Positions 1-64,000 of a stretch of 64,000 bases of DNA are shown here, in pieces. Both the position numbers and the translations under genes were made by a program. The stretch is from NCBI GenBank assembly GCA_016215605.1, contig JACRJB010000018.1, positions 1-64,000 of the forward strand, given 5' to 3'. Below the pieces are notes generated by a model. It had not been told where the DNA came from. It did no database searches and saw only the letters and a list, made by a program, of their open reading frames with translations. Source of the stretch: Rhodopseudomonas palustris. GTDB lineage: Bacteria; Pseudomonadota; Alphaproteobacteria; Rhizobiales; Xanthobacteraceae. How positions within the stretch are numbered: position 1 is the stretch's first letter; every line of letters starts with the position of its first letter.

Positions 1-69
1 ATGACGCTGGAAACCATCGCTCCGATCGGCGATGATCCCGCCGTCAGCCTCCCGGCATTCGCCAGCTGA
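1..69 (+). CDS. 3' end of an unidentified protein (partial)
   Basis: The window opens in a reading frame that runs to a TGA at 67-69 and encodes about 22 residues ending in PAFAS. It is followed directly by repeat-rich non-coding DNA, so it looks like the tail of a gene that starts before the window. The first codon happens to be ATG but is probably internal. Nothing in the visible tail identifies a family. Confidence 0.3.
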   Translation: MTLETIAPIGDDPAVSLPAFAS

Positions 70-140
70 CCGGCCCGGACCTACCGGCCATCGCGGTGAC
101 CCGCCGCCAGCTACACCACGCCAAGGGACACGATCGTCGG

Positions 141-530
141 GCGACATTCCCCGACTCACGTTCGTCATTCCGGGGCGCGCGCAGCGCGAGCCCGGAATCC
201 AAACCGCTGACGTTCGTGAATTAGCAAGATCGAGCGCGTTACTCCCCGCGAGTCCAGGGGCTATGGATTCCGGCCTGCGCTGCTGCGCAGCGCATCCCGG
301 AATGACGACGGAGAGGTTGCGGCGCGAAGTCGGGCGACATTCGCCGACTCACGTTCGTCATTCCGGGGCGCGCGCAGCGCGAGCCCGGAATCCATAACCA
401 CTGACGTTCGTGAACTAGCAAGATCGAGCGCGGTACCCCCGCGAGTCCAGGGGATATCGATTCCGGGTTCGCGCAGCTGCGCTGCGCGCCCCGGAATGAC
501 GACGGAGAGGTTGGTGCGACGCCGGGCGAC
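141..530. repeat. Two tandem copies of a palindromic intergenic repeat (family A)
   Basis: Two copies of a ~193-bp unit lie head to tail (about 141-333 and 334-530). Each core begins CGTCATTCCGGGGCGCGC, runs into CGCGAGCCCGGAATCC, and ends with the complementary CCCCGGAATGACG (cores 163-307 and 356-501). Each core could therefore fold into a long hairpin with sub-hairpins. Further copies lie at 1609-1760 and 31055-31269. The remainder of the 518-bp gap between 70 and 587 shows no convincing gene; open frames through it are repeat translations. Confidence 0.85.
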
Positions 531-587
531 GTCTGCTCATTCCCTGGCGACGTTGGCTCATTCGTGTAAACGTCGTTCGCGGCCTGG

Positions 588-1355
588 TTACACCGAGGCC
601 TTCTTCGGCGCCTTTGCTTTCGCCGTCGGCGCACCTGCAGGCTTCAGGCGGATCCGCATGGCGCGTCCAGTCTGATGCTCGATCTCGAACGCGTTGGTTT
701 TCCGAACGAGATCGCTCAGCTTGCGGAAACCGAAGGTTCTGGGATCGAAATCGGATGCGAGGTTGGACAGGCGATTGCCGACCTCGCCCAGCGACACCCA
801 GCCGTCCTCGCCCTCGATCTGCTGGATCACTCTGCGGATGATCGGGGTGGCGGCACTCGGCGGCTGAAGCGATTCTCGGGTCGACGCGGCGTCTTTGCTG
901 TCGATCGCGCCGGGCACCAGATTCTCCGTGTAGACAAATCTCCGGCAGGCCTGCCGGAAGCTTTCCGGCGTCTTCTGCTCGCCAAATCCAAACACATCGA
1001 CGCCCTGCTCGCGAATGCGCGCGGCGAGGCGCGTAAAGTCGCTGTCCGATGAAACGAGGCAGAACCCTTCGAACCTGCCGCTGAGAAGCAGGTCCATCGC
1101 ATCGATCACCAACGTGATGTCGGAGGCGTTCTTCCCCGTGGTGTAGGCGAATTGTTGCTGCGGGATGATCGCGTGTTTCGACAGCGTATCGGCCCAGCCC
1201 TTCGAACGCGGATGGGAGAAGTCGCCGTAGATCCGGCGAACGCTGGCTTCGCCGATTTTCGCGATCTCGTCGAACAGGCCGTCGGCGATCTTCGCCGATG
1301 CATTGTCCGCATCGATCAGAACGGCGAGGCGAGGTGAGCGGAGTTCAGAAGCCAT
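588..1355 (-). CDS. NYN-domain nuclease-like protein with C-terminal LOTUS/OST-HTH domain
   Basis: This 255-aa protein starts with a NYN (PIN-fold, LabA/DUF88-type) domain at residues ~8-145. The acidic residues expected of the fold are visible: D15 and D17 in LIDADN, D79 in ASDITLVIDAMD, and D104/D106 in SSDSDF. These normally bind the metal used to cut RNA. Residues ~165-240 resemble a LOTUS/OST-HTH RNA-binding winged helix (IIRRVIQQIEGEDGWVSLGE onward), followed by a short basic Ala/Lys tail. The domain pairing is known in bacterial RNA-processing proteins; the RNA target is unknown. It stands alone between repeat-filled spacers. Confidence 0.8.
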   Translation of the reverse strand: MASELRSPRLAVLIDADNASAKIADGLFDEIAKIGEASVRRIYGDFSHPRSKGWADTLSKHAIIPQQQFAYTTGKNASDITLVIDAMDLLLSGRFEGFCLVSSDSDFTRLAARIREQGVDVFGFGEQKTPESFRQACRRFVYTENLVPGAIDSKDAASTRESLQPPSAATPIIRRVIQQIEGEDGWVSLGEVGNRLSNLASDFDPRTFGFRKLSDLVRKTNAFEIEHQTGRAMRIRLKPAGAPTAKAKAPKKASV

Positions 1356-1608
1356 CGTGTGTCCTCTCGTTGTCGAGATCGAATGTCGGGGCGGCCCTGT
1401 GCCAGGACATCAGCGAATGGATGTCGACCAGCGTTATCAGCTCCGACATCGCTTACAATGCCGCATGTTGGCCGGGGTGATCATGTTACCGATCCCTTGG
1501 CTCGGTAGGACGGTGCCCCGGAGGTAAAGTGACGGTGCGCTTCGAGCCGATGAAGGCGTTGGCGCTGGCAGAGGGCAGGCCGCGTCCTGCGCGTGCCGAC
1601 CTCACCCT

Positions 1609-1760
1609 CGTCATTCCGGGGCGCGCGAAGCGCGAGCCCGGAATCCATAAACACCGACGTCGGAGCTCAGCTCGCAGCGGTGCCGCGCCGTGCGTCACTG
1701 CGAGTCCAGGGGATATAGAGTCCGGGTTCGCGCAGCTGCGCTGCGCGCCCCGGAATGACG
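1609..1760. repeat. Family A palindromic intergenic repeat, third copy
   Basis: It has the same ends as the copies at 163-307 and 356-501: CGTCATTCCGGGGCGCGC at the left and CGCCCCGGAATGACG at the right, with a more diverged middle. The 3' half (GGGTTCGCGCAGCTGCGCTG onward) is nearly identical to the second copy, including the flank GACGGAGAGGTTGGTGCGA. Duplicated flanks suggest local copying. Confidence 0.8.
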
Positions 1761-1808
1761 ACGGAGAGGTTGGTGCGAAGCCGGGCGACCCTTGCTGTCG
1801 TGACCTCA

Positions 1809-1898
1809 CGTCATGCCCGGACTCGTGCCAGGCATCCACGTCGTCCGGCGGACGTCGCAAGTAAGACGTGGATGGCCGGGACGAGCCCGGCCATGACG
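1809..1898. repeat. Family B palindromic repeat (CGTCATGCCCGG...CCGGCCATGACG)
   Basis: It begins CGTCATGCCCGGACTCGTGC and ends GGGACGAGCCCGGCCATGACG, giving inverted ends, with a second small hairpin near each end. Related copies are at 17643-17731, and partial ones at 9583-9612 and 63917-63945. On the minus strand the right end reads as the peptide MAGLVPAIH, which produces spurious short ORFs. Confidence 0.75.
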
Positions 1899-1991
1899 GA
1901 GTCGGTGGGATTGGAGCTCCGATCAGCGGAGTGAAATCCGGGGCTGCATTGTGTGCGGCGCGTCGTGCTGGAGGTTCAGGCGACACGGCAT

Positions 1992-2020
1992 AAAAAAGCG
2001 GAGGCCGGAGGCCTCCGCTT
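1992..2020 (-). terminator. Rho-independent terminator of the giant polar protein gene
   Basis: Read on the minus strand, a 10-bp stem AAGCGGAGGC / GCCTCCGCTT with a 5-nt loop is followed directly by a run of six or more T. It lies about 43 bp past the stop codon at 2063 and so closes that transcription unit. Confidence 0.85.
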
Positions 2021-2062
2021 CGGTGTTGTTACTTCAGGCTGCCCGCCGGGCAGGGCGCTACC

Positions 2063-5000
2063 TCACCCCAGCCGTCCTGCCGCGTGCGCCAGCAGCGTGT
2101 AGACCAGGCCGGTCTCCGAGCTGAGGTGGCCGCGCAGGACTTGCGGGCCGCGTTCGTCGCGGGCGACTTCGTCGAGCAGGCGCTCGAACTCGGCGATGTA
2201 GCGGTCCACCGTCTGCTTGAAGGCGCGGTCGCTGCGATATTTGCGGGCGACCTCGTCGAACGCCTTCTGGCCGGCGGGGGTGTAGAGCCGCTTGGTGAAC
2301 GCCTTGGCTTCGCCGCGCTGATAGCGGTCCCACATCTCCAGCACCAGATTGCGGTCCATCAGCCGGCCGATGTCGAGCGACAGCGATTCCAGCGGATTGC
2401 CGCTCATCGCCTGCTGCGCGGTGCGGCCGCGCGGGGGCTCGCGCTCCGGCGTGGTTTCGGCGCGGTTGAGCAGGTCCGACAGCCAGCCGTCGCGGCCCTG
2501 ATCGGCGCCGGTCGGGGCGACCGGCGGGGCTTCGGTGCGGCGCGGCGCCGGGCCGGGCAGGCCGAGATCCGGCGGCGGCAGGGTCGATGCGCTGGCCTCG
2601 CGGCGCGGGGCCGGGCGCGACACTTCACGCGACACCGGTTCACGCGACACCGGCTCGGCCGCGCGCGAGATCGCCTCGCTGCGGCCTCCACCGGCGGTCG
2701 CCAGCATCGGCTCTTCCTCGCGCACCGCGCTGGCGCGGCTGGTGCCGACCACGTCCATGCCGCGGCCGTGGCGGGCGACGATGCGGTTGAGCTCGGCGAG
2801 CGCCTCGATCTGGTCGACGATCACCTTGCGCATCTGCGCGGTGCTCTCGGCGGCCTCCTGCGGGATTTCGAGCACGCCGCGGCGCAGCTCCTCGCGGGTG
2901 GCTTCGAGCTCGTGGTGCATCTCCGAGGCCATCTGCTTGATGCCCTGGACGATCGCCGAGAAGCGGTCGGCCGACTGCTTGAACAGCGCATCGGCTTCCT
3001 GGGTGCCCTGCTGATAGACCTGGTGCATCGCCTCGGCGGTGAGACGGCGCTCCTGCTCGGCGGCGCTGCGCACCGCTTCGAACTGCTGGGTGATGCTGGC
3101 GGAGCCGGCACCGGCGGTCTCGGCGACGATCCGCGCGATGTCGCGCGCCCGCTCTTCGGCGGCGGCGAGCGATTCATCGAGCAGGCCGGTGAAGCGGGTG
3201 AGCCGCTGGTCGAGATCGGCGGTGCGCAGGTCGATGGTGGTGACCAGCGATTCCAGCGACTCCTTGCGCTCCATCACCGAGGTCGAAGCCGAGCGGTTGC
3301 TCTGCTGCACCAGTTCGGCGGCTTCGGCCAGCGCCTGGCCGTGGGCCTCGAACTGCTCGGACAGCGCGCTGAGATCGGCGAGCGCCTTGGAGGTCTTGCC
3401 GTGGAAGCCGGTGAGCTGGTCTTCCAGACCCTGGGTCGCGGCGCCGCTGCGGGCGTTGACGTCGTTCATGGTGGCGACGAAATCCGCCACGCGGGTGACC
3501 AGCGCGCGCTCCAGCGAGTTGAGGTTCTCGTGGGCGCCGGTGAGCACTTCCTGCAGCAGGATGTTGCCTTCGCGCAGCCGTTCGAACAGCGCGACGGTGT
3601 CGGTGCGCAGGATCTTGCTGGTCTCCTGCATCTCGGTGACGGCGGTGACCGACACCTGGCGCGACTGATCGATCGCGGAGCGCGAGGCCAGCTCGAGATC
3701 CTTGAGCGACTTGTTGATCGCGCCGGTGGCGAGATCGCCGGCGCCGGTGATCGAGCGCGCGACGTCGTTGCCGTTGGCGAGGATCGAGTTCGAGAACGCC
3801 TTGCCGCGGGTCTCGATCGCGTTCAGCGCATCGGTGGTGACGCGGTCGATGTCGACGGTGAGCTGGTTGGTCTTGCCGGACAGGGCTTCGACCAGCACGC
3901 CGCGCTTGCCGTCGATGATCTGCGACAGGCGGTCGGCCTGCTGCTGCACGTAGCTGACGATCTCGTCGGTCTTGGCGGTGATGGTCGAGCCGAAGCTGCC
4001 GCTGGCGGCGAACACCGACCGTTCGATCTCGGCCGAGGTCGACTTGATCTTCGAGGTGACCTCGTTGGACACCGCCACCAGTGTGGTCTGGGCCGCAGCC
4101 GCGCTGACCTGGATGTTGTCGGTGGTGTTGAGGGTGACGCCGGCGAGGGTGCGCTCGATGTCGGCGGAGATCGCCTTGATCTGGCTGGCGGCTTCCGCCG
4201 AGCCGGTGGCGAGCGTCGACTGCACCTCGCGGGCGCTGCCGAGGATGGTCGAGGCCGCCGCGGCGCTGACCGTGGTCAGCGTGCGTTCGACGTCGATCGC
4301 CAGCGACTTGACGTGGTTGGCGGCCTCCTCGGAGGCGGTCATCAGCGAGGTCTGCGCTTCGCGCGCCCCGTTGACGATCGACTCGGCGGAGGTCTTGCCG
4401 GCGGTGATCAGGCTGCGTTCGACCTCGGCGGCGAGCGACCGGGCCTGGTCGGAGGCCGAGACCGAGGCGTTGGCGAGCGTGCTCTGCACGTCGCGGGCGC
4501 TGGCGAGGATGGCGCCGGCGGTGGCGCGGCCCGCGGTGGTCAGCGTCCGCTCGACGTCGCCGGTCAGCGCCTTGACCTGGTTCGAGGCCTCGGTCGAGGT
4601 CGCGATCAGGGTGTGCTGGGCCTCGCGGGCGCCGGACAGGATGGTCTCGACGGTGGCCGCGCCGGCCGCCGTCAGTTTGCGTTCGACGTCGCTGGCGAGC
4701 GAGATCACCTGGCTCGACGCTTCGGACGAGGCGGTGACCAGCGTGTTCTGCGCTTCGCGGGCGCCGGCCACGATCGCGCTGGCGGTCGAGGAGCCGGCTT
4801 CCGACAGCGTGCGCTGCACGTCCGAGCTCAGCGACTTGACGCGCTCCGCTGCTTCCTCGGACGCGGCGAGCAGCGTGGTCTGGGCGGCGCGGGCGCCGCC
4901 GAGCACCGATTCCGCGGTGGCGTTGCCGGCCGCGTAAAGCGTGCGCTCGATATCCGACGACAGCGACCGGATCTGGCCGGTGACTTCGGTCGAGGCCGAG

Positions 5001-8000
5001 ACCAGCGTCGACTGCGCCTCGCGGGCGCCGGCCAGCACCGAGGCCGAGGTGGCATCACCGGCGCCGGTCAGCGTGCGCTCGATATCGGCCGACAGCGAGC
5101 GGATCTGATTGGCGACGTCGGACGACGACGACACCAGGGTGGCCTGCGCCTCGCGGGCGCTGGTCAGCACCGAGGCCGAGGCGGTGCCGCCGACTTCGGT
5201 CAGCGTGCGCTGGATTTCGGCGGACAGCGTCTTGATCTCGTTGGTGACGTCGGTCGAGGTCGCGACCAGCGTCGACTGCGCCTCGCGGGCGCCGGCCAGC
5301 ACCGAGGCCGCGGTCGAGGTCCCGGCGACCGCCAGGGTGCGCTCGAGGTCGGCCGACAGCGACTTGATCTGGGAAACGGTGTCGCTCGACGCGGCGGTCA
5401 GCCGGTTCTGCGCTTCGGTGGCGCTGGCCACGACCGAATTGGCGGCGTTGGCGCCGACCGCGGTGAGGGCGCGTTCGATCTCCGCCGAGGTGAGCTGCAG
5501 CTGCGCGCCGACTTCGGTAGACACCGACAGCATCGCTTCCTTGGCCGAGCGGGTGCCGGTCTGGATCGTGTCGCTGGTGCTGATGACCAGGTTGGTGAGC
5601 GAGCGTTCGGCGTCGGAGACGTGCGACTTGATGCCGAGCGAGAGTTCTTCGGCGCGCGCCATCAACAGGTCGCTGGCCTCGCGGCCGGTGTTCTCGAACC
5701 GGCCGGCCACCGCGTCGACGCGCGAGCCGAGCAGATCCTCGAACTGCGACACGCGCAGGTCGATGTCGGTGAGCACCGTGCCGACGCGGCCTTCGAGACC
5801 CTCGTGGATCTCCTGGAAGCGGGCGCTGACGGTCGACGCCAGCGAGGCGCTCCGGCTGTCGATGGTCTCGGTGACGTTGCCGATGCGCTGATCGATCGCG
5901 TGGATCGCCTGCGCGGTGCCGTCGGTGAGCGACGTGGTCAGATGGGTCAGGCGCGAGTCGATCGACTCGATCGCCTGCACGGCGCCGGTGGTCAGCGTGT
6001 CGGACAGCTTCTCGATGCGGACGTCGATCAGCTGCACCGCCTGGGTGGCGCCGGTCGACATCGTGGTGGAGAGCTGCGCGATGCGGTCGTCGATCGACTC
6101 GATCGCCAGGGTCGAGCCGGCGGTCAGGGTGTCGGACAGCTGGCCGATGCGGGTGTCGATGCTCTCGACCACGGTGCGGGTGCGCGACGCCACGTTGTCG
6201 TCGAGCGAGCGCAGATGGCCGGTGACCTGTTCGTCGAGCGACTGGATCTTGCCGCCGACCTGTTCGTCGAGCAGCTTGATCTTGCCGTCGAGCGAGCCGT
6301 CGAGGCTGCTGACACGGGTTTCGAACACGGTCTCGAAATGCGACAGGCGCTGATCGAGCGTGGCGCTGATCTCGCCGCCGCGCGAGGCGACGCGCTGGTC
6401 GAAATTGTCGACGTAGTCCTTCAGCGTGGTCGAGATGTCCTGGGTGCGCTGGCCCATGCGCTCGACGATCTCGCCGCCGTAGGTCTTCACGGTGCGGTCG
6501 AATTCGGAGATGTGGCGGGTGATCAGCGCGCCGAGCGTGCCCGAGTCGCGCGCGAACTTCTCGGCGAGTTCGGAGCCCTGCTGCTTCACCAGGTCGTCGA
6601 ACGCGCTCATCTGCATGCTGAGGGCGTCGTGCGCGTTCTCGGTCTGGCTCACCACCTTGGCGACCAAAGTGTTGACGGTGACGTCGAGCGCTTCGCTGGC
6701 CTTGTCGCCGCTGCTCAGGATCTGGTCGGCGAGGCGGTTGCCGGCGTCGTCGATCTTGCTGACGAGGTCGCCGCTGCGCAGTTCGAGTTCGAGCAGCAGC
6801 GAGTCGCTGGAATTCTTCAGCGAGTCGTGGACCTGCTCGGTGCGCTCTGAAATGCCGTCGACGATGCTGGACGAGCGCTGCTCGAATTCGCCGGTGATGC
6901 GGTCGAGCCGTTCGTTGAGCATGTCGTGGACGCGGTCGGCGAGTTCGACGAACTCGTCGTGGACGTGACCGGTCTTGAAGTTCAGGCTGGCGGTCAGCCG
7001 CTCGCTGGCGTCGAGCACCGCGCGGGTGGTCTCGGCGCTGGCTTCCTCGAGGCGGTCGAGCAGATCGCCGCCGCGCTCGCCGAGCGCGAGGATCATGTTG
7101 TCGCCGGCGTGGCTGAGCGCGCCGGTGATGTGGGCGCCGCGCTCTTCCAGCGCGCTGGTGATGCTCTTGGCGACTTCGTCGACGCGCGAGGCGATCGCGT
7201 CGGAAATCAGCGCGATGTCGTGGCGCAGATCGATCTGCACGCCGGAAATGGCGCTGCGCACCTGCTCGGCCTGGCCGACCAGATTGTCGCGCTGATGCGC
7301 GATGTCCTGCAACAGCGCGCGGATGCGGACTTCGTTGTCGGAGTAAGCGCGTTCCAGCGCCGAGACTTCGTTGGCGACCAGGGTTTCGAGTTCGCCGGCG
7401 CGCGCGATCGCGCGCTCGACGCCGTCGCCCATCGCCGCGACTTCGCGGCGGATCGCCTGGCCGACGGTGACCACGGAATCGCTGGCCGCGATCTCCGGTT
7501 CGGAGAAGCGGATCGCGACCTGCGCCATCGACTGCGCGATCATCCGCAATTCCTGGCCGCGCCAGGTCAGGCTGGCGAGGAAGTAGAACAGCATCACCGG
7601 GGCGAGGAACAGCGCGATCAGGCCGACCAGCGCGATCGTGCCGCCGCCGCCCTGGCCGACCATCGCCTGCAGCGAGGGCAGGAAGCTCAGCGTCAGCACG
7701 ATGCCGCCGAAGATCCAGACGCCGGCGAAGATCGAGGCGAGGGTGTAGACGTTGCGGGCCGGACGGCCCTTCTGCAGCGCCTGCAGCAGCTGGCCGATGG
7801 TCTCGCGGTCGTCGTTGGCCGGGCGCTGGGCGAAGCGGCGGTCGTCGGCCTGTTCGAAACTGGGACGGTCGGTTGCAATCCGCGGCTCGGGCGCGCCGTC
7901 GTTGAAGGCGGGCGGCGGCGTCAGCGCCGGCGAGCCGTCGCTCCGCGCCGAGATCTGATCGTCGGCCGCTGGCGGCGCGTCGCTGATGTTCAGGGCTTCC

Positions 8001-8059
8001 TGAATTGCGGACAGCGCAACTTCGGTCGGATCTTTGATCTTCTTGGGATTATTCGCCAT
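2063..8059 (-). CDS. Giant membrane-anchored coiled-coil protein, growth pole ring (GPR/RgsE)-like
   Basis: This 1998-aa protein has a proline-rich cytoplasmic N-terminus, two membrane helices (~104-128 and ~140-165), and then ~1500 residues of almost uninterrupted helix. Residues ~640-728 are four 22-residue repeats of the type TLTTGAVQAIESIDSRLTHL. Residues ~829-1356 are about twelve 44-residue repeats (SVLAGAREAQSTLV type). Apolipoprotein-like 11/22-residue periodicity after two membrane helices matches Agrobacterium GPR and Sinorhizobium RgsE, which form a ring at the growing pole. A Pro/Arg-rich linker (~1740-1885) precedes a conserved-looking C-terminal helical domain. Rhodopseudomonas buds from one pole, so the role fits. 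Assignment is by size and architecture, not alignment. A poor alternative is a chemotaxis-like sensor, since no MCP signalling hairpin is seen. CtrA-like boxes lie upstream. Confidence 0.7.
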   Translation of the reverse strand: MANNPKKIKDPTEVALSAIQEALNISDAPPAADDQISARSDGSPALTPPPAFNDGAPEPRIATDRPSFEQADDRRFAQRPANDDRETIGQLLQALQKGRPARNVYTLASIFAGVWIFGGIVLTLSFLPSLQAMVGQGGGGTIALVGLIALFLAPVMLFYFLASLTWRGQELRMIAQSMAQVAIRFSEPEIAASDSVVTVGQAIRREVAAMGDGVERAIARAGELETLVANEVSALERAYSDNEVRIRALLQDIAHQRDNLVGQAEQVRSAISGVQIDLRHDIALISDAIASRVDEVAKSITSALEERGAHITGALSHAGDNMILALGERGGDLLDRLEEASAETTRAVLDASERLTASLNFKTGHVHDEFVELADRVHDMLNERLDRITGEFEQRSSSIVDGISERTEQVHDSLKNSSDSLLLELELRSGDLVSKIDDAGNRLADQILSSGDKASEALDVTVNTLVAKVVSQTENAHDALSMQMSAFDDLVKQQGSELAEKFARDSGTLGALITRHISEFDRTVKTYGGEIVERMGQRTQDISTTLKDYVDNFDQRVASRGGEISATLDQRLSHFETVFETRVSSLDGSLDGKIKLLDEQVGGKIQSLDEQVTGHLRSLDDNVASRTRTVVESIDTRIGQLSDTLTAGSTLAIESIDDRIAQLSTTMSTGATQAVQLIDVRIEKLSDTLTTGAVQAIESIDSRLTHLTTSLTDGTAQAIHAIDQRIGNVTETIDSRSASLASTVSARFQEIHEGLEGRVGTVLTDIDLRVSQFEDLLGSRVDAVAGRFENTGREASDLLMARAEELSLGIKSHVSDAERSLTNLVISTSDTIQTGTRSAKEAMLSVSTEVGAQLQLTSAEIERALTAVGANAANSVVASATEAQNRLTAASSDTVSQIKSLSADLERTLAVAGTSTAASVLAGAREAQSTLVATSTDVTNEIKTLSAEIQRTLTEVGGTASASVLTSAREAQATLVSSSSDVANQIRSLSADIERTLTGAGDATSASVLAGAREAQSTLVSASTEVTGQIRSLSSDIERTLYAAGNATAESVLGGARAAQTTLLAASEEAAERVKSLSSDVQRTLSEAGSSTASAIVAGAREAQNTLVTASSEASSQVISLASDVERKLTAAGAATVETILSGAREAQHTLIATSTEASNQVKALTGDVERTLTTAGRATAGAILASARDVQSTLANASVSASDQARSLAAEVERSLITAGKTSAESIVNGAREAQTSLMTASEEAANHVKSLAIDVERTLTTVSAAAASTILGSAREVQSTLATGSAEAASQIKAISADIERTLAGVTLNTTDNIQVSAAAAQTTLVAVSNEVTSKIKSTSAEIERSVFAASGSFGSTITAKTDEIVSYVQQQADRLSQIIDGKRGVLVEALSGKTNQLTVDIDRVTTDALNAIETRGKAFSNSILANGNDVARSITGAGDLATGAINKSLKDLELASRSAIDQSRQVSVTAVTEMQETSKILRTDTVALFERLREGNILLQEVLTGAHENLNSLERALVTRVADFVATMNDVNARSGAATQGLEDQLTGFHGKTSKALADLSALSEQFEAHGQALAEAAELVQQSNRSASTSVMERKESLESLVTTIDLRTADLDQRLTRFTGLLDESLAAAEERARDIARIVAETAGAGSASITQQFEAVRSAAEQERRLTAEAMHQVYQQGTQEADALFKQSADRFSAIVQGIKQMASEMHHELEATREELRRGVLEIPQEAAESTAQMRKVIVDQIEALAELNRIVARHGRGMDVVGTSRASAVREEEPMLATAGGGRSEAISRAAEPVSREPVSREVSRPAPRREASASTLPPPDLGLPGPAPRRTEAPPVAPTGADQGRDGWLSDLLNRAETTPEREPPRGRTAQQAMSGNPLESLSLDIGRLMDRNLVLEMWDRYQRGEAKAFTKRLYTPAGQKAFDEVARKYRSDRAFKQTVDRYIAEFERLLDEVARDERGPQVLRGHLSSETGLVYTLLAHAAGRLG
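3990..5574 (-). repeat. Twelve in-gene tandem repeats of ~132 bp (44 residues)
   Basis: Within the giant gene, about twelve consecutive 132-bp units encode 44-residue repeats. The consensus is roughly [ST]-[VI]-L-x-[GS]-A-R-E-A-Q-x-T-L, about twelve variable residues, then S-[AS]-[DE]-[IV]-[EQ]-R-T-L. Forty-four is twice the 22-residue period found upstream at ~5875-6140 and four times 11, the undecad of right-handed coiled coils and amphipathic apolipoprotein helices. DNA identity is partial, so the units are old rather than freshly amplified. Confidence 0.85.
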
Positions 8060-8480
8060 GTGACCTACGCCCTCGTTCTACGCAATCCGGGGACACTGCA
8101 TATTTTATGATCGCAGCTTGCCAGCCGGCCTGATGCCAAAACCGGCGCGGTCGAACCCCCTCGACGCCGGACTTTTGTCCACCACTTCCGCAAACATCCT
8201 ATTGGCTCGGCGGGTCGAATGAAATGGTCGAGGTTAAGACATTCTTAATCATCGTTAACGGGAGTTGCCGCTAACCCCTTCCGGCAGCGCAAAAATCCGA
8301 CGAACGTCGGAAAACGGTGGGAAATTACGGACAAAATGGCCTCAAACTTGCGGCGTTGTCCCGAAATGATCCGTTAACCAATCCCGTGCTTCGATCCGCG
8401 GATTCGCTGCCGGTGTTCCGAAAGCGGCAAATATTCCGGGGGGCAGGCCGTTGTCGCTGCACACAGAATGGGTCGAGTGG
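8060..8480. other. Divergent intergenic region between the giant gene and the Hpt gene
   Basis: No gene is visible. Apart from the CtrA-type boxes at 8234-8258, the region is AT-richer than its surroundings from about 8195 to 8400, as expected for a two-way promoter region. A short inverted repeat, GACGAACGTC-like, lies at 8297-8309. If the Hpt gene starts at the upstream TTG (8451), the gap is 30 bp shorter. Confidence 0.5.
8234..8258. promoter_or_regulatory. CtrA-type boxes (TTAA-N7-TTAA, overlapping TTAA-N6-TTAAC)
   Basis: TTAAGACATTCTTAA at 8234-8248 is an exact TTAA-N7-TTAA, the binding consensus of the cell-cycle regulator CtrA. A third half-site, TTAAC at 8255-8259, follows after 6 bp. 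The boxes are in the 421-bp divergent gap between the giant polar gene (start 8059) and the Hpt gene (start 8481), so either or both could be CtrA-controlled. The match is visible in the sequence; binding is inferred. Confidence 0.6.
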
Positions 8481-8825
8481 ATGGTGTCGCCGCCATTGGT
8501 GCCGGATTTCGAAGTGATCGACGAGGCGCATCTCGAGCGGATGACGCTCGGCGACAAGTCGCTGGAGCGCGAGGTGCTGGCGCTGTTCGCCGCGCAGTCG
8601 GCCAGCCTGGTGGCGATGCTGTCGACCTGGCCGGCGGACGCCGCGGCGCTGGCGCACACGCTGAAAGGCTCGGCGCGGGCGATCGGCGCGTTCGCGGTGG
8701 CGGATGCGGCGGCCGAATTCGAGGACGCGCTGCGCTGCGGCACCGACGCCGCCGAGCCGCTGGCGGCGCTCGACGCCGCGGTCGATCACGCCCGGGTGGC
8801 GATCGACGAGCGGCTGGAGCGCTGA
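8481..8825 (+). CDS. Hpt (histidine phosphotransfer) domain protein
   Basis: This small, single-domain protein (114 aa from ATG 8481; 124 aa if TTG 8451, which has a G-rich stretch 8 bp upstream, is the start) carries the Hpt signature AHTLKGSARAIGA with phospho-acceptor H59. Hpt proteins pass phosphate between the receiver domains of hybrid kinases and response regulators in the cytoplasm. No kinase is adjacent, but a hybrid kinase with two receiver domains is encoded at 37560-41831. The gene is divergent from the polar-growth gene and shares its CtrA-like control region, which may tie it to cell-cycle signalling. That link is inference. Confidence 0.8.
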   Translation: MVSPPLVPDFEVIDEAHLERMTLGDKSLEREVLALFAAQSASLVAMLSTWPADAAALAHTLKGSARAIGAFAVADAAAEFEDALRCGTDAAEPLAALDAAVDHARVAIDERLER

Positions 8826-9004
8826 CGCCCGGCTTCAGGGCATGATCGCGCCGCGCCCGCGGCCGGCGCGACTGCGGCGAAAGGCCGATTTGCCGGTTCC
8901 CGATTTTGCCTGCCGGAGCGCTGGCGGAAAGCCGATCGACCCGCTATAGGACAGCCCGTCATCCTTTCCCTGTCAGAACCTTGCAGAGCGTCCGACGAGC
9001 AATC

Positions 9005-9325
9005 ATGGCCAAGATTCACTTTGTTGATCACTCCGGAGAGACCCGCACGGTCGACGTCGAAAACGGCGCGACGGTGATGGAAGCGGCGATCCGCAACGCC
9101 ATCCCCGGCATCGAGGCCGAATGCGGCGGCGCCTGCGCCTGCGCGACCTGCCACGTCTATGTCGACGAGGCCTGGCGCGAGAAGGTCGGCGGCCCGTCGC
9201 CGATGGAAGAGGACATGCTCGACTTCGGCTACGACGTCCGCCCGAACTCGCGGCTGTCGTGCCAGATCAAGGTCTCGGACGAACTCGACGGCCTCGTGGT
9301 GTCGACCCCGGACCGTCAGGCCTGA
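9005..9325 (+). CDS. Vertebrate/adrenodoxin-type [2Fe-2S] ferredoxin
   Basis: This 106-aa electron carrier has cluster ligands C40, C46, C49 and C86, exactly the C-x5-C-x2-C-x36-C spacing of adrenodoxin-type ferredoxins. An extra C44 lies within the binding loop. Such ferredoxins feed electrons to cytochromes P450 or to Fe-S assembly. A ferredoxin-NADP reductase is encoded 0.9 kb downstream. From memory, R. palustris has a ferredoxin of this class (PuxB) located near its FNR gene, and this may be that gene; I cannot verify it here. ATG 9005 is chosen because upstream in-frame codons give a non-conserved extension. Confidence 0.9.
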
Positions 9326-9407
9326 GCTCGCTCAGACTGACTGGGATGTCGTTCCAGAGCGCTTGATCGCTTGATTGAAACGATCGACCATTCCGCAGGC
9401 ACTGAAT

Positions 9408-9513
9408 CCTCATCCTGAGGAGCCCGGCGAAGCCGGGCGTCTCGAAGGATGGGGCGACACATCGTTTGCGGCGCATGGTTCGAGACGGCGCTACGCGCCT
9501 CCTCACCATGAGG
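9408..9513. repeat. Family C intergenic repeat (CCTCATCCTGAGGAG...CCTCACCATGAGG)
   Basis: A ~106-bp element begins CCTCATCCTGAGGAGCCCGG and ends CGCCTCCTCACCATGAGG, so its ends are roughly inverted. It contains two smaller hairpins (GCCCGGCGAAGCCGGGC and GAGACGGCGCTACGCGCCTC-like). A near-identical copy is at 63742-63845. The 296-bp gap 9326-9621 otherwise contains only a family B fragment. Confidence 0.8.
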
Positions 9514-9582
9514 TTGTGCCTGTGGACAGCGTCCCAGCGCGCCAATTCTGATCCCAACCGAAACAGAACTGCTCTGAAGGCG

Positions 9583-9612
9583 TGGATGGCCGGGACGAGC
9601 CCGGCCATGACG
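9583..9612. repeat. Family B repeat fragment
   Basis: The right end of the family B element (GGATGGCCGGGACGAGCCCG, then GCCATGACG) stands alone here, just downstream of the thioesterase stop codon. It forms a GGCCGGG/CCCGGCC hairpin, so it may serve as a transcript end for the minus-strand thioesterase gene, although no T-run follows. Confidence 0.65.
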
Positions 9613-9621
9613 AGGCTGGTG

Positions 9622-10074
9622 TCAATTCTGTCCGTCGTGGGCAAAGCCGCGCCGCCACCACGGTTTCAACTTCTCGATCAGGTCCTCGGTCAGCGGCGTC
9701 GGTTTGCGGCTGTGGAGATCGACCAGCACGGTGACGGCGCGCGCCGAGGCGACGCAGACGCCGCCGGAAAACACCGCCTGATCGAAATGCGTCGAGGTGC
9801 GGCCGAGCTTGACCAGGCCGATGCCGAGCTCGATGGTTCCGGGCCAGTGCAGCTCGCTGCGGAAATGGATGTCGAGCCGCGCCAGCACCCAGGACATCCC
9901 CTCCGGAACCAGGCCGCGGATCAGCGTCACCCGTGCGCTCTCGAAGTAGCTGGCGTAGACCGCGTTGTTGACGTGGTTGTTGGGGTCGAGGTCGGCGAAG
10001 CGGACGTTGTCCGAAAGTCGATAGGGGAAATCGGCGAGCTGAGGGACAGCGTGGTCGCGGGATCGTGCAGTCAA
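9622..10074 (-). CDS. Acyl-CoA thioesterase, 4-hydroxybenzoyl-CoA thioesterase (hotdog) family
   Basis: This ~150-aa single hotdog-fold domain contains NVRFADLDPNNHVNNAVY, matching the family signature in which an Asp/Glu near the helix start and the HVNN block form the active site. The expected reaction is hydrolysis of a short acyl- or hydroxyacyl-CoA in the cytoplasm. The start is placed at TTG 10074, preceded by GGAG at 8 bp; an upstream GTG at 10137 would add 21 poorly conserved residues. It sits between the ferredoxin and FNR genes but on the opposite strand, so it is not in their operon. Confidence 0.8.
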   Translation of the reverse strand: MTARSRDHAVPQLADFPYRLSDNVRFADLDPNNHVNNAVYASYFESARVTLIRGLVPEGMSWVLARLDIHFRSELHWPGTIELGIGLVKLGRTSTHFDQAVFSGGVCVASARAVTVLVDLHSRKPTPLTEDLIEKLKPWWRRGFAHDGQN

Positions 10075-10177
10075 GGGCCATTCTCCGGGCTTTTGCCCTC
10101 CATTGAGCGCAGTTCTTGAGCTAGAACAAGGTGCCACCGCCTTTTTATGGCTTTTCTCCCCCGCCGGGCTTGGCTAG

Positions 10178-11263
<1,086 letters not shown>

Positions 11264-11312
11264 GCACGCGCGGCGGCGATGCCGCCGGCGGTTCGTTGTC
11301 GAGCGTAGTTAG

Positions 11313-11348
11313 TGAAGGGCGCGCCGCAAGGCGCGCCCTTTGTGTTTG
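11313..11348 (+). terminator. Rho-independent terminator after the FNR gene
   Basis: A perfect 11-bp stem AAGGGCGCGCC / GGCGCGCCCTT around a GCAA tetraloop is followed by TTGTGTTT. It begins about 50 bp after the FNR stop codon. Confidence 0.85.
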
Positions 11349-11378
11349 ATGCCAAGTCGATACGATTACGCCGTCTTT

Positions 11379-11459
11379 CGTCATTGCGAGGAGCGCAGCG
11401 ACGAAGCAATCCAGCGCGGTGCGCGGAGCGTGGATTGCTTCGCTGCGCTCGCATTGACG
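11379..11459. repeat. Family D repeat (CGTCATTGCGAGGAGCGCAG...)
   Basis: An 81-bp element begins CGTCATTGCGAGGAGCGCAG and ends GCGCTCGCATTGACG, with inverted ends and an inner inverted pair GAAGCAATCCA / TGGATTGCTTC. Other copies are at 57431-57512 and, inside a gene, at 60822-60941. The rest of the gap 11264-11591 holds the FNR terminator and otherwise unremarkable DNA before the CLC gene. Confidence 0.85.
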
Positions 11460-11591
11460 GTGATGGAGGCGATGGCACGCGCCTCCCGTTTCACGCCAAA
11501 TTGACGCCCCCGCGTGCTGGACTCCGGTGCGGGATGCGCGTCATGAAGGGGCTCACGCCGTTTCACGCCCGCTCGAGCCCAGATCCCGCCG

Positions 11592-12872
11592 ATGAAGTTC
11601 GCGCTGTCGCGCCGCCAACGGCGGCTGTTGGTGATTTTGTCGACGCGGTCGCGGCGGCGGGCGATCTTCCTGCTCGGCGGCGTGGTGGTCGGCGCTGCGG
11701 CGGCGGTGCTGGCCAAGCTCGCCGACGAGGCGCAGGGAGTGTTCGCACTGCTGCTCGGGCAGTCGCGCTACTGGCCGCTGCTGGTGACGCCGGTCGGCTT
11801 CCTGATCTCGGTGTATCTGACGACGCGGTTCTTCCAGAACGCGCAGGGCAGCGGCATTCCGCAGGCGATCGCGGCGCGGCGGCTGACCGATCAGGGCGCG
11901 CGCGGCCGGCTGGTGTCGATGCGGGTCGCGATCGGCAAGTTCTGTCTCACCCTGTTCGCCCTGCTGGTCGGCGCCTCGGTCGGGCGCGAGGGCCCCACCG
12001 TGCAGATCGGCGCCTCGATCATGTTCGCGCTCGGGAGGGTCTCGCCGCGGCGGCAGCCAGGGCTGATCCTGGCCGGCGCGTCGGCCGGCGTGGCCGCGGC
12101 GTTCAACACGCCGCTCGCCGGCATCATCTTCGGCATCGAGGAGATGAGCCGCTCGTTCGAGACGCGGTCGAGCACGCTGATCATCGCCGCGGTGGTCGCG
12201 GCGGGCCTGACCTCGATCGCGTTTCTCGGCAACTACACCTATTTCGGCAGTAGCGCGATGGGGCTCCACGGCGGCGTCGACTGGCTGGCGATCCCGGCCT
12301 GCGGCATCGTCGGCGGATTGGCCGGCGGCCTGTTCAGTCGCATCGTGGTGGCGGCGGGCGCGTCGGCGCTGATCAACCGGCATCCGCTGCTGCTGGCGCT
12401 CGGCTGCGGATTGGCGGTGGCGATCTGCGGCTTCGTCTCGGGCGATACGGTCTACGGCACCGGCTATGCGCAGGTGAAATCGGCGCTGGAGAGCGGCGCG
12501 CCGCTGCCGGCGGATTTCGGCGTGCTGAAATTCCTCGCCACCACGCTGTCGTCGATCAGCGGCCTGCCGGGCGGCATCTTCTCGCCGTCGCTGGCGGTCG
12601 GTGCCGGGTTCGGCAGCAACATCGCGGCGCTGTTCAGCGCGACGCCGATCGCCGCGATCATGCTGCTCGGCATGGTGGCCTACTTCTCCGGCGTGGTGCA
12701 GGCGCCGATCACCGCCTTCGTCATCGTCATCGAGATGACCGACAACCACGCCATGGTGATTCCGCTGATGGCGGCGTCGCTGATCGCCTACGCGACCTCG
12801 CGGCTGGTGGCGGAGGAAGGCATCTACCACGCCTTGGCGCGCCGCTTCGTGGCGCCGGCCCGCGCGTCGTAG
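11592..12872 (+). CDS. CLC-family chloride/proton antiporter
   Basis: This 426-aa polytopic inner-membrane protein carries the CLC selectivity-filter motifs GSGIP (~87-91) and GREGP (~130-134), the latter with the gating glutamate. The following block, NTPLAGIIFGIEEM, contains the glutamate pair matching the internal proton glutamate of E. coli ClcA. Both glutamates being present suggests H+/Cl- exchange rather than a passive channel. The length fits the core transporter without CBS domains. It is monocistronic and converges with the next gene. The likely role is in acid tolerance or charge balance; this is inferred from family knowledge. Confidence 0.88.
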   Translation: MKFALSRRQRRLLVILSTRSRRRAIFLLGGVVVGAAAAVLAKLADEAQGVFALLLGQSRYWPLLVTPVGFLISVYLTTRFFQNAQGSGIPQAIAARRLTDQGARGRLVSMRVAIGKFCLTLFALLVGASVGREGPTVQIGASIMFALGRVSPRRQPGLILAGASAGVAAAFNTPLAGIIFGIEEMSRSFETRSSTLIIAAVVAAGLTSIAFLGNYTYFGSSAMGLHGGVDWLAIPACGIVGGLAGGLFSRIVVAAGASALINRHPLLLALGCGLAVAICGFVSGDTVYGTGYAQVKSALESGAPLPADFGVLKFLATTLSSISGLPGGIFSPSLAVGAGFGSNIAALFSATPIAAIMLLGMVAYFSGVVQAPITAFVIVIEMTDNHAMVIPLMAASLIAYATSRLVAEEGIYHALARRFVAPARAS

Positions 12873-12883
12873 CGACGGCGCTG

Positions 12884-13924
12884 TTACTTCGCGCGCAGCA
12901 GCAGCTTCACCGCCTTCGCCGCGCCGAGTTGCAGCAACAAGCGAATCAGTGCGGCGCGCGAGACGGCGAGGTCGCGGCGCTCGCGCAGCAGGTTCAGCAG
13001 CGCGGCCTGCGCGAATTTCCGTTCGCCGGCGCTCAGCGTCGATCGTTGCGTGGTGATCGCCGCGAGGTCGATCGCGGACGCCGGCGCGGCGCGGGCGAGC
13101 GCCGGGTCGGCGAGTTCGAGCATGCGGAACAGCCGCGAGCTGTCGCGTTCGAAAGTGCCGGGATCGGGATCGTGCCAGTCGGGCGGCGCGGTCAGCGCCG
13201 CGGAAGGGTCGGGGCGGCCGGCGCGGGGCGCGGCGCTGGCGAGCTTGGCGAGGCGGGCCGAATAGATCTGGCGCAGCTCGCGGGTGCGGGTGACGCTGCC
13301 GCCGTGCTCGCGATAGCGGATCAGCAGTTCGGGCAGGATCGCGATCTCGCCGCTGTCGGCGAGGCGCAGCCAGAAATCATAATCCTCGCCGGCCTCGAAC
13401 GCGGCGCGATAGCCGCCGACGCGGCGCGCCGCGTCTGTGCGGAACATCACGGTCGGGTGGATGAACGGGCTCTTCTTCGCCAGCGTCTCGCGCAGGCCCT
13501 GCGGGTTCGGGCGCATCTGCCGGCCGCGCGCCGCGCCGTGTTCGTCGATGATCTCGGCCCAGCCGCCGAGCAGCACCAGCTCCGGATGTGCGCGCAGCTC
13601 GTCGCATTGCCGCGCCAGCCGCCCGGGCAGCGCGACGTCGTCGGCGTCGAGCCGCGCGATCAGCGGCGCGCGCGCCTGCGCCAGCCCGCGATTGAGCGCG
13701 GCGACCAGCCCTTCGCGGTTCTGCCGCACGACGATGACGCGCGGATCGCGGGCGCGGATCTCGTCGAGGATCGCCGGCGTGGCGTCGGCCGAGCCGTCGT
13801 CGATCACCAGCAGTTCGAGATCGGACAGGGTCTGCGCCAGCACGCTGTCGACGGCTTCGCGCAGCCAGCGCGCGCCGTCGCGCACCGGCAGGATCACCGA
13901 GACCTGGGGCGGCCGTTCGGACAC
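12884..13924 (-). CDS. Family 2 glycosyltransferase
   Basis: This 346-aa enzyme has a GT-A fold at its N-terminus: VSVILPVRDGARWLREAVDS (~8-27), the nucleotide-binding VIDDGSADAT, and the metal-binding ARLDADD near residue 94. GT2 enzymes transfer a sugar from a nucleotide donor to a growing polysaccharide at the inner membrane. The C-terminal 100 residues are variable and helical. Translation appears to start at GTG 13924. It faces the GT4/ligase pair across a 276-bp gap, suggesting a small surface-polysaccharide locus. Donor and acceptor cannot be told from sequence. Confidence 0.85.
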   Translation of the reverse strand: MSERPPQVSVILPVRDGARWLREAVDSVLAQTLSDLELLVIDDGSADATPAILDEIRARDPRVIVVRQNREGLVAALNRGLAQARAPLIARLDADDVALPGRLARQCDELRAHPELVLLGGWAEIIDEHGAARGRQMRPNPQGLRETLAKKSPFIHPTVMFRTDAARRVGGYRAAFEAGEDYDFWLRLADSGEIAILPELLIRYREHGGSVTRTRELRQIYSARLAKLASAAPRAGRPDPSAALTAPPDWHDPDPGTFERDSSRLFRMLELADPALARAAPASAIDLAAITTQRSTLSAGERKFAQAALLNLLRERRDLAVSRAALIRLLLQLGAAKAVKLLLRAK

Positions 13925-14200
13925 TGTCGTCCTCGCTCAATTCGTGCACGCGGCACCTTGGGGCTTCGGAGATAGACCGCGCCGGCCGCCGCTTTGCAAG
14001 CGCGGCGCGCGGCGGGGCGTTGGCATTATCGCCACGGTCGGGACGGATTCGCGTCCGTCAACAAGCACTTGCCATTGACGCTGCGAAGCCCGACCCGTTA
14101 GACCCGAGTCCAATTGACCCGATGATTGCAGGGCGGGCCGCGTCCCGCATGAATATTATTCAGGCCGACCGACGGTCGGTATCACGCGACGGACAGCTTC

Positions 14201-15550
14201 TTGGCGCAGACCCCCGACAGGCCGACACCGCCGCAGCCCCAGCCGCCGCAACAGGCGCCGCAGCAGCCTTGGCTGTGGATGGATGTGTCGACCAGCCATC
14301 GCGCCCGGTCCGGCCAGATGAACGGCACGCTGCGGGTCGAGCACAGCATCGCCACCGCGCTGCGCGAGCTGATCGGGCCGCAGCTCGGCTTCTGCCGCTA
14401 CGAACCGCTGCGGCGGGACTACGTGCCGGTCGCCGCCGCGCCCGATCTCGGCGCTCGGCCGGTCGCGGCCGCGCCGAAGAAACAGCAGCGCGCCTCGATG
14501 CTGTCGGCGATCAAGCCGCTCGGCAAGAAACTGGAGCGCGCGATCCGCACCTCGGTGCGCAGCGCCGCGGCGCCGATGCTGCAGAAGATGTCCGGCGGCG
14601 AGGGGCTGCCGCCGCCCGGCGGCCACGAGGTGCTGCTGCTCGCCGGTGAGAACTGGTCGCGGGTCGACTACGCAGCGGTGGCGCGGATGCGCCGGACGCG
14701 CGGCACCAAGGTCGCCGCGGTGTGCCAGGACTTCATCCCGGTGGTGGCGCCGCAGTTCTTCGCCGACGGCGACTTCGTCGCGAAGTTCGACAGCTACGCG
14801 CAGTTCCTGATTCGCGAATGCGACCTCGTGGTGTCGATTTCGGAGTCGACCAGCGCCGACGTTCGCGCCTATGCGCAGCGCCATGGCGGGCTGCGCGGCG
14901 CGATCGAGGTGGTGCATCTCGGCGCCGACCTGGCGACGCCGGCCGCGGCGCGCCGGCCGGCCGCGCTCAGCGACGCGCAGGCGCGGCGCTTCGTGATCAG
15001 CGTCTCGACCATCCAGTCGCGCAAGAATTTCGACCTGCTGTATCATTTGTGGCGGCGGCTGACCGAGCAGGGCACGCCGGATCTGCCGACGCTGGTGATG
15101 GTCGGACAGCCGGGTTTCGGCAGCGCCGATCTGCTGTGGCAGATCGCGCACGATCCGGTCACCGCACAATCGATCCTGCATCTGCCGCGCGCCGGCGACG
15201 ACGAACTGGCCTGGCTTTATCAGCACTGCGCATTCACGCTGTACCCCTCGTTCTACGAAGGCTGGGGTTTGCCGGTGTCGGAGAGTCTCGCCTTCGGCAA
15301 GTATTGTCTCGCCTCCAACACCTCGTCGCTGCCGGAGGCGGGCGCCGGCCTCGCGGCGCATCTCGATCCGCTCGATTTCGCCGCCTGGCGCGATGCGGTG
15401 CTTGACCTGATCCGGGCGCCTGAGCAACTTGCTCGTCACGAGGCGGTGATCCGGGACAGTTATCGCCCGGTGACCTGGGCGCAGTCCGCCCGCCGGCTGG
15501 CGGATGTGCTGCACAGCCTGTCGGCCGCGCCGGCCGGCTCCAAGAATTAG
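14201..15550 (+). CDS. Family 4 (GT-B) glycosyltransferase
   Basis: This ~449-aa retaining glycosyltransferase has a Pro/Gln-rich N-terminus. Its catalytic core includes SVSTIQSRKNFDLLYHLWRR-like donor-domain entry and the E-x7-E region FYEGWGLPVSESLAFG, which holds the nucleotide sugar. The track start is TTG 14201 with only a weak ribosome site. The stop codon TAG overlaps the Shine-Dalgarno of the next gene, so the two are translationally linked. It probably adds a sugar during assembly of O-antigen or another surface glycan on the cytoplasmic side of the inner membrane. Confidence 0.85.
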   Translation: MAQTPDRPTPPQPQPPQQAPQQPWLWMDVSTSHRARSGQMNGTLRVEHSIATALRELIGPQLGFCRYEPLRRDYVPVAAAPDLGARPVAAAPKKQQRASMLSAIKPLGKKLERAIRTSVRSAAAPMLQKMSGGEGLPPPGGHEVLLLAGENWSRVDYAAVARMRRTRGTKVAAVCQDFIPVVAPQFFADGDFVAKFDSYAQFLIRECDLVVSISESTSADVRAYAQRHGGLRGAIEVVHLGADLATPAAARRPAALSDAQARRFVISVSTIQSRKNFDLLYHLWRRLTEQGTPDLPTLVMVGQPGFGSADLLWQIAHDPVTAQSILHLPRAGDDELAWLYQHCAFTLYPSFYEGWGLPVSESLAFGKYCLASNTSSLPEAGAGLAAHLDPLDFAAWRDAVLDLIRAPEQLARHEAVIRDSYRPVTWAQSARRLADVLHSLSAAPAGSKN

Positions 15551-15557
15551 GAGTCCA

Positions 15558-16865
15558 ATGGTTTCCGTCGTCGCCCGACCGTCGCGTACCAAGCAGAGGC
15601 TGGAGCAAGCTCGCGACTGGCTGCAGCGCATGCGCGCCGGCGAGAAGCTGTTCGTGCTGTCGATCTGTCTTGTCTATGTGTTGCACAGCATCTGGTCCGC
15701 GCGCACCGTGATGTGGTTCCTGGTGGCGCCTGTGATGCTGATCACGGTGGCGCCGTACCGGAACTTAGTGCCGATGCTGAAGTCGGGCGTGTTCGTTGCC
15801 GTCGCCGGCTTCCTGGTGTTGATCCTCGGAACCTCGCTGCTCGGCGGCGACACGCCGGCGCCGATGCTGGTGAAGAATTTGCGCTACACCGCGGCGGTGC
15901 TCACCTTCGTGCTGGTCGTCGCGGCTCTGGTACGCGGCGACGGCGATTTCCTGCGGCTGCTGTTCCTGGTGCTGGCGCCGGTGGCGGCGCTGACCGCGAT
16001 CCGCGACGTGGTGTCGTTCAGCGGCTGGTCGCTGGAGGCGCTGTTCACCAACCGGCTGCAGGGCGTCAAGGGGCTGACGGTCTACTACAACTCCAACGTC
16101 ATCGGCGTGATGTTCGCGATGCCGTGCGTCGGCGCGGCGGGGGTGATGGCGTCGCGGGCGCTGAAGCGCTGGCAATTCGCGATGCTGTCGGTGTCGGTGC
16201 TGATCCTGCTCGGCGCCATCGTGCTGACCGGCAGCCGCGGCTCGCTGATCGCGGCGTTGCTCGGGATCGGCATCTCGATCGTGTCGGCGAACTGGCGGCT
16301 GGCGACGGCGATCGTCGCGCTGGTGGCGATCGCCGCCGGGATCACGCTGCTGACGCCGCTGGCCGGCGAATTGCTGCAGCGGCGCGACAGCCTGCGGCTG
16401 ACGCTGTGGCCGATCTATCTCGAGATGGCGATGCTGAAGCCGTGGCTCGGCTACGGGCTCGCCTTCGACACCCAGCGGGCGCTGCCCGACGGCTACATGG
16501 TGATGAACGCGCACAACATCTTCCTGTGCGCGCTGGTGCGCGGCGGCGTGCTGACCGCGCTGGCGCTGGTCGGCATCGTCCTGACGTCGCTGGTGAGCGC
16601 GCTGCGGGCGTGGCTGCGCAGCCGCGAGATCCTGGCGCTGGCGCTGCTCGCGACCTGCCTCGCCGCGACCAGCGTCGACTACGAGATCATCCCGACCGAT
16701 CTCGGCTATCTCTACATCCTGTTCTGGCTGCCGGTCGGAGTCTGTCTCGGCGCCGGACTGGTGACCGGGCATCGCGGACTGCCGCGCCGCTGTCCCGTTA
16801 ACGCGGAGGCTCCGGCCGCCGCGTCACCGACCGCCTCGTCACACGTTCACCAGCCGGGCGGCTAG
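15558..16865 (+). CDS. O-antigen ligase/polymerase-like membrane protein (Wzy/WaaL type)
   Basis: This 435-aa protein has about 10-11 membrane segments. The periplasmic loop region contains GSRGS and the AHNIFL block with the conserved His found in the Wzy_C/WaaL family. These proteins join or ligate lipid-linked O-chains to lipid A-core in the periplasm, or polymerise repeat units; sequence alone does not separate the two. ATG 15558 has AGGAG directly upstream, overlapping the stop of the glycosyltransferase gene. Residues after ~410 form a Pro/Ala-rich tail. Confidence 0.82.
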   Translation: MVSVVARPSRTKQRLEQARDWLQRMRAGEKLFVLSICLVYVLHSIWSARTVMWFLVAPVMLITVAPYRNLVPMLKSGVFVAVAGFLVLILGTSLLGGDTPAPMLVKNLRYTAAVLTFVLVVAALVRGDGDFLRLLFLVLAPVAALTAIRDVVSFSGWSLEALFTNRLQGVKGLTVYYNSNVIGVMFAMPCVGAAGVMASRALKRWQFAMLSVSVLILLGAIVLTGSRGSLIAALLGIGISIVSANWRLATAIVALVAIAAGITLLTPLAGELLQRRDSLRLTLWPIYLEMAMLKPWLGYGLAFDTQRALPDGYMVMNAHNIFLCALVRGGVLTALALVGIVLTSLVSALRAWLRSREILALALLATCLAATSVDYEIIPTDLGYLYILFWLPVGVCLGAGLVTGHRGLPRRCPVNAEAPAAASPTASSHVHQPGG

Positions 16866-16932
16866 CCTGCCGACTGGATTGTCATACCGATCCGCCATAT
16901 TCTCGTCTCATCGCGATGTTTCAGGTGTTGCC

Positions 16933-17592
16933 ATGAATACACATCGACCGATCCGCATAGTTGCGATGGCGGCCGCCGCCGCTTTCACCTACCTGCTGTC
17001 GGCGGCGGCGCCCGTCGCCGCGGCGGAACCCACCGCCGCCGGGCTCTGGCAACGCACCGACACCGGCAAGCCCGGTGGCAAGCCGGTGGTCTGGGTGCTG
17101 ATGCTCGACCGCGGCAACAACATGTATGAAGGCGTCGTCGCCAAGAGCTTCCCGCAGCCCGGCCAGCCGACCCTGACGATCTGCGACGAGTGCGAGGACG
17201 ACCGCAAGAACCAGCCGATCCTGGGCATCTCGCTGATCCGCGACATGAAGCGGAAGGGCCGCGTCTACGAGAACGGCAACATTCTCGACCCGCGCAACGG
17301 CGACGTCTGGAAGGCGATGCTGACGGTCAGCCCCGACGGCCAGACCCTGACGCTGCGCGGCTATCTGATGACCCCGGCGCTCGGCAAGGACGAGGACTGG
17401 TTCCGGCTGCCCGACACCGCGATCTCCCAGATCGATCCGGCGATCGTCGCCAAGTTCATGCCCGAGCAGGCCGCCTCGCTGGCCGGCAAGCCCGGCGCAC
17501 CCGCCACCACCGTCGGCAAGCCGAAAGCGGTCGCCCCCGCGCCGGCCCCGCTGCCGAAGGGCGGCGCGATGGCGCCGGCTCCGGTGAAGTAA
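16933..17592 (+). CDS. Secreted DUF2147 protein
   Basis: This 219-aa protein has a clear Sec signal peptide (basic start, hydrophobic 10-25, AAA cleavage near residue 30). It is followed by a DUF2147-like lipocalin-type domain: AAGLWQRTDTGKPGGKPVVW, Cys pair CDEC, and the block GRVYENGNILDPRNGDVWKA typical of the family. A disordered Pro/Ala/Lys tail follows. DUF2147 proteins are periplasmic or outer-envelope proteins of unknown function, often near stress or storage genes. The ATG at 16933 is preferred because it starts the signal peptide directly. Confidence 0.85.
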   Translation: MNTHRPIRIVAMAAAAAFTYLLSAAAPVAAAEPTAAGLWQRTDTGKPGGKPVVWVLMLDRGNNMYEGVVAKSFPQPGQPTLTICDECEDDRKNQPILGISLIRDMKRKGRVYENGNILDPRNGDVWKAMLTVSPDGQTLTLRGYLMTPALGKDEDWFRLPDTAISQIDPAIVAKFMPEQAASLAGKPGAPATTVGKPKAVAPAPAPLPKGGAMAPAPVK

Positions 17593-17642
17593 GCGGGGCG
17601 AGGCCGGACTTCGCCGACCGAAATCAAATCCTGCGATGTTCA

Positions 17643-17731
17643 CGTCATGCCCGGCCTCGTGCCGGGCATCTTCGTTTTCAACCTGACCGCGCTGGACGGC
17701 ATGGACGGCCGGGACGAGTCCGGCCAGCACG
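17643..17731. repeat. Family B palindromic repeat
   Basis: It has the layout of the copy at 1809-1898: CGTCATGCCCGGCCTCGTGC at the left and GGGACGAGTCCGGCCAGCACG at the right. It lies between convergent genes (DUF2147 and TonB receptor), where its stem-loops may help end both transcripts. Confidence 0.7.
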
Positions 17732-17771
17732 AAGGCGAGCCGCGTTTGGCTGGTCCTGGCCAGGGCCACGC

Positions 17772-20105
17772 TCAGAAGTCCACCGTCATCGACAGCCACA
17801 GCGTGCGCGGCATGCCGACGATCAGGTAGCCGGACGGGTTGGCGGTCCAATAGCGCTTGTCGGCGATGTTGGTGACGGTGGCGCGGAACGTGGTCGGCCG
17901 GCCGCCGAGCCTCGTGAAGTAGCGTGCGCCGATGTCGAACGAGGTCCAGCTCGGCACGTCCTGCAGATTGTCGGCGGTGACATAGGCTTTGCTGGTGTAC
18001 ACCGCGCGCGCGGTGGCGGTGAGGCCGGGCACGAACGGCGTGTCCCATTCGACGCCGAGATTGCCCTGCAGGTCGGGCGCCGCGATGGCGCGGTTGCCGT
18101 CGTTGAGATGTCCTGCCGTCTGGGTGAGTCTGGCGTCCAGCCATGTCACGCCGCCGAGAATGCGGAGGCCGCTCGCGACCTCGCCGAAGGTCATCAGCTC
18201 GATGCCGCGGTTCCGCTGCTCGCCGTCGAGGCTGAACACCTTGGTGACCGGATCGAGCACGCCGCTCGGCTGGCTGATCTGGAACGCCGCCAGACTGGCG
18301 CCGAACCGTCCGAAATCCAGCTTGGTGCCGACCTCGTATTGCTTGCTCTTGAACGGCGCGAACACCTGATTGGGGTTGGCGGCTCCGGACGGCGCGGTGG
18401 GGCCCGCCGACAGGCCTTCGATGTAGCTCGCATACAGCGACAGATATTGCAGCGGCCGAATCACCAGCGCCAGCGACGGCGACGTCGCGCTCTGATCGTA
18501 AGCCGCCGTGGTGATGCCGGTGATCGGCGCGTAGCTGGTCGAGATCACCTGCTGCTGACGGGCGCCGACGGTCAGTTGGACAGCGCCGTTGAGGACCGAC
18601 AGCGTGTCGGCCATCCCGATGCTCCGCAGCTCGAGCGTGTTGCCCTTGCTTTCCGGAAAATAAGACACGGGTTGACCGGGGCCGGTCAGCACGGTCGGGG
18701 CGTAGATGTTGGTGCGATAGTTTCTGTACAGCGTTTGTCCGAGCCAACTGGTCTGCGTCAATGCAGAGCCGCTGACGACCACTTCATGGTCGATCGGCCC
18801 GGTGCTGAGACGCGCCCGCACGCCGGCTTCGCCGGAGACGGCGTCGGACTTGCCGGTCTGAAACGTCGAGGTCGACTGCGCGTCGCCGGCGGAGTTGAGA
18901 ATCGTCGGGCCTGGCGACTCGCGCTTGTCGAAGCCGAACAAATTGCCGCCGATTGCGCCGAACGCCGTGACGTCGGGCGTCAGATCGTAATCGGCACGGG
19001 TGAGGCCGGTGACGCTGCGCGAGCGCGAGTAGTCGAACGGCTGGGACAGGTTGATACGCGGATCGGGCGCCGCCGGCACGACGATGCCCGGCACCGGGCC
19101 GTAGCCGCGCGTGCCGGCCTTGAGCCAGTCGTCCTGATAGATCAGGTCGGCCGACCACCTGAACCGTTCGCTCCGATAGTCGACGCCGAGCGAGCCGGCG
19201 CCGTCACGGATCGACTGTCCGTCGATCGCCGGCCAGCCGCCTTCTAATGCGCCGTTGGCGCGCACGCCCCACTGCTTCTGGTCGCCGTAACGGCGCGAGA
19301 CGTCGATGTTGTTGGTGAAGCGGGCATCCGACATGTAGCCGGCGGTGTAGCGGGTCAGCGGATCGTCGCCGGCCCGCTTGGTCACGACGTTGACGGTGCC
19401 GCCGATGGAGCCGCGCGGCGACATCCCGTACAGGAATGAGGCCGGGCCCTTGAGTAGCTCGATGCGCGCGATCGGCGCCGGGTTGATGCGATAGTTCGGC
19501 ACGAGGCCGTACAGCCCGTTCAGCGCGAAGTCGCTGTTGTCGACGCGGAAGCCGCGAATCGTCAGCGCATCGTAGCGGTTGCCGGCGCCGATCGCGGCGC
19601 GGACCGACGGGTCGCTGTTGGTCAGCACTTCGGCGACGCTGGTGGCCTGCTGATCGCGAATGGTCTGGTCGGTGTAGCTGGTGAGGCTGAACGGCGTCGC
19701 CATATAGTCCTTGTTGCCGAGCAGGCCGAGCTGCGCGCCGCGCGCGACCTGGCCGCCCGTGTAGCTGGACGGCTGGGCCGCCCGCTGGCTGCCGAGCGAC
19801 GGCACCGGCGCTGCGGCGACATCGTTGCGCGTCGCCCGCCCGCGCGGCGCGGCCGGCTGCGATGTGGCGGCGGGCCTTCTTTGCACCCGGGCGACCGCGC
19901 GCCGCCGCACCGGCGCGTCGACGACGACCGACGGCAGGGACTGACTCTGGGAGGACGATGGGGCGGCTGCCGTGACGGCCGGGCGCGCCGGTGCGGGGGC
20001 GGTCGGACTTGCTTGTTGCGCCTGTGCTGGATGCGCCGTCAGCAGGATCGATACGCAGGCCAGATGGAGTGCCGCTGCGCGCGGCGGATTCAGGTCGTTC
20101 AACAT
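17772..20105 (-). CDS. TonB-dependent siderophore receptor
   Basis: This 777-aa outer-membrane receptor has a signal peptide ending in AHPAQAQ (~30). A Pro/Arg/Ala-rich stretch follows to ~residue 120, then the plug domain (~135-250) with RGFRVDNSDFALNGLYG, IELLKGPASFLYG and GGTVNVVTKRA. The C-terminal 22-strand barrel ends in the terminal aromatic SMTVDF. Family members import Fe(III)-siderophores powered by TonB-ExbB-ExbD. It is most like the hydroxamate-type (FhuA/FhuE/FpvA) group by plug motifs; the ligand is unknown. No clear Fur or Irr box was seen upstream. Confidence 0.92.
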   Translation of the reverse strand: MLNDLNPPRAAALHLACVSILLTAHPAQAQQASPTAPAPARPAVTAAAPSSSQSQSLPSVVVDAPVRRRAVARVQRRPAATSQPAAPRGRATRNDVAAAPVPSLGSQRAAQPSSYTGGQVARGAQLGLLGNKDYMATPFSLTSYTDQTIRDQQATSVAEVLTNSDPSVRAAIGAGNRYDALTIRGFRVDNSDFALNGLYGLVPNYRINPAPIARIELLKGPASFLYGMSPRGSIGGTVNVVTKRAGDDPLTRYTAGYMSDARFTNNIDVSRRYGDQKQWGVRANGALEGGWPAIDGQSIRDGAGSLGVDYRSERFRWSADLIYQDDWLKAGTRGYGPVPGIVVPAAPDPRINLSQPFDYSRSRSVTGLTRADYDLTPDVTAFGAIGGNLFGFDKRESPGPTILNSAGDAQSTSTFQTGKSDAVSGEAGVRARLSTGPIDHEVVVSGSALTQTSWLGQTLYRNYRTNIYAPTVLTGPGQPVSYFPESKGNTLELRSIGMADTLSVLNGAVQLTVGARQQQVISTSYAPITGITTAAYDQSATSPSLALVIRPLQYLSLYASYIEGLSAGPTAPSGAANPNQVFAPFKSKQYEVGTKLDFGRFGASLAAFQISQPSGVLDPVTKVFSLDGEQRNRGIELMTFGEVASGLRILGGVTWLDARLTQTAGHLNDGNRAIAAPDLQGNLGVEWDTPFVPGLTATARAVYTSKAYVTADNLQDVPSWTSFDIGARYFTRLGGRPTTFRATVTNIADKRYWTANPSGYLIVGMPRTLWLSMTVDF

Positions 20106-20357
20106 TCCGTCCCCAGAAAGAGCTGCTTCGATGCGTGATTGCGACGGGCCGATCCGCAGGATCGGCTTCCATCGGTCGCGGGCACGCTAAGCAGGGCGAC
20201 GGGCAGCCCCTATTAGAGCCGCTCCAGTTGAGAGGGCTTCTTGAACTAAACGCTAGAGTTGAAAGCGGGCGGTCGACCGGGCCTGGCGGGGCGATGCGCC
20301 CGCCGCAGCGCGGTCGGGCGTACTCGCGAAGGGCGGGGATTCAGCGCTCTGCCGCGA

Positions 20358-22391
20358 TCAGCGCGCCCCCGGCGGCGGTAGCGGCTGGCTGGTGACTTCG
20401 GGGCCGGCTTCGAGCGACAGCACTGCTTCGGCGGCGGGCACCGCGGCGTCGGCCATCGCGGCGTGGCCTTCGGCGGAGGGATGGATCGCGCCGCCATAGA
20501 CCGCGGACACCACGCCCCAGGTGGCGTCGTGGATGTCGGCGGGCTGGATCGCGGCGGGCAGACCTTGCGGGAACGTCATCGCCGCGAAGTAACTGTCGTT
20601 GGCGTCGCGGATCCAGCGCGCGCGCGGCAGATAAGCGCGGAAATTGCTGGCGCCGGCGCCGCAGGCCATCGGCGAATTCGCCGCCGCGACGATGTCGGCG
20701 GTGAAGCTGTCACCGCTGGCCGAGAAGCAGGCGCGGTCGAATTCCGGATCGGTCTCGGCGCGGGCGCAGAAACCGTGATTGGCGAAGGTGCGCTGATGCG
20801 CGTCGACGAAGGTCATCGCGTCGGCGGACGGATCACGGCACAGCACGCCGTTGGTGCACTGTGCGAGGTCCTTCAGCCGCGGCAGGAATTCGTTGTCGAC
20901 GAACGATGCGACCGCCGCCAGCCGGTTCGGATCGGCGTTGAACGACGGATGGATGTCGAAGCCGGCGCGGCCGCCGGGGCAGGGCACGCCGCGGTTCGCC
21001 AGCGCCGGATTGGCGTAGGTGACGTAGACGACGCGCGCCATGTCGTCGACCAGCCCCTTCAGCGCCTCGCGCATCTTGGCGAAATTCTGCGGCAGCTGCC
21101 GCGCCAGCGCGGTGCGGGATTCGTCGATCGAGCCGATCACGCCGGAGCGGCGGAAGATGCCGCGTTCGGTCGGGCTGTCGACGATCACGTCGGCGACCAG
21201 GCCGGAGAAGTTGATGTCGTTGGCGCCGACCGTCAGCAACACCAGATCGAGCCCGCGCTGCGGCTGACGCTTTTTCGCGGCGGCGACGGCTTCGCGCAGT
21301 TCGGCGATCTGGCCGTTGACGCTGCCGGGGCAGTTGGTGCCGGACTTGGTGCGGAAGCATTCGCGGGCGCGCTGCGAGCCGAACAGGCCGTCGGGCACGG
21401 TGGCACCGGTGCAGGCCAGCGGCAGATAGGTCACCGCGATATGCGGATGCCGCGCCGCCAGCGCCAGCGCGGTGCGGGTCTGGTAGCTGTACAGCGAGCG
21501 GTGGCAGGCGGCGTTGAACCAGGTCGCCGAATAGCGCTGCCAGTTCGCCAGCGTGTCCGGGGCCTCGCAGGCGCGGCCGCCCTTGAAGCCGGCGCGGCTC
21601 GGCCGGTAGAACTGCCCGGCGCTGGCGCCGACGCTGCCGATGCCGAGATAGGAGCGATAGCAGAAGCCGTCATCGGACAGCGCGATCGGCCGGTCGGGAT
21701 TGCCTTCGCCGGCGCCGATCGAATCGCCGAGCCCGGCGATGAAGAAGTCGCGCACCATGATCTCGGTCGAGACCCGCAGCGGCGCGTCGGCGCCGCTGGT
21801 GACGTCGACGGTGGCGACCGTCGGCTTGCCGTAGCGGGCGCGGAAATTGATCGGCTCGGCGCAATCCTGCGTCGCGTTGCGCGGGCCGTCGCCGTCGTCG
21901 AAGATCCAGGCGCAGATCGCGCCGACCGGTATGGCGCCGGTGAGCCGGACGGTGACCGGGTGCTCGGTCGGGGTCAGATAGCTTTCCTTGACGCCATCGC
22001 GGGTGCACGGCTCGCTGACCCGCCCGGTCAGATCGATGCACAGCCGGTTGACGACGTTGCGGGCCCAGCCGCGGCCCTCGCTCTGCTGCCCGAGCGCCTG
22101 CTCGGCGGCGAGCACGGTCAGCCCGCGCAGCGCGTCGGCCTGCTCGCGGAAATCCCGCTCCTCGCGAAACAGCCGGAAGCGGTTGCGCACCTCCCAGACG
22201 ATCTGCAGCGAGCCGTCGGTGACCGGGATCGCGGCGGCGGGCGGGGCGACCGGCTGCGGCGCGCCGGGGGGAGCCAGGGCGGGCGGCGCCAGCGGCGCCT
22301 GGGCGCGGGCGGCGACGGACGGCAGCACGCCGAGCGCGGCGGCGAGCGCGACGAGCAAGGCCGGAAGACGGAACGGGGACAGTGTGATCAT
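20358..22391 (-). CDS. Exported SGNH/GDSL-type esterase with extra N-terminal domain
   Basis: This 677-aa protein has a signal peptide (to ~31) and a Pro/Ala linker. A ~150-residue N-terminal region begins VWEVRNRFRLFREERDF and contains no motif I know. An SGNH hydrolase domain follows: block I AGLGDSIGAGEGNPD (nucleophile Ser), block III TVGANDINFSG (Asn of the oxyanion hole), and block V HPSAEGHAAMA (catalytic His). Several Cys suggest disulfides in the periplasm. The expected activity is ester hydrolysis on a lipid or acylated glycan. It ends 250 bp before the TonB receptor gene on the same strand. Confidence 0.82.
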   Translation of the reverse strand: MITLSPFRLPALLVALAAALGVLPSVAARAQAPLAPPALAPPGAPQPVAPPAAAIPVTDGSLQIVWEVRNRFRLFREERDFREQADALRGLTVLAAEQALGQQSEGRGWARNVVNRLCIDLTGRVSEPCTRDGVKESYLTPTEHPVTVRLTGAIPVGAICAWIFDDGDGPRNATQDCAEPINFRARYGKPTVATVDVTSGADAPLRVSTEIMVRDFFIAGLGDSIGAGEGNPDRPIALSDDGFCYRSYLGIGSVGASAGQFYRPSRAGFKGGRACEAPDTLANWQRYSATWFNAACHRSLYSYQTRTALALAARHPHIAVTYLPLACTGATVPDGLFGSQRARECFRTKSGTNCPGSVNGQIAELREAVAAAKKRQPQRGLDLVLLTVGANDINFSGLVADVIVDSPTERGIFRRSGVIGSIDESRTALARQLPQNFAKMREALKGLVDDMARVVYVTYANPALANRGVPCPGGRAGFDIHPSFNADPNRLAAVASFVDNEFLPRLKDLAQCTNGVLCRDPSADAMTFVDAHQRTFANHGFCARAETDPEFDRACFSASGDSFTADIVAAANSPMACGAGASNFRAYLPRARWIRDANDSYFAAMTFPQGLPAAIQPADIHDATWGVVSAVYGGAIHPSAEGHAAMADAAVPAAEAVLSLEAGPEVTSQPLPPPGAR

Positions 22392-22463
22392 GCAGCGTTT
22401 GACGCCTTGGTTGGGGCGAAAATATGGGAAGACGGGATGGAGCCGACGAGCGGCAGAAACTTG

Positions 22464-23066
22464 TTACCGTTGCCTTGGGACCCAGGCGCTTCCGATTGTC
22501 GCCGGTTCGTCGACGCCGTCCGGAAGATCCGTGAAAACACGCGCGTCGGGCGGTCGCCTGTCGGGTTTCGACGGGTGTGTCATCTCGTGGATGATCTTGT
22601 CGGCCGAGTCGATCACGCCGACCCGCTCCAGTCCCCTGAGCATTCCGATCGTCGACAACAGATGAAGATTTGGCGGCTTGTTGAAGATGCGAACACTGGC
22701 GTCTTCAAACAGGATCGCGACCGGCTCGCCGGTCGCCACATATTTGGACATGCCGTCGTCCGAGGTCATGAAGTCGACGATGGCGAGTTCGCCGGTGTTC
22801 TTCTTCGGCCGTCCGCCGGCGTTGCGTTTGGCGCGCGCCTCGGCCCCGATCTCGGTTGTCTCGATGACGAACGGCGGCTGGTGGCCGTCGATGAAGGCTT
22901 TGACGTCCCTGTCCTTCGGATAGGACGGATCGCTCGTCAGTTCATCGTAGACCGCATCCACCACCACCAACCGCATCTCGAGCGCGAGTAGCAGGTCCAG
23001 ACGGTCGGCGACCCACAGGCTGTTGAATGGCCCGGCATCCGGAATGATGACGGTGCAGCGCTTCAC
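22464..23066 (-). CDS. PIN-domain-like toxin of a toxin-antitoxin pair
   Basis: This 200-aa protein shows the acidic spacing of a PIN nuclease: D10 in IIPDAGPFNSL, E42 in VDAVYDEL, E93 in NTGELAIVD, and E121/D122 in ILFEDASV. PIN toxins cleave RNA. Its GTG start overlaps the antitoxin stop (GTGA), the classic translational coupling of toxin-antitoxin operons. It is longer than typical VapC (~130 aa); the extra C-terminal ~65 residues are unassigned. Activity and target are inferred from the fold pattern and gene order. Confidence 0.65.
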   Translation of the reverse strand: MKRCTVIIPDAGPFNSLWVADRLDLLLALEMRLVVVDAVYDELTSDPSYPKDRDVKAFIDGHQPPFVIETTEIGAEARAKRNAGGRPKKNTGELAIVDFMTSDDGMSKYVATGEPVAILFEDASVRIFNKPPNLHLLSTIGMLRGLERVGVIDSADKIIHEMTHPSKPDRRPPDARVFTDLPDGVDEPATIGSAWVPRQR

Positions 23067-23395
23067 GACTGCCGCCAGAGCTTTGCGAAGGTCGTCGCCT
23101 GGTTCTCGATGTCATGGGGCGGCGCCGACGGCATCGGTAAGTCCGCATCCCCCAGCGCGACGAGAAGCTCGGCATAGTCGCGCAGACCGAGCAGCCGGAT
23201 CGCCTCGGTTCTGGACAACTGCCCCTGAGCATAAGCGAGAAGCGGGTCATCTGCGGCGCGTGTCTCGCCGGACGACGTGATCGCTTCGAGATGCGCGCGG
23301 ATGATGGCGGTCATGGTGGTGCCGTGCTCGGCGGCATAGGCCTTGGCCCGCGACACCAGCTTGTCCGGTAAATTCAGAGTGGTGTTTCGCTGCAT
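23063..23395 (-). CDS. Ribbon-helix-helix-like antitoxin
   Basis: This 110-aa protein begins MQRNTTLNLPDKLVSRAKAY, a short beta strand then helices typical of ribbon-helix-helix DNA-binding antitoxins. Its tail (LSRTEAIRLLGLRDYAELLV onward) could bind the toxin. GGAGG sits 5 bp before ATG 23395. The gene comes first in the operon and overlaps the toxin by 4 bp. It likely represses its own promoter through the palindrome at 23436-23450. Confidence 0.7.
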   Translation of the reverse strand: MQRNTTLNLPDKLVSRAKAYAAEHGTTMTAIIRAHLEAITSSGETRAADDPLLAYAQGQLSRTEAIRLLGLRDYAELLVALGDADLPMPSAPPHDIENQATTFAKLWRQS

Positions 23396-23419
23396 CGGAC
23401 ACCTCCGGTTCACATATAT

Positions 23420-23470
23420 ATTTGGTGGGAAGAAGGATTGCCAAGCAATCAAGGAGGTTCGCTGATTGCC
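23420..23470. promoter_or_regulatory. Shared operator/promoter region of two divergent toxin-antitoxin operons
   Basis: A palindrome GATTGC-CAA-GCAATC lies at 23436-23450, and a third half-site GATTGCC at 23464-23470. On the minus strand TTGGCA inside the palindrome, 18 bp, then TATATA reads as a plausible sigma-70 promoter for the PIN operon. The plus-strand ParD/ParE operon starts 47 bp beyond. Ribbon-helix-helix antitoxins usually bind such short repeats, so one or both may act here. Confidence 0.5.
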
Positions 23471-23516
23471 AGTGGTGTCAAGAAGTAGTAAGATTTCCGA
23501 CTTGATGAGGTCCACG

Positions 23517-23786
23517 ATGGCGAACGTCGAGAAGGTCAGCGTCGCTCTGACCGGCGAACAGGTGTCGCAGCTCAAGGCGGCAGTCGAGTCCGGTGAATAC
23601 GCGACCACCAGCGAGGTCGTCCGCGAGGCGCTGCGCGACTGGCAGCTCAAGCGCGAGCTGCGCCAAGGCGATATCAAACGGATGCGACAGCTCTGGGACG
23701 AGGGCGTCGCCAGTGGTTCGGCGGGCGAGATCGACCTGCCGGCGCTGCGCAAGGAAGCCAGGGCCCGGCTGAAGGCCAAGGGCTGA
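23517..23786 (+). CDS. ParD-like antitoxin
   Basis: This 89-aa protein starts [20 protein letters not shown] and continues [18 protein letters not shown], the ribbon-helix-helix signature of ParD/CopG-type antitoxins. The C-terminal half ([18 protein letters not shown]) is charged and would wrap the toxin. GAGG is 6 bp upstream of ATG 23517; in-frame upstream codons are not preceded by a ribosome site. The toxin gene starts 9 bp after it. Confidence 0.85.
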
Positions 23787-23795
23787 GTTTCGCCG

Positions 23796-24107
23796 ATGCC
23801 CGTCCGGCTGACCTGGACGAAGGCGGCCCGTGACGATCTGCTCGACATTTACGAAGCGATTGCGCGCGATCAGCAGGCGACCGCCGAACGCATTTTCGAT
23901 CGGATCGAGGCCAAGGTCGCTCTGCTCGGAACGCAACCGCGAATGGGTGTGCGGCGGCGCGACATCCGGCCGGCTCTGCGCATGCTGGTGGAGGCGCCGT
24001 ATCTGATCCTGTATCGCACCGAGCCGGACACCGATGAGGGGCCGCTTCAAGGCGTCGAGATCGTCCGCGTCGTCGACGGGCGACGAAATCTGACGGCTTT
24101 GTTCTGA
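23796..24107 (+). CDS. ParE-like toxin (RelE/ParE superfamily)
   Basis: This 103-aa protein has the RelE/ParE layout: PVRLTWTKAARDDLLDIYEA at the start, R-rich middle (GVRRRDIRPALRML), and the closing strands PYLILYRTEPDT and VEIVRVVDGRRNL. ParE members poison DNA gyrase and RelE members cleave mRNA on the ribosome; the ParD partner favours the former. It is the second gene of the operon. Confidence 0.85.
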   Translation: MPVRLTWTKAARDDLLDIYEAIARDQQATAERIFDRIEAKVALLGTQPRMGVRRRDIRPALRMLVEAPYLILYRTEPDTDEGPLQGVEIVRVVDGRRNLTALF

Positions 24108-24114
24108 AGGCCGC

Positions 24115-25188
24115 TCAGGCCTGGTTCGACGGACGCCGCTGCGCGATCTGCCGGACGGGGGCTGCGGCGGTGACCGGGTGGCAGCTGCCGTTGCCGGCGC
24201 GCTTTTCCTGCCACGGCTTGACCACGCTGAGCCACAGCTCGCGGATGCCCATGATCGAGATCGCGACGCCGAACGGCAGCAGGAAGTACAACACGCGGTA
24301 GATCAGCAGCGTGGCGATGATGTCCTCGCGCGGAAACATCGGCAGCGCCACCAGCATCGCGGCGTCGAACACGCCGAGCGAGCCCGGGGCATGGCTGGCG
24401 AAGCCGAGCAACGTGGCGAGGATGAACACCACCGCGAGCGAGACGTAGTCGATATACGGCTCCGACGGCATCAAGAGGTACATCGCCAGCGCGCAGAAGC
24501 CGAGGTCGACGACGCCGATCAGCACCTGCACCAGCGTCAGCCGGGCCGACGGCAGCACCACCTTCCAGCCGTTCTGGCCGAGCTCGCGGCGCCGCTTGCC
24601 CATCGCCACCCAGAGAAAATACGCCGCGATCCCGGCGAGGCAGGCGACGCCGATCAGCCGGTTGACGCTGTCCGGCAGCAGGTCCATCGCGCTCGCCGCG
24701 GCGGGATGCCAGATCATGCCGATGCCGAGCACGAACAGATTGCCGAGCCAGAAGGTCAGGCCGGAGATGAAGCAGATCTTGGCGACGTCGATCGCCGACA
24801 GGCCGTAGTCCGAATAGATCCGGAACCGGATGGCGCCGCCGGTGAACACCGTGGCGCCGAGATTGTGGCCGATCACGTAGGAGGTGAAGCTCGACAGCGC
24901 GGCGATCCGGTACGGCACGTGCAGCTTGCCGATCGTGCGCAGGGCAAAGAAATCGTAGAACGTCAGGGTGCAGAACGCGCCGACCACGCACAGCGCGGCG
25001 AGGCCGATCTGGCCCGGCGTCTTCTCGGTCAGGGCGGTGAGGATGACGTTGTGGTCGACACCCTTCAGGGTGCGGACCAGCGACGTGATCGCGAAGCCGA
25101 TGATCAGGACGCTGGCGACGATGCCGACCCGTTTCCAGCCGACATAGGTCTTGAAGCCACGCCCCAGCGCGCTCAGCAATCGATGCAT
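24115..25188 (-). CDS. YbhN/UPF0104 family integral membrane protein (lysyl-PG flippase-like)
   Basis: This 357-aa protein has about eight membrane helices and the family blocks FTSYVIGHNLGATVFTGGAI, YSDYGLSAIDVAKI, and the C-terminal FASHAPGSLGVFDAAML, which match the LPG_synthase_TM/YbhN family. Relatives flip or move lipids (the membrane half of MprF) or support lipid homeostasis; the substrate here is unknown. No lysyltransferase domain is fused. ATG 25188 is chosen because GGAGG lies 6 bp before it; the longer frame to 25335 lacks such a site. Confidence 0.8.
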   Translation of the reverse strand: MHRLLSALGRGFKTYVGWKRVGIVASVLIIGFAITSLVRTLKGVDHNVILTALTEKTPGQIGLAALCVVGAFCTLTFYDFFALRTIGKLHVPYRIAALSSFTSYVIGHNLGATVFTGGAIRFRIYSDYGLSAIDVAKICFISGLTFWLGNLFVLGIGMIWHPAAASAMDLLPDSVNRLIGVACLAGIAAYFLWVAMGKRRRELGQNGWKVVLPSARLTLVQVLIGVVDLGFCALAMYLLMPSEPYIDYVSLAVVFILATLLGFASHAPGSLGVFDAAMLVALPMFPREDIIATLLIYRVLYFLLPFGVAISIMGIRELWLSVVKPWQEKRAGNGSCHPVTAAAPVRQIAQRRPSNQA

Positions 25189-25492
25189 TCGTCCTCCCGG
25201 CGGGGCGGCAACGCGACGGGAGCCCCATGCAAAACGGCCTGGCACTCGGCACCCGACAAACTCATCCGCGCAATTCCTTAGGGCATAATCGGCCCGTCGC
25301 GCAATCCGGCCGGCCGGCACGAACAACGCATCCATGGGACGGTCGGCGCGCTGGGCCCTTGACGTGGCGCAAACAAGCCGTCCGGCCGCAGCATGGCGGC
25401 CCTGGCTTCCGGACAGCTCTCACGTCGGCCCCGCTCATATAGGGCGCTCCGCGCCCGCGCGCCATCGGATAGCGGGGTTTCGCGGGGCGGGA

Positions 25493-25517
25493 GGAACGGC
25501 CGTCTGGCTGGCTGGTT
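25493..25517 (+). promoter_or_regulatory. EcfG-type (general stress sigma) promoter
   Basis: GGAAC at 25493-25497, a 17-bp spacer, then GTT at 25515-25517 fits the alphaproteobacterial EcfG consensus GGAAC-N16/17-GTT. It lies about 85 bp before a DUF892 ferritin-like gene, a class often induced in the general stress response. The match is direct; use of the promoter is inferred. Confidence 0.55.
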
Positions 25518-25545
25518 AACACCGGACTCTGGTTAACACCGGACC
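25512..25545. repeat. 17-bp perfect-unit tandem duplication
   Basis: CTGGTTAACACCGGACT at 25512-25528 is followed at once by CTGGTTAACACCGGACC at 25529-25545, differing only in the last base. The first copy overlaps the -10 element of the EcfG-type promoter, so the duplication also repeats part of the promoter. It could be a slippage product or a paired regulator site. Confidence 0.8.
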
Positions 25546-25603
25546 AGGACGCGGCGGATGCCGGTTGCGAAACCGTCCGTTCCAACCCCCGAGAGGAACC
25601 CCG

Positions 25604-26110
25604 ATGGGACTTTTCACCAAAGACATCAAAACCATGGATGATCTGTTCGTGCACCAACTGCAGGACATCTATTACGCCGAGAAACAACTTGTGAAGGCGC
25701 TGCCGAAGATGGCCGACAAGGCCACCGACCCGATGCTGAAGCAGGGCTTCATGACCCATCTCGAAGAGACCAAGGGGCATGTGAAGCGGCTCGAGCAGGT
25801 GTTCGAAATGCACGGCGCGCAGGTCAAGGCGGTCGACTGCCCGGCGATCGACGGCATCATCGAAGAGGCCGAGGAGACCGCCGGCGAGGTCGCCGACAAG
25901 ACCGTGCTGGATGCCGCGCTGATCAATGCCGCGCAGGCCGCCGAGCACTACGAGATCGTGCGCTACGGCAGCCTGGTGGCATGGGCGAAGCGGCTGGGCC
26001 GCAACGACTGCGCGGCGGTGCTGCAGAAGACGCTGGACGAGGAAAAAGCCACCGACAAGAAGCTGACGACGCTGGCCGAAAGCTCGATCAACATCCGCGC
26101 CGCGGGCTGA
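25604..26110 (+). CDS. Ferritin-like DUF892 protein (YciE/YciF family)
   Basis: This 168-aa four-helix protein has the family start TMDDLFVHQLQDIYYAEKQL and conserved Glu/His positions in each helix (EKQL, HLEETKGHVKRLEQ, EEAEE, AAEHYEIVRYG) that form a ferritin-like di-metal site. Members are stress-induced and of unclear enzymatic role; iron or peroxide handling is plausible. GAGAGGAACCCCG provides the ribosome site. It is monocistronic, with an EcfG-type promoter upstream and a strong terminator downstream. Confidence 0.88.
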   Translation: MGLFTKDIKTMDDLFVHQLQDIYYAEKQLVKALPKMADKATDPMLKQGFMTHLEETKGHVKRLEQVFEMHGAQVKAVDCPAIDGIIEEAEETAGEVADKTVLDAALINAAQAAEHYEIVRYGSLVAWAKRLGRNDCAAVLQKTLDEEKATDKKLTTLAESSINIRAAG

Positions 26111-26142
26111 TCGACTTCCTCGCGTGGTACAAGGATGAGGCT

Positions 26143-26180
26143 AAACGCCGCGCGAAAAAATCGCGCGGCGTTTTTGTTTT
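26143..26180 (+). terminator. Rho-independent terminator after the ferritin-like gene
   Basis: An 11-bp perfect stem ACGCCGCGCGA / TCGCGCGGCGT is followed by TTTTGTTTT, about 35 bp after the stop codon. Read backwards it is also flanked by A/T, so it may end the minus-strand sbtB transcript too. Confidence 0.88.
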
Positions 26181-26295
26181 CGCGTTGCGGGAATCCGCCG
26201 CCGACCATGCTGCTCAAGTTGTACCAAGGCGCGATTGCGACAACCGGATGACAACTGATCGCCTTGGTTTGCGGTGATCAGCTCCACGCCTCAGT

Positions 26296-26607
26296 TCAGA
26301 ACCGCTCCGGCCGCATCACGGCGATGTCCGACACGGTGACGAAGCCGATCTGGTGCGAGACCAGCGCGAACACGCCGTCGAGCACGGCGTCGAGCTTCGC
26401 CGCATCGACGATCGTGATCAGCATCACCATCTGCGACGCGGTGCCGACCTGGCCCTCGGCGCTCCAGTCGCCGTCGCGGCCGTGTCCGGCCAGGATCGGC
26501 ACCACCGACCAGCCGGTGACGCCGGTTTCGTCCAGCTTCGCCGTGATCCGCCGCAGCAGCGGCGCCTCGACCACGATCTCGATACGCTTCTTCGGAAAGG
26601 TCTGCAT
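26296..26607 (-). CDS. sbtB: SbtB, PII-like regulator of bicarbonate transporter SbtA
   Basis: This 103-aa ferredoxin-fold protein resembles PII proteins: KRIEIVVEAPLLRRITAKLD, a T-loop region GWSVVPILAGHGRDGDWSAE, and the second half VMLITIVDAAKLDAVLDGVF. It lies 28 bp downstream of sbtA on the same strand, the standard arrangement for SbtB. In cyanobacteria SbtB binds cAMP/AMP-type nucleotides and gates SbtA. The GlnB uridylylation tyrosine motif is absent from the T-loop, so nitrogen PII is unlikely. Confidence 0.82.
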   Translation of the reverse strand: MQTFPKKRIEIVVEAPLLRRITAKLDETGVTGWSVVPILAGHGRDGDWSAEGQVGTASQMVMLITIVDAAKLDAVLDGVFALVSHQIGFVTVSDIAVMRPERF

Positions 26608-26635
26608 GGAAGGGTCTCCGGTGCGAGCGGGGCGG

Positions 26636-27610
26636 TCATGGGGCGATCCGGCCGGCCAGCGCGATGTACAGCGGGATGCCGACCAGCAGGTTGAATGGGA
26701 AGGTGATGCCGAGCGACAGCGTCAGCGCGATGGCCGGATTGGCCTGCGGCAGCGCCAGCCGCATCGCCGCCGGCACCGCGATGTAGGAGGCCGACGCCGC
26801 CAGCGTGATCAGCACCGCGGTGCTGCCGACCGACAGCCCGATGATCCAGGCGAGGCCGGCGGCGAGCGCGCCGCCGATCAGCGGCATCGCCACGCCGAAC
26901 ACCGTCACCGGCAGCGACAGATGCCGCCGGCCCTGCGCCAGGCCGCGGCCGGCGACCAGCCCCATGTCGAGCAGGAACAGGCACAGCACGCCGGCGAAGG
27001 CGTCGTTCAGGAACGGCTTCAGCATCGCCGCGCCACGCGCGCCGGTCAGCGCGCCGATCACGAAGGCGCCGAGCAGGATCACGATCGAGCCGTTGAGCGC
27101 GACCTCGCGCAGCAGCGCGCCGCGGCTCTGGCCCGGCGTCGCGGCGTCGGTGCGACCGCGCGCGATCAGCAGCGCGGCGAGGATCGCCGGCGTTTCCATC
27201 GCCGCGCCGACCGCCACCATGTAGCCGTCCCAGGCGATGCCGAGCTGGCCGAGCGTGCCGGTGACCGCGACGAAGGTGACGGCCGAGATCGAGCCGTAAT
27301 GCGCCGCCACCGCGGCGGCGTTCACCGCGTCGAGCCGGCTGGTCGTCCGCAGCATCAGATACGCCAGAAACGGCATCAGGAACGACAGCGCGATGCCGGC
27401 CGCGATCGCCGCGATCATGGTGCCGTCGACGCCCTGATGCGCGACCTCGACGCCGCCGCGGAAGCCGATCGACATCAAGAGATACAGCGCCAGCAGCTTG
27501 GCCACCGGCTCCGGGATCGACAGGTCGGAGCGCGCCAGCGCCGCGGCGACGCCGAGCACGAAGAACAACACCATCGGCGAGACGAGATTTTGGAACGCAA
27601 GGTCGAACAT
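26636..27610 (-). CDS. sbtA: SbtA-type sodium-dependent bicarbonate transporter
   Basis: This 324-aa protein has about ten membrane helices and family blocks LYLLMSIGFRGGVEVAHQG, AHYGSISAVTFVAV and AVGAAMETPAILAAL, which match the SbtA/DUF897 family. SbtA imports HCO3- with Na+ across the inner membrane. A bicarbonate importer fits an organism fixing CO2 by the Calvin cycle. It is the first gene of sbtA-sbtB and is divergent from a LysR regulator, which probably controls it. Confidence 0.85.
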   Translation of the reverse strand: MFDLAFQNLVSPMVLFFVLGVAAALARSDLSIPEPVAKLLALYLLMSIGFRGGVEVAHQGVDGTMIAAIAAGIALSFLMPFLAYLMLRTTSRLDAVNAAAVAAHYGSISAVTFVAVTGTLGQLGIAWDGYMVAVGAAMETPAILAALLIARGRTDAATPGQSRGALLREVALNGSIVILLGAFVIGALTGARGAAMLKPFLNDAFAGVLCLFLLDMGLVAGRGLAQGRRHLSLPVTVFGVAMPLIGGALAAGLAWIIGLSVGSTAVLITLAASASYIAVPAAMRLALPQANPAIALTLSLGITFPFNLLVGIPLYIALAGRIAP

Positions 27611-27751
27611 CTTCGGTGGCCCCCTGTGGCCGTTCGCAGCGAACCGGCCCGCGTCCTGGCGAGAGCGGGGCGGTCGATGGCGCGGCGGCGTGATGGCCCG
27701 CGGCGGCGGGCGGGGCGGAACCTAGGTGCGGTTGCAGCATCTTGGAAATTG

Positions 27752-27771
27752 ATTATAGAAAAATCTATCAT
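27752..27771. promoter_or_regulatory. Inverted-repeat operator in the sbtA/LysR intergenic region
   Basis: ATTATAGA-AAAA-TCTATCAT forms an 8-bp inverted repeat with one mismatched pair around a 4-bp spacer. It is AT-rich in a GC-rich context and lies just before the LysR start, the usual place for a LysR-type autoregulatory site. It is likely the site at which the regulator controls itself and sbtA. Confidence 0.55.
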
Positions 27772-27794
27772 TGCATTTCTCAATGGTGAGACCG

Positions 27795-28652
27795 ATGCCG
27801 CGACCGCTGCTGAATCTCGATCTCGACCTGGTGCGGGCGTTCGTCGCGATCGCCACGCTCGGCAATTTCACCCGCGCGGCGGAGTCGTTGCGGCGGCAGC
27901 AATCGACCGTGTCGCTGCAATTGCAGCGGCTCGAGGACGCGCTCGGCCGCAAGCTGCTGGAGCGCAGTCCGCGCAGCGTCCGGCTGACGCCGGAGGGTGA
28001 GGTGTTTCTGGCGCATGCGCGCCGGCTGCTCGACGTCAACGACGAGCTGGTCGCGCGCGTCACCGAGCCGGCGCTGCACGGCGTGGTGCGGCTCGGCACG
28101 CCGGAGGATTTTGCCACGCGGCATCTGCCCGAGGTGCTGTCGCGATTCGCCCGGGCCTATCCGGCGGTGGCGCTGGAAGTGACCTGTGATCTGACGCTGC
28201 ATGTGATCGACGGCTTCCGCAAAGGCAGCTTCGATCTGGCGCTGATCAAGCGCGAGCGGGTCGGCGAGGCGGCCGGGATCCGGGTCTGGCGCGAACCGCT
28301 GGTGTGGGTGGCGGGCGAGCCGTGGCCGCAGGAGCGCGACGGGCCGCTGCCGCTGGTGGTGTCGCCGAGCCCCTGCGTGTATCGCAAGCGCGCCACCGAG
28401 GCGCTCGACAAGGCGAAGCGGCCGTGGCGGATCGCCTACACCTGCGGTTCGCTCGCCGGCTCACTGGCCGCGGTGCGCGGCGGCCTCGGCGTCACCGTGC
28501 TGCCGAAGGACATGGTGCCGGACGATCTCCACGTGATCGACGGCGGCCCGCTGCCGAACCTCAAGGACACCGAGATCGCGTTGCTGCAGCGCGATCGGCT
28601 GTCAGTCCCGGCGCAGCGGCTGAAGGAGCACATCGTGCGGTCGCTGGGATAA
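27795..28652 (+). CDS. LysR-family transcriptional regulator, divergent from sbtAB
   Basis: This ~285-aa protein has an N-terminal winged helix (LDLDLVRAFVAIATLGNFTR, QSTVSLQLQRLEDALGRKLL) and a C-terminal periplasmic-binding-like effector domain (from ~90). GGTGAG lies 4 bp before ATG 27795; ATG 27783 in the same frame has no ribosome site. LysR proteins usually regulate the adjacent divergent gene, here sbtA, and the effector might be a sign of carbon status, as for CbbR/CcmR. The specific ligand is unknown. Confidence 0.85.
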   Translation: MPRPLLNLDLDLVRAFVAIATLGNFTRAAESLRRQQSTVSLQLQRLEDALGRKLLERSPRSVRLTPEGEVFLAHARRLLDVNDELVARVTEPALHGVVRLGTPEDFATRHLPEVLSRFARAYPAVALEVTCDLTLHVIDGFRKGSFDLALIKRERVGEAAGIRVWREPLVWVAGEPWPQERDGPLPLVVSPSPCVYRKRATEALDKAKRPWRIAYTCGSLAGSLAAVRGGLGVTVLPKDMVPDDLHVIDGGPLPNLKDTEIALLQRDRLSVPAQRLKEHIVRSLG

Positions 28653-28787
28653 GGCGGCGAGGCCGGAACGGTCTTGGTAGCCCCTCGTTACTTCAACGAG
28701 CGCTTCTTTGCTTCAACTCACTATGCTCTGCCGCCACATCCATGAAATATGTTAAAGCAGCCGGCATTTGGAGTTCTAGAAAGTAGC

Positions 28788-29372
28788 TTAGCGCGGAAGA
28801 AAGACGCCGCGAATGCAATCTTCGTTTACTACAGCGATTTGGGTATGTGTTAGGAGATTGAATCCGCTCCCGCTATAGGGCTGTTGTCCCTCGACGAAGA
28901 GTCCGCGAACGGTATCAAAGGGCTCGATATTGGGATCTTCAGCAATCATACCATGTAGGTGCCGGATCACTGCGCAATCAAGGTATCGTAAGAGCTTGTC
29001 CCCCGGCTCGCCTTTCGCAACGTCTCGATTTACTGGGAGATCGAGTCCGGCCATTGTCTGGATTCTCACAAAACTCTCGTGCGCTGCTGAAAGTAGTTCG
29101 AGGTTTTCACGTTCAACAAGGTTGAGGCAGTTTCGGAGGTCGATTACTGCGCCAATCACAAATGGCTTATTGCACTTTCCGCGCTTAGCGCGAGCTTCAG
29201 CCCATTCCCTGGCTCGCGCCGGGTCGGACTCCCAAAAATAGATTCCTGGTCCAAGCCAATCGTAATCTTGTTGGCTCTTGGTCAAGGTCAATTCGCCGTG
29301 TAGCGCTGCCATGCCGACATCTTCATCGCAGCCGTGATAGCCAAGTACAAAAGATGTCGTAAGTCGGCTCAC
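28788..29372 (-). CDS. Putative ADP-ribosyltransferase-fold toxin
   Basis: This 194-aa protein is not a family I can name with certainty. Its N-terminus FVLGYHGCDEDVG, followed by YDWLGPGIYFWESD and ARAREWAEARAK, matches the general ART layout: H13 after a Tyr, then G-x-G-[IV]-Y45-F, then an Ala-rich helix. A possible third catalytic Glu lies in RGLFVEGQQPYSG near residue 163. H-Y-E type ARTs modify proteins or nucleic acids with ADP-ribose. It starts with GTG 5 bp after a 65-aa gene, has AT-richer codon use than its neighbours and stands in a small islet, all as expected for an acquired toxin-antitoxin pair. Confidence 0.5.
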   Translation of the reverse strand: MSRLTTSFVLGYHGCDEDVGMAALHGELTLTKSQQDYDWLGPGIYFWESDPARAREWAEARAKRGKCNKPFVIGAVIDLRNCLNLVERENLELLSAAHESFVRIQTMAGLDLPVNRDVAKGEPGDKLLRYLDCAVIRHLHGMIAEDPNIEPFDTVRGLFVEGQQPYSGSGFNLLTHTQIAVVNEDCIRGVFLPR

Positions 29373-29377
29373 CGGAG

Positions 29378-29575
29378 CTATGCGCGCTTGCTATTGTCCG
29401 GGTTGTTGCGCGGCGCGCCTCTATCGACGCCTCCGAAGCGTGGCGAGAGGTTGCCATCTTCTGTGTAGATGCCTTCCCGAACGAGAAACTCCCGTGCCAC
29501 TTCTTTCGAGGCGGTCTTTAGCAAAGTCTGGCGCTCAATGAGTTCCCTAATCGCGGCACGTTTCTGATCAGTCAT
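29378..29575 (-). CDS. Small protein upstream of the ART-like gene (candidate antitoxin)
   Basis: This 65-aa charged protein (TDQKRAAIRELIERQTLLKT onward) is predicted to be helical for its first ~45 residues, with a disordered tail rich in Gly, Asn and Arg. GAGGAGG lies 7 bp before ATG 29573-29575, an excellent ribosome site, whereas the downstream toxin-like gene starts at a weak GTG. That bias in expression is common for antitoxins. No known family is recognised. A sigma-70-like promoter is visible upstream at 29656-29684. Confidence 0.55.
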   Translation of the reverse strand: MTDQKRAAIRELIERQTLLKTASKEVAREFLVREGIYTEDGNLSPRFGGVDRGAPRNNPDNSKRA

Positions 29576-29655
29576 TCGTGCCTCCTCTGGGGCATGATTG
29601 GCGAAAGCGAAAAATCTGTCCGAATCGTAAGTTGCTGAAATAACTCATAGTCTTC

Positions 29656-29684
29656 AATATAGGACGTCAGCATGGGCTTGACAA
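29656..29684 (-). promoter_or_regulatory. Sigma-70-like promoter for the 65-aa/ART-like operon
   Basis: On the minus strand TTGTCA, a 17-bp spacer and TATATT give a near-consensus sigma-70 promoter, with a predicted start near 29649 and a ~75-nt leader. Such close-to-E. coli promoters are rare in the surrounding GC-rich DNA. On the plus strand TTGACA (29678) and TAAGCT (29701), also 17 bp apart, could form an outward promoter. Confidence 0.55.
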
Positions 29685-29845
29685 AAATCATTCCGATCGC
29701 TAAGCTCGCATCGCTCTCTCGGCTAGCACTGCTCGCTTACGCCGGAGAGGCGAGTATTAAATTTGCGTGGTGGTAAAAATTTCGCTGGGCGCGCATCGGA
29801 GGATGCCCATCAGCGAATAGGTAACCTGCTGAAATCGCCTTAAAT

Positions 29846-30286
29846 TCAGCCCTTGCGCAGCGCGAAATGCGCGCCGCAGAACGCCATCACCGCGCCGAGC
29901 AGCAGCGTCGCCAGCCCCGACAGCACGCCGGCGGTGGTCGGGCCCGTCGACGGCGCCGAGGCCGCCTGTCCCGCGGCCGCCAGCACCAGCACGCCGATCG
30001 CGATCAGGAACTGCCGCATCCGCGGCGGGATCTGGCCTGCGACGGCGTGATGCATCAGGGTCGCGGTGAAATAGCCGCCGGCGAAGCCCGCGGTCGCCAC
30101 CAGCCACCACGCCAGCGCGGCGCGCGCCGGCATGAATTCGGCCAGATCGGTCCGCCACAGCCCGCCGAGATCGAGCCCGATCCGCATTCCCAGCATGTGC
30201 AACGCCAGCGCCAGCAGCACGCCGCTGACCAGCGCGCCGGCGAAGATCAGAGGGCGGGGAAAATAGGCGGTGTCGGACTTGGGCAT
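29846..30286 (-). CDS. Small four-helix membrane protein of unknown function
   Basis: This 146-aa protein has four hydrophobic segments (~12-35, ~50-75, ~90-110, ~118-140) and ends FCGAHFALRKG. No catalytic or ligand motif is visible and I do not recognise the family. The start is placed at ATG 30286 (PKSDTAYFPRPL), because the longer frame to 30487 is Ala/Arg-rich and looks like upstream DNA. It is divergent from the next gene. A role in the inner membrane is all that can be said. Confidence 0.6.
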   Translation of the reverse strand: MPKSDTAYFPRPLIFAGALVSGVLLALALHMLGMRIGLDLGGLWRTDLAEFMPARAALAWWLVATAGFAGGYFTATLMHHAVAGQIPPRMRQFLIAIGVLVLAAAGQAASAPSTGPTTAGVLSGLATLLLGAVMAFCGAHFALRKG

Positions 30287-30452
30287 CGGGACTCGGGCGA
30301 TGGGATCGGCTCGCACGTTGTAGGAAACCGCGGCGATGCCGGCAAGCAGCCGGGCGGTCACGTCGACCCGCGCTCCGCCGGGACGGGCGGATCGACCGCA
30401 TTGCGTCGCAGCCGCCGCTGCGGCAATGACGCGGCGAGCAGGAGGGGCGGCA

Positions 30453-31043
30453 GTGGCACGATCGGATCGCAATGTGGACGTGGACAAGGCCGCCTATGCC
30501 TTCAGGGCGTCGCTGATCGGCGCGGCGCAGCAATTCGAGCTGACCGACGACGGCCTGGTGTGGCGGATCGGCCCGAAATCCGGGCTGTGGCCGTATGCGA
30601 CGATCGCCAGGGTGCGGTTGAGCTACCGCCCGGTGTCGATGCAGTCGCAGCGCTATCGCGCCGACCTCGAAGACGCCGGCGGCGCGCGGCTGCGCATCCT
30701 GTCGACCAGTTGGCAGACGGTGGCGCTGATGGCGCCGCAGAACGACGCCTATCGCGGTTTCATTCTCGAGCTGCACCGGCGGATGCGCGACGCCGGCAGC
30801 CAGGCCGAACTGATCGGCGGGCTGCGGCCCGGCATCCACACCGCGGCGCTGGTGATGATCGCGCTGGTCGCGGCGGCGATGACCGGGTTGCTGGCGCGCG
30901 CGGTGGCGACCGGGTCGTGGGCCGGCGCGCTGTTCATCGTCGGCTTCGCCGTGCTGTTCGGCTGGCAGATCGGCGGCTTCATCCGCCGCAACCGCCCGCG
31001 GCTGTACAGCTTCGACGACGTGCCGAAGGATCTGCTGCCATAG
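30453..31043 (+). CDS. Membrane protein of unknown function with two C-terminal helices
   Basis: This 196-aa protein has a soluble N-terminal part (~1-115) of beta-rich character (FELTDDGLVWRIGPKSGLWP, then VRLSYRPVSMQSQRY), two membrane helices (~125-147, ~152-172) and a short basic tail. The pattern resembles small bacterial PH-like membrane proteins, but the match is weak. GGAGG lies about 8 bp before GTG 30453; upstream codons to 30336 are repeat-like. It is probably anchored in the inner membrane with the soluble domain inside. Confidence 0.65.
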   Translation: MARSDRNVDVDKAAYAFRASLIGAAQQFELTDDGLVWRIGPKSGLWPYATIARVRLSYRPVSMQSQRYRADLEDAGGARLRILSTSWQTVALMAPQNDAYRGFILELHRRMRDAGSQAELIGGLRPGIHTAALVMIALVAAAMTGLLARAVATGSWAGALFIVGFAVLFGWQIGGFIRRNRPRLYSFDDVPKDLLP

Positions 31044-31054
31044 ACAGTTGGATG

Positions 31055-31269
31055 CGTCATTCCGGGGCGCGAGCGCAGCTCGCGAACCCGGAATCTGGCG
31101 GCAACGGAAACGAGCCTCACCCCGTCATTCCGGATTGCGCGCCCTTAGCGCGCAAGTCCGGAATCCATACCCCCTGGAGTCGCGGCGGCTTCGCGGAGGT
31201 GGTTTTGGAGTATCCGGGAGTCCAGGGGGTATGGATTCCGGGCTCGCGCTGCGCGCGCCCCGGAATGAC
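31055..31269. repeat. Composite family A repeat
   Basis: A short element CGTCATTCCGGGGCGCGAG...CCCGGAATC (31055-31102) is followed by a longer one (31133-31269) with outer ends CGTCATTCCGGATTGCGCG and GCGCCCCGGAATGAC. The inner pair CATACCCCCTGGA / TCCAGGGGGTATG is complementary over 13 bp. The tandem pair could form a large cruciform. It separates the membrane protein gene from the convergent UspA gene. Confidence 0.8.
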
Positions 31270-31291
31270 ATGGGGAGAGGGCTGTGTCTTA

Positions 31292-31720
31292 CTAACTCTG
31301 CCGCACCACCAGCACCGAGCACGGCGCGTAGCGGACGACGTGGCCGGCGTTGGAGCCGAGGAAGTAGCTGCGCATCGCCGGGCGGTGCGAACTCATCACG
31401 ATCAGGTCGGCCTTGATGGTCGCGACCTCCTCGATGATCTCGTGATAGATGCCGCCCTGGCGCACCGCGGTCGACAGCCGCGCCGGCTCGATGCCGGAGT
31501 CGCGGGCGACCTCGGCGAGCGCGGTCTCGGCGTCGCGGCGCTGCTGATCGTCGAAATCCGCCGGCACGTATTCGGCCAGCACCACCGGGGTAATCGAGAT
31601 CACGTGCAGCAGCCGCACCGTGCCGTCATAGGTCCGCGCCAGCGTCGCCGCGGTCTCGATCGCCGGCCGCGCCAGCGCGGTGTCGGCGAGATCGATCGGC
31701 ACCAGAATCGATTTGAACAT
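31292..31720 (-). CDS. Universal stress protein (UspA family)
   Basis: This 142-aa single UspA domain begins MFKSILVPIDLADTALARPA and ends LGSNAGHVVRYAPCSVLVV, which holds the GS part of the nucleotide-binding loop. The upstream G-x2-G of ATP-binding members is changed to HRPA, so ATP binding is uncertain. These dimeric cytoplasmic proteins aid survival in starvation or stress by an unclear mechanism. GGGAGG lies 6 bp before ATG 31720; the longer frame is not conserved-looking. Confidence 0.88.
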   Translation of the reverse strand: MFKSILVPIDLADTALARPAIETAATLARTYDGTVRLLHVISITPVVLAEYVPADFDDQQRRDAETALAEVARDSGIEPARLSTAVRQGGIYHEIIEEVATIKADLIVMSSHRPAMRSYFLGSNAGHVVRYAPCSVLVVRQS

Positions 31721-31906
31721 CGGCAGCCTCCCACGACCGGACGGCGACACACGTGAGTATGACGCAACGGCGGGAGCGAGCCAATCGACAAGAGGACGTA
31801 TGGACGTGGCATGCGCAAAGGCGCGTCGCGCCGCGCCCACGTGTCTTCGGCCAATGCGTTTGGTGTGGTGGTGGTACGCTTCGCTTGGCGGACCTTGCGA
31901 AGCCGA

Positions 31907-32437
31907 CTAACTCGCCTCGCGCAGGATCTTCGGGCTGACGAAGTGCTGCAGCTTGCCGGTGCCGAAGCGGGCGTCGGCCCAGTCGGCGATCGGGAAGTCG
32001 ATCACCGCCACCGCGCTGGTCGGCATGCTGCCGGACAGCAGCTTGCGGTCGCCGTCGCCGGCGCCGCAGGTCAGGCCGAGTGCCAGTTCCTGCAGGCCCG
32101 GATTGTGCCCGACCAGCATCAGCTGGTTGATGCCGGCCGACACCTCGTGGATCGCCTGCAGCAATTGCGCGGCGCTGGCGCTGTAGAGTTCCGGAAGGTG
32201 CTGGACCTGCGGCTGCGCGCCGGCGGGGAACAGGTCGGCGAGGATGTCCCAGGTCTGGCGTGTGCGCGTCGCGGTCGAGACCAGCACCTGGTCCGGCACC
32301 AGCCGGTGCTCGGACAGCCAGTCGGCGATCGTCGCGGCGTCGGTCCGGCCGCGATCGTCGAGCCGGCGGTCGTGGTCCTTGCCGCTCGGTGCATCCGTTT
32401 CGGTCTTGGCGTGACGCAGCAATATCAGACGGCGCAT
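31907..32437 (-). CDS. sixA: SixA-like phosphohistidine phosphatase
   Basis: This 176-aa histidine phosphatase has LILLRHAKTETDAPSGKDHD (catalytic RHG-type motif, here RHA), the second active-site His in MLVGHNPGLQEL, and the conserved RTRQTW. SixA removes phosphate from His residues of Hpt domains or PTS proteins. That makes the Hpt protein at 8481 and the hybrid kinase at 37560 possible targets, though this is speculation. ATG 32437 starts MRRLILLRHAK, the normal family start. It is divergent from the oxidoreductase gene. Confidence 0.85.
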   Translation of the reverse strand: MRRLILLRHAKTETDAPSGKDHDRRLDDRGRTDAATIADWLSEHRLVPDQVLVSTATRTRQTWDILADLFPAGAQPQVQHLPELYSASAAQLLQAIHEVSAGINQLMLVGHNPGLQELALGLTCGAGDGDRKLLSGSMPTSAVAVIDFPIADWADARFGTGKLQHFVSPKILREAS

Positions 32438-32530
32438 GGATCCCTTCCGGCGGGCGCGAGCTTGCGGAATAATCGAGAAGCCCGGGCAGGACAAGGTGAC
32501 AAGCGCCCAGGCTGTCCGTAAGGAAACGTC

Positions 32531-33976
32531 ATGACCCCGCCGGCGACAAGTGCGACCAATGGACCGGACCCGTCGCCCGACAGGGCCGCGGATCCGCACG
32601 CGCGGCTGACCTTCGACCTCGACGTGGACCTTTGTGTGGTCGGCGCCGGGCTCGCCGGATTGTCGGTGGCGTTGGAAGCAGCGCAGCATGGCCTCAGTGT
32701 CGCGGTGCTGGAGGCGCAGCGGGTCGGCTGGGCGGCGTCGGGCTGCACGCTCGGCAGCGTGATCCCGGGCTACGGCGTGCCGATCGGCGATCTGATCGAC
32801 CGGGTCGGGCTCGCTCACACCCGCGCGCTGTGGGCGCTGTCGCGCGAGGGCATGGTGATCGTCGCCGAGCGCGCCACCGAGGAGGCGATGCCCGGCATCG
32901 CGCTGACCGCCGGCGCGCTCGAAGTCTCCAATGTCGATCTCGGCGATCGGCTGATCGAACGGCTGCAGCGGCTCGGCGTCGACTTCGCCACCGAGGTCGA
33001 GGGCTGGCAGATCGACCGGGTCCGCGAGGTGCTGCGCACCAAACGCTATTTCCACGGCATCCATTTCCCCGACGCGTTCCAGCTCGACGGCCGCCGCTAC
33101 ATCCGCGGCCTCGAAGCCATGGCGCGCCGCGCCGGCGTCCGGATCTTCGAGGACACCCCGGCGCTCGCGATCGACCCCGCCGGCATCCGCAAGCGGATCG
33201 TCACGCCGCACGCGCGGCTGCGCGCCTCCGACATCGTGCTCGCCGGCAACGTCCATCTCGGCGCGGCGTCGCAGCGCCTGACCGACACGCTGCTGCCGAT
33301 GTGGCGCGCCGCCGCGCTGACCGCGCCGCTCGGCGAGCGGCTGGCCGAGGCGATCGCCTTCACCGGCTCGATCGCCGACACCGACGGCGTCGATCACTAC
33401 CGCATCGTCGGCGGCGACCGGCTGCTGTGGACCGGTCCGGAGACGACCTTCGCAATCGCGCCGCAACGGCTCGAAGGGCTGATCAGGCGGCGGATCGCCG
33501 CGCTGTATCCGCAGCTCGGCGCGGTGGCGATCGAACGAAGCTGGAGCGGGGCGATCGGCCAGACCGTGCACGGCATGCCGCAGATCGGCGAGCTGCGCCG
33601 CGGCCTGTGGGTCGCGAGCGGCTTCGGCCGGCAGGGGCTGGCGACCACCGCGATCGCCGGCCGGCTGATCGCGCAGGGCATCGTCCATGGCGATCAGCGC
33701 TGGCGGCTGTTCGATCCGTTCGAGCTGGTGTGGGCCGGCGGCAAGATCGGCCGCGTCGTCGGGCAGGGCGTCAGCATCGTCGAACGTCGCGCCGCGATCA
33801 CCGCGGGTCTGCTGGCGCGCTACCGCGAACGCGCCGCCGAGCGCAGCCGGCTCCGCGAACAGCGGCTGGAGGCGGCCAATCGCGGCGCGCGGATGGCCCG
33901 GATGCCGCGTCCGCCGGCGCGGGTCGAGCCGGGCGCCGCCGAGGCCGGCCGCCGCGAGCCGAGCACGACCGAGTGA
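32531..33976 (+). CDS. FAD-dependent amino acid/amine oxidoreductase (DAO family)
   Basis: This 481-aa flavoenzyme has an FAD Rossmann motif [19 protein letters not shown] (~37-55), [17 protein letters not shown] (the flavin-contacting region), and [16 protein letters not shown] plus [16 protein letters not shown] near the end. This layout matches the DadA/gamma-glutamylputrescine-oxidase branch of the DAO family. The reaction is oxidative deamination of an amine or D-amino acid, producing H2O2 or feeding the respiratory chain. The C-terminal ~70 residues are Arg-rich and probably disordered. The substrate cannot be deduced. Confidence 0.82.
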
Positions 33977-34109
33977 TCCCGCTGCGCGCCGCGGCGCTCG
34001 CGACAATGTGAGTGCGCGGCGGTCGGGCCGATGTAACTTCGGGGATGCGGCTGCGTATCTCGATCACAGCCATCCGGGCCGCCTTCGCCCCGCATCGCAG
34101 GGAGACACC

Positions 34110-34607
34110 ATGATCGACCGCCGCATCCTGCTCACATCCGCCGCTCTCGCCGCGGTGTTCGGCTTCCGCTGGCTGCGGCCGGACGCCGCCCGCGCCGCTG
34201 AAAAATTCGAGATCGAGAAGACGCCGGAGGAGTGGCGGAAGCAGCTGACGCCGATGCAGTATCACATCCTTCGCGAGGAAGGCACCGAGCGGCCGTTTTC
34301 CAGCCCGCTGCTGAAGGAGCACCGCAAGGGCACCTTCGCCTGCGCCGGCTGCGACCTGCCGTTGTTCGCCTCCGAAACCAAATACGACAGCGGCACCGGC
34401 TGGCCGAGCTTCTGGCAGCCGCTGCCGAACGCGGTCGGCGAGCGCAAGGACTCGACGCTCGGCATGACGCGCACCGAGGTGCATTGCCGCCGCTGCGGCG
34501 GCCATCTCGGCCACGTGTTCGACGACGGCCCGAAGCCGACCGGCTTGCGCTACTGCATGGACGGCTACGCGCTAACCTTCAAGCCGGCGACGGCGAACGC
34601 AACCTGA
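34110..34607 (+). CDS. msrB: Exported peptide-methionine (R)-S-oxide reductase
   Basis: This 165-aa MsrB has zinc ligands C78/C81 (CAGC) and C126/C129 (CRRC), the GTGWPSF active-site block and catalytic C149 in RYCMDG. A usual resolving Cys in the GWPSF region is not seen. The N-terminus [17 protein letters not shown] followed by AARAA reads as a signal, possibly twin-arginine (RR-x-x-L), so the enzyme likely repairs oxidised methionines in the periplasm. GGGAGA lies before ATG 34110. A GC-rich hairpin follows at 34621-34640. Confidence 0.92.
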
Positions 34608-34754
34608 CCGTGCGCGATTCGGCGCGGCATCCGCCGCGCCGTGAAAACCGTTGTCCGTGCGTCTCAGCTGGAAGTTTTCAAGGCGAGAAATCAGCGGCTT
34701 GGATTGACAAGCCGGCGTCAGCTCCGCATCAAGCCGCAACATTACATTTTCGAA

Positions 34755-36266
34755 ATGTCGGCGGCTGGCTTGATGGATCGTACCTTGTCCCGGTCGGGAT
34801 TTTCCATCGGCCTGATGGCGCTGGTGCTTGCCGCGCTGGTTTTGCCCGTGGCGATGGCCGCGCTGGTGTTCCCGACGCCGCTGTATGACACCCGCGAACT
34901 GGTCGCCTGGGGGCGGCATTTCCCGCTGCTGACACCGGTGCATCCGCCGGTGATGGTCTGGGTCGGCGGCGCGGTCGACTACGTTTTCGGGCCGTCCGGC
35001 ACCGCGATCGTGTTGGTCAACCAGATCTGCCTGGCGATCGGGCTCGCCTACCTCTACGCCACGCTGCGGCTGCTGGTCGAGCGCGCGATGGCCGCCTACA
35101 TCGTGGCGCTGACGACAGCGTCGTTCTACGTGGTGTTCGGGCCGCTGTCCTGGGCGCTCAACGCCGACATCCTGCAGCTCACCTCCTGGCCGGCGATCCT
35201 GTTTCATTTGCTGCGCGGGCGCAGCACCGATCGCTGGCTGCACTGGATCCTGCTCGGGGTCTGGGCGGCGATCGCGGCGCTGACCAAGTACAACGCCGTC
35301 GTGCTGTTCACCGCGATGGCGGTCGGCATCGCCGTGGTGCCGGCGTTCCGCGGCCTGCTGCGGCGACCGGGCCCGTATGTCGCGCTCTTGATCGGCGGGC
35401 TGCTGTTCCTGCCGCATGCGGTGGCAGCACTGCGTTACGGCACCACCATCGCCTATGGCGAGCGCCACTTCACCGGGTTTGGCTCGGTGGCGGACACCGC
35501 GCGGCGGCTCGGCCTGCTGCTCGCCGGCTACTTGCCGCTGCTGCTGCCCGGAGTGGTGGTGCTGGCGATCGCCGTCCGGCGGCGGATGATCGTGTGGCGG
35601 GTGCCGCGGTTCGCCGAAGCCAGCGACGAGCTGAAATTCATCGTCGTGGTCGACATCGCGATGTTCGCGGTGCTGCTGGTGCTGATCGGCGTGTTCGGGC
35701 TGGAATACATCGCACGCTACGGCGCTCCGTTCGCGGAACTCGCGGTGCTGGCGCTGGCGCCGCTGTTTCGCTGGATCGACGGCCGGCGCGACCTCGGGAT
35801 GCGGCAGACGGTGCAGGCGCTCGCAGTGCTGTACGCGGTGCTCGCGGTCGGCGCCTCGGTGGCCTATCTGTTCTTCGTCTCGCACAGCGGCCTGCAGGAG
35901 CCGACCGCGCAGGCCGCGCGGCTCATCCTGTCGGACTGGAACAGCAAGTACACGTGCGGTCCGGGCTATTTCCTCGGCGACCGGCAGACCGTCTACGGCA
36001 TCGGCATCGCGGCGGGCCCGGACGGCGATTCGCTGACGATCGGTTTCATTCCGAAGGCGCGCTGGTTCGACACCGCGAAACTCGAGACCAAGGGCGCGGT
36101 GCTGGTCTACGCGCTGCCGCAGGTCCCCGGCCATTTCGCCAAGGCTTTCCCCGGCATGACGATGTCCGCGGAGAAGCAGATCAGCGTGCCGGTGCTGCGC
36201 ACCCACACCGGCAAGACCAAGGACTACTTCTATCGCTTCGTCGCGCCGAAGGCGTGTAGCGGCTGA
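34755..36266 (+). CDS. GT39/ArnT-like membrane glycosyltransferase
   Basis: This ~503-aa protein has about ten membrane helices. The first periplasmic loop carries the acidic motif DTRELVAWGRHFP, and HPPV follows, as in polyprenyl-phosphate-sugar-dependent GT39/ArnT enzymes. The C-terminal ~130 residues form a soluble periplasmic domain. Such enzymes move a sugar from a lipid carrier to lipid A, a protein or a glycan. The start is uncertain: ATG 34755 and 34773 are likelier than GTG 34641, which falls in a region without membrane or signal features. Confidence 0.75.
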   Translation: MSAAGLMDRTLSRSGFSIGLMALVLAALVLPVAMAALVFPTPLYDTRELVAWGRHFPLLTPVHPPVMVWVGGAVDYVFGPSGTAIVLVNQICLAIGLAYLYATLRLLVERAMAAYIVALTTASFYVVFGPLSWALNADILQLTSWPAILFHLLRGRSTDRWLHWILLGVWAAIAALTKYNAVVLFTAMAVGIAVVPAFRGLLRRPGPYVALLIGGLLFLPHAVAALRYGTTIAYGERHFTGFGSVADTARRLGLLLAGYLPLLLPGVVVLAIAVRRRMIVWRVPRFAEASDELKFIVVVDIAMFAVLLVLIGVFGLEYIARYGAPFAELAVLALAPLFRWIDGRRDLGMRQTVQALAVLYAVLAVGASVAYLFFVSHSGLQEPTAQAARLILSDWNSKYTCGPGYFLGDRQTVYGIGIAAGPDGDSLTIGFIPKARWFDTAKLETKGAVLVYALPQVPGHFAKAFPGMTMSAEKQISVPVLRTHTGKTKDYFYRFVAPKACSG

Positions 36267-36281
36267 GGGCGGAGGCGATCG

Positions 36282-36791
36282 CTACAGCGCTTGCTGGATC
36301 GTCTCGACCGGCAGAAAAAACGTTCGCGATCCGATCGGGCATTCGATGAAGTCGTGCGCTTTCCAGAATGCCGCCGCCTTGTCGTCAACCGCATGAACGA
36401 GCACGGCGCGCACGCCGACGATGCGTGATGCCGACAGAATTCGAACAAGGGCAATCTGCAACAGATCGGGCCCGAGTCCGATGCCCTTGCAAGAGCCGTC
36501 GCGCGCGAGGCGGCCGATGATCGCGACAGGAATCTGATGGGGCAGTCCCCGATCCCGCTTCAGCTTGGGCGGAAGTGCGCGCCGTTCGACGCTGCCGGTC
36601 GCAATGCAGTAGTAACCAACGACGACGTGGCCCCGACACACGACGTAGGTCCTGGCCGATCTGCCCTCGCTGGCAAGTGCGTGATTGCGCAGCCAGTCGT
36701 CGAGGGCTGGTGTGCCGGAATTGAACCGGCTGAGATCATGGGTTGCCGTCAGCCGAGCCGGTGCGGAAAGTGGCGCTTCGATCGGCGTCAT
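36282..36791 (-). CDS. GNAT acetyltransferase toxin (TacT-like)
   Basis: This 169-aa acetyltransferase has LTATHDLSRFNSGTPALDDW at the start, IIGRLARDGSCKGIGLGPDL as the acetyl-CoA binding motif, and the late block HDFIECPIGSRTFFLPVETI. These features are diagnostic of TacT/AtaT-type toxins, which acetylate aminoacyl-tRNAs and halt translation. Its ATG overlaps the stop of the antitoxin gene (ATGA). Length and gene order match the Salmonella TacA-TacT system. Confidence 0.85.
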   Translation of the reverse strand: MTPIEAPLSAPARLTATHDLSRFNSGTPALDDWLRNHALASEGRSARTYVVCRGHVVVGYYCIATGSVERRALPPKLKRDRGLPHQIPVAIIGRLARDGSCKGIGLGPDLLQIALVRILSASRIVGVRAVLVHAVDDKAAAFWKAHDFIECPIGSRTFFLPVETIQQAL

Positions 36792-37099
36792 CTTTGCCAG
36801 GTCGGCCGTCTCTTCATCAGCGCCTTCAGCTTCGACCCGGGCGGCGGCGGATTGTCGAGCGCATCGGTGAATGCATCGTACTGATCGGCATCGAGCACGA
36901 ACAGGCGTTGATCCAAAAGGACATCAGTCGCACTCTTGCGCGCGCTGTCCAGGACGAATTCGCTGAGCGATTTGCCGATCGCGTCGGCCGCGGTTTCGAT
37001 CAAATCTTTGGTCTGTTGGGACGCGCGGATGTGAATCGTCGCATCACGTCCGCCTTGGGACGTCTTGCGCGCCGCGCGATCGAAAGCGGACGAATTCAT
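36788..37099 (-). CDS. DUF1778 antitoxin (TacA-like)
   Basis: This 103-aa protein has a ribbon-helix-helix domain, ATIHIRASQQTKDLIETAAD followed by IGKSLSEFVLDSARKSATD, matching the DUF1778/TacA family. The tail DADQYDAFTDALDNPPPPGS is the typical toxin-neutralising segment. GAGGTG precedes ATG 37099. It is first in the operon and overlaps the toxin by 4 bp. A palindrome over its predicted promoter (37114-37132) is the likely autorepression site. Confidence 0.88.
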   Translation of the reverse strand: MNSSAFDRAARKTSQGGRDATIHIRASQQTKDLIETAADAIGKSLSEFVLDSARKSATDVLLDQRLFVLDADQYDAFTDALDNPPPPGSKLKALMKRRPTWQR

Positions 37100-37113
37100 C
37101 AGGGCACCTCATG

Positions 37114-37153
37114 TGTAGACAACGTGTTTACATTTCCTGCAACACAACGTCAA
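37114..37153 (-). promoter_or_regulatory. Promoter and operator of the TacA/TacT-like operon
   Basis: TGTAGACA-ACG-TGTTTACA (37114-37132) is an 8-bp inverted repeat with one mismatch. On the minus strand TTGACG (37148-37153), 17 bp, then TAAACA (37125-37130) is a plausible sigma-70 promoter whose -10 lies inside the palindrome. A repressor bound there would block initiation, as in autoregulated toxin-antitoxin operons. Confidence 0.6.
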
Positions 37154-37184
37154 CACAATGCGCCTGAGGCCCGTGAGCCGGCGC

Positions 37185-37457
37185 TCACCCCACCAGCATG
37201 CGCCATTTTTCCGCCGCTTCGATCGCGGCGGGGCGCAGGGTGTCGGCGGGCTCGCCGCGGTGCAACGCCTTGGCGTATTCGCACACCGCCATGAAGGTCG
37301 ACGCGCGCGCCTCGTCGACTTCGAACGAATGCGGCGTGCCGTCGCCGGTCACCAGTCCGACCAGCCCGTTGAGGATTCCCAGCGCCGCCTTCGGATCGCC
37401 GAGCTCGGTCTGCTGCAAACATTGCAGCACGTGCTGCGCCATCTCGCCTTCGCTCAT
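37185..37457 (-). CDS. Small conserved-looking cytoplasmic protein, unknown function
   Basis: This 90-aa helical protein reads SEGEMAQHVLQCLQQTELGD through ALHRGEPADTLRPAAIEAAE to the end KWRMLVG. No known motif was recognised. GGAG lies 8 bp before ATG 37457; ATG 37493 in the same frame would add 12 residues. It is on the same strand as the large kinase gene but reads away from it after the kinase stop, 67 bp further on. It has no transmembrane or signal segment. Confidence 0.6.
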   Translation of the reverse strand: MSEGEMAQHVLQCLQQTELGDPKAALGILNGLVGLVTGDGTPHSFEVDEARASTFMAVCEYAKALHRGEPADTLRPAAIEAAEKWRMLVG

Positions 37458-37559
37458 GCTTCCGCTCCACTCGATCTGGTCGCCTGATACCATAGGGCGA
37501 GCTGCGATGTCCTGATCTGGCGCAACGCGGACCAGCCCATTTGCGCTGCGCGGGGGCGG

Positions 37560-40500
37560 TCAGTTCGCCGCCCGGCGGCGTTCCATCAGCGCCCGGCGCA
37601 GCACCTTGGACAGGTCCTCGACCGAATACGGCTTGTGCAGCAGTTCGAAGCCGTGATGGCCGTCGTCGGCAAGGACGTGGGAATAGCCGGAATTGAGCAC
37701 CACCGGCAGGTTCGGCAGCCGCTTCCGGATTTCCCGGCCGAGCGAGACGCCGTCCATGCCGGGCATCACCACGTCGCTGAGCACGAGGTTGAAGCGGGCG
37801 GCGTCGCTGTCCAGCAGCTCCAGCGCCTGCTCGGCGCTGGAGGCCAGCACGGTCTCGTAGCCGAGGTCGTGCAGCAGCTGCGTCGAGAACTCGCCGACCT
37901 CGGCGTTGTCCTCGACAACCAGCACGCAGCTGCGCTCCGCCGACTTGCTGGTGTCGCCGCTCGGCGTCGCGACCGACCGGTCGATCGGCTTGGCGCTGAG
38001 CGGCAGCCGCAGCGTGATGGTGGTGCCCTTGCCGATGTCGCTGTCGACGGTGACGTGGCCGCCGGATTGTTTGACGAAGCCGTAGACCTGCGACAGGCCG
38101 AGCCCGGTACCGCGGCCGACGTCCTTGGTGGTGAAGAACGGCTCGAAGATGCGGTCGATCTGGTCCGGCGGGATGCCCGAGCCGGTGTCCGCGATCGACA
38201 CCGCGACCACGTCCTGCAGGCCGGCGGCGGCTTCCTGCGCGGTCGGGCTGGCGCGTGCGACGCGAATTTCGAGCGCGCCCTGGCCGTCCATCGCGTCGCG
38301 GGCGTTGGCGACGAGATTGACCAGAGCGGCATCGAACTGGTTGGCGTCAGCCTCGACCGCGAGCGGCCGTTCGTCGATCGTCAGCGCGAAGCTGGCGCGC
38401 GAGCCGAGCGCGGTGCGCAGCATCTCGGCGATCTGCTCGACCTGCTGCGCCGCGCAGAACACCTGGCGGTTCTGGGCGTGGCGGCGGGCGAAGGTGAGGA
38501 GCTGGCCGGTCAGCTTGGCGGCGCGGTCGGCGGTGTCGGAGATCGCGTCGACATAGCGGCGCATCCGCTCCGGCGGCAGTTCGCGCCGGCGCAGCAGGTC
38601 GGCCGAGGAGCGGATCACAGTCAGCAGATTGTTGAAGTCGTGGGCGACGCCGCCGGTGAGCTGGCCGATCGCCTCCATCTTCTGCGCCTGGCGGAACGCT
38701 TCCTCGGCCTTGCGCCGCTCGGTGATCTCGACCGCTTCGGGGACGATCGCGATGATCTGGCCCTGGGCGTCGTGCACCGGGCGCATCTGGAAGTCGAACC
38801 AGCGCGCGCCGCCGACCGGCAGGTTGAGCTGCATCTCGCGGCGCACCGTGGTGCCGGCGGCGACCGCGGCGACGTCGTCGCGCATCGTCTCCTTCATCCC
38901 GGGCGTGCCGGCGAACCACGGCGTGTCCCACACCGGTCGGCCGACGACGTCGTCGAGCGTGGCGCCGATGCCGGACAGCGAGGTGAGATTGGCGTCGATC
39001 ACCGCGCCGTCGACGTCGAGCAGCGCCTGATAGGTGTAGCTCGCGGCGAAGATGGTGCGCAGCCGCGCTTCCTTCTGGCGCAGCTCGGCGGTGCGCTGCG
39101 CGACCTGCTCCTCGAGCTGCTCGCTGAGGTCGCGCAGCGCCGCCTCGGCATGCTTGCGCTCGGTGATGTCGCGGAAATACACCGAGACGCTCTCGCCGTT
39201 GGTCGGCGCGACGCGCAGGTGAAACCAGCGCCGGCTCGGCGGATGTTCGATCTCGAAATCGGAGCCGGTCCGCTGCGTCATCGCCGTGTGCAGGCTCGCC
39301 TCGATCCGGCTGCCGATCACCGCCGGATAGGCTTGGCGCGCGGTCCGCCCGATCAGCTCGGCCGCGGAGCGGCGCATCATCCGTTCGGCGGCGGCGTTGA
39401 CGTAGGTGAAGCGATAGTCGCGGTCGAGCGCGATGAAGCCGTCGCTGATGCTGGCGAGGATGCCTTCGGCGCGTTCGCGCGCAGCCTGCGCCTCCTGCCG
39501 CAACGCGTGCTCGGTGCGCAGCGCTTCGCGGCGCAGCTCCGCGGTGTCGAGATTGGAGCGCACCCGCGCCAGCAATTCGCGGGCGCTGAACGGCTTGCTG
39601 AGATAGTCGTCGGCGCCGGCCTCGAGTCCTTCGACCCGCGCTTCCTCGCCGGCGCGCGCGGAGAGGAACACCACCGGGACGTCGGCGAGGGCGGAATCGT
39701 TGCGCAGCGCCTTCAGCAGGCTGAGGCCGTCGAGCCGCGGCATCATGATGTCGGAGATCACCAGATCCGGCCGGCGCTTCCACGCCGCTTCCAATGCCGC
39801 GACGCCGTCGCCGACGGTTTCGACGTCATAGCTTTCGCCGAGCAGGCGGGCGACGTAGTCGCGCATGTCGGGATTGTCGTCGGCGAGCAGGATGCGCGGC
39901 CGGATCGCGTCGCTGCGCAACGCGCCGAGTCCGAGATCCTCGGCGGACGACGCGGTCGGCTTGTCGGCCCCGCCGTCGCCCTGCAGCCAGCCCATCGCCT
40001 CGTCGAGATAGGCCTGGGCCCGGACATTGGTGGAGACCTGCAACGCCGGGTGCTCCGGCCGCTCGGCGGGCAGATGCGCGGCGCCGAACGGCAGCGTGAC
40101 GCGGAAGGCGCTGCCGCGGCCGAGCTCGCTCTCGACGTCGATACTGCCGCTGTGCAGCTTGACCAGCTCCTGCACCAGCGCGAGGCCGATGCCGCTGCCC
40201 TCGATCGAGCGGCCGCGCGCACCTTCGACGCGGCGGAAGCGTTCGAACAGATGCGGTATCTCTGCCGGCGGGATGCCCGTGCCGGTGTCGCGGACCACGA
40301 TCTCGGCGGCGCGGCCGTCGGGCGCCGGGCGGACGCTGACGGCGATCTCACCCTCGAAGGTGAATTTGAACGCGTTGGAGATCAGGTTGAGGACGACCTT
40401 CTCCCACATGTCGCGATCGACATAGACCGGCTGCGGCAGCGGCTGCGCGTCGATCACCAGCCGCAATCCCGCCTTGTCGATCGCCGAGCGGAAGTTGGAG

Positions 40501-41831
40501 GCGAGCTCGGCGGTGAACGACGACAGCTCGACCGGAGTGAAATGCGCGGTGACGCGGCCGGCTTCGATCCGCGCGAAGTCCAGCAAGGTGTTGACGAGCT
40601 TCAGCAGCCGCAGCCCGTTGCGGTGGGCGATGCCGAGCAGCGTCTGCTGCTCGGCCGGCAGCGCCGCCTGGCCCAACACTTCTTCGAGCGGGCTCAGCAT
40701 CAGCGTCAGCGGAGTGCGGAATTCGTGGCTGACATTGGAGAAGAACGTGGTCTTGGCGCGGTCGATCTCGGCCAGCGCTTCCGCGCGCCGGCGCTCTTCC
40801 TGATAGGCGTCGCCATTGGTGAGGGCGGCGGCGATCTGCCCCGCCACCAGACCGAGGAAGTCGCGATAGGCGGCGTCGTACAGCCGGAACGGGTTGAGGC
40901 CGGCGATCAGAAAGCCGGACGGGCCGGTGTCGCCGCTCGACTGGATCGGTAGTACGATCGCCTGGCTCGGCGGCTGCCGCCAGCCGCCGGTCGGGAAATC
41001 GAAGCCGAATTGTGCGGACAGATCGCGGATCAGCCGCGGCTCGCCGGACTGCATCGCCTCGGCGAGCGGCCAGATCTCGGCGCTCTCGGCCAGCGACAGC
41101 ACCGGTTTGACCCCGGGATGATTGGCATCGATGCCGGCCGAGGCCGCGAGCCGGACGCTCGCGCCGCCGGGTTCGGCCAGATAGATCAGCGCGAACGGCA
41201 GGTCGCGGGGATCGGTCGACAGCGCCTCGGCGGTGCTTTCGCAGGCCTGCGCCACGCTGCGGGATTGCGCGGCGCTGCTGGCGAGTTCGCGCAGCAGCGA
41301 CAATTGCCGCTCGCTGATGACGCGCTGGGTGTCGTCGGTGTTGGCGCAGAAGATGCCGCCGGGAGAGCCGTCCTCGGTGGGGATCGGGCTGTAGGAGAAG
41401 GTGTAGTAGGTCTCTTCGGGGAAGCCGTTGCGCTCCATGATCAGGAGCTGGGCCTCGACATAGGTGCCTTCGTCGCCGCTGGTCGCCTTGGCCAGCAGCG
41501 GCCCGATGTCGTCCCGGATCTCGTGCCACACCTCGAGGGTCGGGCGGCCGAGCGCCCAGGGGTGTTTGCCGCCGATGATTGCCTTGTACGGGTCGTTATA
41601 GAGGTAAGTGAGTTCGCTGCCCCAGCCGATCCAGATCGGCTGCCGCGAGGTCAGCATGATGCGGACGGCGGTCTTCAGGGCCTGCGGCCATTGCCCGGGC
41701 GGACCGAGCGGCGTGGCCGCCCAGTCGAATTGCCGCAGCAGGGTCGTGAGCTCGCTGCGCCCGAGAAACAGGTTCTCGTGACCAGCGGATGCACGGCCGG
41801 GCAATGACCCCGGCATTTCGACGTCTGCCAA
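37560..41831 (-). CDS. Double hybrid sensor histidine kinase (two kinase cores, two receivers)
   Basis: This 1423-aa soluble kinase has in order: PAS-like domain (~45-170), GAF-like domain (~185-345), HisKA with H369 (SHEFRTP), HATPase (~470-585), receiver with D694 (ISDIMMP), PAS (~790-895), PAS (~920-1040), a second HisKA-like domain with H1064 (GGVAHDFNNLL), HATPase (~1150-1280) and a C-terminal receiver with D1353 (LSDVVMP). No membrane segment is visible, so it senses a cytoplasmic signal. Two complete kinase cores in one chain are unusual. It starts at TTG 41831 or the in-frame ATG 41816. It is divergent from flgE, which may or may not be meaningful. Confidence 0.9.
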   Translation of the reverse strand: MADVEMPGSLPGRASAGHENLFLGRSELTTLLRQFDWAATPLGPPGQWPQALKTAVRIMLTSRQPIWIGWGSELTYLYNDPYKAIIGGKHPWALGRPTLEVWHEIRDDIGPLLAKATSGDEGTYVEAQLLIMERNGFPEETYYTFSYSPIPTEDGSPGGIFCANTDDTQRVISERQLSLLRELASSAAQSRSVAQACESTAEALSTDPRDLPFALIYLAEPGGASVRLAASAGIDANHPGVKPVLSLAESAEIWPLAEAMQSGEPRLIRDLSAQFGFDFPTGGWRQPPSQAIVLPIQSSGDTGPSGFLIAGLNPFRLYDAAYRDFLGLVAGQIAAALTNGDAYQEERRRAEALAEIDRAKTTFFSNVSHEFRTPLTLMLSPLEEVLGQAALPAEQQTLLGIAHRNGLRLLKLVNTLLDFARIEAGRVTAHFTPVELSSFTAELASNFRSAIDKAGLRLVIDAQPLPQPVYVDRDMWEKVVLNLISNAFKFTFEGEIAVSVRPAPDGRAAEIVVRDTGTGIPPAEIPHLFERFRRVEGARGRSIEGSGIGLALVQELVKLHSGSIDVESELGRGSAFRVTLPFGAAHLPAERPEHPALQVSTNVRAQAYLDEAMGWLQGDGGADKPTASSAEDLGLGALRSDAIRPRILLADDNPDMRDYVARLLGESYDVETVGDGVAALEAAWKRRPDLVISDIMMPRLDGLSLLKALRNDSALADVPVVFLSARAGEEARVEGLEAGADDYLSKPFSARELLARVRSNLDTAELRREALRTEHALRQEAQAARERAEGILASISDGFIALDRDYRFTYVNAAAERMMRRSAAELIGRTARQAYPAVIGSRIEASLHTAMTQRTGSDFEIEHPPSRRWFHLRVAPTNGESVSVYFRDITERKHAEAALRDLSEQLEEQVAQRTAELRQKEARLRTIFAASYTYQALLDVDGAVIDANLTSLSGIGATLDDVVGRPVWDTPWFAGTPGMKETMRDDVAAVAAGTTVRREMQLNLPVGGARWFDFQMRPVHDAQGQIIAIVPEAVEITERRKAEEAFRQAQKMEAIGQLTGGVAHDFNNLLTVIRSSADLLRRRELPPERMRRYVDAISDTADRAAKLTGQLLTFARRHAQNRQVFCAAQQVEQIAEMLRTALGSRASFALTIDERPLAVEADANQFDAALVNLVANARDAMDGQGALEIRVARASPTAQEAAAGLQDVVAVSIADTGSGIPPDQIDRIFEPFFTTKDVGRGTGLGLSQVYGFVKQSGGHVTVDSDIGKGTTITLRLPLSAKPIDRSVATPSGDTSKSAERSCVLVVEDNAEVGEFSTQLLHDLGYETVLASSAEQALELLDSDAARFNLVLSDVVMPGMDGVSLGREIRKRLPNLPVVLNSGYSHVLADDGHHGFELLHKPYSVEDLSKVLRRALMERRRAAN

Positions 41832-42010
41832 CTCTCACCCCGCAGATTGAACGGGCCGAACGCACCAGCCGGCCGATGGTTCCATCGCTCCGGCGAGAAT
41901 CCGGGAATCCGTGCCGCGATCGGCAAATGTTGCCCGCGCCCGGCAATTCCGCCACGTCGCCGGCCGCCCGCCGATTTCCCAAGTCGTTGATTTTATGAAG
42001 TTTTGTCTGT

Positions 42011-42025
42011 TGGCACGGAGCTTGC
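42011..42025 (+). promoter_or_regulatory. Sigma-54 (RpoN) promoter of flgE
   Basis: TGGCAC-GGAGC-TTGC matches the -24/-12 consensus TGGCAC-N5-TTGC exactly, with GG and GC correctly spaced (GG-N10-GC). The predicted start is near 42037, leaving a ~66-nt leader before flgE. Sigma-54 control of hook genes is well known in Caulobacter and relatives. The activator (FlbD type) site was not identified. Confidence 0.85.
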
Positions 42026-42102
42026 GGGATGAGCGCCGGATCGTGTCGTGAACTCGGACAACAAAGCGGCCGCGCGTCGGCTCGAATTGGGAGAAGTGAG
42101 TA

Positions 42103-43935
42103 ATGGGTATCTTCGGCGCTCTCACCACCTCGGTCGCGGGCCTGCGCGCGAACTCCTACGCCCTCGAGAACATCTCGGGCAACATCGCCAACTCGCAGAC
42201 CACGGCGTTCAAGCGCGTCGACACCTCGTTCCTCGACCTGGTGCCGCAGGCCGGCACCAGCCAGCAGGTCGCCGGCTCGGTGACGTCGGAATCGCGGCTC
42301 ACCAACACGTTGTCGGGCTCGGTGCAGTCCGCCTCGGTGTCGACCTACATGGCGATCAACGGCGAGGGCTTCTTCGCGGTGCAGAAGCCAGGTTCGTTCG
42401 CCGACAACAGCCCGGTGTTCACCGGCGTCAACAACTACACCAGGCGCGGCGACTTCTCGCTCGACAAGAACGGCTATCTGGTCAACGGCGCCGGCTATTA
42501 TCTGCAGGGCGTGGCGATCGATCCGACCACCGGCAACCCGGTCGGCAGTACGCCGACCGTGCTGAAATTCCAGAACGACTTCCTGCCGTCGCAGGCCACC
42601 ACCAAGATCAGCTATCGCGCCAATCTGGCGAGCTACCCGCTGACCACCAAGCACGACACGTCGGTGGCCGGTTCGGAACTGCTGCGCGCCGCCGACTTCA
42701 CCTCCAACCCGCAAGTGGCCGGCACCGCTCCGCCGCCGTTCGGCGACAACACCAAGGTCGGTCTGCAGAAGAACAGCAAGGCCGGCACCGCGATCACCGG
42801 CGCGACCCTGCTGAAGGGCGCCGCTGCCACCAACTCGGCCAGCGCCGACTTCACCATCACCGACACCATCACGGTCGGCTCCGGCGGCTCTGCCAAGACG
42901 ATCGCGTTCTACGATTCCGGCGCCGGCGGCTCGGCCGGTGCGGCGCCGAACACCACTTATCTCGACCTCGCCACCGCGACGGTCGCCAACCTGCTCGGTG
43001 CGATCGACACCGCGAACGGCAACGTGACCACGCCGTCGTCGGTCGCCAGCGGCGCGATCACGCTGCACACCGGAATCGCGTCCGACCTGACGCTCACCTC
43101 GACCTCCGCCGGCTTCGCGTCGCTCGGCCTGACCAGCCCGGTCAGCGTGGTCCGCACCGGCGGCGGCACAGTGGGTACCGGCCAGGTGACCGGTGCCGAA
43201 AGCCAGACCTTCCTCGATGAATCGATCTCCGGCGGCGCCACCACCGCCTATGACGGCAGCGGCGCGCCGGTGAACGTGCAGTTCCGCTGGGCCAAGATCG
43301 ACTCTTCGACGCTCGGCACCGGCCACACCGATACCTGGAACCTGTTCTATCAGGTCAACCCGGGCGCCACCGGCACGCAGGTCGCGTGGCAGAACGTCAA
43401 CACCAATTTCAGCTTCAACTCCACCGGCCAGATGAATCCGGTGATCGGCCAGCTGACGCTGTCGAACCTCACGGTGTCGGGCGTCTCGCTCGGCAACGTC
43501 ACGATGTCGTTCGGCACCGGCGGCCTGACGCAGTTCGCCGACACCAACGGCAACGTCCAGGTCAATCAGTTGCAGCAGGACGGTTACGCCGCCGGTCAGC
43601 TCGTCAGCGTCTCGGTCAGCAACGAGGGCCGCGTCGTCGGCTCGTACTCCAACGGCCGCAACATCGACCTCGCCGAAGTCTCGGTCGCGACCTTCAACGG
43701 CGCCAACTTCCTCAAGCGCATCGACGGCGGCGCGTTCGAGGTGACCAACGAATCCGGCGAGGCGCTGTTCGGCAAGGGCGGCAGCATCTCGGGCTCGTCG
43801 CTGGAATCCTCCAACACCGACATCGCCGACGAATTCACCAAGCTGATCGTCACCCAGCAGGCCTATTCGGCCAACACCAAGGTGATCACCACGGCCAACA
43901 CCATGGTGCAGGACCTGCTCAACGTGATGCGATGA
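42103..43935 (+). CDS. flgE: Flagellar hook protein FlgE
   Basis: This 610-aa protein has the axial N-terminus MGIFGALTTSVAGLRANSYA with ISGNIANSQTTAFKR, the hook block YMAINGEGFFAVQ with YTRRGDFSLDKNGYLVN, and the C-terminal coiled coil LESSNTDIADEFTKLIVTQQ ending TTANTMVQDLLNVMR. FlgE polymerises to form the curved hook outside the cell. It is longer than enteric FlgE (~400 aa). Residues ~252-345 form an insert (ITVGSGGSAKTIAF through LGLT) similar in pattern to modules in the flagellin. First gene of flgE-flgK-flgL, read from a sigma-54 promoter. Confidence 0.95.
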   Translation: MGIFGALTTSVAGLRANSYALENISGNIANSQTTAFKRVDTSFLDLVPQAGTSQQVAGSVTSESRLTNTLSGSVQSASVSTYMAINGEGFFAVQKPGSFADNSPVFTGVNNYTRRGDFSLDKNGYLVNGAGYYLQGVAIDPTTGNPVGSTPTVLKFQNDFLPSQATTKISYRANLASYPLTTKHDTSVAGSELLRAADFTSNPQVAGTAPPPFGDNTKVGLQKNSKAGTAITGATLLKGAAATNSASADFTITDTITVGSGGSAKTIAFYDSGAGGSAGAAPNTTYLDLATATVANLLGAIDTANGNVTTPSSVASGAITLHTGIASDLTLTSTSAGFASLGLTSPVSVVRTGGGTVGTGQVTGAESQTFLDESISGGATTAYDGSGAPVNVQFRWAKIDSSTLGTGHTDTWNLFYQVNPGATGTQVAWQNVNTNFSFNSTGQMNPVIGQLTLSNLTVSGVSLGNVTMSFGTGGLTQFADTNGNVQVNQLQQDGYAAGQLVSVSVSNEGRVVGSYSNGRNIDLAEVSVATFNGANFLKRIDGGAFEVTNESGEALFGKGGSISGSSLESSNTDIADEFTKLIVTQQAYSANTKVITTANTMVQDLLNVMR

Positions 43936-43985
43936 CACGCACGTCGCACGGCGCTTTGTTTCGTTCGACCAACCGGTAGTCAGTC

Positions 43986-45851
43986 ATGGGTCTCGGAGAC
44001 GCACTTTCGATCGCAATGGCCGGCCTGCGTGCAAACCAGGCCGCGATGTCGCTGGTGTCGTCGAACGTCGCCAACGCCGAGACGCCGGGCTACGTCCGCA
44101 AGACCGTCGATCAGGTCACCACGGTGGCCGGCGCGTCCGGCAGCGGCGTCTCGATCATCGGCGTCAACCGCGAACTCGACGCCTATCTGCAGTCGCAGCT
44201 GCGCACCGAGACCTCCGGCGCGTCCTACGCCTCGCTGCGTTCCGACTTCTTGAAACAGTTGCAGGGCCTGTTCGGCGATCCGAATTCGACCGGCACGCTG
44301 GAGAATTCCTTCAACAGCCTGACCGCCGCGGTGCGGGCGCTCTCCACCAGTCCGGACAGCACCTCGGCCCGGATCGGTCTGCTCAACGCCGCGCAGGTGA
44401 TGTCCGGCCAGCTCAACGCGATGTCGAACGGCATTCAGGCGCTGCGCACCGGCGCCGAGACCGGCCTGTCCGACAGCGTCACCACCGCCAACAACCTGCT
44501 GCAGCAGATCGCCTCGATCAACAACAACATCCGCACCAATCCGGCCGGCGGCACCTCGACCGACGCCGCCACCGCGTCGCTGCTCGACCAGCGCGATCAG
44601 GCGATCAGCCAGCTGTCGCAGCTGATGGACATCCGCGTCGTCACCGACGCGTCCAATCAGGTCACGATCTTCACCGGCTCCGGGATGCAGCTCGCCGGCA
44701 TGCAGGCCGCCAAGCTGTCGTTCGACGCACAGGGCACGGTGACGCCGAGCACGACGTGGAGTTCGGACGCGAACACCAGTCAGCTCGGCTCGGTCAAGGT
44801 CACCTATTCCGACGGCTCGACGATGGACCTGACCAGCTCGCTGAAGTCGGGCAAGATGGCGGCCTATATCGAACTGCGCGACAAGACGCTGGTGCAGGCC
44901 CAGACCCAGGTCGATCAGTTCGCGGCCTCGATGGCGAGCGCGCTGTCGGATAAGACTACCGCCGGCACCGCGGTGACGTCCGGCACCCAGGCCGGCTTCG
45001 CGCTCGACCTGACCGACATGAAGCCCGGCAACACCATCAATATCAGCTACACCGACACCACCACCGGCACGCAGCGCACCGTCTCGGTGATGCGGGTCGA
45101 CGATCCCGGGGTGTTGCCGCTGCCGCAGACGGCGACGCTCGATCCCAAGGACTACGTGGTCGGGATCGACTTCTCCGGCGCGTCCGGATCGATCACCGCG
45201 CAGCTCAACGCCGCGCTGAACGCCAAGAATCTGCAGTTCACCGGCACCGCGCCGAACATCACGGTGCTGAACAACACCGGCTTCTCGACCGTCACCGCGG
45301 CGTCGGTGACCACCACGGTGACCTCGCTCGCCGGCGGCAGCGCCGAGCTGCCGCTGTTCACCGACGGCAACTCCGTCTACACCGGCGCGCTCAGCAGCAC
45401 CGGGACGCAGATGACCGGCTTCGCGCAGCGCATCGCGGTGAACCCGGCGCTGGTCAACGATCCGGCGAAGCTGGTGACGTATTCGGCGTCGACCGCGGCC
45501 GGCGACACCACGCGCTCAGACTTCATTCTCAAGCAGCTCACCACCAGCAAATATCTGTACTCGCCGTCGACCGGCGTCGGATCGGCGACCGCGCCCTACA
45601 ACGGCACGCTGGAGAACTATCTGCAGCAGTTCGTGTCGCAGCAGGGCTCCAACGCGCAGGCAGCGGCGCAGCTCGCCGACGGCCAGAGCGTGGTGCTGAA
45701 CACGCTGCAGCAGAAATATTCGACCAGCTCCGGCGTCAACATGGACGAGGAGATGGCGCATCTGCTGTCGCTGCAGAACGCCTATTCGGCGAATGCGCGA
45801 GTGATGTCGACGGTGAACCAGATGTATCAGGCGCTGATGCAGGCGATGTGA
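43986..45851 (+). CDS. flgK: Flagellar hook-associated protein 1, FlgK
   Basis: This 621-aa protein begins MGLGDALSIAMAGLRANQAA with the family block SSNVANAETPGYVRKTVDQV and ends SSGVNMDEEMAHLLSLQNAY, the FlgK C-terminal signature. FlgK forms the first hook-filament junction layer. A beta-rich insert at ~347-460 (GNTINISYTDTTTGTQ onward) resembles the modules in FlgE and flagellin. It lies 50 bp after flgE and 7 bp before flgL, so the three form one operon. Confidence 0.95.
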   Translation: MGLGDALSIAMAGLRANQAAMSLVSSNVANAETPGYVRKTVDQVTTVAGASGSGVSIIGVNRELDAYLQSQLRTETSGASYASLRSDFLKQLQGLFGDPNSTGTLENSFNSLTAAVRALSTSPDSTSARIGLLNAAQVMSGQLNAMSNGIQALRTGAETGLSDSVTTANNLLQQIASINNNIRTNPAGGTSTDAATASLLDQRDQAISQLSQLMDIRVVTDASNQVTIFTGSGMQLAGMQAAKLSFDAQGTVTPSTTWSSDANTSQLGSVKVTYSDGSTMDLTSSLKSGKMAAYIELRDKTLVQAQTQVDQFAASMASALSDKTTAGTAVTSGTQAGFALDLTDMKPGNTINISYTDTTTGTQRTVSVMRVDDPGVLPLPQTATLDPKDYVVGIDFSGASGSITAQLNAALNAKNLQFTGTAPNITVLNNTGFSTVTAASVTTTVTSLAGGSAELPLFTDGNSVYTGALSSTGTQMTGFAQRIAVNPALVNDPAKLVTYSASTAAGDTTRSDFILKQLTTSKYLYSPSTGVGSATAPYNGTLENYLQQFVSQQGSNAQAAAQLADGQSVVLNTLQQKYSTSSGVNMDEEMAHLLSLQNAYSANARVMSTVNQMYQALMQAM

Positions 45852-45858
45852 GGCGGCA

Positions 45859-47466
45859 ATGGCGATCGATGGCGTAAGCGGGCGTACTTCCTATATCGGC
45901 ACCGGGATTCTCAATCTGCGCAGCCAGATCGAGAATTTGACCGGGCAATTGGCGAACGGGCGGATCTCGACGACCTATTCGGGCGACGGCACCGGCCGGA
46001 GCCTGGCGATCGGGATGCGCGCGCAGGTCGCCAACATCGCCAGCTATTCCGACACGATGACCAACATCAACACCCGGATCAGCGTCGCCAACCTGTCGCT
46101 GCAGCGGCTGAACGCGATCGGCAGCGAAGTGAAGGGCGCCGCGGCGAGCGCCGGTTCGACCCTCGACAACACCGGCCAGACCCCGGGGCAGAAGACCGCG
46201 TCGCTGGACTTCTTCGACTCCGTCGACATGCTCAACGCGCAGTCCGGCGACCGCTATCTGTTCTCCGGGCGGACCACGGACACCGCGCCGGTGACGGCGG
46301 CCGACCAGATCATGAACGGCAACGGCGCCGCGATCGCCGGGCTGAAGCAGGTGATCAGCGAGCGCCACGACGCCGACGTCGGCACCACCGGCATGGGCCG
46401 CACCATCGTGTCGGCCGGCGCGACGGCGACCTCGGTGCAGATCGGCGAGGACTTCGCCGCCAATCCCTATGCGCTGCCGACCCCGATCGGCGCGTCGCCG
46501 TTCGGCCTGAAGATCGCCTCGATCGCCACCACGATCGCCGGCGCCACGGTGACGCAGCCGACCGAGACGCCGCCGACCACGCCGCCGGCGGCGCCCAATC
46601 CGGTGGCGATGGGCATCGATCTCAACGGCAATCTGCCGAAGGAGGGCGACACCGTGTCGTTCACCTTCAACCTGCCGGACGGCACCCAGGAGACGATCAA
46701 GCTGTCGGCGTCGACGAAGACGCCGCTGCCGGCGAATTCGTTCGCGATCGATCCGGGCGATCCGCTCGCGGTGCCGCCGGTGGCGGCGTCGCCGTCGATC
46801 ACCGCCACCAACATGCAGGCCGCCCTGACCGATGCGGTGAAGAAATTGTCGGGCAGCACGCTGGCCGCCGCGTCGGCGATCAAGGCGGGCGACGACTTCT
46901 TTAATAACACGCAGCCGCTGCGGGTGGCCGGCACCGCGCCGTTCGGCGCCGCGACCGCCCAGGTCGCCGGCACCAAGGCCAACACGGTGTTCTGGTACAA
47001 CGGCGAGCCGGACTCCGCGACCGACCCGGCGCGCGGCACCGCGGTCGGCCGGGTCGACGACTCCATCACGGTGCAATACGGCATCCGCGCCGACGAGCAG
47101 GCGCTGCGCAAGCAGCTGCAGACGGTCGCGGTGTTCGCCGCCGTGTCCACCTCGGCCACCGACCCGAACGGCTCCAACAAGATGGCCGCGCTCAATCAGC
47201 GGGTCGCGGCCAATCTCGCCGTGGTGCCGGGGCAGCAATCGATCCAGAACATCCAGGCCGATCTCGCCGGCGCGCAGGCGGCGATGAAGGCCACCAGCGA
47301 CCGCCAGACCCAGACCAAGGCGCTGGCGCAGACCATGCTGGACTCGATCGAGGGCGTGAACAACGACGAGGTCGCGACCAAGATCCTGGCGCTGCAGACC
47401 AGCCTGCAGGCGTCCTATCAGCTGACCTCGCAGCTCTATCAAATGAGCCTGGTCAAGTTTCTTTAG
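45859..47466 (+). CDS. flgL: Flagellar hook-associated protein 3, FlgL
   Basis: This 535-aa protein has a flagellin-like N-terminus (SQIENLTGQLANGRISTTYS) and C-terminus ending in helices (TLVLALQTSLQAS-like KILALQTSLQASYQLTSQLY). The block DFFDSVDMLNAQSGDRYLFSG is typical of alphaproteobacterial FlgL. It forms the second junction layer below the filament. The middle holds a Pro-rich stretch (TETPPTTPPAAPNP) and then an insert, GDTVSFTFNLPDGTQETIKL (~263-350), of the kind seen in the other axial proteins. A strong terminator closes the operon. Confidence 0.93.
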   Translation: MAIDGVSGRTSYIGTGILNLRSQIENLTGQLANGRISTTYSGDGTGRSLAIGMRAQVANIASYSDTMTNINTRISVANLSLQRLNAIGSEVKGAAASAGSTLDNTGQTPGQKTASLDFFDSVDMLNAQSGDRYLFSGRTTDTAPVTAADQIMNGNGAAIAGLKQVISERHDADVGTTGMGRTIVSAGATATSVQIGEDFAANPYALPTPIGASPFGLKIASIATTIAGATVTQPTETPPTTPPAAPNPVAMGIDLNGNLPKEGDTVSFTFNLPDGTQETIKLSASTKTPLPANSFAIDPGDPLAVPPVAASPSITATNMQAALTDAVKKLSGSTLAAASAIKAGDDFFNNTQPLRVAGTAPFGAATAQVAGTKANTVFWYNGEPDSATDPARGTAVGRVDDSITVQYGIRADEQALRKQLQTVAVFAAVSTSATDPNGSNKMAALNQRVAANLAVVPGQQSIQNIQADLAGAQAAMKATSDRQTQTKALAQTMLDSIEGVNNDEVATKILALQTSLQASYQLTSQLYQMSLVKFL

Positions 47467-47768
47467 TTAAGAAGTTCTGAACAGCCAGGCCGCCGTCGCC
47501 TCGCGCGCACGGCGGCCTTTTTGTTGGCCGCGCACCGCGCCGGCCGGCGTAAACCGTGTGAATTCAACTAACTTCCAATCCCCGAGCTGCCCGCGATCGC
47601 GGCAGACGGCGCCGGCTGTGCACGGTTTTCAACGAAGAACTCCGTGATTTTACGGGCATTTTGGTCCGTCAAAGCCGCTGCCTGTCCTTTACGCATTTTT
47701 AGAGTCTGCCGGTCATGGTTCCGCGGTCGATCAAGAAGATCGCAGTTGCACACCAGGAAGGTAGCAAA
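47467..47768. other. 302-bp region between flgL and the flagellin gene
   Basis: It holds the flgL terminator and then ~240 bp leading to the flagellin gene. No exact sigma-54 or sigma-28 consensus was found. The stretch 47560-47760 is AT-richer than its surroundings and probably contains the flagellin promoter and a long 5' leader, which in this class is often under post-transcriptional control (FlbT). Confidence 0.5.
47487..47524 (+). terminator. Rho-independent terminator after flgL
   Basis: A perfect 10-bp stem AGGCCGCCGT / ACGGCGGCCT with a 12-nt loop is followed by TTTTTGTT, 20 bp past the flgL stop. Confidence 0.9.
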
Positions 47769-50435
47769 ATGTCAGGTATCGTTCTCTCGAATGCCGTCCG
47801 CCAGAATCTTTCGTCGCTCCAGGCCACGGCTGATCTGCTCGCCACCACCCAAAGCCGCCTCTCGTCCGGCAAGAAGGTGAACTCGGCTCTCGACAATCCG
47901 ACCAACTTCTTCACCGCTGCTTCGCTCGACGCGCGCGCCAGCGACATCAACAACCTCCTCGACGGCATCGGCAACGGCGTGCAGATCCTGCAGGCCGCGA
48001 ACACCGGTATCACCTCGCTCACCAAGCTGGTCGACAGCGCCAAGTCGATCGCCAACCAGGCCCTGCAGACGACCTCGGGCTATGCCACGAAGTCGAACGT
48101 GTCGACCACGATCGCCGGCGCGACTGCCGACGACATCCGCGGCACGCAGAGCTTCACCAACGCGGTTGCGACCGGCAACGTGATCTTCGACGGCACCGCC
48201 GGCGGCACCACCGCTGCGTCCGGCACCGACACGCTCGGTGGCGCGATCGTCAGCATTGCGGCTTCGGCTGCTGTGACCGTTCTCGGCGCCGCTGACAACA
48301 CCGCGCTCGGCAGCGTTCTCAGCGTCGGCACCGGTACGGTTGCGGCCGCTGGTTCCGATCTGATCAGCGCGCTGACCAACGGCACCACCGCGACCGCCAC
48401 GGGTCCGGCTGCTGGCGACTCGATCACGGTGAACGGCAAGACCATCACCTTCACCACCGCCGGCGCGTCCAGCAAGGACAGCAACGGCAACTACACGATC
48501 GGTCTCGACCAGACGCTGACCAAGCTGGTCAACACCATCGACGACATCAACGGCAACACCGGCCATTCGTCGACGGTCACCGGCGGCAAGCTGGAACTGC
48601 ACTCGGGCACCAACAGCCCGCTGACGATCGGCGACAACGCCGGCGGCACCGTTCTGGCCAAGCTCGGCCTGACCGCCCAGACCGTGGATACCGCTGCCGC
48701 GACCGCGTCGGCGAACATCTCGGGCAGCACCCAGCTGTTCAACACCCATGGTGGCCTCACCACCACGGCGATCGCTGACGGCACCACGCTGTCGGTCAAC
48801 GGCAAGACCATCACGTTCAAGACCTCCGATGCCCCGCAGGGCAACGCCATCCCGACCGGCACCGGCGTTCTCGGCCGCATCGGCACCGACGGCAACGGCA
48901 ACTCGACGATCTATCTCGGCGACCAGACCAAGTTCACCAACGCGACGGTGGGCGATCTGTTGACCGCGATCGATCTCGCGAACGGCGTCAAGTCGGCGTC
49001 GATCTCGGCGGGTGTCGCGACGATCAGCACCAACTCCGGCCAGACGGCTTCGGGCGTCTCGGGTGGTATCACCACGATCCAGAGCTCGACCGGTGCGGAT
49101 CTGAACGTCACTGCCTCGACCGATCTGTTCAAGAGCCTCGGTCTGACCACCGCGACCGGCACCGGTCCGCTGACCCTGACCAAGCAGCGCACCACCAGCG
49201 GCACCACGCTCGGTACGCTGATTGCCGACGGCTCGACCCTGAACGTGAACGGCAAGACGATCACCTTCAAGAACGCCGCGGTTCCGAGCGCGTCTTCGAC
49301 CCACACCGGCATCTCCGGCAACGTCGAGACCGACGGCCAAGGCAATTCGACCGTGTACCTGCAGAAGGGTACGGTCGATGACGTCCTGAAGGCTGTCGAC
49401 CTCGCCACCGGCGTCCGCGTCGCCACGCTCGGGATCTCCGGCGCGACGGTCGCGACCGCCTCCGGTGTCGCCAACTCGTCGATCACCAGCGGCTCGCTGA
49501 AGCTGTCGACCGGCCTCGCGTCGGACCTCAGCATCAACGGCACCGGCAACGCGCTGGCCGCCCTCGGCCTCACCGGCCCGAGCGGCAACGCGAGCTCGTT
49601 CACCGCGGCCCGCGGCGCTGCCGCCGGCAGCCTGAACGGCAAGACCTTGACCTTCTCGTCGTTCAACGGCGGTTCGGCGGTCAATGTCACGCTCGGTGAC
49701 GGCACCAACGGCACGGTCAAGTCGCTGGCCCAGCTCAATGTCGCGCTGGCCGCCAACAACCTGACGGCGTCGGTCGACAACGCCTCCGGCAAGCTGACGA
49801 TCTCCGCGTCGAACGACTACGCCTCCCGCACCCTGGGTGGCTCGGACGGCGGCGTGATCGGCGGCTCCCTGGCTTCGTCGCTCACCTTCACCGTGCCGAC
49901 CGGCCCGGTGGCGGACGTCAATGCCCAGAACACCCGCGCCGGCCTGGTCAAGCAGTTCAACGACGTGCTCGACCAGATCAAGACCACCGCGCAGGACTCT
50001 TCGTTCAACGGCGTCAACCTGCTGAACGGCGACAACCTGAAGCTGGTGTTCAACGAAACCGGCAAGTCCACGATCTCGATCCAGGGCGTGACCTTCAACC
50101 CGACCGGCCTCGGCCTGTCGACCCTGACGTCGGGCACGGACTTCATCGACAACAACGCGACCAACGCGGTGTTGACCAAGCTGAGCGCTGCCTCGACCGC
50201 GCTGCGGTCGCAGTCCTCCGCGTTCGGTTCGAACCTGTCGATCGTGCAGGCCCGTCAGGACTTCTCGAAGAGCCTGATCAACGTGCTGCAGACCGGCTCG
50301 TCGAACCTGACGCTGGCCGACACCAACGAGGAAGCGGCGAACAGCCAGGCGCTGACCACCCGCCAGTCGATCGCGGTGTCCGCGCTGTCGCTGGCCAACC
50401 AGTCGCAGCAGAGCGTTCTCCAGCTGCTGCGCTAA
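47769..50435 (+). CDS. fliC: Giant flagellin with repeated central modules
   Basis: This 888-aa filament protein has a typical flagellin N-terminal D0/D1 (NLSSLQATADLLATTQSRLS, SGKKVNSALDNPTNFFTAAS) and C-terminal D1/D0 (VLTKLSAASTALRSQSSAFG through LALANQSQQSVLQLLR-like end). Enteric and rhizobial flagellins are usually 300-500 aa. The extra length is a central region with four related modules, each starting [IL]-x-VNGKTITF or LNGKTLTF (~217-302, ~338-461, ~488-602, ~621-690) and most ending near LxxLGLT. These would be surface-exposed domains. AGGAAGG precedes ATG 47769. The Ser/Thr/Asn-rich modules could be glycosylated. Confidence 0.95.
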   Translation: MSGIVLSNAVRQNLSSLQATADLLATTQSRLSSGKKVNSALDNPTNFFTAASLDARASDINNLLDGIGNGVQILQAANTGITSLTKLVDSAKSIANQALQTTSGYATKSNVSTTIAGATADDIRGTQSFTNAVATGNVIFDGTAGGTTAASGTDTLGGAIVSIAASAAVTVLGAADNTALGSVLSVGTGTVAAAGSDLISALTNGTTATATGPAAGDSITVNGKTITFTTAGASSKDSNGNYTIGLDQTLTKLVNTIDDINGNTGHSSTVTGGKLELHSGTNSPLTIGDNAGGTVLAKLGLTAQTVDTAAATASANISGSTQLFNTHGGLTTTAIADGTTLSVNGKTITFKTSDAPQGNAIPTGTGVLGRIGTDGNGNSTIYLGDQTKFTNATVGDLLTAIDLANGVKSASISAGVATISTNSGQTASGVSGGITTIQSSTGADLNVTASTDLFKSLGLTTATGTGPLTLTKQRTTSGTTLGTLIADGSTLNVNGKTITFKNAAVPSASSTHTGISGNVETDGQGNSTVYLQKGTVDDVLKAVDLATGVRVATLGISGATVATASGVANSSITSGSLKLSTGLASDLSINGTGNALAALGLTGPSGNASSFTAARGAAAGSLNGKTLTFSSFNGGSAVNVTLGDGTNGTVKSLAQLNVALAANNLTASVDNASGKLTISASNDYASRTLGGSDGGVIGGSLASSLTFTVPTGPVADVNAQNTRAGLVKQFNDVLDQIKTTAQDSSFNGVNLLNGDNLKLVFNETGKSTISIQGVTFNPTGLGLSTLTSGTDFIDNNATNAVLTKLSAASTALRSQSSAFGSNLSIVQARQDFSKSLINVLQTGSSNLTLADTNEEAANSQALTTRQSIAVSALSLANQSQQSVLQLLR

Positions 50436-50467
50436 GTCTGAAGCGATCGTCGAACTAACGATCTGGG

Positions 50468-50497
50468 AAACGGCGGGGGCAACCCCGCCGTTTTCTT
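50468..50497 (+). terminator. Rho-independent terminator after the flagellin gene
   Basis: A 10-bp stem AACGGCGGGG / CCCCGCCGTT around a GCAA tetraloop is followed by TTCTTTTG, about 34 bp after the stop codon. Confidence 0.9.
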
Positions 50498-50617
50498 TTG
50501 CGCCGCCGGATCGCGGTGGCGCCGACCGATCCGCCCGAGCCGCGGGCATTCGCCTTGCCCTGCACGGCGAAATGTGGTCGGAGTGATTCATCGGCAAATC
50601 AGCGACGGCATCGTTCC

Positions 50618-51550
50618 ATGAGCCAGACCGCCCCGGTACCAGGTAGTAGCGCTTCGCCGCAGGCCGCGACCGCGCCGCGCGCGCCGTCGGCCGACGAGAT
50701 CCTCGCCGCGATCCTCGCCGCGCTGCCGGAGCTCGCGCATCACCATGCGCCGGGCGGGGCGGCGTATCAGGCGCTCGCCGCGGCGGCGCGCCAGGCGGTG
50801 GTGACGCTGTTCGCGCAAGGCGGCAAGGACGTGCGGTTCGGGCCGTTCGGGCCGATCAGCTTCCCGTATCATGCGATGGGCGCGGTCGACTCGCTCGATC
50901 TGTTCGGGCTCGACGAGCTGATCCTGTTCGCGTTCTACTGGCAGAACCGCGGCGTCTACAAGAACACCGCCGACATCGGCGGCAATATCGGCCTGCACAG
51001 CCTGGTGATGGCGCGCTGCGGCTTTGACGTGAACGCCTACGAGCCCGATCCCGAACACATCGCGCTGTTCAAGGCGAACATGGCGGCCAACGGCGCGACC
51101 AGCGTGACGGTGCACGAGGCGGCGGTGTCGGCCGAGGTCGGCCAGGCGGAATTCCTCCGCCTGCGCGGCAACACCACCGGCAGCCATCTCGCCGGCGCCA
51201 AGAGCGATCCCTACGGCCAGATCGACCGCTTTGCGGTCCGGCTCGAGGCGTTCGCCGCGATCGCCGCCAAGGTCGACTTCGCCAAGATCGACGCCGAAGG
51301 CCACGAGGCGGTGATCATCACCTCGCTGCCGGCCGAGCGCTGGGACGGCTTCGACGCCATGCTCGAGATCGGCAGCGACGCCAATGCGGCGACGATCTTC
51401 GACTATGCGACGCGCAGCGGCGTGCAGATCTTCACCCAGAAGACCGGCTGGCGGAAGGCGCGGAGCGTCGCCGACCTGCCGACCTCCTACAAGCAGGGCA
51501 GCGCCTTCCTCACCCGCAGGGACGCGATGCCGGGCCTGCCGCCGGCATAG
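50618..51550 (+). CDS. FkbM-family SAM-dependent methyltransferase
   Basis: This 310-aa protein has an N-terminal helical part (~25-75) and the FkbM methyltransferase domain: NTADIGGNIGLHSLVMARCG (SAM site), AYEPDPEHIALFKANMAANG, and the closing FAKIDAEGHEAVIITSL matching the family KIDVEG block. FkbM enzymes O-methylate sugars or other hydroxyls. Placement right after the flagellin and before sugar genes suggests methylation of a glycan on flagellin or LPS. ATG 50618 begins MSQTAP; the longer frame to 50498 overlaps the flagellin terminator. Confidence 0.82.
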   Translation: MSQTAPVPGSSASPQAATAPRAPSADEILAAILAALPELAHHHAPGGAAYQALAAAARQAVVTLFAQGGKDVRFGPFGPISFPYHAMGAVDSLDLFGLDELILFAFYWQNRGVYKNTADIGGNIGLHSLVMARCGFDVNAYEPDPEHIALFKANMAANGATSVTVHEAAVSAEVGQAEFLRLRGNTTGSHLAGAKSDPYGQIDRFAVRLEAFAAIAAKVDFAKIDAEGHEAVIITSLPAERWDGFDAMLEIGSDANAATIFDYATRSGVQIFTQKTGWRKARSVADLPTSYKQGSAFLTRRDAMPGLPPA

Positions 51551-51764
51551 GCGCGAAGCGGCGGGCTATCACCGCACCGGCCGCACGGCCGTCTGGTCGC
51601 CGTGTCGTCACGGGCCCGTAACATCCCGAGGGTGGTTTCGCCGCAGGTCCGGCCCGTCGCGTCGGCCGGCTGTTTGCTCGCTGCGCCGTGTCTGTGCGTT
51701 GCCAGTTTGTTGCGATTCAGTCATTAGTGACGAATCAAGCGCATCTTGGGCGCCTGGAACACAG

Positions 51765-52451
51765 ATGATGAAGTCGCGCAAGACGCAGGCCCGGGAGACG
51801 CTATCCCCCTTATCGTCGGGTGATATCCATCAGGATGTCGCCCCGAGCCCGCTGGTCTCCCGGCCGCAGATGCTGGGCTACTTCAATTTCCTCCGCGATA
51901 CGCTGGCCGCCACCCAGGTTTCCGACCGCGACGGCCGCAGCTTCAGCCAGGAGGTCGCGGCCTCGCTGGTGATCGCCTGGGCGCGCGAGACGCATGCCGA
52001 AGGCCGCAAGCTGATCTTCATCGGCAATGGCGGCAGCGCCGCGATCGCCAGCCACATGGCCACCGACTATTCCAAGAACGGCGGCATGCGCGCGCTGTGC
52101 CTGAACGACGGCGCGATGCTGACCTGCCTCGGCAACGATTACGGCTACGAGCAGGTGTTCGCCAAGCAGATCGAGCTGTTCGCGCAGGAAGGCGACCTGT
52201 TGATCGCGATCTCGAGCTCCGGCCGCTCGCCGAACATCCTCAACGCGGTGGCGGCGGCGGAACAGCGCGGCTGCCGGATCGTGACGCTGAGCGGCTTCGG
52301 CGCGGACAATCCGTTGCGCAGCCAGGGCGACATCAATTTCTACCTCGCGTCGGAGCAATACGGTTTCGTCGAGATCGGCCATCTGACGCTGTGCCACGCG
52401 ATCCTCGATTTCGCCTGCGGCCAGCGCGTGCCGCTGCCGGCGGCCGGCTGA
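51765..52451 (+). CDS. SIS-domain sugar-phosphate isomerase (GmhA-like)
   Basis: This 228-aa protein has the phosphosugar-binding blocks LIFIGNGGSAAIASHMATDY and LIAISSSGRSPNILNAVAAA, and a late His in IGHLTLCHAILDFAC at the place of the GmhA active-site His. GmhA converts sedoheptulose 7-phosphate to a heptose 7-phosphate. Sequence places it with heptose isomerases, but paralogues act on other ketoses. It may supply the sugar phosphate to the kinase encoded at 58609. Tandem ATGs lie at 51765 and 51768. Confidence 0.8.
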   Translation: MMKSRKTQARETLSPLSSGDIHQDVAPSPLVSRPQMLGYFNFLRDTLAATQVSDRDGRSFSQEVAASLVIAWARETHAEGRKLIFIGNGGSAAIASHMATDYSKNGGMRALCLNDGAMLTCLGNDYGYEQVFAKQIELFAQEGDLLIAISSSGRSPNILNAVAAAEQRGCRIVTLSGFGADNPLRSQGDINFYLASEQYGFVEIGHLTLCHAILDFACGQRVPLPAAG

Positions 52452-52693
52452 CAGCGGCTCGCGGCTCCGGCCCGCCGGCGCGGCCGCTTCCAGCGGGCTT
52501 TCTCCGGACCTCGCGGTCTATCTGCGTGTGGGGAAATGCGTGTAACTGTTTCCCAAGATGTCGGACTGATTCGTGGATGTCGGGTGTCTCCCGCGTGCGT
52601 GGCCGGTGATGTCGATGATCGCCGCTGTCCGGGAACGACCGGCGATCCGCGCGATCCGTTCCGCCCGTGAACGATGAGCAGTGGATTGATCCG

Positions 52694-53632
52694 ATGAAGA
52701 TCCTGGTGACCGGCGCTTGCGGCTATGTCGGGACGACGCTGGTGCCGAAGCTGCTGGCGCGCGGCGACGAGGTGGTGGCGTTCGACATCATGTGGTTCGG
52801 TAACGATCTGCCGCCGCATCCGAAGCTCACCGTGGTGCGCGGCGACGTCCGCGACGCTAAGTCGATCCCGCTGGACGGCATCGACGCCATCATCCATCTG
52901 GCTTCGGTCGCCAATGATCCGTGCGGCGACCTCAATCCGAAACTGACCTGGGAGATCAGCGCGCTCGCCACCATGCAGCTCGCCGACCGCGCCGCGCGCG
53001 AAGGCATCGCGCGCTTCATCTACGCGTCGTCCGGCAGCGTCTACGGCATCAAGGACGAAGAGCAGGTCACCGAGGACCTGACGCTGGAGCCGATCTCCGA
53101 ATACAACAAGACCAAGATGGTCGCCGAGCGGGTGATGCTCAGCTATGGCGGCGACATGGCGGTGCAGATCGTACGCCCGGCGACGGTGTGCGGGCCGTCG
53201 CCGCGGATGCGGCTCGACGTCTCGGTCAACATGCTGACCATGCAGGCGCTGACCAACGGCGAGATCACCGTGTTCGGCGGCAACCAGGTTCGCCCCAACA
53301 TCCACATCGACGACATCACCGACCTCTACGTGATGCTGCTGGAGCGGCCGGAGCTGCGCGGCGTCTACAATGCCGGCTTCGAGAACATCTCGATCCTGGA
53401 CATCGCCCGGATGGTCGATGCCCAGGTGCCGACCAAGATCACCGTCACCGAATCCAACGACCCGCGCTCCTACCGGATCAATTCCGACAAGCTGCTGGCG
53501 ACCGGCTTCAAGCCGAAGAAGACAGTGAACGACGCGATCCGCGAGATCATCGTCAAGTTCCAGCGCGGTGAGCTGAAGAACGAGGACCGCGCCTACAATC
53601 TGCGCTGGATGCAGCGGAGCGTGCAGGCGTGA
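52694..53632 (+). CDS. NAD-dependent epimerase/dehydratase (extended SDR)
   Basis: This 312-aa sugar-nucleotide enzyme has the NAD site MKILVTGACGYVGTTL (1-16), the catalytic SSGSVYG and YxxxK (EYNKTK, ~137-141), and the late block NAGFENISILDIARMV. It resembles the GalE/RfbB superfamily; the substrate is unknown. The next gene starts within its stop codon (GTGA), so the two are coupled. ATG 52694 is preferred over GTG 52667, which adds nine residues. Confidence 0.85.
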   Translation: MKILVTGACGYVGTTLVPKLLARGDEVVAFDIMWFGNDLPPHPKLTVVRGDVRDAKSIPLDGIDAIIHLASVANDPCGDLNPKLTWEISALATMQLADRAAREGIARFIYASSGSVYGIKDEEQVTEDLTLEPISEYNKTKMVAERVMLSYGGDMAVQIVRPATVCGPSPRMRLDVSVNMLTMQALTNGEITVFGGNQVRPNIHIDDITDLYVMLLERPELRGVYNAGFENISILDIARMVDAQVPTKITVTESNDPRSYRINSDKLLATGFKPKKTVNDAIREIIVKFQRGELKNEDRAYNLRWMQRSVQA

Positions 53633-54666
53633 CCCGACCGATCCCGGCGTCGTCGCCAGAAGCGAAGGCCGGCGCGGCGTTCGGCAAGGTCCTGGTGCTC
53701 GGCAGCAATTCCTTCACCGGCGCCGAGATGGTGCGCGATCTGCTCGACCACGGCGCCGACGTGGTCGGCGTCAGCCGCTCGCCGGAGCCGCACGAGGCAT
53801 TCCTGCCGTATCGCTGGACCAACACCGAACGCTTCCGCTTTCGTCAGCTCGACCTCAACCACGACCTCGACGCGCTGATGGCGCTGATCGAGGCCGAGCG
53901 GTTTCCCTGGATCATCAACTTCGCCGCGCAGAGCATGGTCGGCGAAAGCTGGCTCAATCCCGACCACTGGTTCATGACCAACGTGGTCTCGACGGTGCGG
54001 CTGCACGAACGGCTGCGGCGCTGCGACTTCCTGCAGCGTTACGTCCACGTCACCACGCCGGAAGTCTACGGCAACGCCACCGGCACGCTGACCGAGGATG
54101 CGCCGTTCGATCCGTCGACGCCCTATGCGGTGTCGCGCGCCGCCGGCGACATGAGCCTGCGCTCGTATTTCCGCGCCTATCAGTTTCCGGTGCTGTACAC
54201 CCGCGCCGCCAATGTCTACGGGCCGGGGCAGCGGCTGTACCGCATCGTGCCGCGCACCATCCTGTTCATCCGGCTCGGGCGTAAACTCCAATTGCACGGC
54301 GGCGGCACTTCGGAGCGCTCGTTCATCGCCGCCTCCGACGTCGCCGAGGCGACGCGGCGGATCGCCGCCAACGGCACGCTCGGCGAGACCTATCACATCT
54401 CAACCGACCGCGTCGTCACCATCCGCGAACTGGTCGAGATGATCTGCACCACGATGGGCGTCAAGTTCGAGGACCACGTCGAGATCGTCGGCGAACGGCT
54501 CGGCAAGGACTCCGCCTACAGACTCGACAGCGGCAAGATCCGCCGCGAGCTCGGCTGGCGCGATCAGATCACGCTGGAGCAGGGCATCGACGACACCATC
54601 CGCTGGGTCGATCGCTGGTTCGACGTTCTGAAGACCCAGCCGTTCGACTACGCGCACAAGCCTTGA
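53629..54666 (+). CDS. NAD-dependent sugar-nucleotide dehydratase-like protein with YxxxR active site
   Basis: This 345-aa extended-SDR protein resembles GDP-mannose or dTDP-glucose 4,6-dehydratases: KVLVLGSNSFTGAEMV (NAD site), NFAAQSMVGESWLNPDHW, TTPEVYGNATGTLTED and RAANVYGPGQRLYRIVP. The catalytic YxxxK reads YAVSR, so the usual lysine is replaced by arginine. It may be a true dehydratase with Arg in that role, or a changed reaction. It overlaps the preceding epimerase by 4 bp and the methyltransferase follows 8 bp later. Confidence 0.83.
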   Translation: MTRPIPASSPEAKAGAAFGKVLVLGSNSFTGAEMVRDLLDHGADVVGVSRSPEPHEAFLPYRWTNTERFRFRQLDLNHDLDALMALIEAERFPWIINFAAQSMVGESWLNPDHWFMTNVVSTVRLHERLRRCDFLQRYVHVTTPEVYGNATGTLTEDAPFDPSTPYAVSRAAGDMSLRSYFRAYQFPVLYTRAANVYGPGQRLYRIVPRTILFIRLGRKLQLHGGGTSERSFIAASDVAEATRRIAANGTLGETYHISTDRVVTIRELVEMICTTMGVKFEDHVEIVGERLGKDSAYRLDSGKIRRELGWRDQITLEQGIDDTIRWVDRWFDVLKTQPFDYAHKP

Positions 54667-54674
54667 GGACCGCG

Positions 54675-55334
54675 ATGGGCCAGGAAATCGATCTGCTCGT
54701 CAACTATCCGCGCACCAAGCGCAATGTCGACGAGCGCGGCCAGACCAAGTCGGAAGAAGACCGCGCGATCGCGCGAAAATTCGGCCAGGAGTTCTTCGAC
54801 GGCGACCGCCGCCACGGCTATGGCGGCTTCAACTACATGCCGCGGTTCTGGCAGCCGGTGATCCCGACCTTCCAGTCCCATTTCGGCCTCGACGCGTCGT
54901 CCTCGGTGCTCGACGTCGGCTGCGCCAAGGGCTTCATGCTGCACGACATGGCCGAGCTGATCCCCGGCATCACCGTCAAGGGCGTCGACGTCTCCAGCTA
55001 CGCGATCGAGCACGCGATCGACGACATGAAGCCGCATGTCAGCGTCGCCAGCGCGACCAAGCTGCCGTTCGCCGACAAATCGTTCGACGTGGTGATCTCG
55101 ATCAACACCGTGCACAACCTCGTCCGCGACGACTGCGCCATCGCGCTGCGCGAGATCGAACGGGTGGCGCGCAGGGGTGCGTTCATCACCGTCGACGCCT
55201 ATCGCGACGACGAGGAGAAACGCCGGATGATGGCGTGGAACCTCACCGCGCAGACCATCATGCATGTCGACGAGTGGAAGGCGTTCTTCGCCGAGATCGG
55301 CTACACCGGCGATTACTACTGGTTCATCCCATGA
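54675..55334 (+). CDS. Class I SAM-dependent methyltransferase
   Basis: This 219-aa protein has the SAM motif SSVLDVGCAKGFMLHDMAEL (~75-94), the second acidic VKGVDVSSYAIEHA and the FDVVISINTVHNL block of Methyltransf_11/25 enzymes. Its position inside the sugar cluster suggests methylation of a sugar nucleotide, possibly a C-methyl transfer, or of an intermediate. GAGG lies 6 bp before ATG 54675. The next gene starts 13 bp on. Confidence 0.82.
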   Translation: MGQEIDLLVNYPRTKRNVDERGQTKSEEDRAIARKFGQEFFDGDRRHGYGGFNYMPRFWQPVIPTFQSHFGLDASSSVLDVGCAKGFMLHDMAELIPGITVKGVDVSSYAIEHAIDDMKPHVSVASATKLPFADKSFDVVISINTVHNLVRDDCAIALREIERVARRGAFITVDAYRDDEEKRRMMAWNLTAQTIMHVDEWKAFFAEIGYTGDYYWFIP

Positions 55335-55347
55335 TCTGGTTCGTTTC

Positions 55348-56340
55348 ATGAACGCCGAGACGTCGCGCCGTCTGCTGTTCGACATGCTGCGGATCCGCAG
55401 CGTGGAGGAGACGATCGCGGCGCGCTACGGCGAGCAGACCATGCGCTGCCCGACGCATCTGTCGGTCGGGCAGGAAGCGGTCGCGGCCGCCGCCGGCGCG
55501 GTGCTGAAGCCGACCGATCTCGCCGTCAGCGGCCATCGCGCCCATGCGCACTATCTCGCCAAGGGCGGCTCGCTGAAGGCGATGATCGCCGAGATCTACG
55601 GCAAGGTGACCGGCTGCTCGCGCGGCAAGGGCGGCTCGATGCATCTGATCGACGAGAGCGTCGGCTTCATGGGCTCGACCGCGATCGTCGGCGGCACCGT
55701 GCCGGTCGGCGTCGGGCTGGCCTATCCGATGAAGCTCAACAACACCGGGCAAATCTCCTGCGTGTTCCTCGGCGACGCGGTGCCGGAGACCGGGGTGTTC
55801 TTCGAGTCGGTGAACTTCGCCGTGGTGAAGCAACTGCCTGTGCTGTTCCTGTGCGAGAACAACGGCTACTCGGTGTATTCGCCGCTGAGCGTCCGGCAGC
55901 CGCCGGGGCGCAAGCTCTATGAGCTGGTCGCAGGCTTCGGGCTGAAGACGTTTCACGGCGACGGCAATGATGTTCGCGCGGTGCATGCGGCGCTGAGCGA
56001 GGGCGTGGCGGCGATCCGCGCCGGCGAGGGGCCGCGGTTCTACGAATTCGAGACCTATCGCTGGCGCGAACATTGCGGGCCGAACTACGACAACGACATC
56101 GGCTATCGCAGCGTCGCCGAATACGAGGCGTGGAAGCTGCGCGATCCGGTGCCGGCGCTGCGGCGTGCGCTGATCGCGGAGGGGGCGATCAGCGACGCCG
56201 ATGTCGCGGCAATGCAGGCGGCGATCGACGCCGAGATCGCGGAAGCTTTCGCGTTCGCCGAAGCCTCGCCGTTCCCGGATGCCTGCGACGCGTTCACCGA
56301 CGTCTATGCGGCGGACGCGTTCGCGCCGGCGGCAGGCTGA
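55348..56340 (+). CDS. TPP-dependent dehydrogenase E1 alpha-like subunit
   Basis: This 330-aa protein resembles the alpha subunit of pyruvate/acetoin/branched-chain 2-oxoacid dehydrogenase E1: CPTHLSVGQEAVAAAAGAVL, SRGKGGSMHLIDES, and the thiamine-diphosphate motif GDAVPETGVFFESV, then CENNGYSVYS. The usual GDG reads GDA, but the Mg-binding Asp and Asn are kept. The beta subunit follows 10 bp later. No E2 or E3 is nearby, so it probably does not form a classical complex and may carry out C2 or aldehyde transfer to a sugar. Confidence 0.82.
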   Translation: MNAETSRRLLFDMLRIRSVEETIAARYGEQTMRCPTHLSVGQEAVAAAAGAVLKPTDLAVSGHRAHAHYLAKGGSLKAMIAEIYGKVTGCSRGKGGSMHLIDESVGFMGSTAIVGGTVPVGVGLAYPMKLNNTGQISCVFLGDAVPETGVFFESVNFAVVKQLPVLFLCENNGYSVYSPLSVRQPPGRKLYELVAGFGLKTFHGDGNDVRAVHAALSEGVAAIRAGEGPRFYEFETYRWREHCGPNYDNDIGYRSVAEYEAWKLRDPVPALRRALIAEGAISDADVAAMQAAIDAEIAEAFAFAEASPFPDACDAFTDVYAADAFAPAAG

Positions 56341-56350
56341 GGAGGGCGCG

Positions 56351-57403
56351 ATGAGCACGACATTCGCCGCCGCCATCCGCGAGGGCCTCGCCACGGCGCT
56401 CGCCGCCGACGACAGCGTGATCTGCTTCGGGCTCGGCACCGACGATCCCAAGGGGGTGTTCGGCACCACGCTGGATCTGCACAAGCAGTTCGGCTCCGAC
56501 CGCGTGTTCGACATGCCGACCTCGGAAGCGGCGATGACCGGGATCGCGATCGGCGCGGCGCTGAACGGGCTGCGCCCGGTGCTGACGCATCAGCGGCTCG
56601 ACTTCGCGCTGCTGTCGCTCGATCAGCTCGTCAACAACGCCGCCAAATGGCGCTTCATGTTCGGCGGCCAGCGCGGCGTGCCGATCACCATCCGGATGAT
56701 CATCGGCCGCGGCTGGGGCCAGGGCCCGACGCATTCGCAGAGTCTGCAATCCTGGTTCGCGCATATCCCCGGCCTCAAGGTGGTGATGCCCACCACGGCC
56801 GCGGACGCCAAGACGCTGCTGCTCGGTTCGATCTTCGACGACGATCCGGTGATCTTCCTCGAGCATCGCTGGCTGCACAACATGCAAGGCGACGTTCCGG
56901 CCGGCGACGTCCGTGAGCCGCTCGGCAAGGCGCGCGTGGTGCGCAGCGGCGACGCGGTGACGATCGTGGCGATGAGCTACATGACCGTGGAGGCGCTGCA
57001 TGCGGTCGATCATCTCGCCGCGCAGGGCATCGCCTGCGATCTGATCGACCTGCGCAGCATCCGCCCGCTGGACTGGCCGGCGGTGATCGCCTCGGTGCAG
57101 AAGACCGGCCGGCTGCTGGCGCTCGACCCCGGGCATCTCACCGGTGGCGTCGCCGGCGAAATCGTGGCGCGGATCGCGACCGATCACTTCACGAGTTTGA
57201 ATTGCGCGCCGCAGCGCCTCGCCGCGCCCGACGTGCCGGAGGCGACCAGCCCGGCGCTGACGAAGGATTATCACGTCCGCGCCGAACACATCGCGCAAGC
57301 CGTCGGCCGTATGCTCGGCCGCGAGGTCGAAACCGCGTCGCTGATCGCGCAGCGCCAATTCCCGCACGACGTGCCGGGCAATTGGTTCTCGGGACCGTTT
57401 TGA
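56351..57403 (+). CDS. TPP-dependent dehydrogenase E1 beta-like subunit
   Basis: This 350-aa partner of the alpha subunit has RVFDMPTSEAAMTGIAIGAA, where the Glu that activates thiamine diphosphate is kept, and GRGWGQGPTHSQSLQSWFAH, then PGLKVVMPTTAADAKTLL, as in E1 beta and transketolase-like proteins. A typical C-terminal domain ends DVPGNWFSGPF. GGAGGG lies before ATG 56351. Together the pair should form an alpha2beta2 enzyme; the acceptor substrate is unknown. Confidence 0.83.
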   Translation: MSTTFAAAIREGLATALAADDSVICFGLGTDDPKGVFGTTLDLHKQFGSDRVFDMPTSEAAMTGIAIGAALNGLRPVLTHQRLDFALLSLDQLVNNAAKWRFMFGGQRGVPITIRMIIGRGWGQGPTHSQSLQSWFAHIPGLKVVMPTTAADAKTLLLGSIFDDDPVIFLEHRWLHNMQGDVPAGDVREPLGKARVVRSGDAVTIVAMSYMTVEALHAVDHLAAQGIACDLIDLRSIRPLDWPAVIASVQKTGRLLALDPGHLTGGVAGEIVARIATDHFTSLNCAPQRLAAPDVPEATSPALTKDYHVRAEHIAQAVGRMLGREVETASLIAQRQFPHDVPGNWFSGPF

Positions 57404-57430
57404 GGGCGCGATGATGGCAACACCTTTCCC

Positions 57431-57512
57431 CGTCATTGCGAGCGAAGCGAAGCAATCCAGCGCCGAGCACGAGGCTGTGGATTGCTTCGTCGCTGCGCTC
57501 CTCGCCATGACG
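57431..57512. repeat. Family D intergenic repeat
   Basis: An ~82-bp element begins CGTCATTGCGAGCGAAGCGA and ends CGCTCCTCGCCATGACG. The inner pair GAAGCAATCCA / TGGATTGCTTC matches copies at 11379 and 60822. It splits the sugar cluster between the E1 beta and alcohol dehydrogenase genes; no T-run follows, so transcription may well read through. Confidence 0.85.
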
Positions 57513-57547
57513 GGGAGAGTGCAGGACTCGACCACGCGGAGGCGGCG

Positions 57548-58603
57548 ATGTCCGTGACCTTCCGCGCTGCGGTGCTGCGCGACCTCAACCAGCCGCTCAG
57601 CATCGAAACCGTCGAAGCGCCGCAACTCGCCGCCGGGCAGGTGCTGGTCAAGCTGGCGTACTCCGGCGTCTGCCACAGCCAGGTGATGGAGGCGCGCGGC
57701 GGCCGCGGCGTCGATCGCTATCTGCCGCATATGCTCGGCCACGAAGGCTCCGGAGTCGTGGTCGAGACCGGCGCCGGCGTCGGCAAGGTCAAGCCGGGCG
57801 ACCGCGTCATCCTCGGCTGGATCAAGGGCAAAGGCTCGGATGCCCAGGGCATCCGCTACAAGGCCGGCGACGGCTTCATCAATGCCGGTGCGGTGACGAC
57901 GTTCAACGAATACGCCGTGGTCGCCGAAAACCGCGTCACGCTGCTGCCGCAGGGCCTGCCGATGGACGTCGCGGTGCTGTTCGGCTGCGCGCTGCCAGTC
58001 GGCGCCGGCATCGTCATCAACATCGCCAAGCCGCAAGCCGGCAGCACGCTCGCGGTGTTCGGCCTCGGCGGCATCGGGCTGTCCGCGCTGATGGCCTGCA
58101 AGCTGTTCGACTGCAAGCAGCTGATCGCCGTCGACGTCGAGCCGTCGAAGCTGGCGATGGCCCGCGAGCTCGGCGCCACCACGGTGATCGACGCGTCCAG
58201 ACAAGACCCGGTCGCGGCGATCCGCGAACTGACCGGCGGCCTCGGTGTCGACTACGCGATCGAATCCGCCGGCCTGGTCAAAGTCATCGAGCAGGCGTTC
58301 GACGCGACGCGGCGGTTCGGCGGGCTGTGCGTGTTCGCCTCGCATCCGCGCAGCGGCGAAAAAATTGCGCTCGATCCGTTCGAACTGATCTGCGGCAAAC
58401 GCATCCTCGGCACCTGGGGCGGCGACGCCAATCCCGACCGCGACATCGAGTTGCTGGCGGGGCTGTATCGCGACGGCAAGCTGCCGCTGGCGTCGCTGTT
58501 CAGCCGCCGCTACGCGCTCGACGAGATCAATGTCGCGCTCGACGATCTCGAACATCGCCGCAGCGTGCGGCCGTTGATCGAAATCGATCCGACCCTGGGC
58601 TGA
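57548..58603 (+). CDS. Zinc-type alcohol dehydrogenase lacking the structural-zinc loop
   Basis: This 351-aa MDR-family oxidoreductase has catalytic zinc ligands C42 (SGVCHSQ), H65 (GHEGSG) and C147 (GCALPVG), and the NAD site VFGLGGIGLSA (~172). The lobe that usually holds four Cys (structural zinc, ~90-110) reads WIKGKGSDAQGIRYK with no Cys. It oxidises an alcohol or reduces an aldehyde/ketone; in this setting a sugar or sugar-acid intermediate is likely. The next gene begins 5 bp later, so it leads a tightly packed run of genes. Confidence 0.85.
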   Translation: MSVTFRAAVLRDLNQPLSIETVEAPQLAAGQVLVKLAYSGVCHSQVMEARGGRGVDRYLPHMLGHEGSGVVVETGAGVGKVKPGDRVILGWIKGKGSDAQGIRYKAGDGFINAGAVTTFNEYAVVAENRVTLLPQGLPMDVAVLFGCALPVGAGIVINIAKPQAGSTLAVFGLGGIGLSALMACKLFDCKQLIAVDVEPSKLAMARELGATTVIDASRQDPVAAIRELTGGLGVDYAIESAGLVKVIEQAFDATRRFGGLCVFASHPRSGEKIALDPFELICGKRILGTWGGDANPDRDIELLAGLYRDGKLPLASLFSRRYALDEINVALDDLEHRRSVRPLIEIDPTLG

Positions 58604-58608
58604 CCGCG

Positions 58609-60090
58609 ATGCTGCATCCCGAGACCGAAGCGACGCTGCAGCAGATCCGGGCCGAGGCCGGCCCGGACCGCGCCATCGTGTTCGTCTCCGGCAATTTCAA
58701 CATCGTCCATCCCGGCCATCTGCGGCTCTTGAAATTCGCCGCCGAATGCGGCGACGTTCTCGTCGTCGGCGTCGTCGCCGATCCCGGCTACGACTGGATG
58801 CTGCCGAACGAGCTCCGGCTCGAAGGCGTCCACGCGATCGGCTTCGTCAACCACGCTTTCCTGCTGCGCGACCGGCCCGAGGACGTCGTCGCCGCGCTGA
58901 AGCCCGCGGTGGTGGTGAAGGGCAAGGAACACGAAGGTGCCGACAATCCCGAGAAGCCGGTGCTCGACGGCTATGGCGGTCGGCTGCTGTTTTCGTCGGG
59001 CGAAGTCGCGTTCTCCTCGCTCGATCTGATCCGGCGCGAGTTCCGCGAGTTCAATCCGTCGTCGATCTTCAAGCCGCTGGACTATCCGCGGCGGCACCGC
59101 TTCGCGGTCGCCGACCTCAAGACCGTGCTGGCGAAATTCCCGACGCTGAACGTGCTGGTGATCGGCGACCTGATCGTCGACGAATACATCGCCTGCGATC
59201 CGCTCGGCATGTCGCAGGAAGATCCGACCATCGTCGTCACCCCGGTGCTGCGCGAATTGTTCGTCGGCGGCGCCGGCATCGTCGCCGGCCACGCGGCGGG
59301 GATGGGCTGCAAGGTGAGTCTGCTCACCGTCGGCGGCAAGGACGCGATGGCCGATCTCGCCCGCGAGCGGCTGGCGTCCTACAACGTCGACACCATCATC
59401 CTCACCGACGAGAGCCGGCCGACCACCAACAAGCAGCGTTTTCGCGCGGGGAACAAGACGTTGCTGCGCGTCAGCCATCTCAAGCAGCACGACATCGACG
59501 TCGATCTGCAGGACAGCATGCTGGCGACGGTGCGCGACAAGCTGCCGACGATCGATCTCGTGGTGTTCTCCGATTTCAACTACGGCTGCCTGCCGACCAA
59601 ACTGGTCGAGGCGATCAGCGCGCTGTGCCGCGAGCGCTCGATCCCGATGGTCGCCGACAGCCAGTCGTCGTCGCAGGTCGGCGACATTTCGCGCTTCAAG
59701 AACATGCTGCTGGTCAAGCCGACCGAGCGCGAGGCGCGGCTGGCGCTGCGGGACTTCGATTCCGGCCTCGTCGTGTTGGTCGAGGCGCTACGGCAGAAGG
59801 CGAAGGCGAAGAACGTCATCCTGACGCTCGCCGCCGAAGGCCTGCTGGTGCACGCCGCCGCCGGTCGCGGCTCGGTGCTGACCGATCGGCTGCCGGCGTT
59901 CAACACCGCGCCGAAGGATGCGGCGGGGGCGGGCGACTCGTTCTTCGTCTGCGCCGGCCTTGCGCTCGCGGTCGGCACCGACATCTGGCGCAGCGCGTAT
60001 CTCGCCTCGATCGCCGCCGCCTGTCAGGTCGGCCGCATCGGCAACATCCCAGTCACCGCCGCCGACATCATCAAGGAACTCGACGCGTGA
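58609..60090 (+). CDS. HldE-like bifunctional protein with reversed domain order
   Basis: This 493-aa protein has a nucleotidyltransferase domain first (FVSGNFNIVHPGHLRLL; HxGH at 34-37) and a PfkB/RfaE-type sugar kinase second (VLVIGDLIVDEYIACDPLGM near 183, GGAGIVAGHAAGMG, and the catalytic AGAGDSFF near 440). In HldE the kinase is N-terminal and the adenylyltransferase C-terminal, so here the domains are swapped. Expected reactions are phosphorylation of a heptose 7-phosphate at C1 and nucleotide transfer. The stop overlaps the next GTG start. Confidence 0.82.
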   Translation: MLHPETEATLQQIRAEAGPDRAIVFVSGNFNIVHPGHLRLLKFAAECGDVLVVGVVADPGYDWMLPNELRLEGVHAIGFVNHAFLLRDRPEDVVAALKPAVVVKGKEHEGADNPEKPVLDGYGGRLLFSSGEVAFSSLDLIRREFREFNPSSIFKPLDYPRRHRFAVADLKTVLAKFPTLNVLVIGDLIVDEYIACDPLGMSQEDPTIVVTPVLRELFVGGAGIVAGHAAGMGCKVSLLTVGGKDAMADLARERLASYNVDTIILTDESRPTTNKQRFRAGNKTLLRVSHLKQHDIDVDLQDSMLATVRDKLPTIDLVVFSDFNYGCLPTKLVEAISALCRERSIPMVADSQSSSQVGDISRFKNMLLVKPTEREARLALRDFDSGLVVLVEALRQKAKAKNVILTLAAEGLLVHAAAGRGSVLTDRLPAFNTAPKDAAGAGDSFFVCAGLALAVGTDIWRSAYLASIAAACQVGRIGNIPVTAADIIKELDA

Positions 60091-61043
60091 GCGCGCCGGG
60101 CAAAGCGCTGCTGGTCGCGGCGGGGCTCGGCACGCGGCTGCATCCGCTCACCCAGGTGCTGCCGAAATGCCTGATGCCGATCGCCGGGCGGCCGCTACTT
60201 GGGCTGTGGCTGGCGATGCTGCGCGAGGCCGGCTTCACCGAGATCGTCGTCAATCTGCATCACCACGCCGAGCTGGTCAGCGACTACATTCGCCGCAGCC
60301 CGTGGGCCGATCAGGTCGTGCTCGCGCCCGAACAGGAACTGCTCGGCACCGCCGGCACGCTGTTGCGGCATCGCGCGCGCTTCGCCGAGGGCCCGACGCT
60401 GTTCGCCCATGCCGACAATCTCAGCCTGTTCGATCCGCGCGCGTTTCTTGCCGCGCATGCGGCGCGGCCGGGCGATTGCGCGATGACGATGATGAGTTTC
60501 GTCACCGATCATCCGCAGAGCTGCGGCATCCTCACGCGCGATGCGGAAGGTCGCGTGCTGCAGATGGACGAGAAGCCGCAGCAGCCGAAGGGCGACCTCG
60601 CCAACGCTGCGGTCTATGTGATCGAGCCGGAGGTGATCGATTTCATCGCCTCGCTCGGCAAACCCGTGGTCGATTTCTCCACCGAAGTACTGCCGGTGTT
60701 CATGGGGCGGATCTTCTCGTTTCACAATGCCAGCTACCATCGCGACATCGGCAATCCATCCAGCCTGGCGCTGGCGCAGCTGGACTATCCGCTGGCGTTG
60801 TTGCAGTTCGAGACCTCTCCACGTCATTGCGAGGAGCGCAGCGACGAAGCAATCCAGAGCCGCGTGCACGGGTCTCTGGATTGCTTCGCGGAGCCTGTCA
60901 TCGGGCGGCGCTCTGCGCCGACCCGTTGGCTCGCAATGACGAGGGGCGACGATCCTTGGTACGGGCTGATGTCGGACAACGGCGGTACGTTGGCGAAGTC
61001 GTTCGCGCAGGCCGCGGCGCAAGCCTATGGCGGAGCCCGCTAG
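60087..61043 (+). CDS. Sugar-1-phosphate nucleotidyltransferase (HddC/mannose-1-P guanylyltransferase-like) carrying an in-frame repeat insert
   Basis: This 318-aa protein has the NTP-transferase signature VAAGLGTRLHPLTQVLPKCL and MPIAGRPLLG, and the metal-binding FAHADNLSLF. It couples a sugar 1-phosphate to an NTP, most likely GTP by similarity to HddC-type enzymes. Residues ~246-285 are encoded by a family D repeat (60822-60941, 120 bp = 40 codons), reading HCEERSDEAIQ and more. The catalytic part is upstream of the insert, and the tail DPWYGLMSDNGGTLAKSFAQ resumes after it, so activity may be kept. GTG start overlaps the previous stop; the SDR gene follows directly. Confidence 0.8.
   Translation: MSAPGKALLVAAGLGTRLHPLTQVLPKCLMPIAGRPLLGLWLAMLREAGFTEIVVNLHHHAELVSDYIRRSPWADQVVLAPEQELLGTAGTLLRHRARFAEGPTLFAHADNLSLFDPRAFLAAHAARPGDCAMTMMSFVTDHPQSCGILTRDAEGRVLQMDEKPQQPKGDLANAAVYVIEPEVIDFIASLGKPVVDFSTEVLPVFMGRIFSFHNASYHRDIGNPSSLALAQLDYPLALLQFETSPRHCEERSDEAIQSRVHGSLDCFAEPVIGRRSAPTRWLAMTRGDDPWYGLMSDNGGTLAKSFAQAAAQAYGGAR
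60822..60941. repeat. Family D repeat inside a coding sequence, in frame
   Basis: The element is bounded by a perfect 11-bp inverted repeat, CGTCATTGCGA and TCGCAATGACG, and contains GAGGAGCGCAGCGACGAAGC and the inner ATCCAGAG/CTCTGGAT pair. It is 120 bp long, a multiple of three, and has no stop codon in the host frame. Intergenic relatives at 11379 and 57431 are 81-82 bp; this copy has an extra ~38 bp near the right end. Confidence 0.9.
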
Positions 61044-61850
61044 ATGGCCGGCAGCGTGATCATCGCGGCGATCTCCAGCGACATCGGCGTGCAATTGGCG
61101 AAGCTGTATCGCGCGCAGGGCGTCGCGGTGATCGGGACCTATCGCTCCGCGGACAATCTCGACGAACTGAAAGCCGACGCCGGCATCCATCTGGTGCATT
61201 GCGATCTGACCGATGCCGACAGCGTAAGTCGCGCGGCGGCGGAGATCGCGGCGCTGAACAGACCCTGGGAGCGTTTCGTCAGCGCGGCCGGGCAGTTGTC
61301 GCCGATCGGCGATTTCTTCGGGCGCGATTTCGCCGAATGGGCGGCGTCGCTGTCGCTGAATTCGGTGGCGCAGATGCGGCTGCTGCATGCGCTGTATCCA
61401 CATCGCGATCAGTCGTCGGTCGCCAAGGTTGCATTCCTGGTCGGCGGCGGCATCAATGGGCCGTTCCGCAACTACTCGGCTTACTGTCTCGGCAAGGTGA
61501 TGCTGGTGAAGCTGTGCGAACTGCTCGACGACGAATATCCGGACGTCCACGCGATCGCGGTCGGCACCGGCTGGGTCAATACCAAGATCCATCGCCAGAC
61601 CGTCGAGGCGGGTGACGACGCCGGAATCAATCTGCGCCGCACGCTGGAATTCATCGACAGTGGTCAGCAAGGCACCAGCTATGAGGACATCTTCGGCTGC
61701 ATCGAATGGGCGTTCGGCGCCGGCCGCGTTGCCACCGGTGGACGGAATTTTTCGGTGGTGCACGATGGCTGGCGTGGCGGCGGCGCGCAACTGACTGCGC
61801 GGCTCGAAGCCGACACCAACATTTACAAGCTGCGACGGCACGGCAATTGA
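61044..61850 (+). CDS. Short-chain dehydrogenase/reductase
   Basis: This 268-aa SDR has a modified cofactor loop, VIIAAISSDIGVQLAKLYRA (in place of GASxGIG), and catalytic YxxxK in YSAYCLGKVML with an upstream Ser-containing segment. It likely uses NAD(P)H to reduce a keto group on a sugar intermediate. It starts one base after the nucleotidyltransferase stop, so the genes are translated together. The TPP enzyme follows 28 bp later. Confidence 0.8.
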   Translation: MAGSVIIAAISSDIGVQLAKLYRAQGVAVIGTYRSADNLDELKADAGIHLVHCDLTDADSVSRAAAEIAALNRPWERFVSAAGQLSPIGDFFGRDFAEWAASLSLNSVAQMRLLHALYPHRDQSSVAKVAFLVGGGINGPFRNYSAYCLGKVMLVKLCELLDDEYPDVHAIAVGTGWVNTKIHRQTVEAGDDAGINLRRTLEFIDSGQQGTSYEDIFGCIEWAFGAGRVATGGRNFSVVHDGWRGGGAQLTARLEADTNIYKLRRHGN

Positions 61851-61878
61851 GCGCGCCGAGTTGCGCCAGGAGGTTCGC

Positions 61879-63681
61879 GTGAAGCTGTCCGATTACGTCA
61901 TCGATTTCCTCGCGCGGCGCGGCGTCACCCATGTGTTCGGCATTTCCGGCGGCGCGGCCGTGCACATGTTCGATTCGGCCGCGCGCCATCCCGACGTCAC
62001 GCCGATCTTCCCGCAGCACGAGCAGGCCGCGGCGATCGCGGCCGACGGCTATGCGCGCGCCACCGGCAGGCTCGGCGTCGCGATCACCACGAGCGGGCCG
62101 GGCGCGACCAATCTGCTGACCGGGGTGTGCTGCGCCTATTACGACTCGGTGCCGACGCTGATGATCACCGGGCAGGTGGCGACGCATCGGCTCAAGGGCA
62201 AGAACGATGTGCGCCAGCTCGGCTTTCAGGAGACAGACGTCACCTCGATCTTTGCGACCGTGACCAAATACGCGGTGCAGATCAGCGATCCCAACACGAT
62301 CCGCTATCATCTGGAAAAGGCGGTTCATCTCGCGTTCGAAGGCCGGCCGGGTTCGGTGCTGATCGATCTGCCGGACGATCTGCAGCGCGCCGAGATCGAT
62401 CCGGAGACGCTGCCGTCCTTCGTGCCGGAGGCAGAGATTGCGACAACGAATCTCGACGCCGCGATCGCGGCGCTGCTGCCGCTGATCGCGCAGGCGAAGC
62501 GGCCGGTGCTGGTGCTCGGCGGCGGGCTGGCGACGCCGCGGATCGGCGCCGCGCTCGATCAGCTGATCGACCGGCTCGGCCTGCCGGTGCTGACCACCTG
62601 GGCCGCGACCGATCTGATCGCGCATGACCATCCGCTGCGAGTCGGGCCGTTCGGCGTCTACGGGCCGCGGCTCGGCAACTTCACGGTACAGAACGCCGAC
62701 CTGATCCTGTGTCTCGGCAGCCGGCTGTCGCAGAACGTCACCGGCGGCATCCTGCCGTCGTTCGCGCGCGAGGCGCGGATCGTAATGGTCGACGCCAGCC
62801 GCGGCGAGATGGACAAGTTCGACGAGCGCGGCATCGCCATCGCGACGCGGATCGAAGCGCGGCTCGATGCGTTCGTGCCGAAGCTGCTCGGCGCACTCGA
62901 GGCGTCGCCGCCGCGCGACGCGTGGCTGGCGCAGATCGCGCACTGGCGCGGCGCGCTGCCGGACGATCGCCCGGGTCCCGCGCCCGCCAATGCCGGTTTC
63001 GTCGACGCCTACGACTTCATCGACAAGCTCAGCGCCGCGGCGCCCGCCGACGAACTGATCTATGTCGACACCGGCGGCAATTTGACCTGGACCTGCAACG
63101 GCTTCCGCATCCAGCGCGGCCAGCGGCTGATCTCCGACTGGAACAACACCGCGATGGGCTACGCGCTGCCGGCCGCGATCGGCGCCGCGGTGCAGGCGAA
63201 GGGCGGCGTCAGCTGCATCATCGGCGACGGCGGTCTGATGCTGTCGCTCGGCGAACTGGCGCTGCTGGCGCGGCATCGTCTGCCGCTGCGGCTGTTCCTG
63301 TTCAACAATCACGGCCACGGCATCCAGAAGCAGACGCTGGAGACCTGGCTCGCGGCGAACTACGTCGGCGTCGATGCGCCGAGCGGATTGTCGTTCGTCG
63401 ATTTCGCCAAGGTCGCGGAAGCGATGGATCTGCCGGTCGTCAGCATCAGCCGAAGCGGGGATATCGCGGGCAAGCTGCGCGAGGTCTATGCGCGCAAGGG
63501 ACCGGTGTTCTGCAATGTCGAGATCAATCCTGCGCAGAAGCTGTACCCGGTGCTGAAATTCGGCGCGCCGCTGGAAAGCCAGATGCCGGCGATCGACGAC
63601 GCGCAGATCGCCCGCGAGATGATCGTGCCGCCGTTCGTGCCGGGGGCACCGCCGAAGCACAGCGGCGGCGCGGGGGTGTGA
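61879..63681 (+). CDS. Acetolactate-synthase-like TPP-dependent enzyme
   Basis: This 600-aa enzyme has the three domains of the ALS/POX family. The Glu that activates the cofactor is in FPQHEQAAAIAADGYARATG, the middle domain begins RPVLVLGGGLATPRIGAAL, and the cofactor motif is GDGGLMLSLGELALLARHRL ending FNNHGHG. AGGAGG lies 5 bp before GTG 61879, so this start is preferred to TTG 61861. Relatives in sugar pathways (YerE type) attach a two-carbon acetyl unit from pyruvate to a keto sugar, making a branched chain; others are ordinary acetolactate synthases. No ilvH small subunit follows, which favours the sugar role. Confidence 0.83.
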   Translation: MKLSDYVIDFLARRGVTHVFGISGGAAVHMFDSAARHPDVTPIFPQHEQAAAIAADGYARATGRLGVAITTSGPGATNLLTGVCCAYYDSVPTLMITGQVATHRLKGKNDVRQLGFQETDVTSIFATVTKYAVQISDPNTIRYHLEKAVHLAFEGRPGSVLIDLPDDLQRAEIDPETLPSFVPEAEIATTNLDAAIAALLPLIAQAKRPVLVLGGGLATPRIGAALDQLIDRLGLPVLTTWAATDLIAHDHPLRVGPFGVYGPRLGNFTVQNADLILCLGSRLSQNVTGGILPSFAREARIVMVDASRGEMDKFDERGIAIATRIEARLDAFVPKLLGALEASPPRDAWLAQIAHWRGALPDDRPGPAPANAGFVDAYDFIDKLSAAAPADELIYVDTGGNLTWTCNGFRIQRGQRLISDWNNTAMGYALPAAIGAAVQAKGGVSCIIGDGGLMLSLGELALLARHRLPLRLFLFNNHGHGIQKQTLETWLAANYVGVDAPSGLSFVDFAKVAEAMDLPVVSISRSGDIAGKLREVYARKGPVFCNVEINPAQKLYPVLKFGAPLESQMPAIDDAQIAREMIVPPFVPGAPPKHSGGAGV

Positions 63682-63741
63682 GGTCGTGCCGGCGACGCCG
63701 ACTCGGCATCGCAGTCATATCCTCTGCCAAATGCACTGAGT

Positions 63742-63845
63742 CCTCATCCTGAGGAGCCCGGCGAAGCCGGGCGTCTCGAAGGATGGGCCACGGGTGCCCG
63801 CGGCGCATGGTTCGAGACGGCGCTTCGCGCCTCCTCACCATGAGG
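63742..63845. repeat. Family C intergenic repeat, second copy
   Basis: CCTCATCCTGAGGAGCCCGG at the left and CCTCCTCACCATGAGG at the right, nearly identical to 9408-9513 over its whole length despite lying 54 kb away. The near identity points to recent spread or gene conversion. Confidence 0.85.
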
Positions 63846-63916
63846 TTGTGCTTGTTGTGATTGGTCATCACCCGACTCGATTTTTGACGCCGAGACGTAA
63901 CCGGCGTCAAAAAAGT

Positions 63917-63945
63917 GGATGGCCGGGACAAGCCCGGCCATGACG
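63917..63945. repeat. Family B repeat fragment
   Basis: GGATGGCCGGGACAAGCCCG followed by GCCATGACG, the right end of the family B element, near-identical to 9583-9612. As at 9.4 kb, a family C element lies just upstream, so C and B occur as a pair in the same order at both sites. Confidence 0.7.
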
Positions 63946-64000
63946 TGTGGAGATGCTGATCGTGGGTCTTCAGCGTTTCCCAGGAAGCACCGGCTTCGCG

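Follow-up and report, generated by a model that had tools for sequence, protein, structure and literature searches.

A flagellin-flanked gene cluster of Rhodopseudomonas palustris for a predicted carbon-branched sugar, related to the bradyrhizose cluster

The stretch of Rhodopseudomonas palustris DNA analysed here (64,000 nucleotides; the window) contains a gene cluster for a predicted ThDP-dependent pathway to a branched sugar, a form of such pathways that we did not find described in the literature searched. We infer, with a probability of about one half, that the product of the island running from fkbM to the acetolactate synthase (ALS)-like gene is a higher sugar, nucleotide-activated and branched in its carbon chain, which a FlmG-like transferase uses to glycosylate flagellin. 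The candidate ThDP enzyme sets may accept ketones, and biocatalysts with this ability are in demand; the sets would here serve flagellin glycosylation.

Open reading frames and family assignments identify eleven co-directional sugar genes in 51765-63681, which together with fkbM form a twelve-gene island (Table 1). The earlier note had rightly described the genes of this interval as co-directional, but counted ten and did not include fkbM. We count fkbM in the set because, in three loci from unrelated bacteria (L069, L076 and L135), relatives at 43–50% identity lie together with SDR and ALS-like genes; a relative within the same identity range lies with E1 genes in L121. The twelve genes have an identical order in the window genome and in all nine of the other same-genus genomes that carry the fusion kinase (75–97% identity), showing that the cluster is not a chance assembly. 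Promoter-like sites are no commoner than in shuffled sequences (1 versus 1.3), and a terminator scan gave 10 terminator-like sites against 6.8 in shuffles. A dispersed repeat is inserted in frame in the HddC-like gene, close to the end that encodes the C-terminus.

Table 1 Features of the island and its borders, with proposed functions
Feature	Position	Strand	Basis or remark
Flagellin, 887 aa, left island border	47772..50435	+	Pfam: Flagellin_N, two DUF1522 stretches, Flagellin_C
FkbM-family methyltransferase (fkbM), probable O-methylation	50618..51550	+	Family assignment and co-clustering relatives
SIS-domain isomerase, GmhA-like	51765..52451	+	Family assignment, motif alignment
NAD-dependent epimerase/dehydratase family SDR, motifs SSGSVYG and YNKTK	52667..53632	+	Family assignment, alignment
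4,6-dehydratase-like SDR (gdh)	53629..54666	+	Family assignment; orthologue of ORS285 gdh
SAM-dependent methyltransferase (MT)	54663..55334	+	Family assignment; subfamily tracks E cassette
E1 alpha-type ThDP subunit, proposed acetyl-branching enzyme with E1 beta	55348..56340	+	Family assignment, motifs
E1 beta-type ThDP subunit, without lipoyl domain	56351..57403	+	Glu and His motifs retained
Zinc alcohol dehydrogenase (ADH), proposed branch-ketone reductase	57548..58603	+	Family assignment; subfamily tracks E cassette
Nucleotidyltransferase–PfkB kinase fusion, HldE-like, reversed domain order	58609..60090	+	Domain assignment
Sugar-1-phosphate nucleotidyltransferase (NTP_transferase), HddC-like	60087..61043	+	Family assignment
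Short-chain dehydrogenase/reductase (SDR)	61044..61850	+	Family assignment
ALS-like ThDP enzyme, grouping with JanthE	61861..63681	+	Family assignment, tree, motifs
TPR and glycosyltransferase-41 gene, FlmG-like, 3' end (contig C72, 63973-66111), proposed flagellin O-glycosyltransferase	63973..64000	-	

The order flagellin–fkbM–cluster–FlmG-like gene–flagellin is found in all ten cluster-bearing genomes among the 16 Rhodopseudomonas genomes examined. The second flagellin lies beyond the window, past the TPR-GT41 gene, and a flagellin C-terminal part occupies the position of the left-border flagellin in each of the other nine genomes that carry the cluster. Across the 16 genomes the cluster and the FlmG-like gene occur together in ten, that gene occurs by itself in one and neither is present in five (Fisher p 0.0014). 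The TPR-GT41 protein joins TPR to a glycosyltransferase and adjoins flagellin genes, a domain make-up of the FlmG type. The window was annotated from 43986 onward, and the flanking frames with a family assignment encode flagellins, FlgK, FlgH, FlgA, an FlgG-type rod protein, FliM and the TPR-GT41 protein. Neither the flagellins on both sides nor the FlmG-like transferase figure in the earlier note. Among the best 80 of 285 named relatives, the strains of Rhodopseudomonas are AAP120, JA575, BR0M22 and XCP. Because the Bradyrhizobium relative of the cluster serves the O-antigen, it is position alone that points to flagellin as the target, and our search of the flagellin glycosylation literature found no branched sugar of such a kind.

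It is possible, though rather unlikely, that the flagellin position is incidental and that the cluster makes a Rhodopseudomonas O-antigen sugar, for instance a relative of bradyrhizose or ropiose, the C4-branched sugar known from R. palustris CGA009. The CGA009 O-antigen is described, in the part of the literature available to us, as a 3-O-methylated, C4-branched higher sugar whose branch is assumed to be formed by the YerE-like enzyme RhopE; the cluster likewise has methyltransferases and a YerE-like enzyme, and Bradyrhizobium gdh mutants lose their O-antigen. However, no O-antigen polymerase, flippase or ABC exporter is found among the assigned flanking frames (three to the left, ten to the right and the + strand frame opposite the TPR-GT41 gene, which has no Pfam match), and both the position and the FlmG-like gene are kept in every one of the ten cluster-bearing genomes.

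For the flagellin-directed pathway, all steps are assigned from protein families. Starting from a ketose phosphate, which may be sedoheptulose 7-phosphate, the SIS isomerase, kinase and nucleotidyltransferases would form an NDP-aldose, from which the epimerase and the gdh dehydratase would produce a keto-deoxy sugar, still NDP-linked. Pyruvate would then be decarboxylated by the E1 alpha/beta pair and its acetyl unit joined to the ketone of this sugar, leaving a tertiary alcohol with a C2 branch; we propose this acceptor because the pair has no E2 to which the acetyl unit could be handed. The ADH would reduce the branch ketone, and in the sub-variant present in the window the YerE/JanthE-like enzyme and the SDR may carry out a second carboligation and reduction. 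The two methyltransferases (FkbM and the SAM-dependent MT) probably O-methylate the product, and the FlmG-like TPR-GT41 transferase would O-glycosylate flagellin with the branched sugar.

The earlier labels GmhA-like, HldE-like and HddC-like hold as statements of family kinship but not at equivalog level. The three proteins score 95.9, 181.9 and 46.3 bits against NCBIfam equivalog cut-offs of 209.45, 345 and 300, respectively, and so are relatives of heptose enzymes rather than proven ones. In the HldE-like fusion the nucleotidyltransferase domain is N-terminal and the PfkB kinase C-terminal, the reverse of the HldE order, and the kinase domain, whose GGAANVA motif is altered, matches HldA only weakly (67 bits). 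The SIS isomerase has Asp where the solved GmhA has Glu at the aligned position, with the motif present in 21 of 21 rows. In gdh the TPE motif is retained and YxxxR replaces YxxxK; because 24 of 25 aligned rows have Arg or His where SDRs usually have lysine, plain 4,6-dehydration is not certain. The protein is closer to dTDP-glucose dehydratases (162 bits) than to the solved GDP-heptose dehydratase (68 bits). The weak HldA match, the Glu-to-Asp change in the isomerase and this affinity of gdh make it doubtful that the sugar begins as a heptose. A plain heptose pathway was set aside on the low scores and changed motifs and is retained only as a possibility.

The genes for bradyrhizose synthesis had been unknown until an eleven-gene cluster was assigned to this sugar (Busset et al. 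2016; PMC4743980), and we found no other paper on its biosynthesis in the literature searched. Bradyrhizose is described as a ten-carbon sugar with ring closures at OH-4, OH-5 and OH-9. Insertions in gdh of Bradyrhizobium ORS285 abolish the bradyrhizose O-antigen, and the portion of that report available to us names no enzyme role beyond gdh (PMC4743980). The published ORS285 gdh primers match exactly within gdh of a relative's locus, L050, to which the window gdh is 64% identical, identifying it as the orthologue of the gene disrupted in the bradyrhizose-minus strain. Seven of the eleven genes have counterparts in the window: besides gdh, these are the epimerase (75% identity), fusion kinase (54–55%), HddC-like protein (about 50%), ADH (48%), MT (44%) and SIS isomerase (32%). 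The other four, encoding a split transketolase (TktN and TktC), a HAD-like protein and APH, are absent from the window cluster, which instead includes genes for E1 alpha/beta, an SDR and an ALS-like enzyme, and the setting is flagellin in the window whereas the phenotype in Bradyrhizobium concerns the O-antigen. We therefore rejected the idea that this is the bradyrhizose cluster itself. Because the carbon–carbon genes differ, the products should differ as well, and on gene content the window cluster probably does not make bradyrhizose. The kinship with bradyrhizose suggested by the earlier note thus stands for the shared core and fails for identity of the clusters; the link is real but indirect. 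The comparison gives testable roles for the bradyrhizose-cluster genes and predicts the reaction class of the key step.

The exchange of E1 for split transketolase recurs across related loci. Among 87 such loci, E1 genes are present in 21, a split transketolase in 22 and both in none, at thresholds that are uneven (42% for E1, 50% for transketolase, coverage also being required) and were set after the identities had been seen. L121 is a weak exception, with E1 genes at 43–44% and transketolase-like genes at 41 and 35%, and counts as a co-occurrence if 40% is used for both cassettes. Transketolase-like genes of 34–48% in L066, L100, L104, L108, L121 and L124 fall below the threshold and were scored absent. 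From 20 further stretches, six (L039, L040 and L048-L051) entered the set; omitted were L041-L044, which matched L059-L062, L045-L047, which are of the same genus and E type, and L052-L058, which have kinase relatives of only 32–34% (L052 has E1 genes at 47–50%). Cassette labels could be placed on 43 of the 87 loci, leaving 44 unlabelled. A genome-wide search for the two cassettes covered 41 genomes of unlabelled loci (L125 and L131, on short contigs, and L102 are not among them) and found TktN of at least 57% in 21, E1 alpha of at least 54% in four, both in none and neither in 16, with cut points picked after gaps in the lists had been seen. We found no description of clusters with swappable carboligase cassettes in the literature searched.

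Subfamilies of the accompanying enzymes follow the cassette to different degrees. MT shows two label changes (shuffled mean 11.6) and ADH three (12.2), although two E1 loci, L121 and L137, carry the other ADH type. The core genes hldE (10 changes against a mean of 14.7; 0 of 300 shuffles as low) and hddC (11 against 14.3; 11 of 300 as low) are not free of the cassette either, since their changes are fewer than chance. The tracking of MT and ADH may reflect linkage alone. At the chosen thresholds, relatives of the SDR are found only in E-cassette loci, and the ALS-like gene occurs in 5 of 14 E1 loci outside Rhodopseudomonas, two of them at 31–32% identity.

These patterns suggest a broader reading, which we put forward tentatively: one widespread family of surface-sugar pathways in which a common activation and keto-sugar core (reversed HldE, HddC-like, GmhA-like, epimerase and gdh) is joined to swapped ThDP cassettes. 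One cassette, E1 alpha/beta, would add acetyl from pyruvate and may be accompanied by a second carboligase of the YerE-like kind; the other, split transketolase, would add hydroxyacetyl. Bradyrhizose would be a transketolase-type product whose tertiary C4 alcohol marks ThDP addition to a ketone, and Rhodopseudomonas flagellin would receive a doubly branched or extended relative. The split enzyme could instead act upstream of the isomerase, making the ketose phosphate precursor and no branch, in which case the branch would not be the only difference between the cassette types. Sedoheptulose 7-phosphate, on which GmhA-like enzymes act, is a usual product of transketolases. We nevertheless consider this rather unlikely: MT and ADH track the cassette far more closely than hldE and hddC do, as fits enzymes acting after the ThDP step, and split transketolases are the proposed ketone branchers in the miharamycin and amipurimycin pathways, as far as the accessible literature describes them.

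The earlier note had proposed that two TPP (ThDP) carboligase-type enzymes are dedicated to the sugar pathway, and comparison with paralogues in the same genome supports this. E1 alpha scores 283.2 bits against a pyruvate dehydrogenase (PDH) E1 equivalog cut-off of 393.85, and E1 beta 278.2 against 454; catalytic motifs are retained, and neither E2 nor E3 is present among the cluster genes. The ALS-like enzyme scores 366.5 bits against an acetolactate synthase cut-off of 538.35, and a gene for the IlvN small subunit was not found among the cluster genes. Copies above the equivalog cut-offs lie elsewhere in the genome, namely IlvB/IlvN (at C9) and a canonical PDH E1 alpha with a lipoyl E1 beta. 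The best solved relative of the ALS-like enzyme is 8rph (356 bits; next 282 bits), which is JanthE, a YerE-like ketone carboligase (PMC12188165). In a 15-row tree the ALS-like enzyme, JanthE and eight cluster relatives form one group (support 100/100), apart from five own-genome ThDP paralogues including IlvB; JanthE is the only YerE-like reference in this tree and IlvB the only sure ALS, and the program flagged long branches among the paralogues. The ThDP residues are intact (catalytic Glu, GDG...NN), and the enzyme is 35% identical to JanthE, with a GDG motif where JanthE has CDG. The separate housekeeping copies and the JanthE grouping make an ordinary acetolactate synthase and oxoacid dehydrogenase unlikely, the outcome that the earlier note had named as refuting its proposal, and we rejected that assignment. 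Although both enzymes come from large families with housekeeping members, it is quite unlikely that they merely supply precursors (acetolactate, acetyl units) to an ordinary methylated heptose or deoxyhexose, given that dedicated housekeeping copies lie elsewhere, that the ALS-like enzyme sits with a ketone carboligase in the tree, and that clusters otherwise resembling this one have a split transketolase instead of the E1 pair, the pattern to be expected if the two are interchangeable C2 transferases.

In the sections of the review available to us, the branching of keto sugars is attributed to three classes of ThDP enzyme, and E1-type pairs and YerE-like enzymes make up two of them. Like the YerE-like lyases (YerE, ErwE, JanthE, MMAR_2332 and RhopE), the window enzyme belongs to the ALS-like fold family, has JanthE as best solved match and lies beside keto-sugar enzymes; unlike them, it is accompanied by an E1 pair. 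That pair resembles the sugar-branching aKADH2 pairs (AviB1/AviB2, Pau11/Pau12 and KbDH-alpha/beta), for which a C2 branch from pyruvate is proposed: judged by gene content and motifs, it keeps the E1 motifs in a sugar cluster with no E2 or E3 and is not the housekeeping PDH. The aKADH2 pairs are described from antibiotic clusters, whereas the setting here is a Gram-negative surface glycan. The alternative cassette of Bradyrhizobium and relatives, absent from the window cluster, is a split transketolase like those of miharamycin and amipurimycin; the 13 ketone-acceptor sequences in the review are all from Streptomycetes, whereas the cluster relatives found here come from Proteobacteria and bins of other phyla. 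Finally, by domain description the transferase beside the cluster matches FlmG of Caulobacter (PMC7591256), with a TPR N-terminus and a glycosyltransferase C-terminus, but the donor in Caulobacter is pseudaminic acid, whereas the donor predicted here is a branched sugar.

The eleven cluster genes lie on one strand, as judged from open frames and family searches, one more than the ten counted in the earlier note; three neighbouring pairs overlap by four bases and a further pair abuts. In the HldE-like fusion kinase the domain order is reversed, with the nucleotidyltransferase N-terminal and the PfkB kinase second. None of the cluster genes is assigned to a lipoyl E2, an E3 or the small subunit of acetolactate synthase. 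Close to its C-terminal end the hddC-like gene contains an in-frame insert that is present in all seven Rhodopseudomonas rows compared and absent from the rows of the relative loci L119 and L133 and of the Bradyrhizobium-type cluster L050; the insert DNA in the window matches a dispersed palindromic repeat with further copies elsewhere in the window.

Positions of the cluster, its flanks and the related Bradyrhizobium genes
Feature	Position	Description
Flanking flagellin, left	window 47772-50435	887 aa, very long, two DUF1522 stretches
FkbM methyltransferase	window 50618-51550	directly ahead of the eleven genes; from family searches
Cluster genes	window 51765-63681 (+)	eleven genes
Isomerase	window 51765-52451	GmhA-like
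gdh	window 53629-54666	4,6-dehydratase-like SDR
Fusion kinase	window 58609-60090	HldE-like nucleotidyltransferase-PfkB protein
hddC-like gene	window 60087-61043	HddC-like nucleotidyltransferase
Insert in hddC-like gene	window ~60831-60960	in frame
Further repeat copies	window 57441-57503 and 11388-11443	match to insert DNA
Flanking flagellin, right	contig C72 66628-69282 (L139:3129-5783)	885 aa, very long, two DUF1522 stretches
TPR-GT41 relatives	L143:8071-14900	three tandem genes, stretch neighbouring the Bradyrhizobium cluster
L050 one-strand run		fusion kinase, HddC-like, epimerase, SIS isomerase, gdh, transketolase N, transketolase C, ADH, HAD-like protein, APH, methyltransferase (eleven genes)

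The ThDP enzymes of the cluster are not the housekeeping ones. On contigs C9 and C2 the genome has separate genes for both enzyme types: an acetolactate synthase large subunit at 1199.6 bits against a cut-off of 974, next to its small subunit (226.7 against 119), and a pyruvate dehydrogenase E1 alpha at 508.2 against 393.85, paired with an E1 beta that bears a lipoyl domain (859 against 454). The cluster copies all fall below their cut-offs: the ALS-like enzyme scores 366.5 of 538.35 bits, E1 alpha 283.2 of 393.85 and E1 beta 278.2 of 454. A canonical HldE kinase domain is likewise encoded elsewhere in the genome (C39; 374.8 bits, over the cut-off of 345), as is a GmhA relative that comes closer to its cut-off than the cluster copy does (C51; 188.2 of 209.45 bits).

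The closest solved relative of the ALS-like enzyme, whose ThDP residues are intact, is 8rph (356 bits), followed by acetolactate synthase II (282 bits). 8rph is JanthE, a YerE-like enzyme described as adding 2-oxo acid units to ketones (PMC12188165). The window enzyme is 35% identical to JanthE versus 28% to its own IlvB. In a 15-row tree, with JanthE as the sole outside reference and a long-branch warning for the genome's own paralogues, JanthE forms one group with the window enzyme and eight cluster relatives (100/100), apart from five own-genome ThDP paralogues; within this group JanthE is closer to the enzymes of loci L083, L123 and L126 than to that of the window.

A scan of named genomes with a fusion-kinase alignment returned 285 relatives. 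Among the best 80 are Proteobacteria and bins assigned to Nitrospina, Nitrospirae, Omnitrophica, Acidobacteria, Chloroflexi and other taxa, most being metagenome bins whose taxon labels call for caution. Our searches of open-licence papers turned up no description of this cluster family. Together with six loci of our choosing and the window, the best 80 of 285 make up a set of 87 loci. At our thresholds, E1 genes occur in 21 of the 87 and a split transketolase in 22, with no locus carrying both; if loci are assumed to be independent, zero overlap has a probability of 0.0008, or of 0.011 in the 77 loci left after dropping ten close relatives. HAD-like and APH genes are present in 18 of the 22 transketolase loci versus none of the 21 E1 loci, and SDR (11/21), ALS-like (12/21) and FkbM (11/21) genes accompany E1 and are each found in 0/22 transketolase loci. 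Rhodopseudomonas contributes seven of the 21 E1 loci; outside the genus the counts for SDR, ALS-like and FkbM genes are 4/14, 5/14 and 4/14. For 41 of the 44 unlabelled loci the whole genome was searched, with cut points set after the lists were inspected; transketolase was present in 21, E1 alpha in 4 and both in none. Speaking against exclusivity, locus L121 has E1 genes at 43-44% and, uncounted because of the higher transketolase threshold, transketolase-like genes at 41 and 35%; it is possibly an intermediate or double-cassette type. L121 is from an Omnitrophota bin and also carries FkbM.

The remaining genes follow the cassette to different degrees. On quick trees the cassette label changes 2 times for the methyltransferase and 3 times for the ADH (shuffled means 11.6 and 12.2), 10 times for the fusion kinase and 11 for the HddC-like protein (14.7 and 14.3), and 6, 6 and 5 times for the epimerase, gdh and isomerase (9.6, 10.5 and 9.2). 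Values as low as those observed arose in 0 (kinase), 11 (HddC-like), 4 (epimerase), 2 (gdh) and 3 (isomerase) of 300 shuffles. For a common set of 31 loci the changes number 1, 3, 7 and 9 for methyltransferase, ADH, kinase and HddC-like protein (shuffled means 10.6-10.8), with 5 shuffles as low for the kinase and 65 for the HddC-like protein. The core genes are thus also tied to the cassette label, and their contrast with the methyltransferase and ADH is a matter of degree. There are exceptions to the cassette pattern: L137 and L121 carry the other ADH type, L090 has the other methyltransferase type on a long branch, and the Bradyrhizobium-type ADHs are placed on the E1 side of the ADH tree. 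Linkage alone could account for the methyltransferase and ADH following the cassette. Because these two genes track it more closely than the core does, we read them as probably modifying what the ThDP step produces, with the common upstream core making a keto-sugar acceptor.

The core shows several sequence marks. T-P-E is kept in all 25 gdh rows shown, and the YxxxK lysine position is Arg in 21, His in 3 and Lys in 1, Arg and His being unusual for an SDR. The closest relatives of gdh are dTDP-glucose 4,6-dehydratases (162 bits), with the solved GDP-heptose dehydratase far off (68 bits). Where solved GmhA has Glu, each of the 21 isomerase rows shown has Asp, and the kinase domain is a weak HldA relative in which GGAGIVA replaces GGAANVA. 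These marks do not commit the pathway to one starting sugar. The Rhodopseudomonas isomerase is itself a family outlier, suggesting gene replacement: every one of the 20 labelled non-Rhodopseudomonas loci in which an isomerase was called has a copy closer to that of Bradyrhizobium than to that of the window.

The cluster is embedded among flagellar genes. To its left, in the flank annotated from 43986 rightward, are FlgK and flagellin; to its right is a convergent gene for a 713-residue TPR and GT41 protein, and beyond this are a second flagellin, FlgH, FlgA, an FlgG-type rod protein and FliM. The order flagellin-fkbM-cluster-TPR-GT41-flagellin recurs in all nine other cluster-bearing genomes. 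Among 16 genomes of the genus, ten have both the cluster and the TPR-GT41 gene, five have neither and one, a draft of about 800 contigs and 92% completeness, has the TPR-GT41 gene alone (P = 0.0014, kinship disregarded). Caulobacter FlmG, reported to be a cytoplasmic enzyme that attaches pseudaminic acid to flagellin (PMC7591256), resembles the TPR-GT41 protein in domain content, with a TPR part and a glycosyltransferase part. The three tandem genes near the Bradyrhizobium cluster are 41-44% identical to the TPR-GT41 protein. The earlier note, which had modelled the product on an O-antigen sugar, was most likely wrong about its destination.

In Bradyrhizobium ORS285, insertions in gdh remove the bradyrhizose O-antigen, although the authors state that polar effects cannot be excluded; this gdh is part of an eleven-gene cluster, syntenic in six photosynthetic strains and the proposed source of the bradyrhizose precursor (Busset et al. 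2016, PMC4743980). The two gdh primers of that study fit L050, a locus of a single-contig genome of 7.8 Mb, with no mismatch and enclose 381 bases within its gdh. At L048, in a second genome, just one of the two fits, with a single mismatch; the other finds no site within three mismatches, and one more same-strand frame follows the methyltransferase there. The eleven genes of L050 from fusion kinase to methyltransferase fit the published eleven in number, the comparison covering gene count. Its HAD-like protein, so labelled from its first residues alone, has no Pfam match and no NCBIfam match at 1e-20. Seven of the eleven L050 genes have counterparts in the window, with identities of 75% (epimerase), 64% (gdh), 54-55% (fusion kinase), about 50% (HddC-like), 48% (ADH), 44% (methyltransferase) and 32% (isomerase). 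The proposed kinship with the bradyrhizose genes is therefore borne out by the exact primer matches and these shared genes. Identity with the bradyrhizose pathway is not, since the other four, TktN, TktC, HAD-like and APH, are replaced in the window by E1 alpha, E1 beta, SDR and ALS-like genes.

Ordering the pathway steps by enzyme family, the E1 pair would yield a methyl-bearing C2 branch and a split transketolase a hydroxyacetyl branch. The window belongs to a sub-variant with an ALS-like gene that it shares with L069, L076 and L135; the ALS-like gene of L123 and L126 is more distant. Such clusters probably carry out a second carboligation, and the product should therefore exceed a plain C2-branched sugar in size. 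Bradyrhizose carries a C-methyl group. From its ring closures through OH-4, OH-5 or OH-9 (PMC9912281), we infer that its C4 bears a hydroxyl and two further carbons besides C3, making it a tertiary alcohol. ThDP-dependent ketone addition at C4 would be a natural proposal for bradyrhizose too, because such an alcohol would result, with the branch expected from a split transketolase.

There are precedents for such chemistry. Three ThDP classes are described as installing a branch on the ketone carbon of keto sugars, which becomes a tertiary alcohol: YerE-like lyases (in LPS), pyruvate-using E1-type aKADH2 pairs, and split transketolases, the last represented by 13 putative Streptomycetes sequences uncharacterised in vitro; the same source names R. 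palustris ropiose and assumes an enzyme RhopE for it (PMC12247030). AviB1/AviB2 and Pau11/Pau12 are proposed to install a C4 acetyl branch (PMC4753412), and the O-antigen sugar of R. palustris CGA009 is C4-branched (PMC9912281). The earlier note was right about the kind of chemistry, ThDP carbon-carbon enzymes in a sugar cluster. The window cluster would be a variant of already known ThDP-dependent sugar branching.
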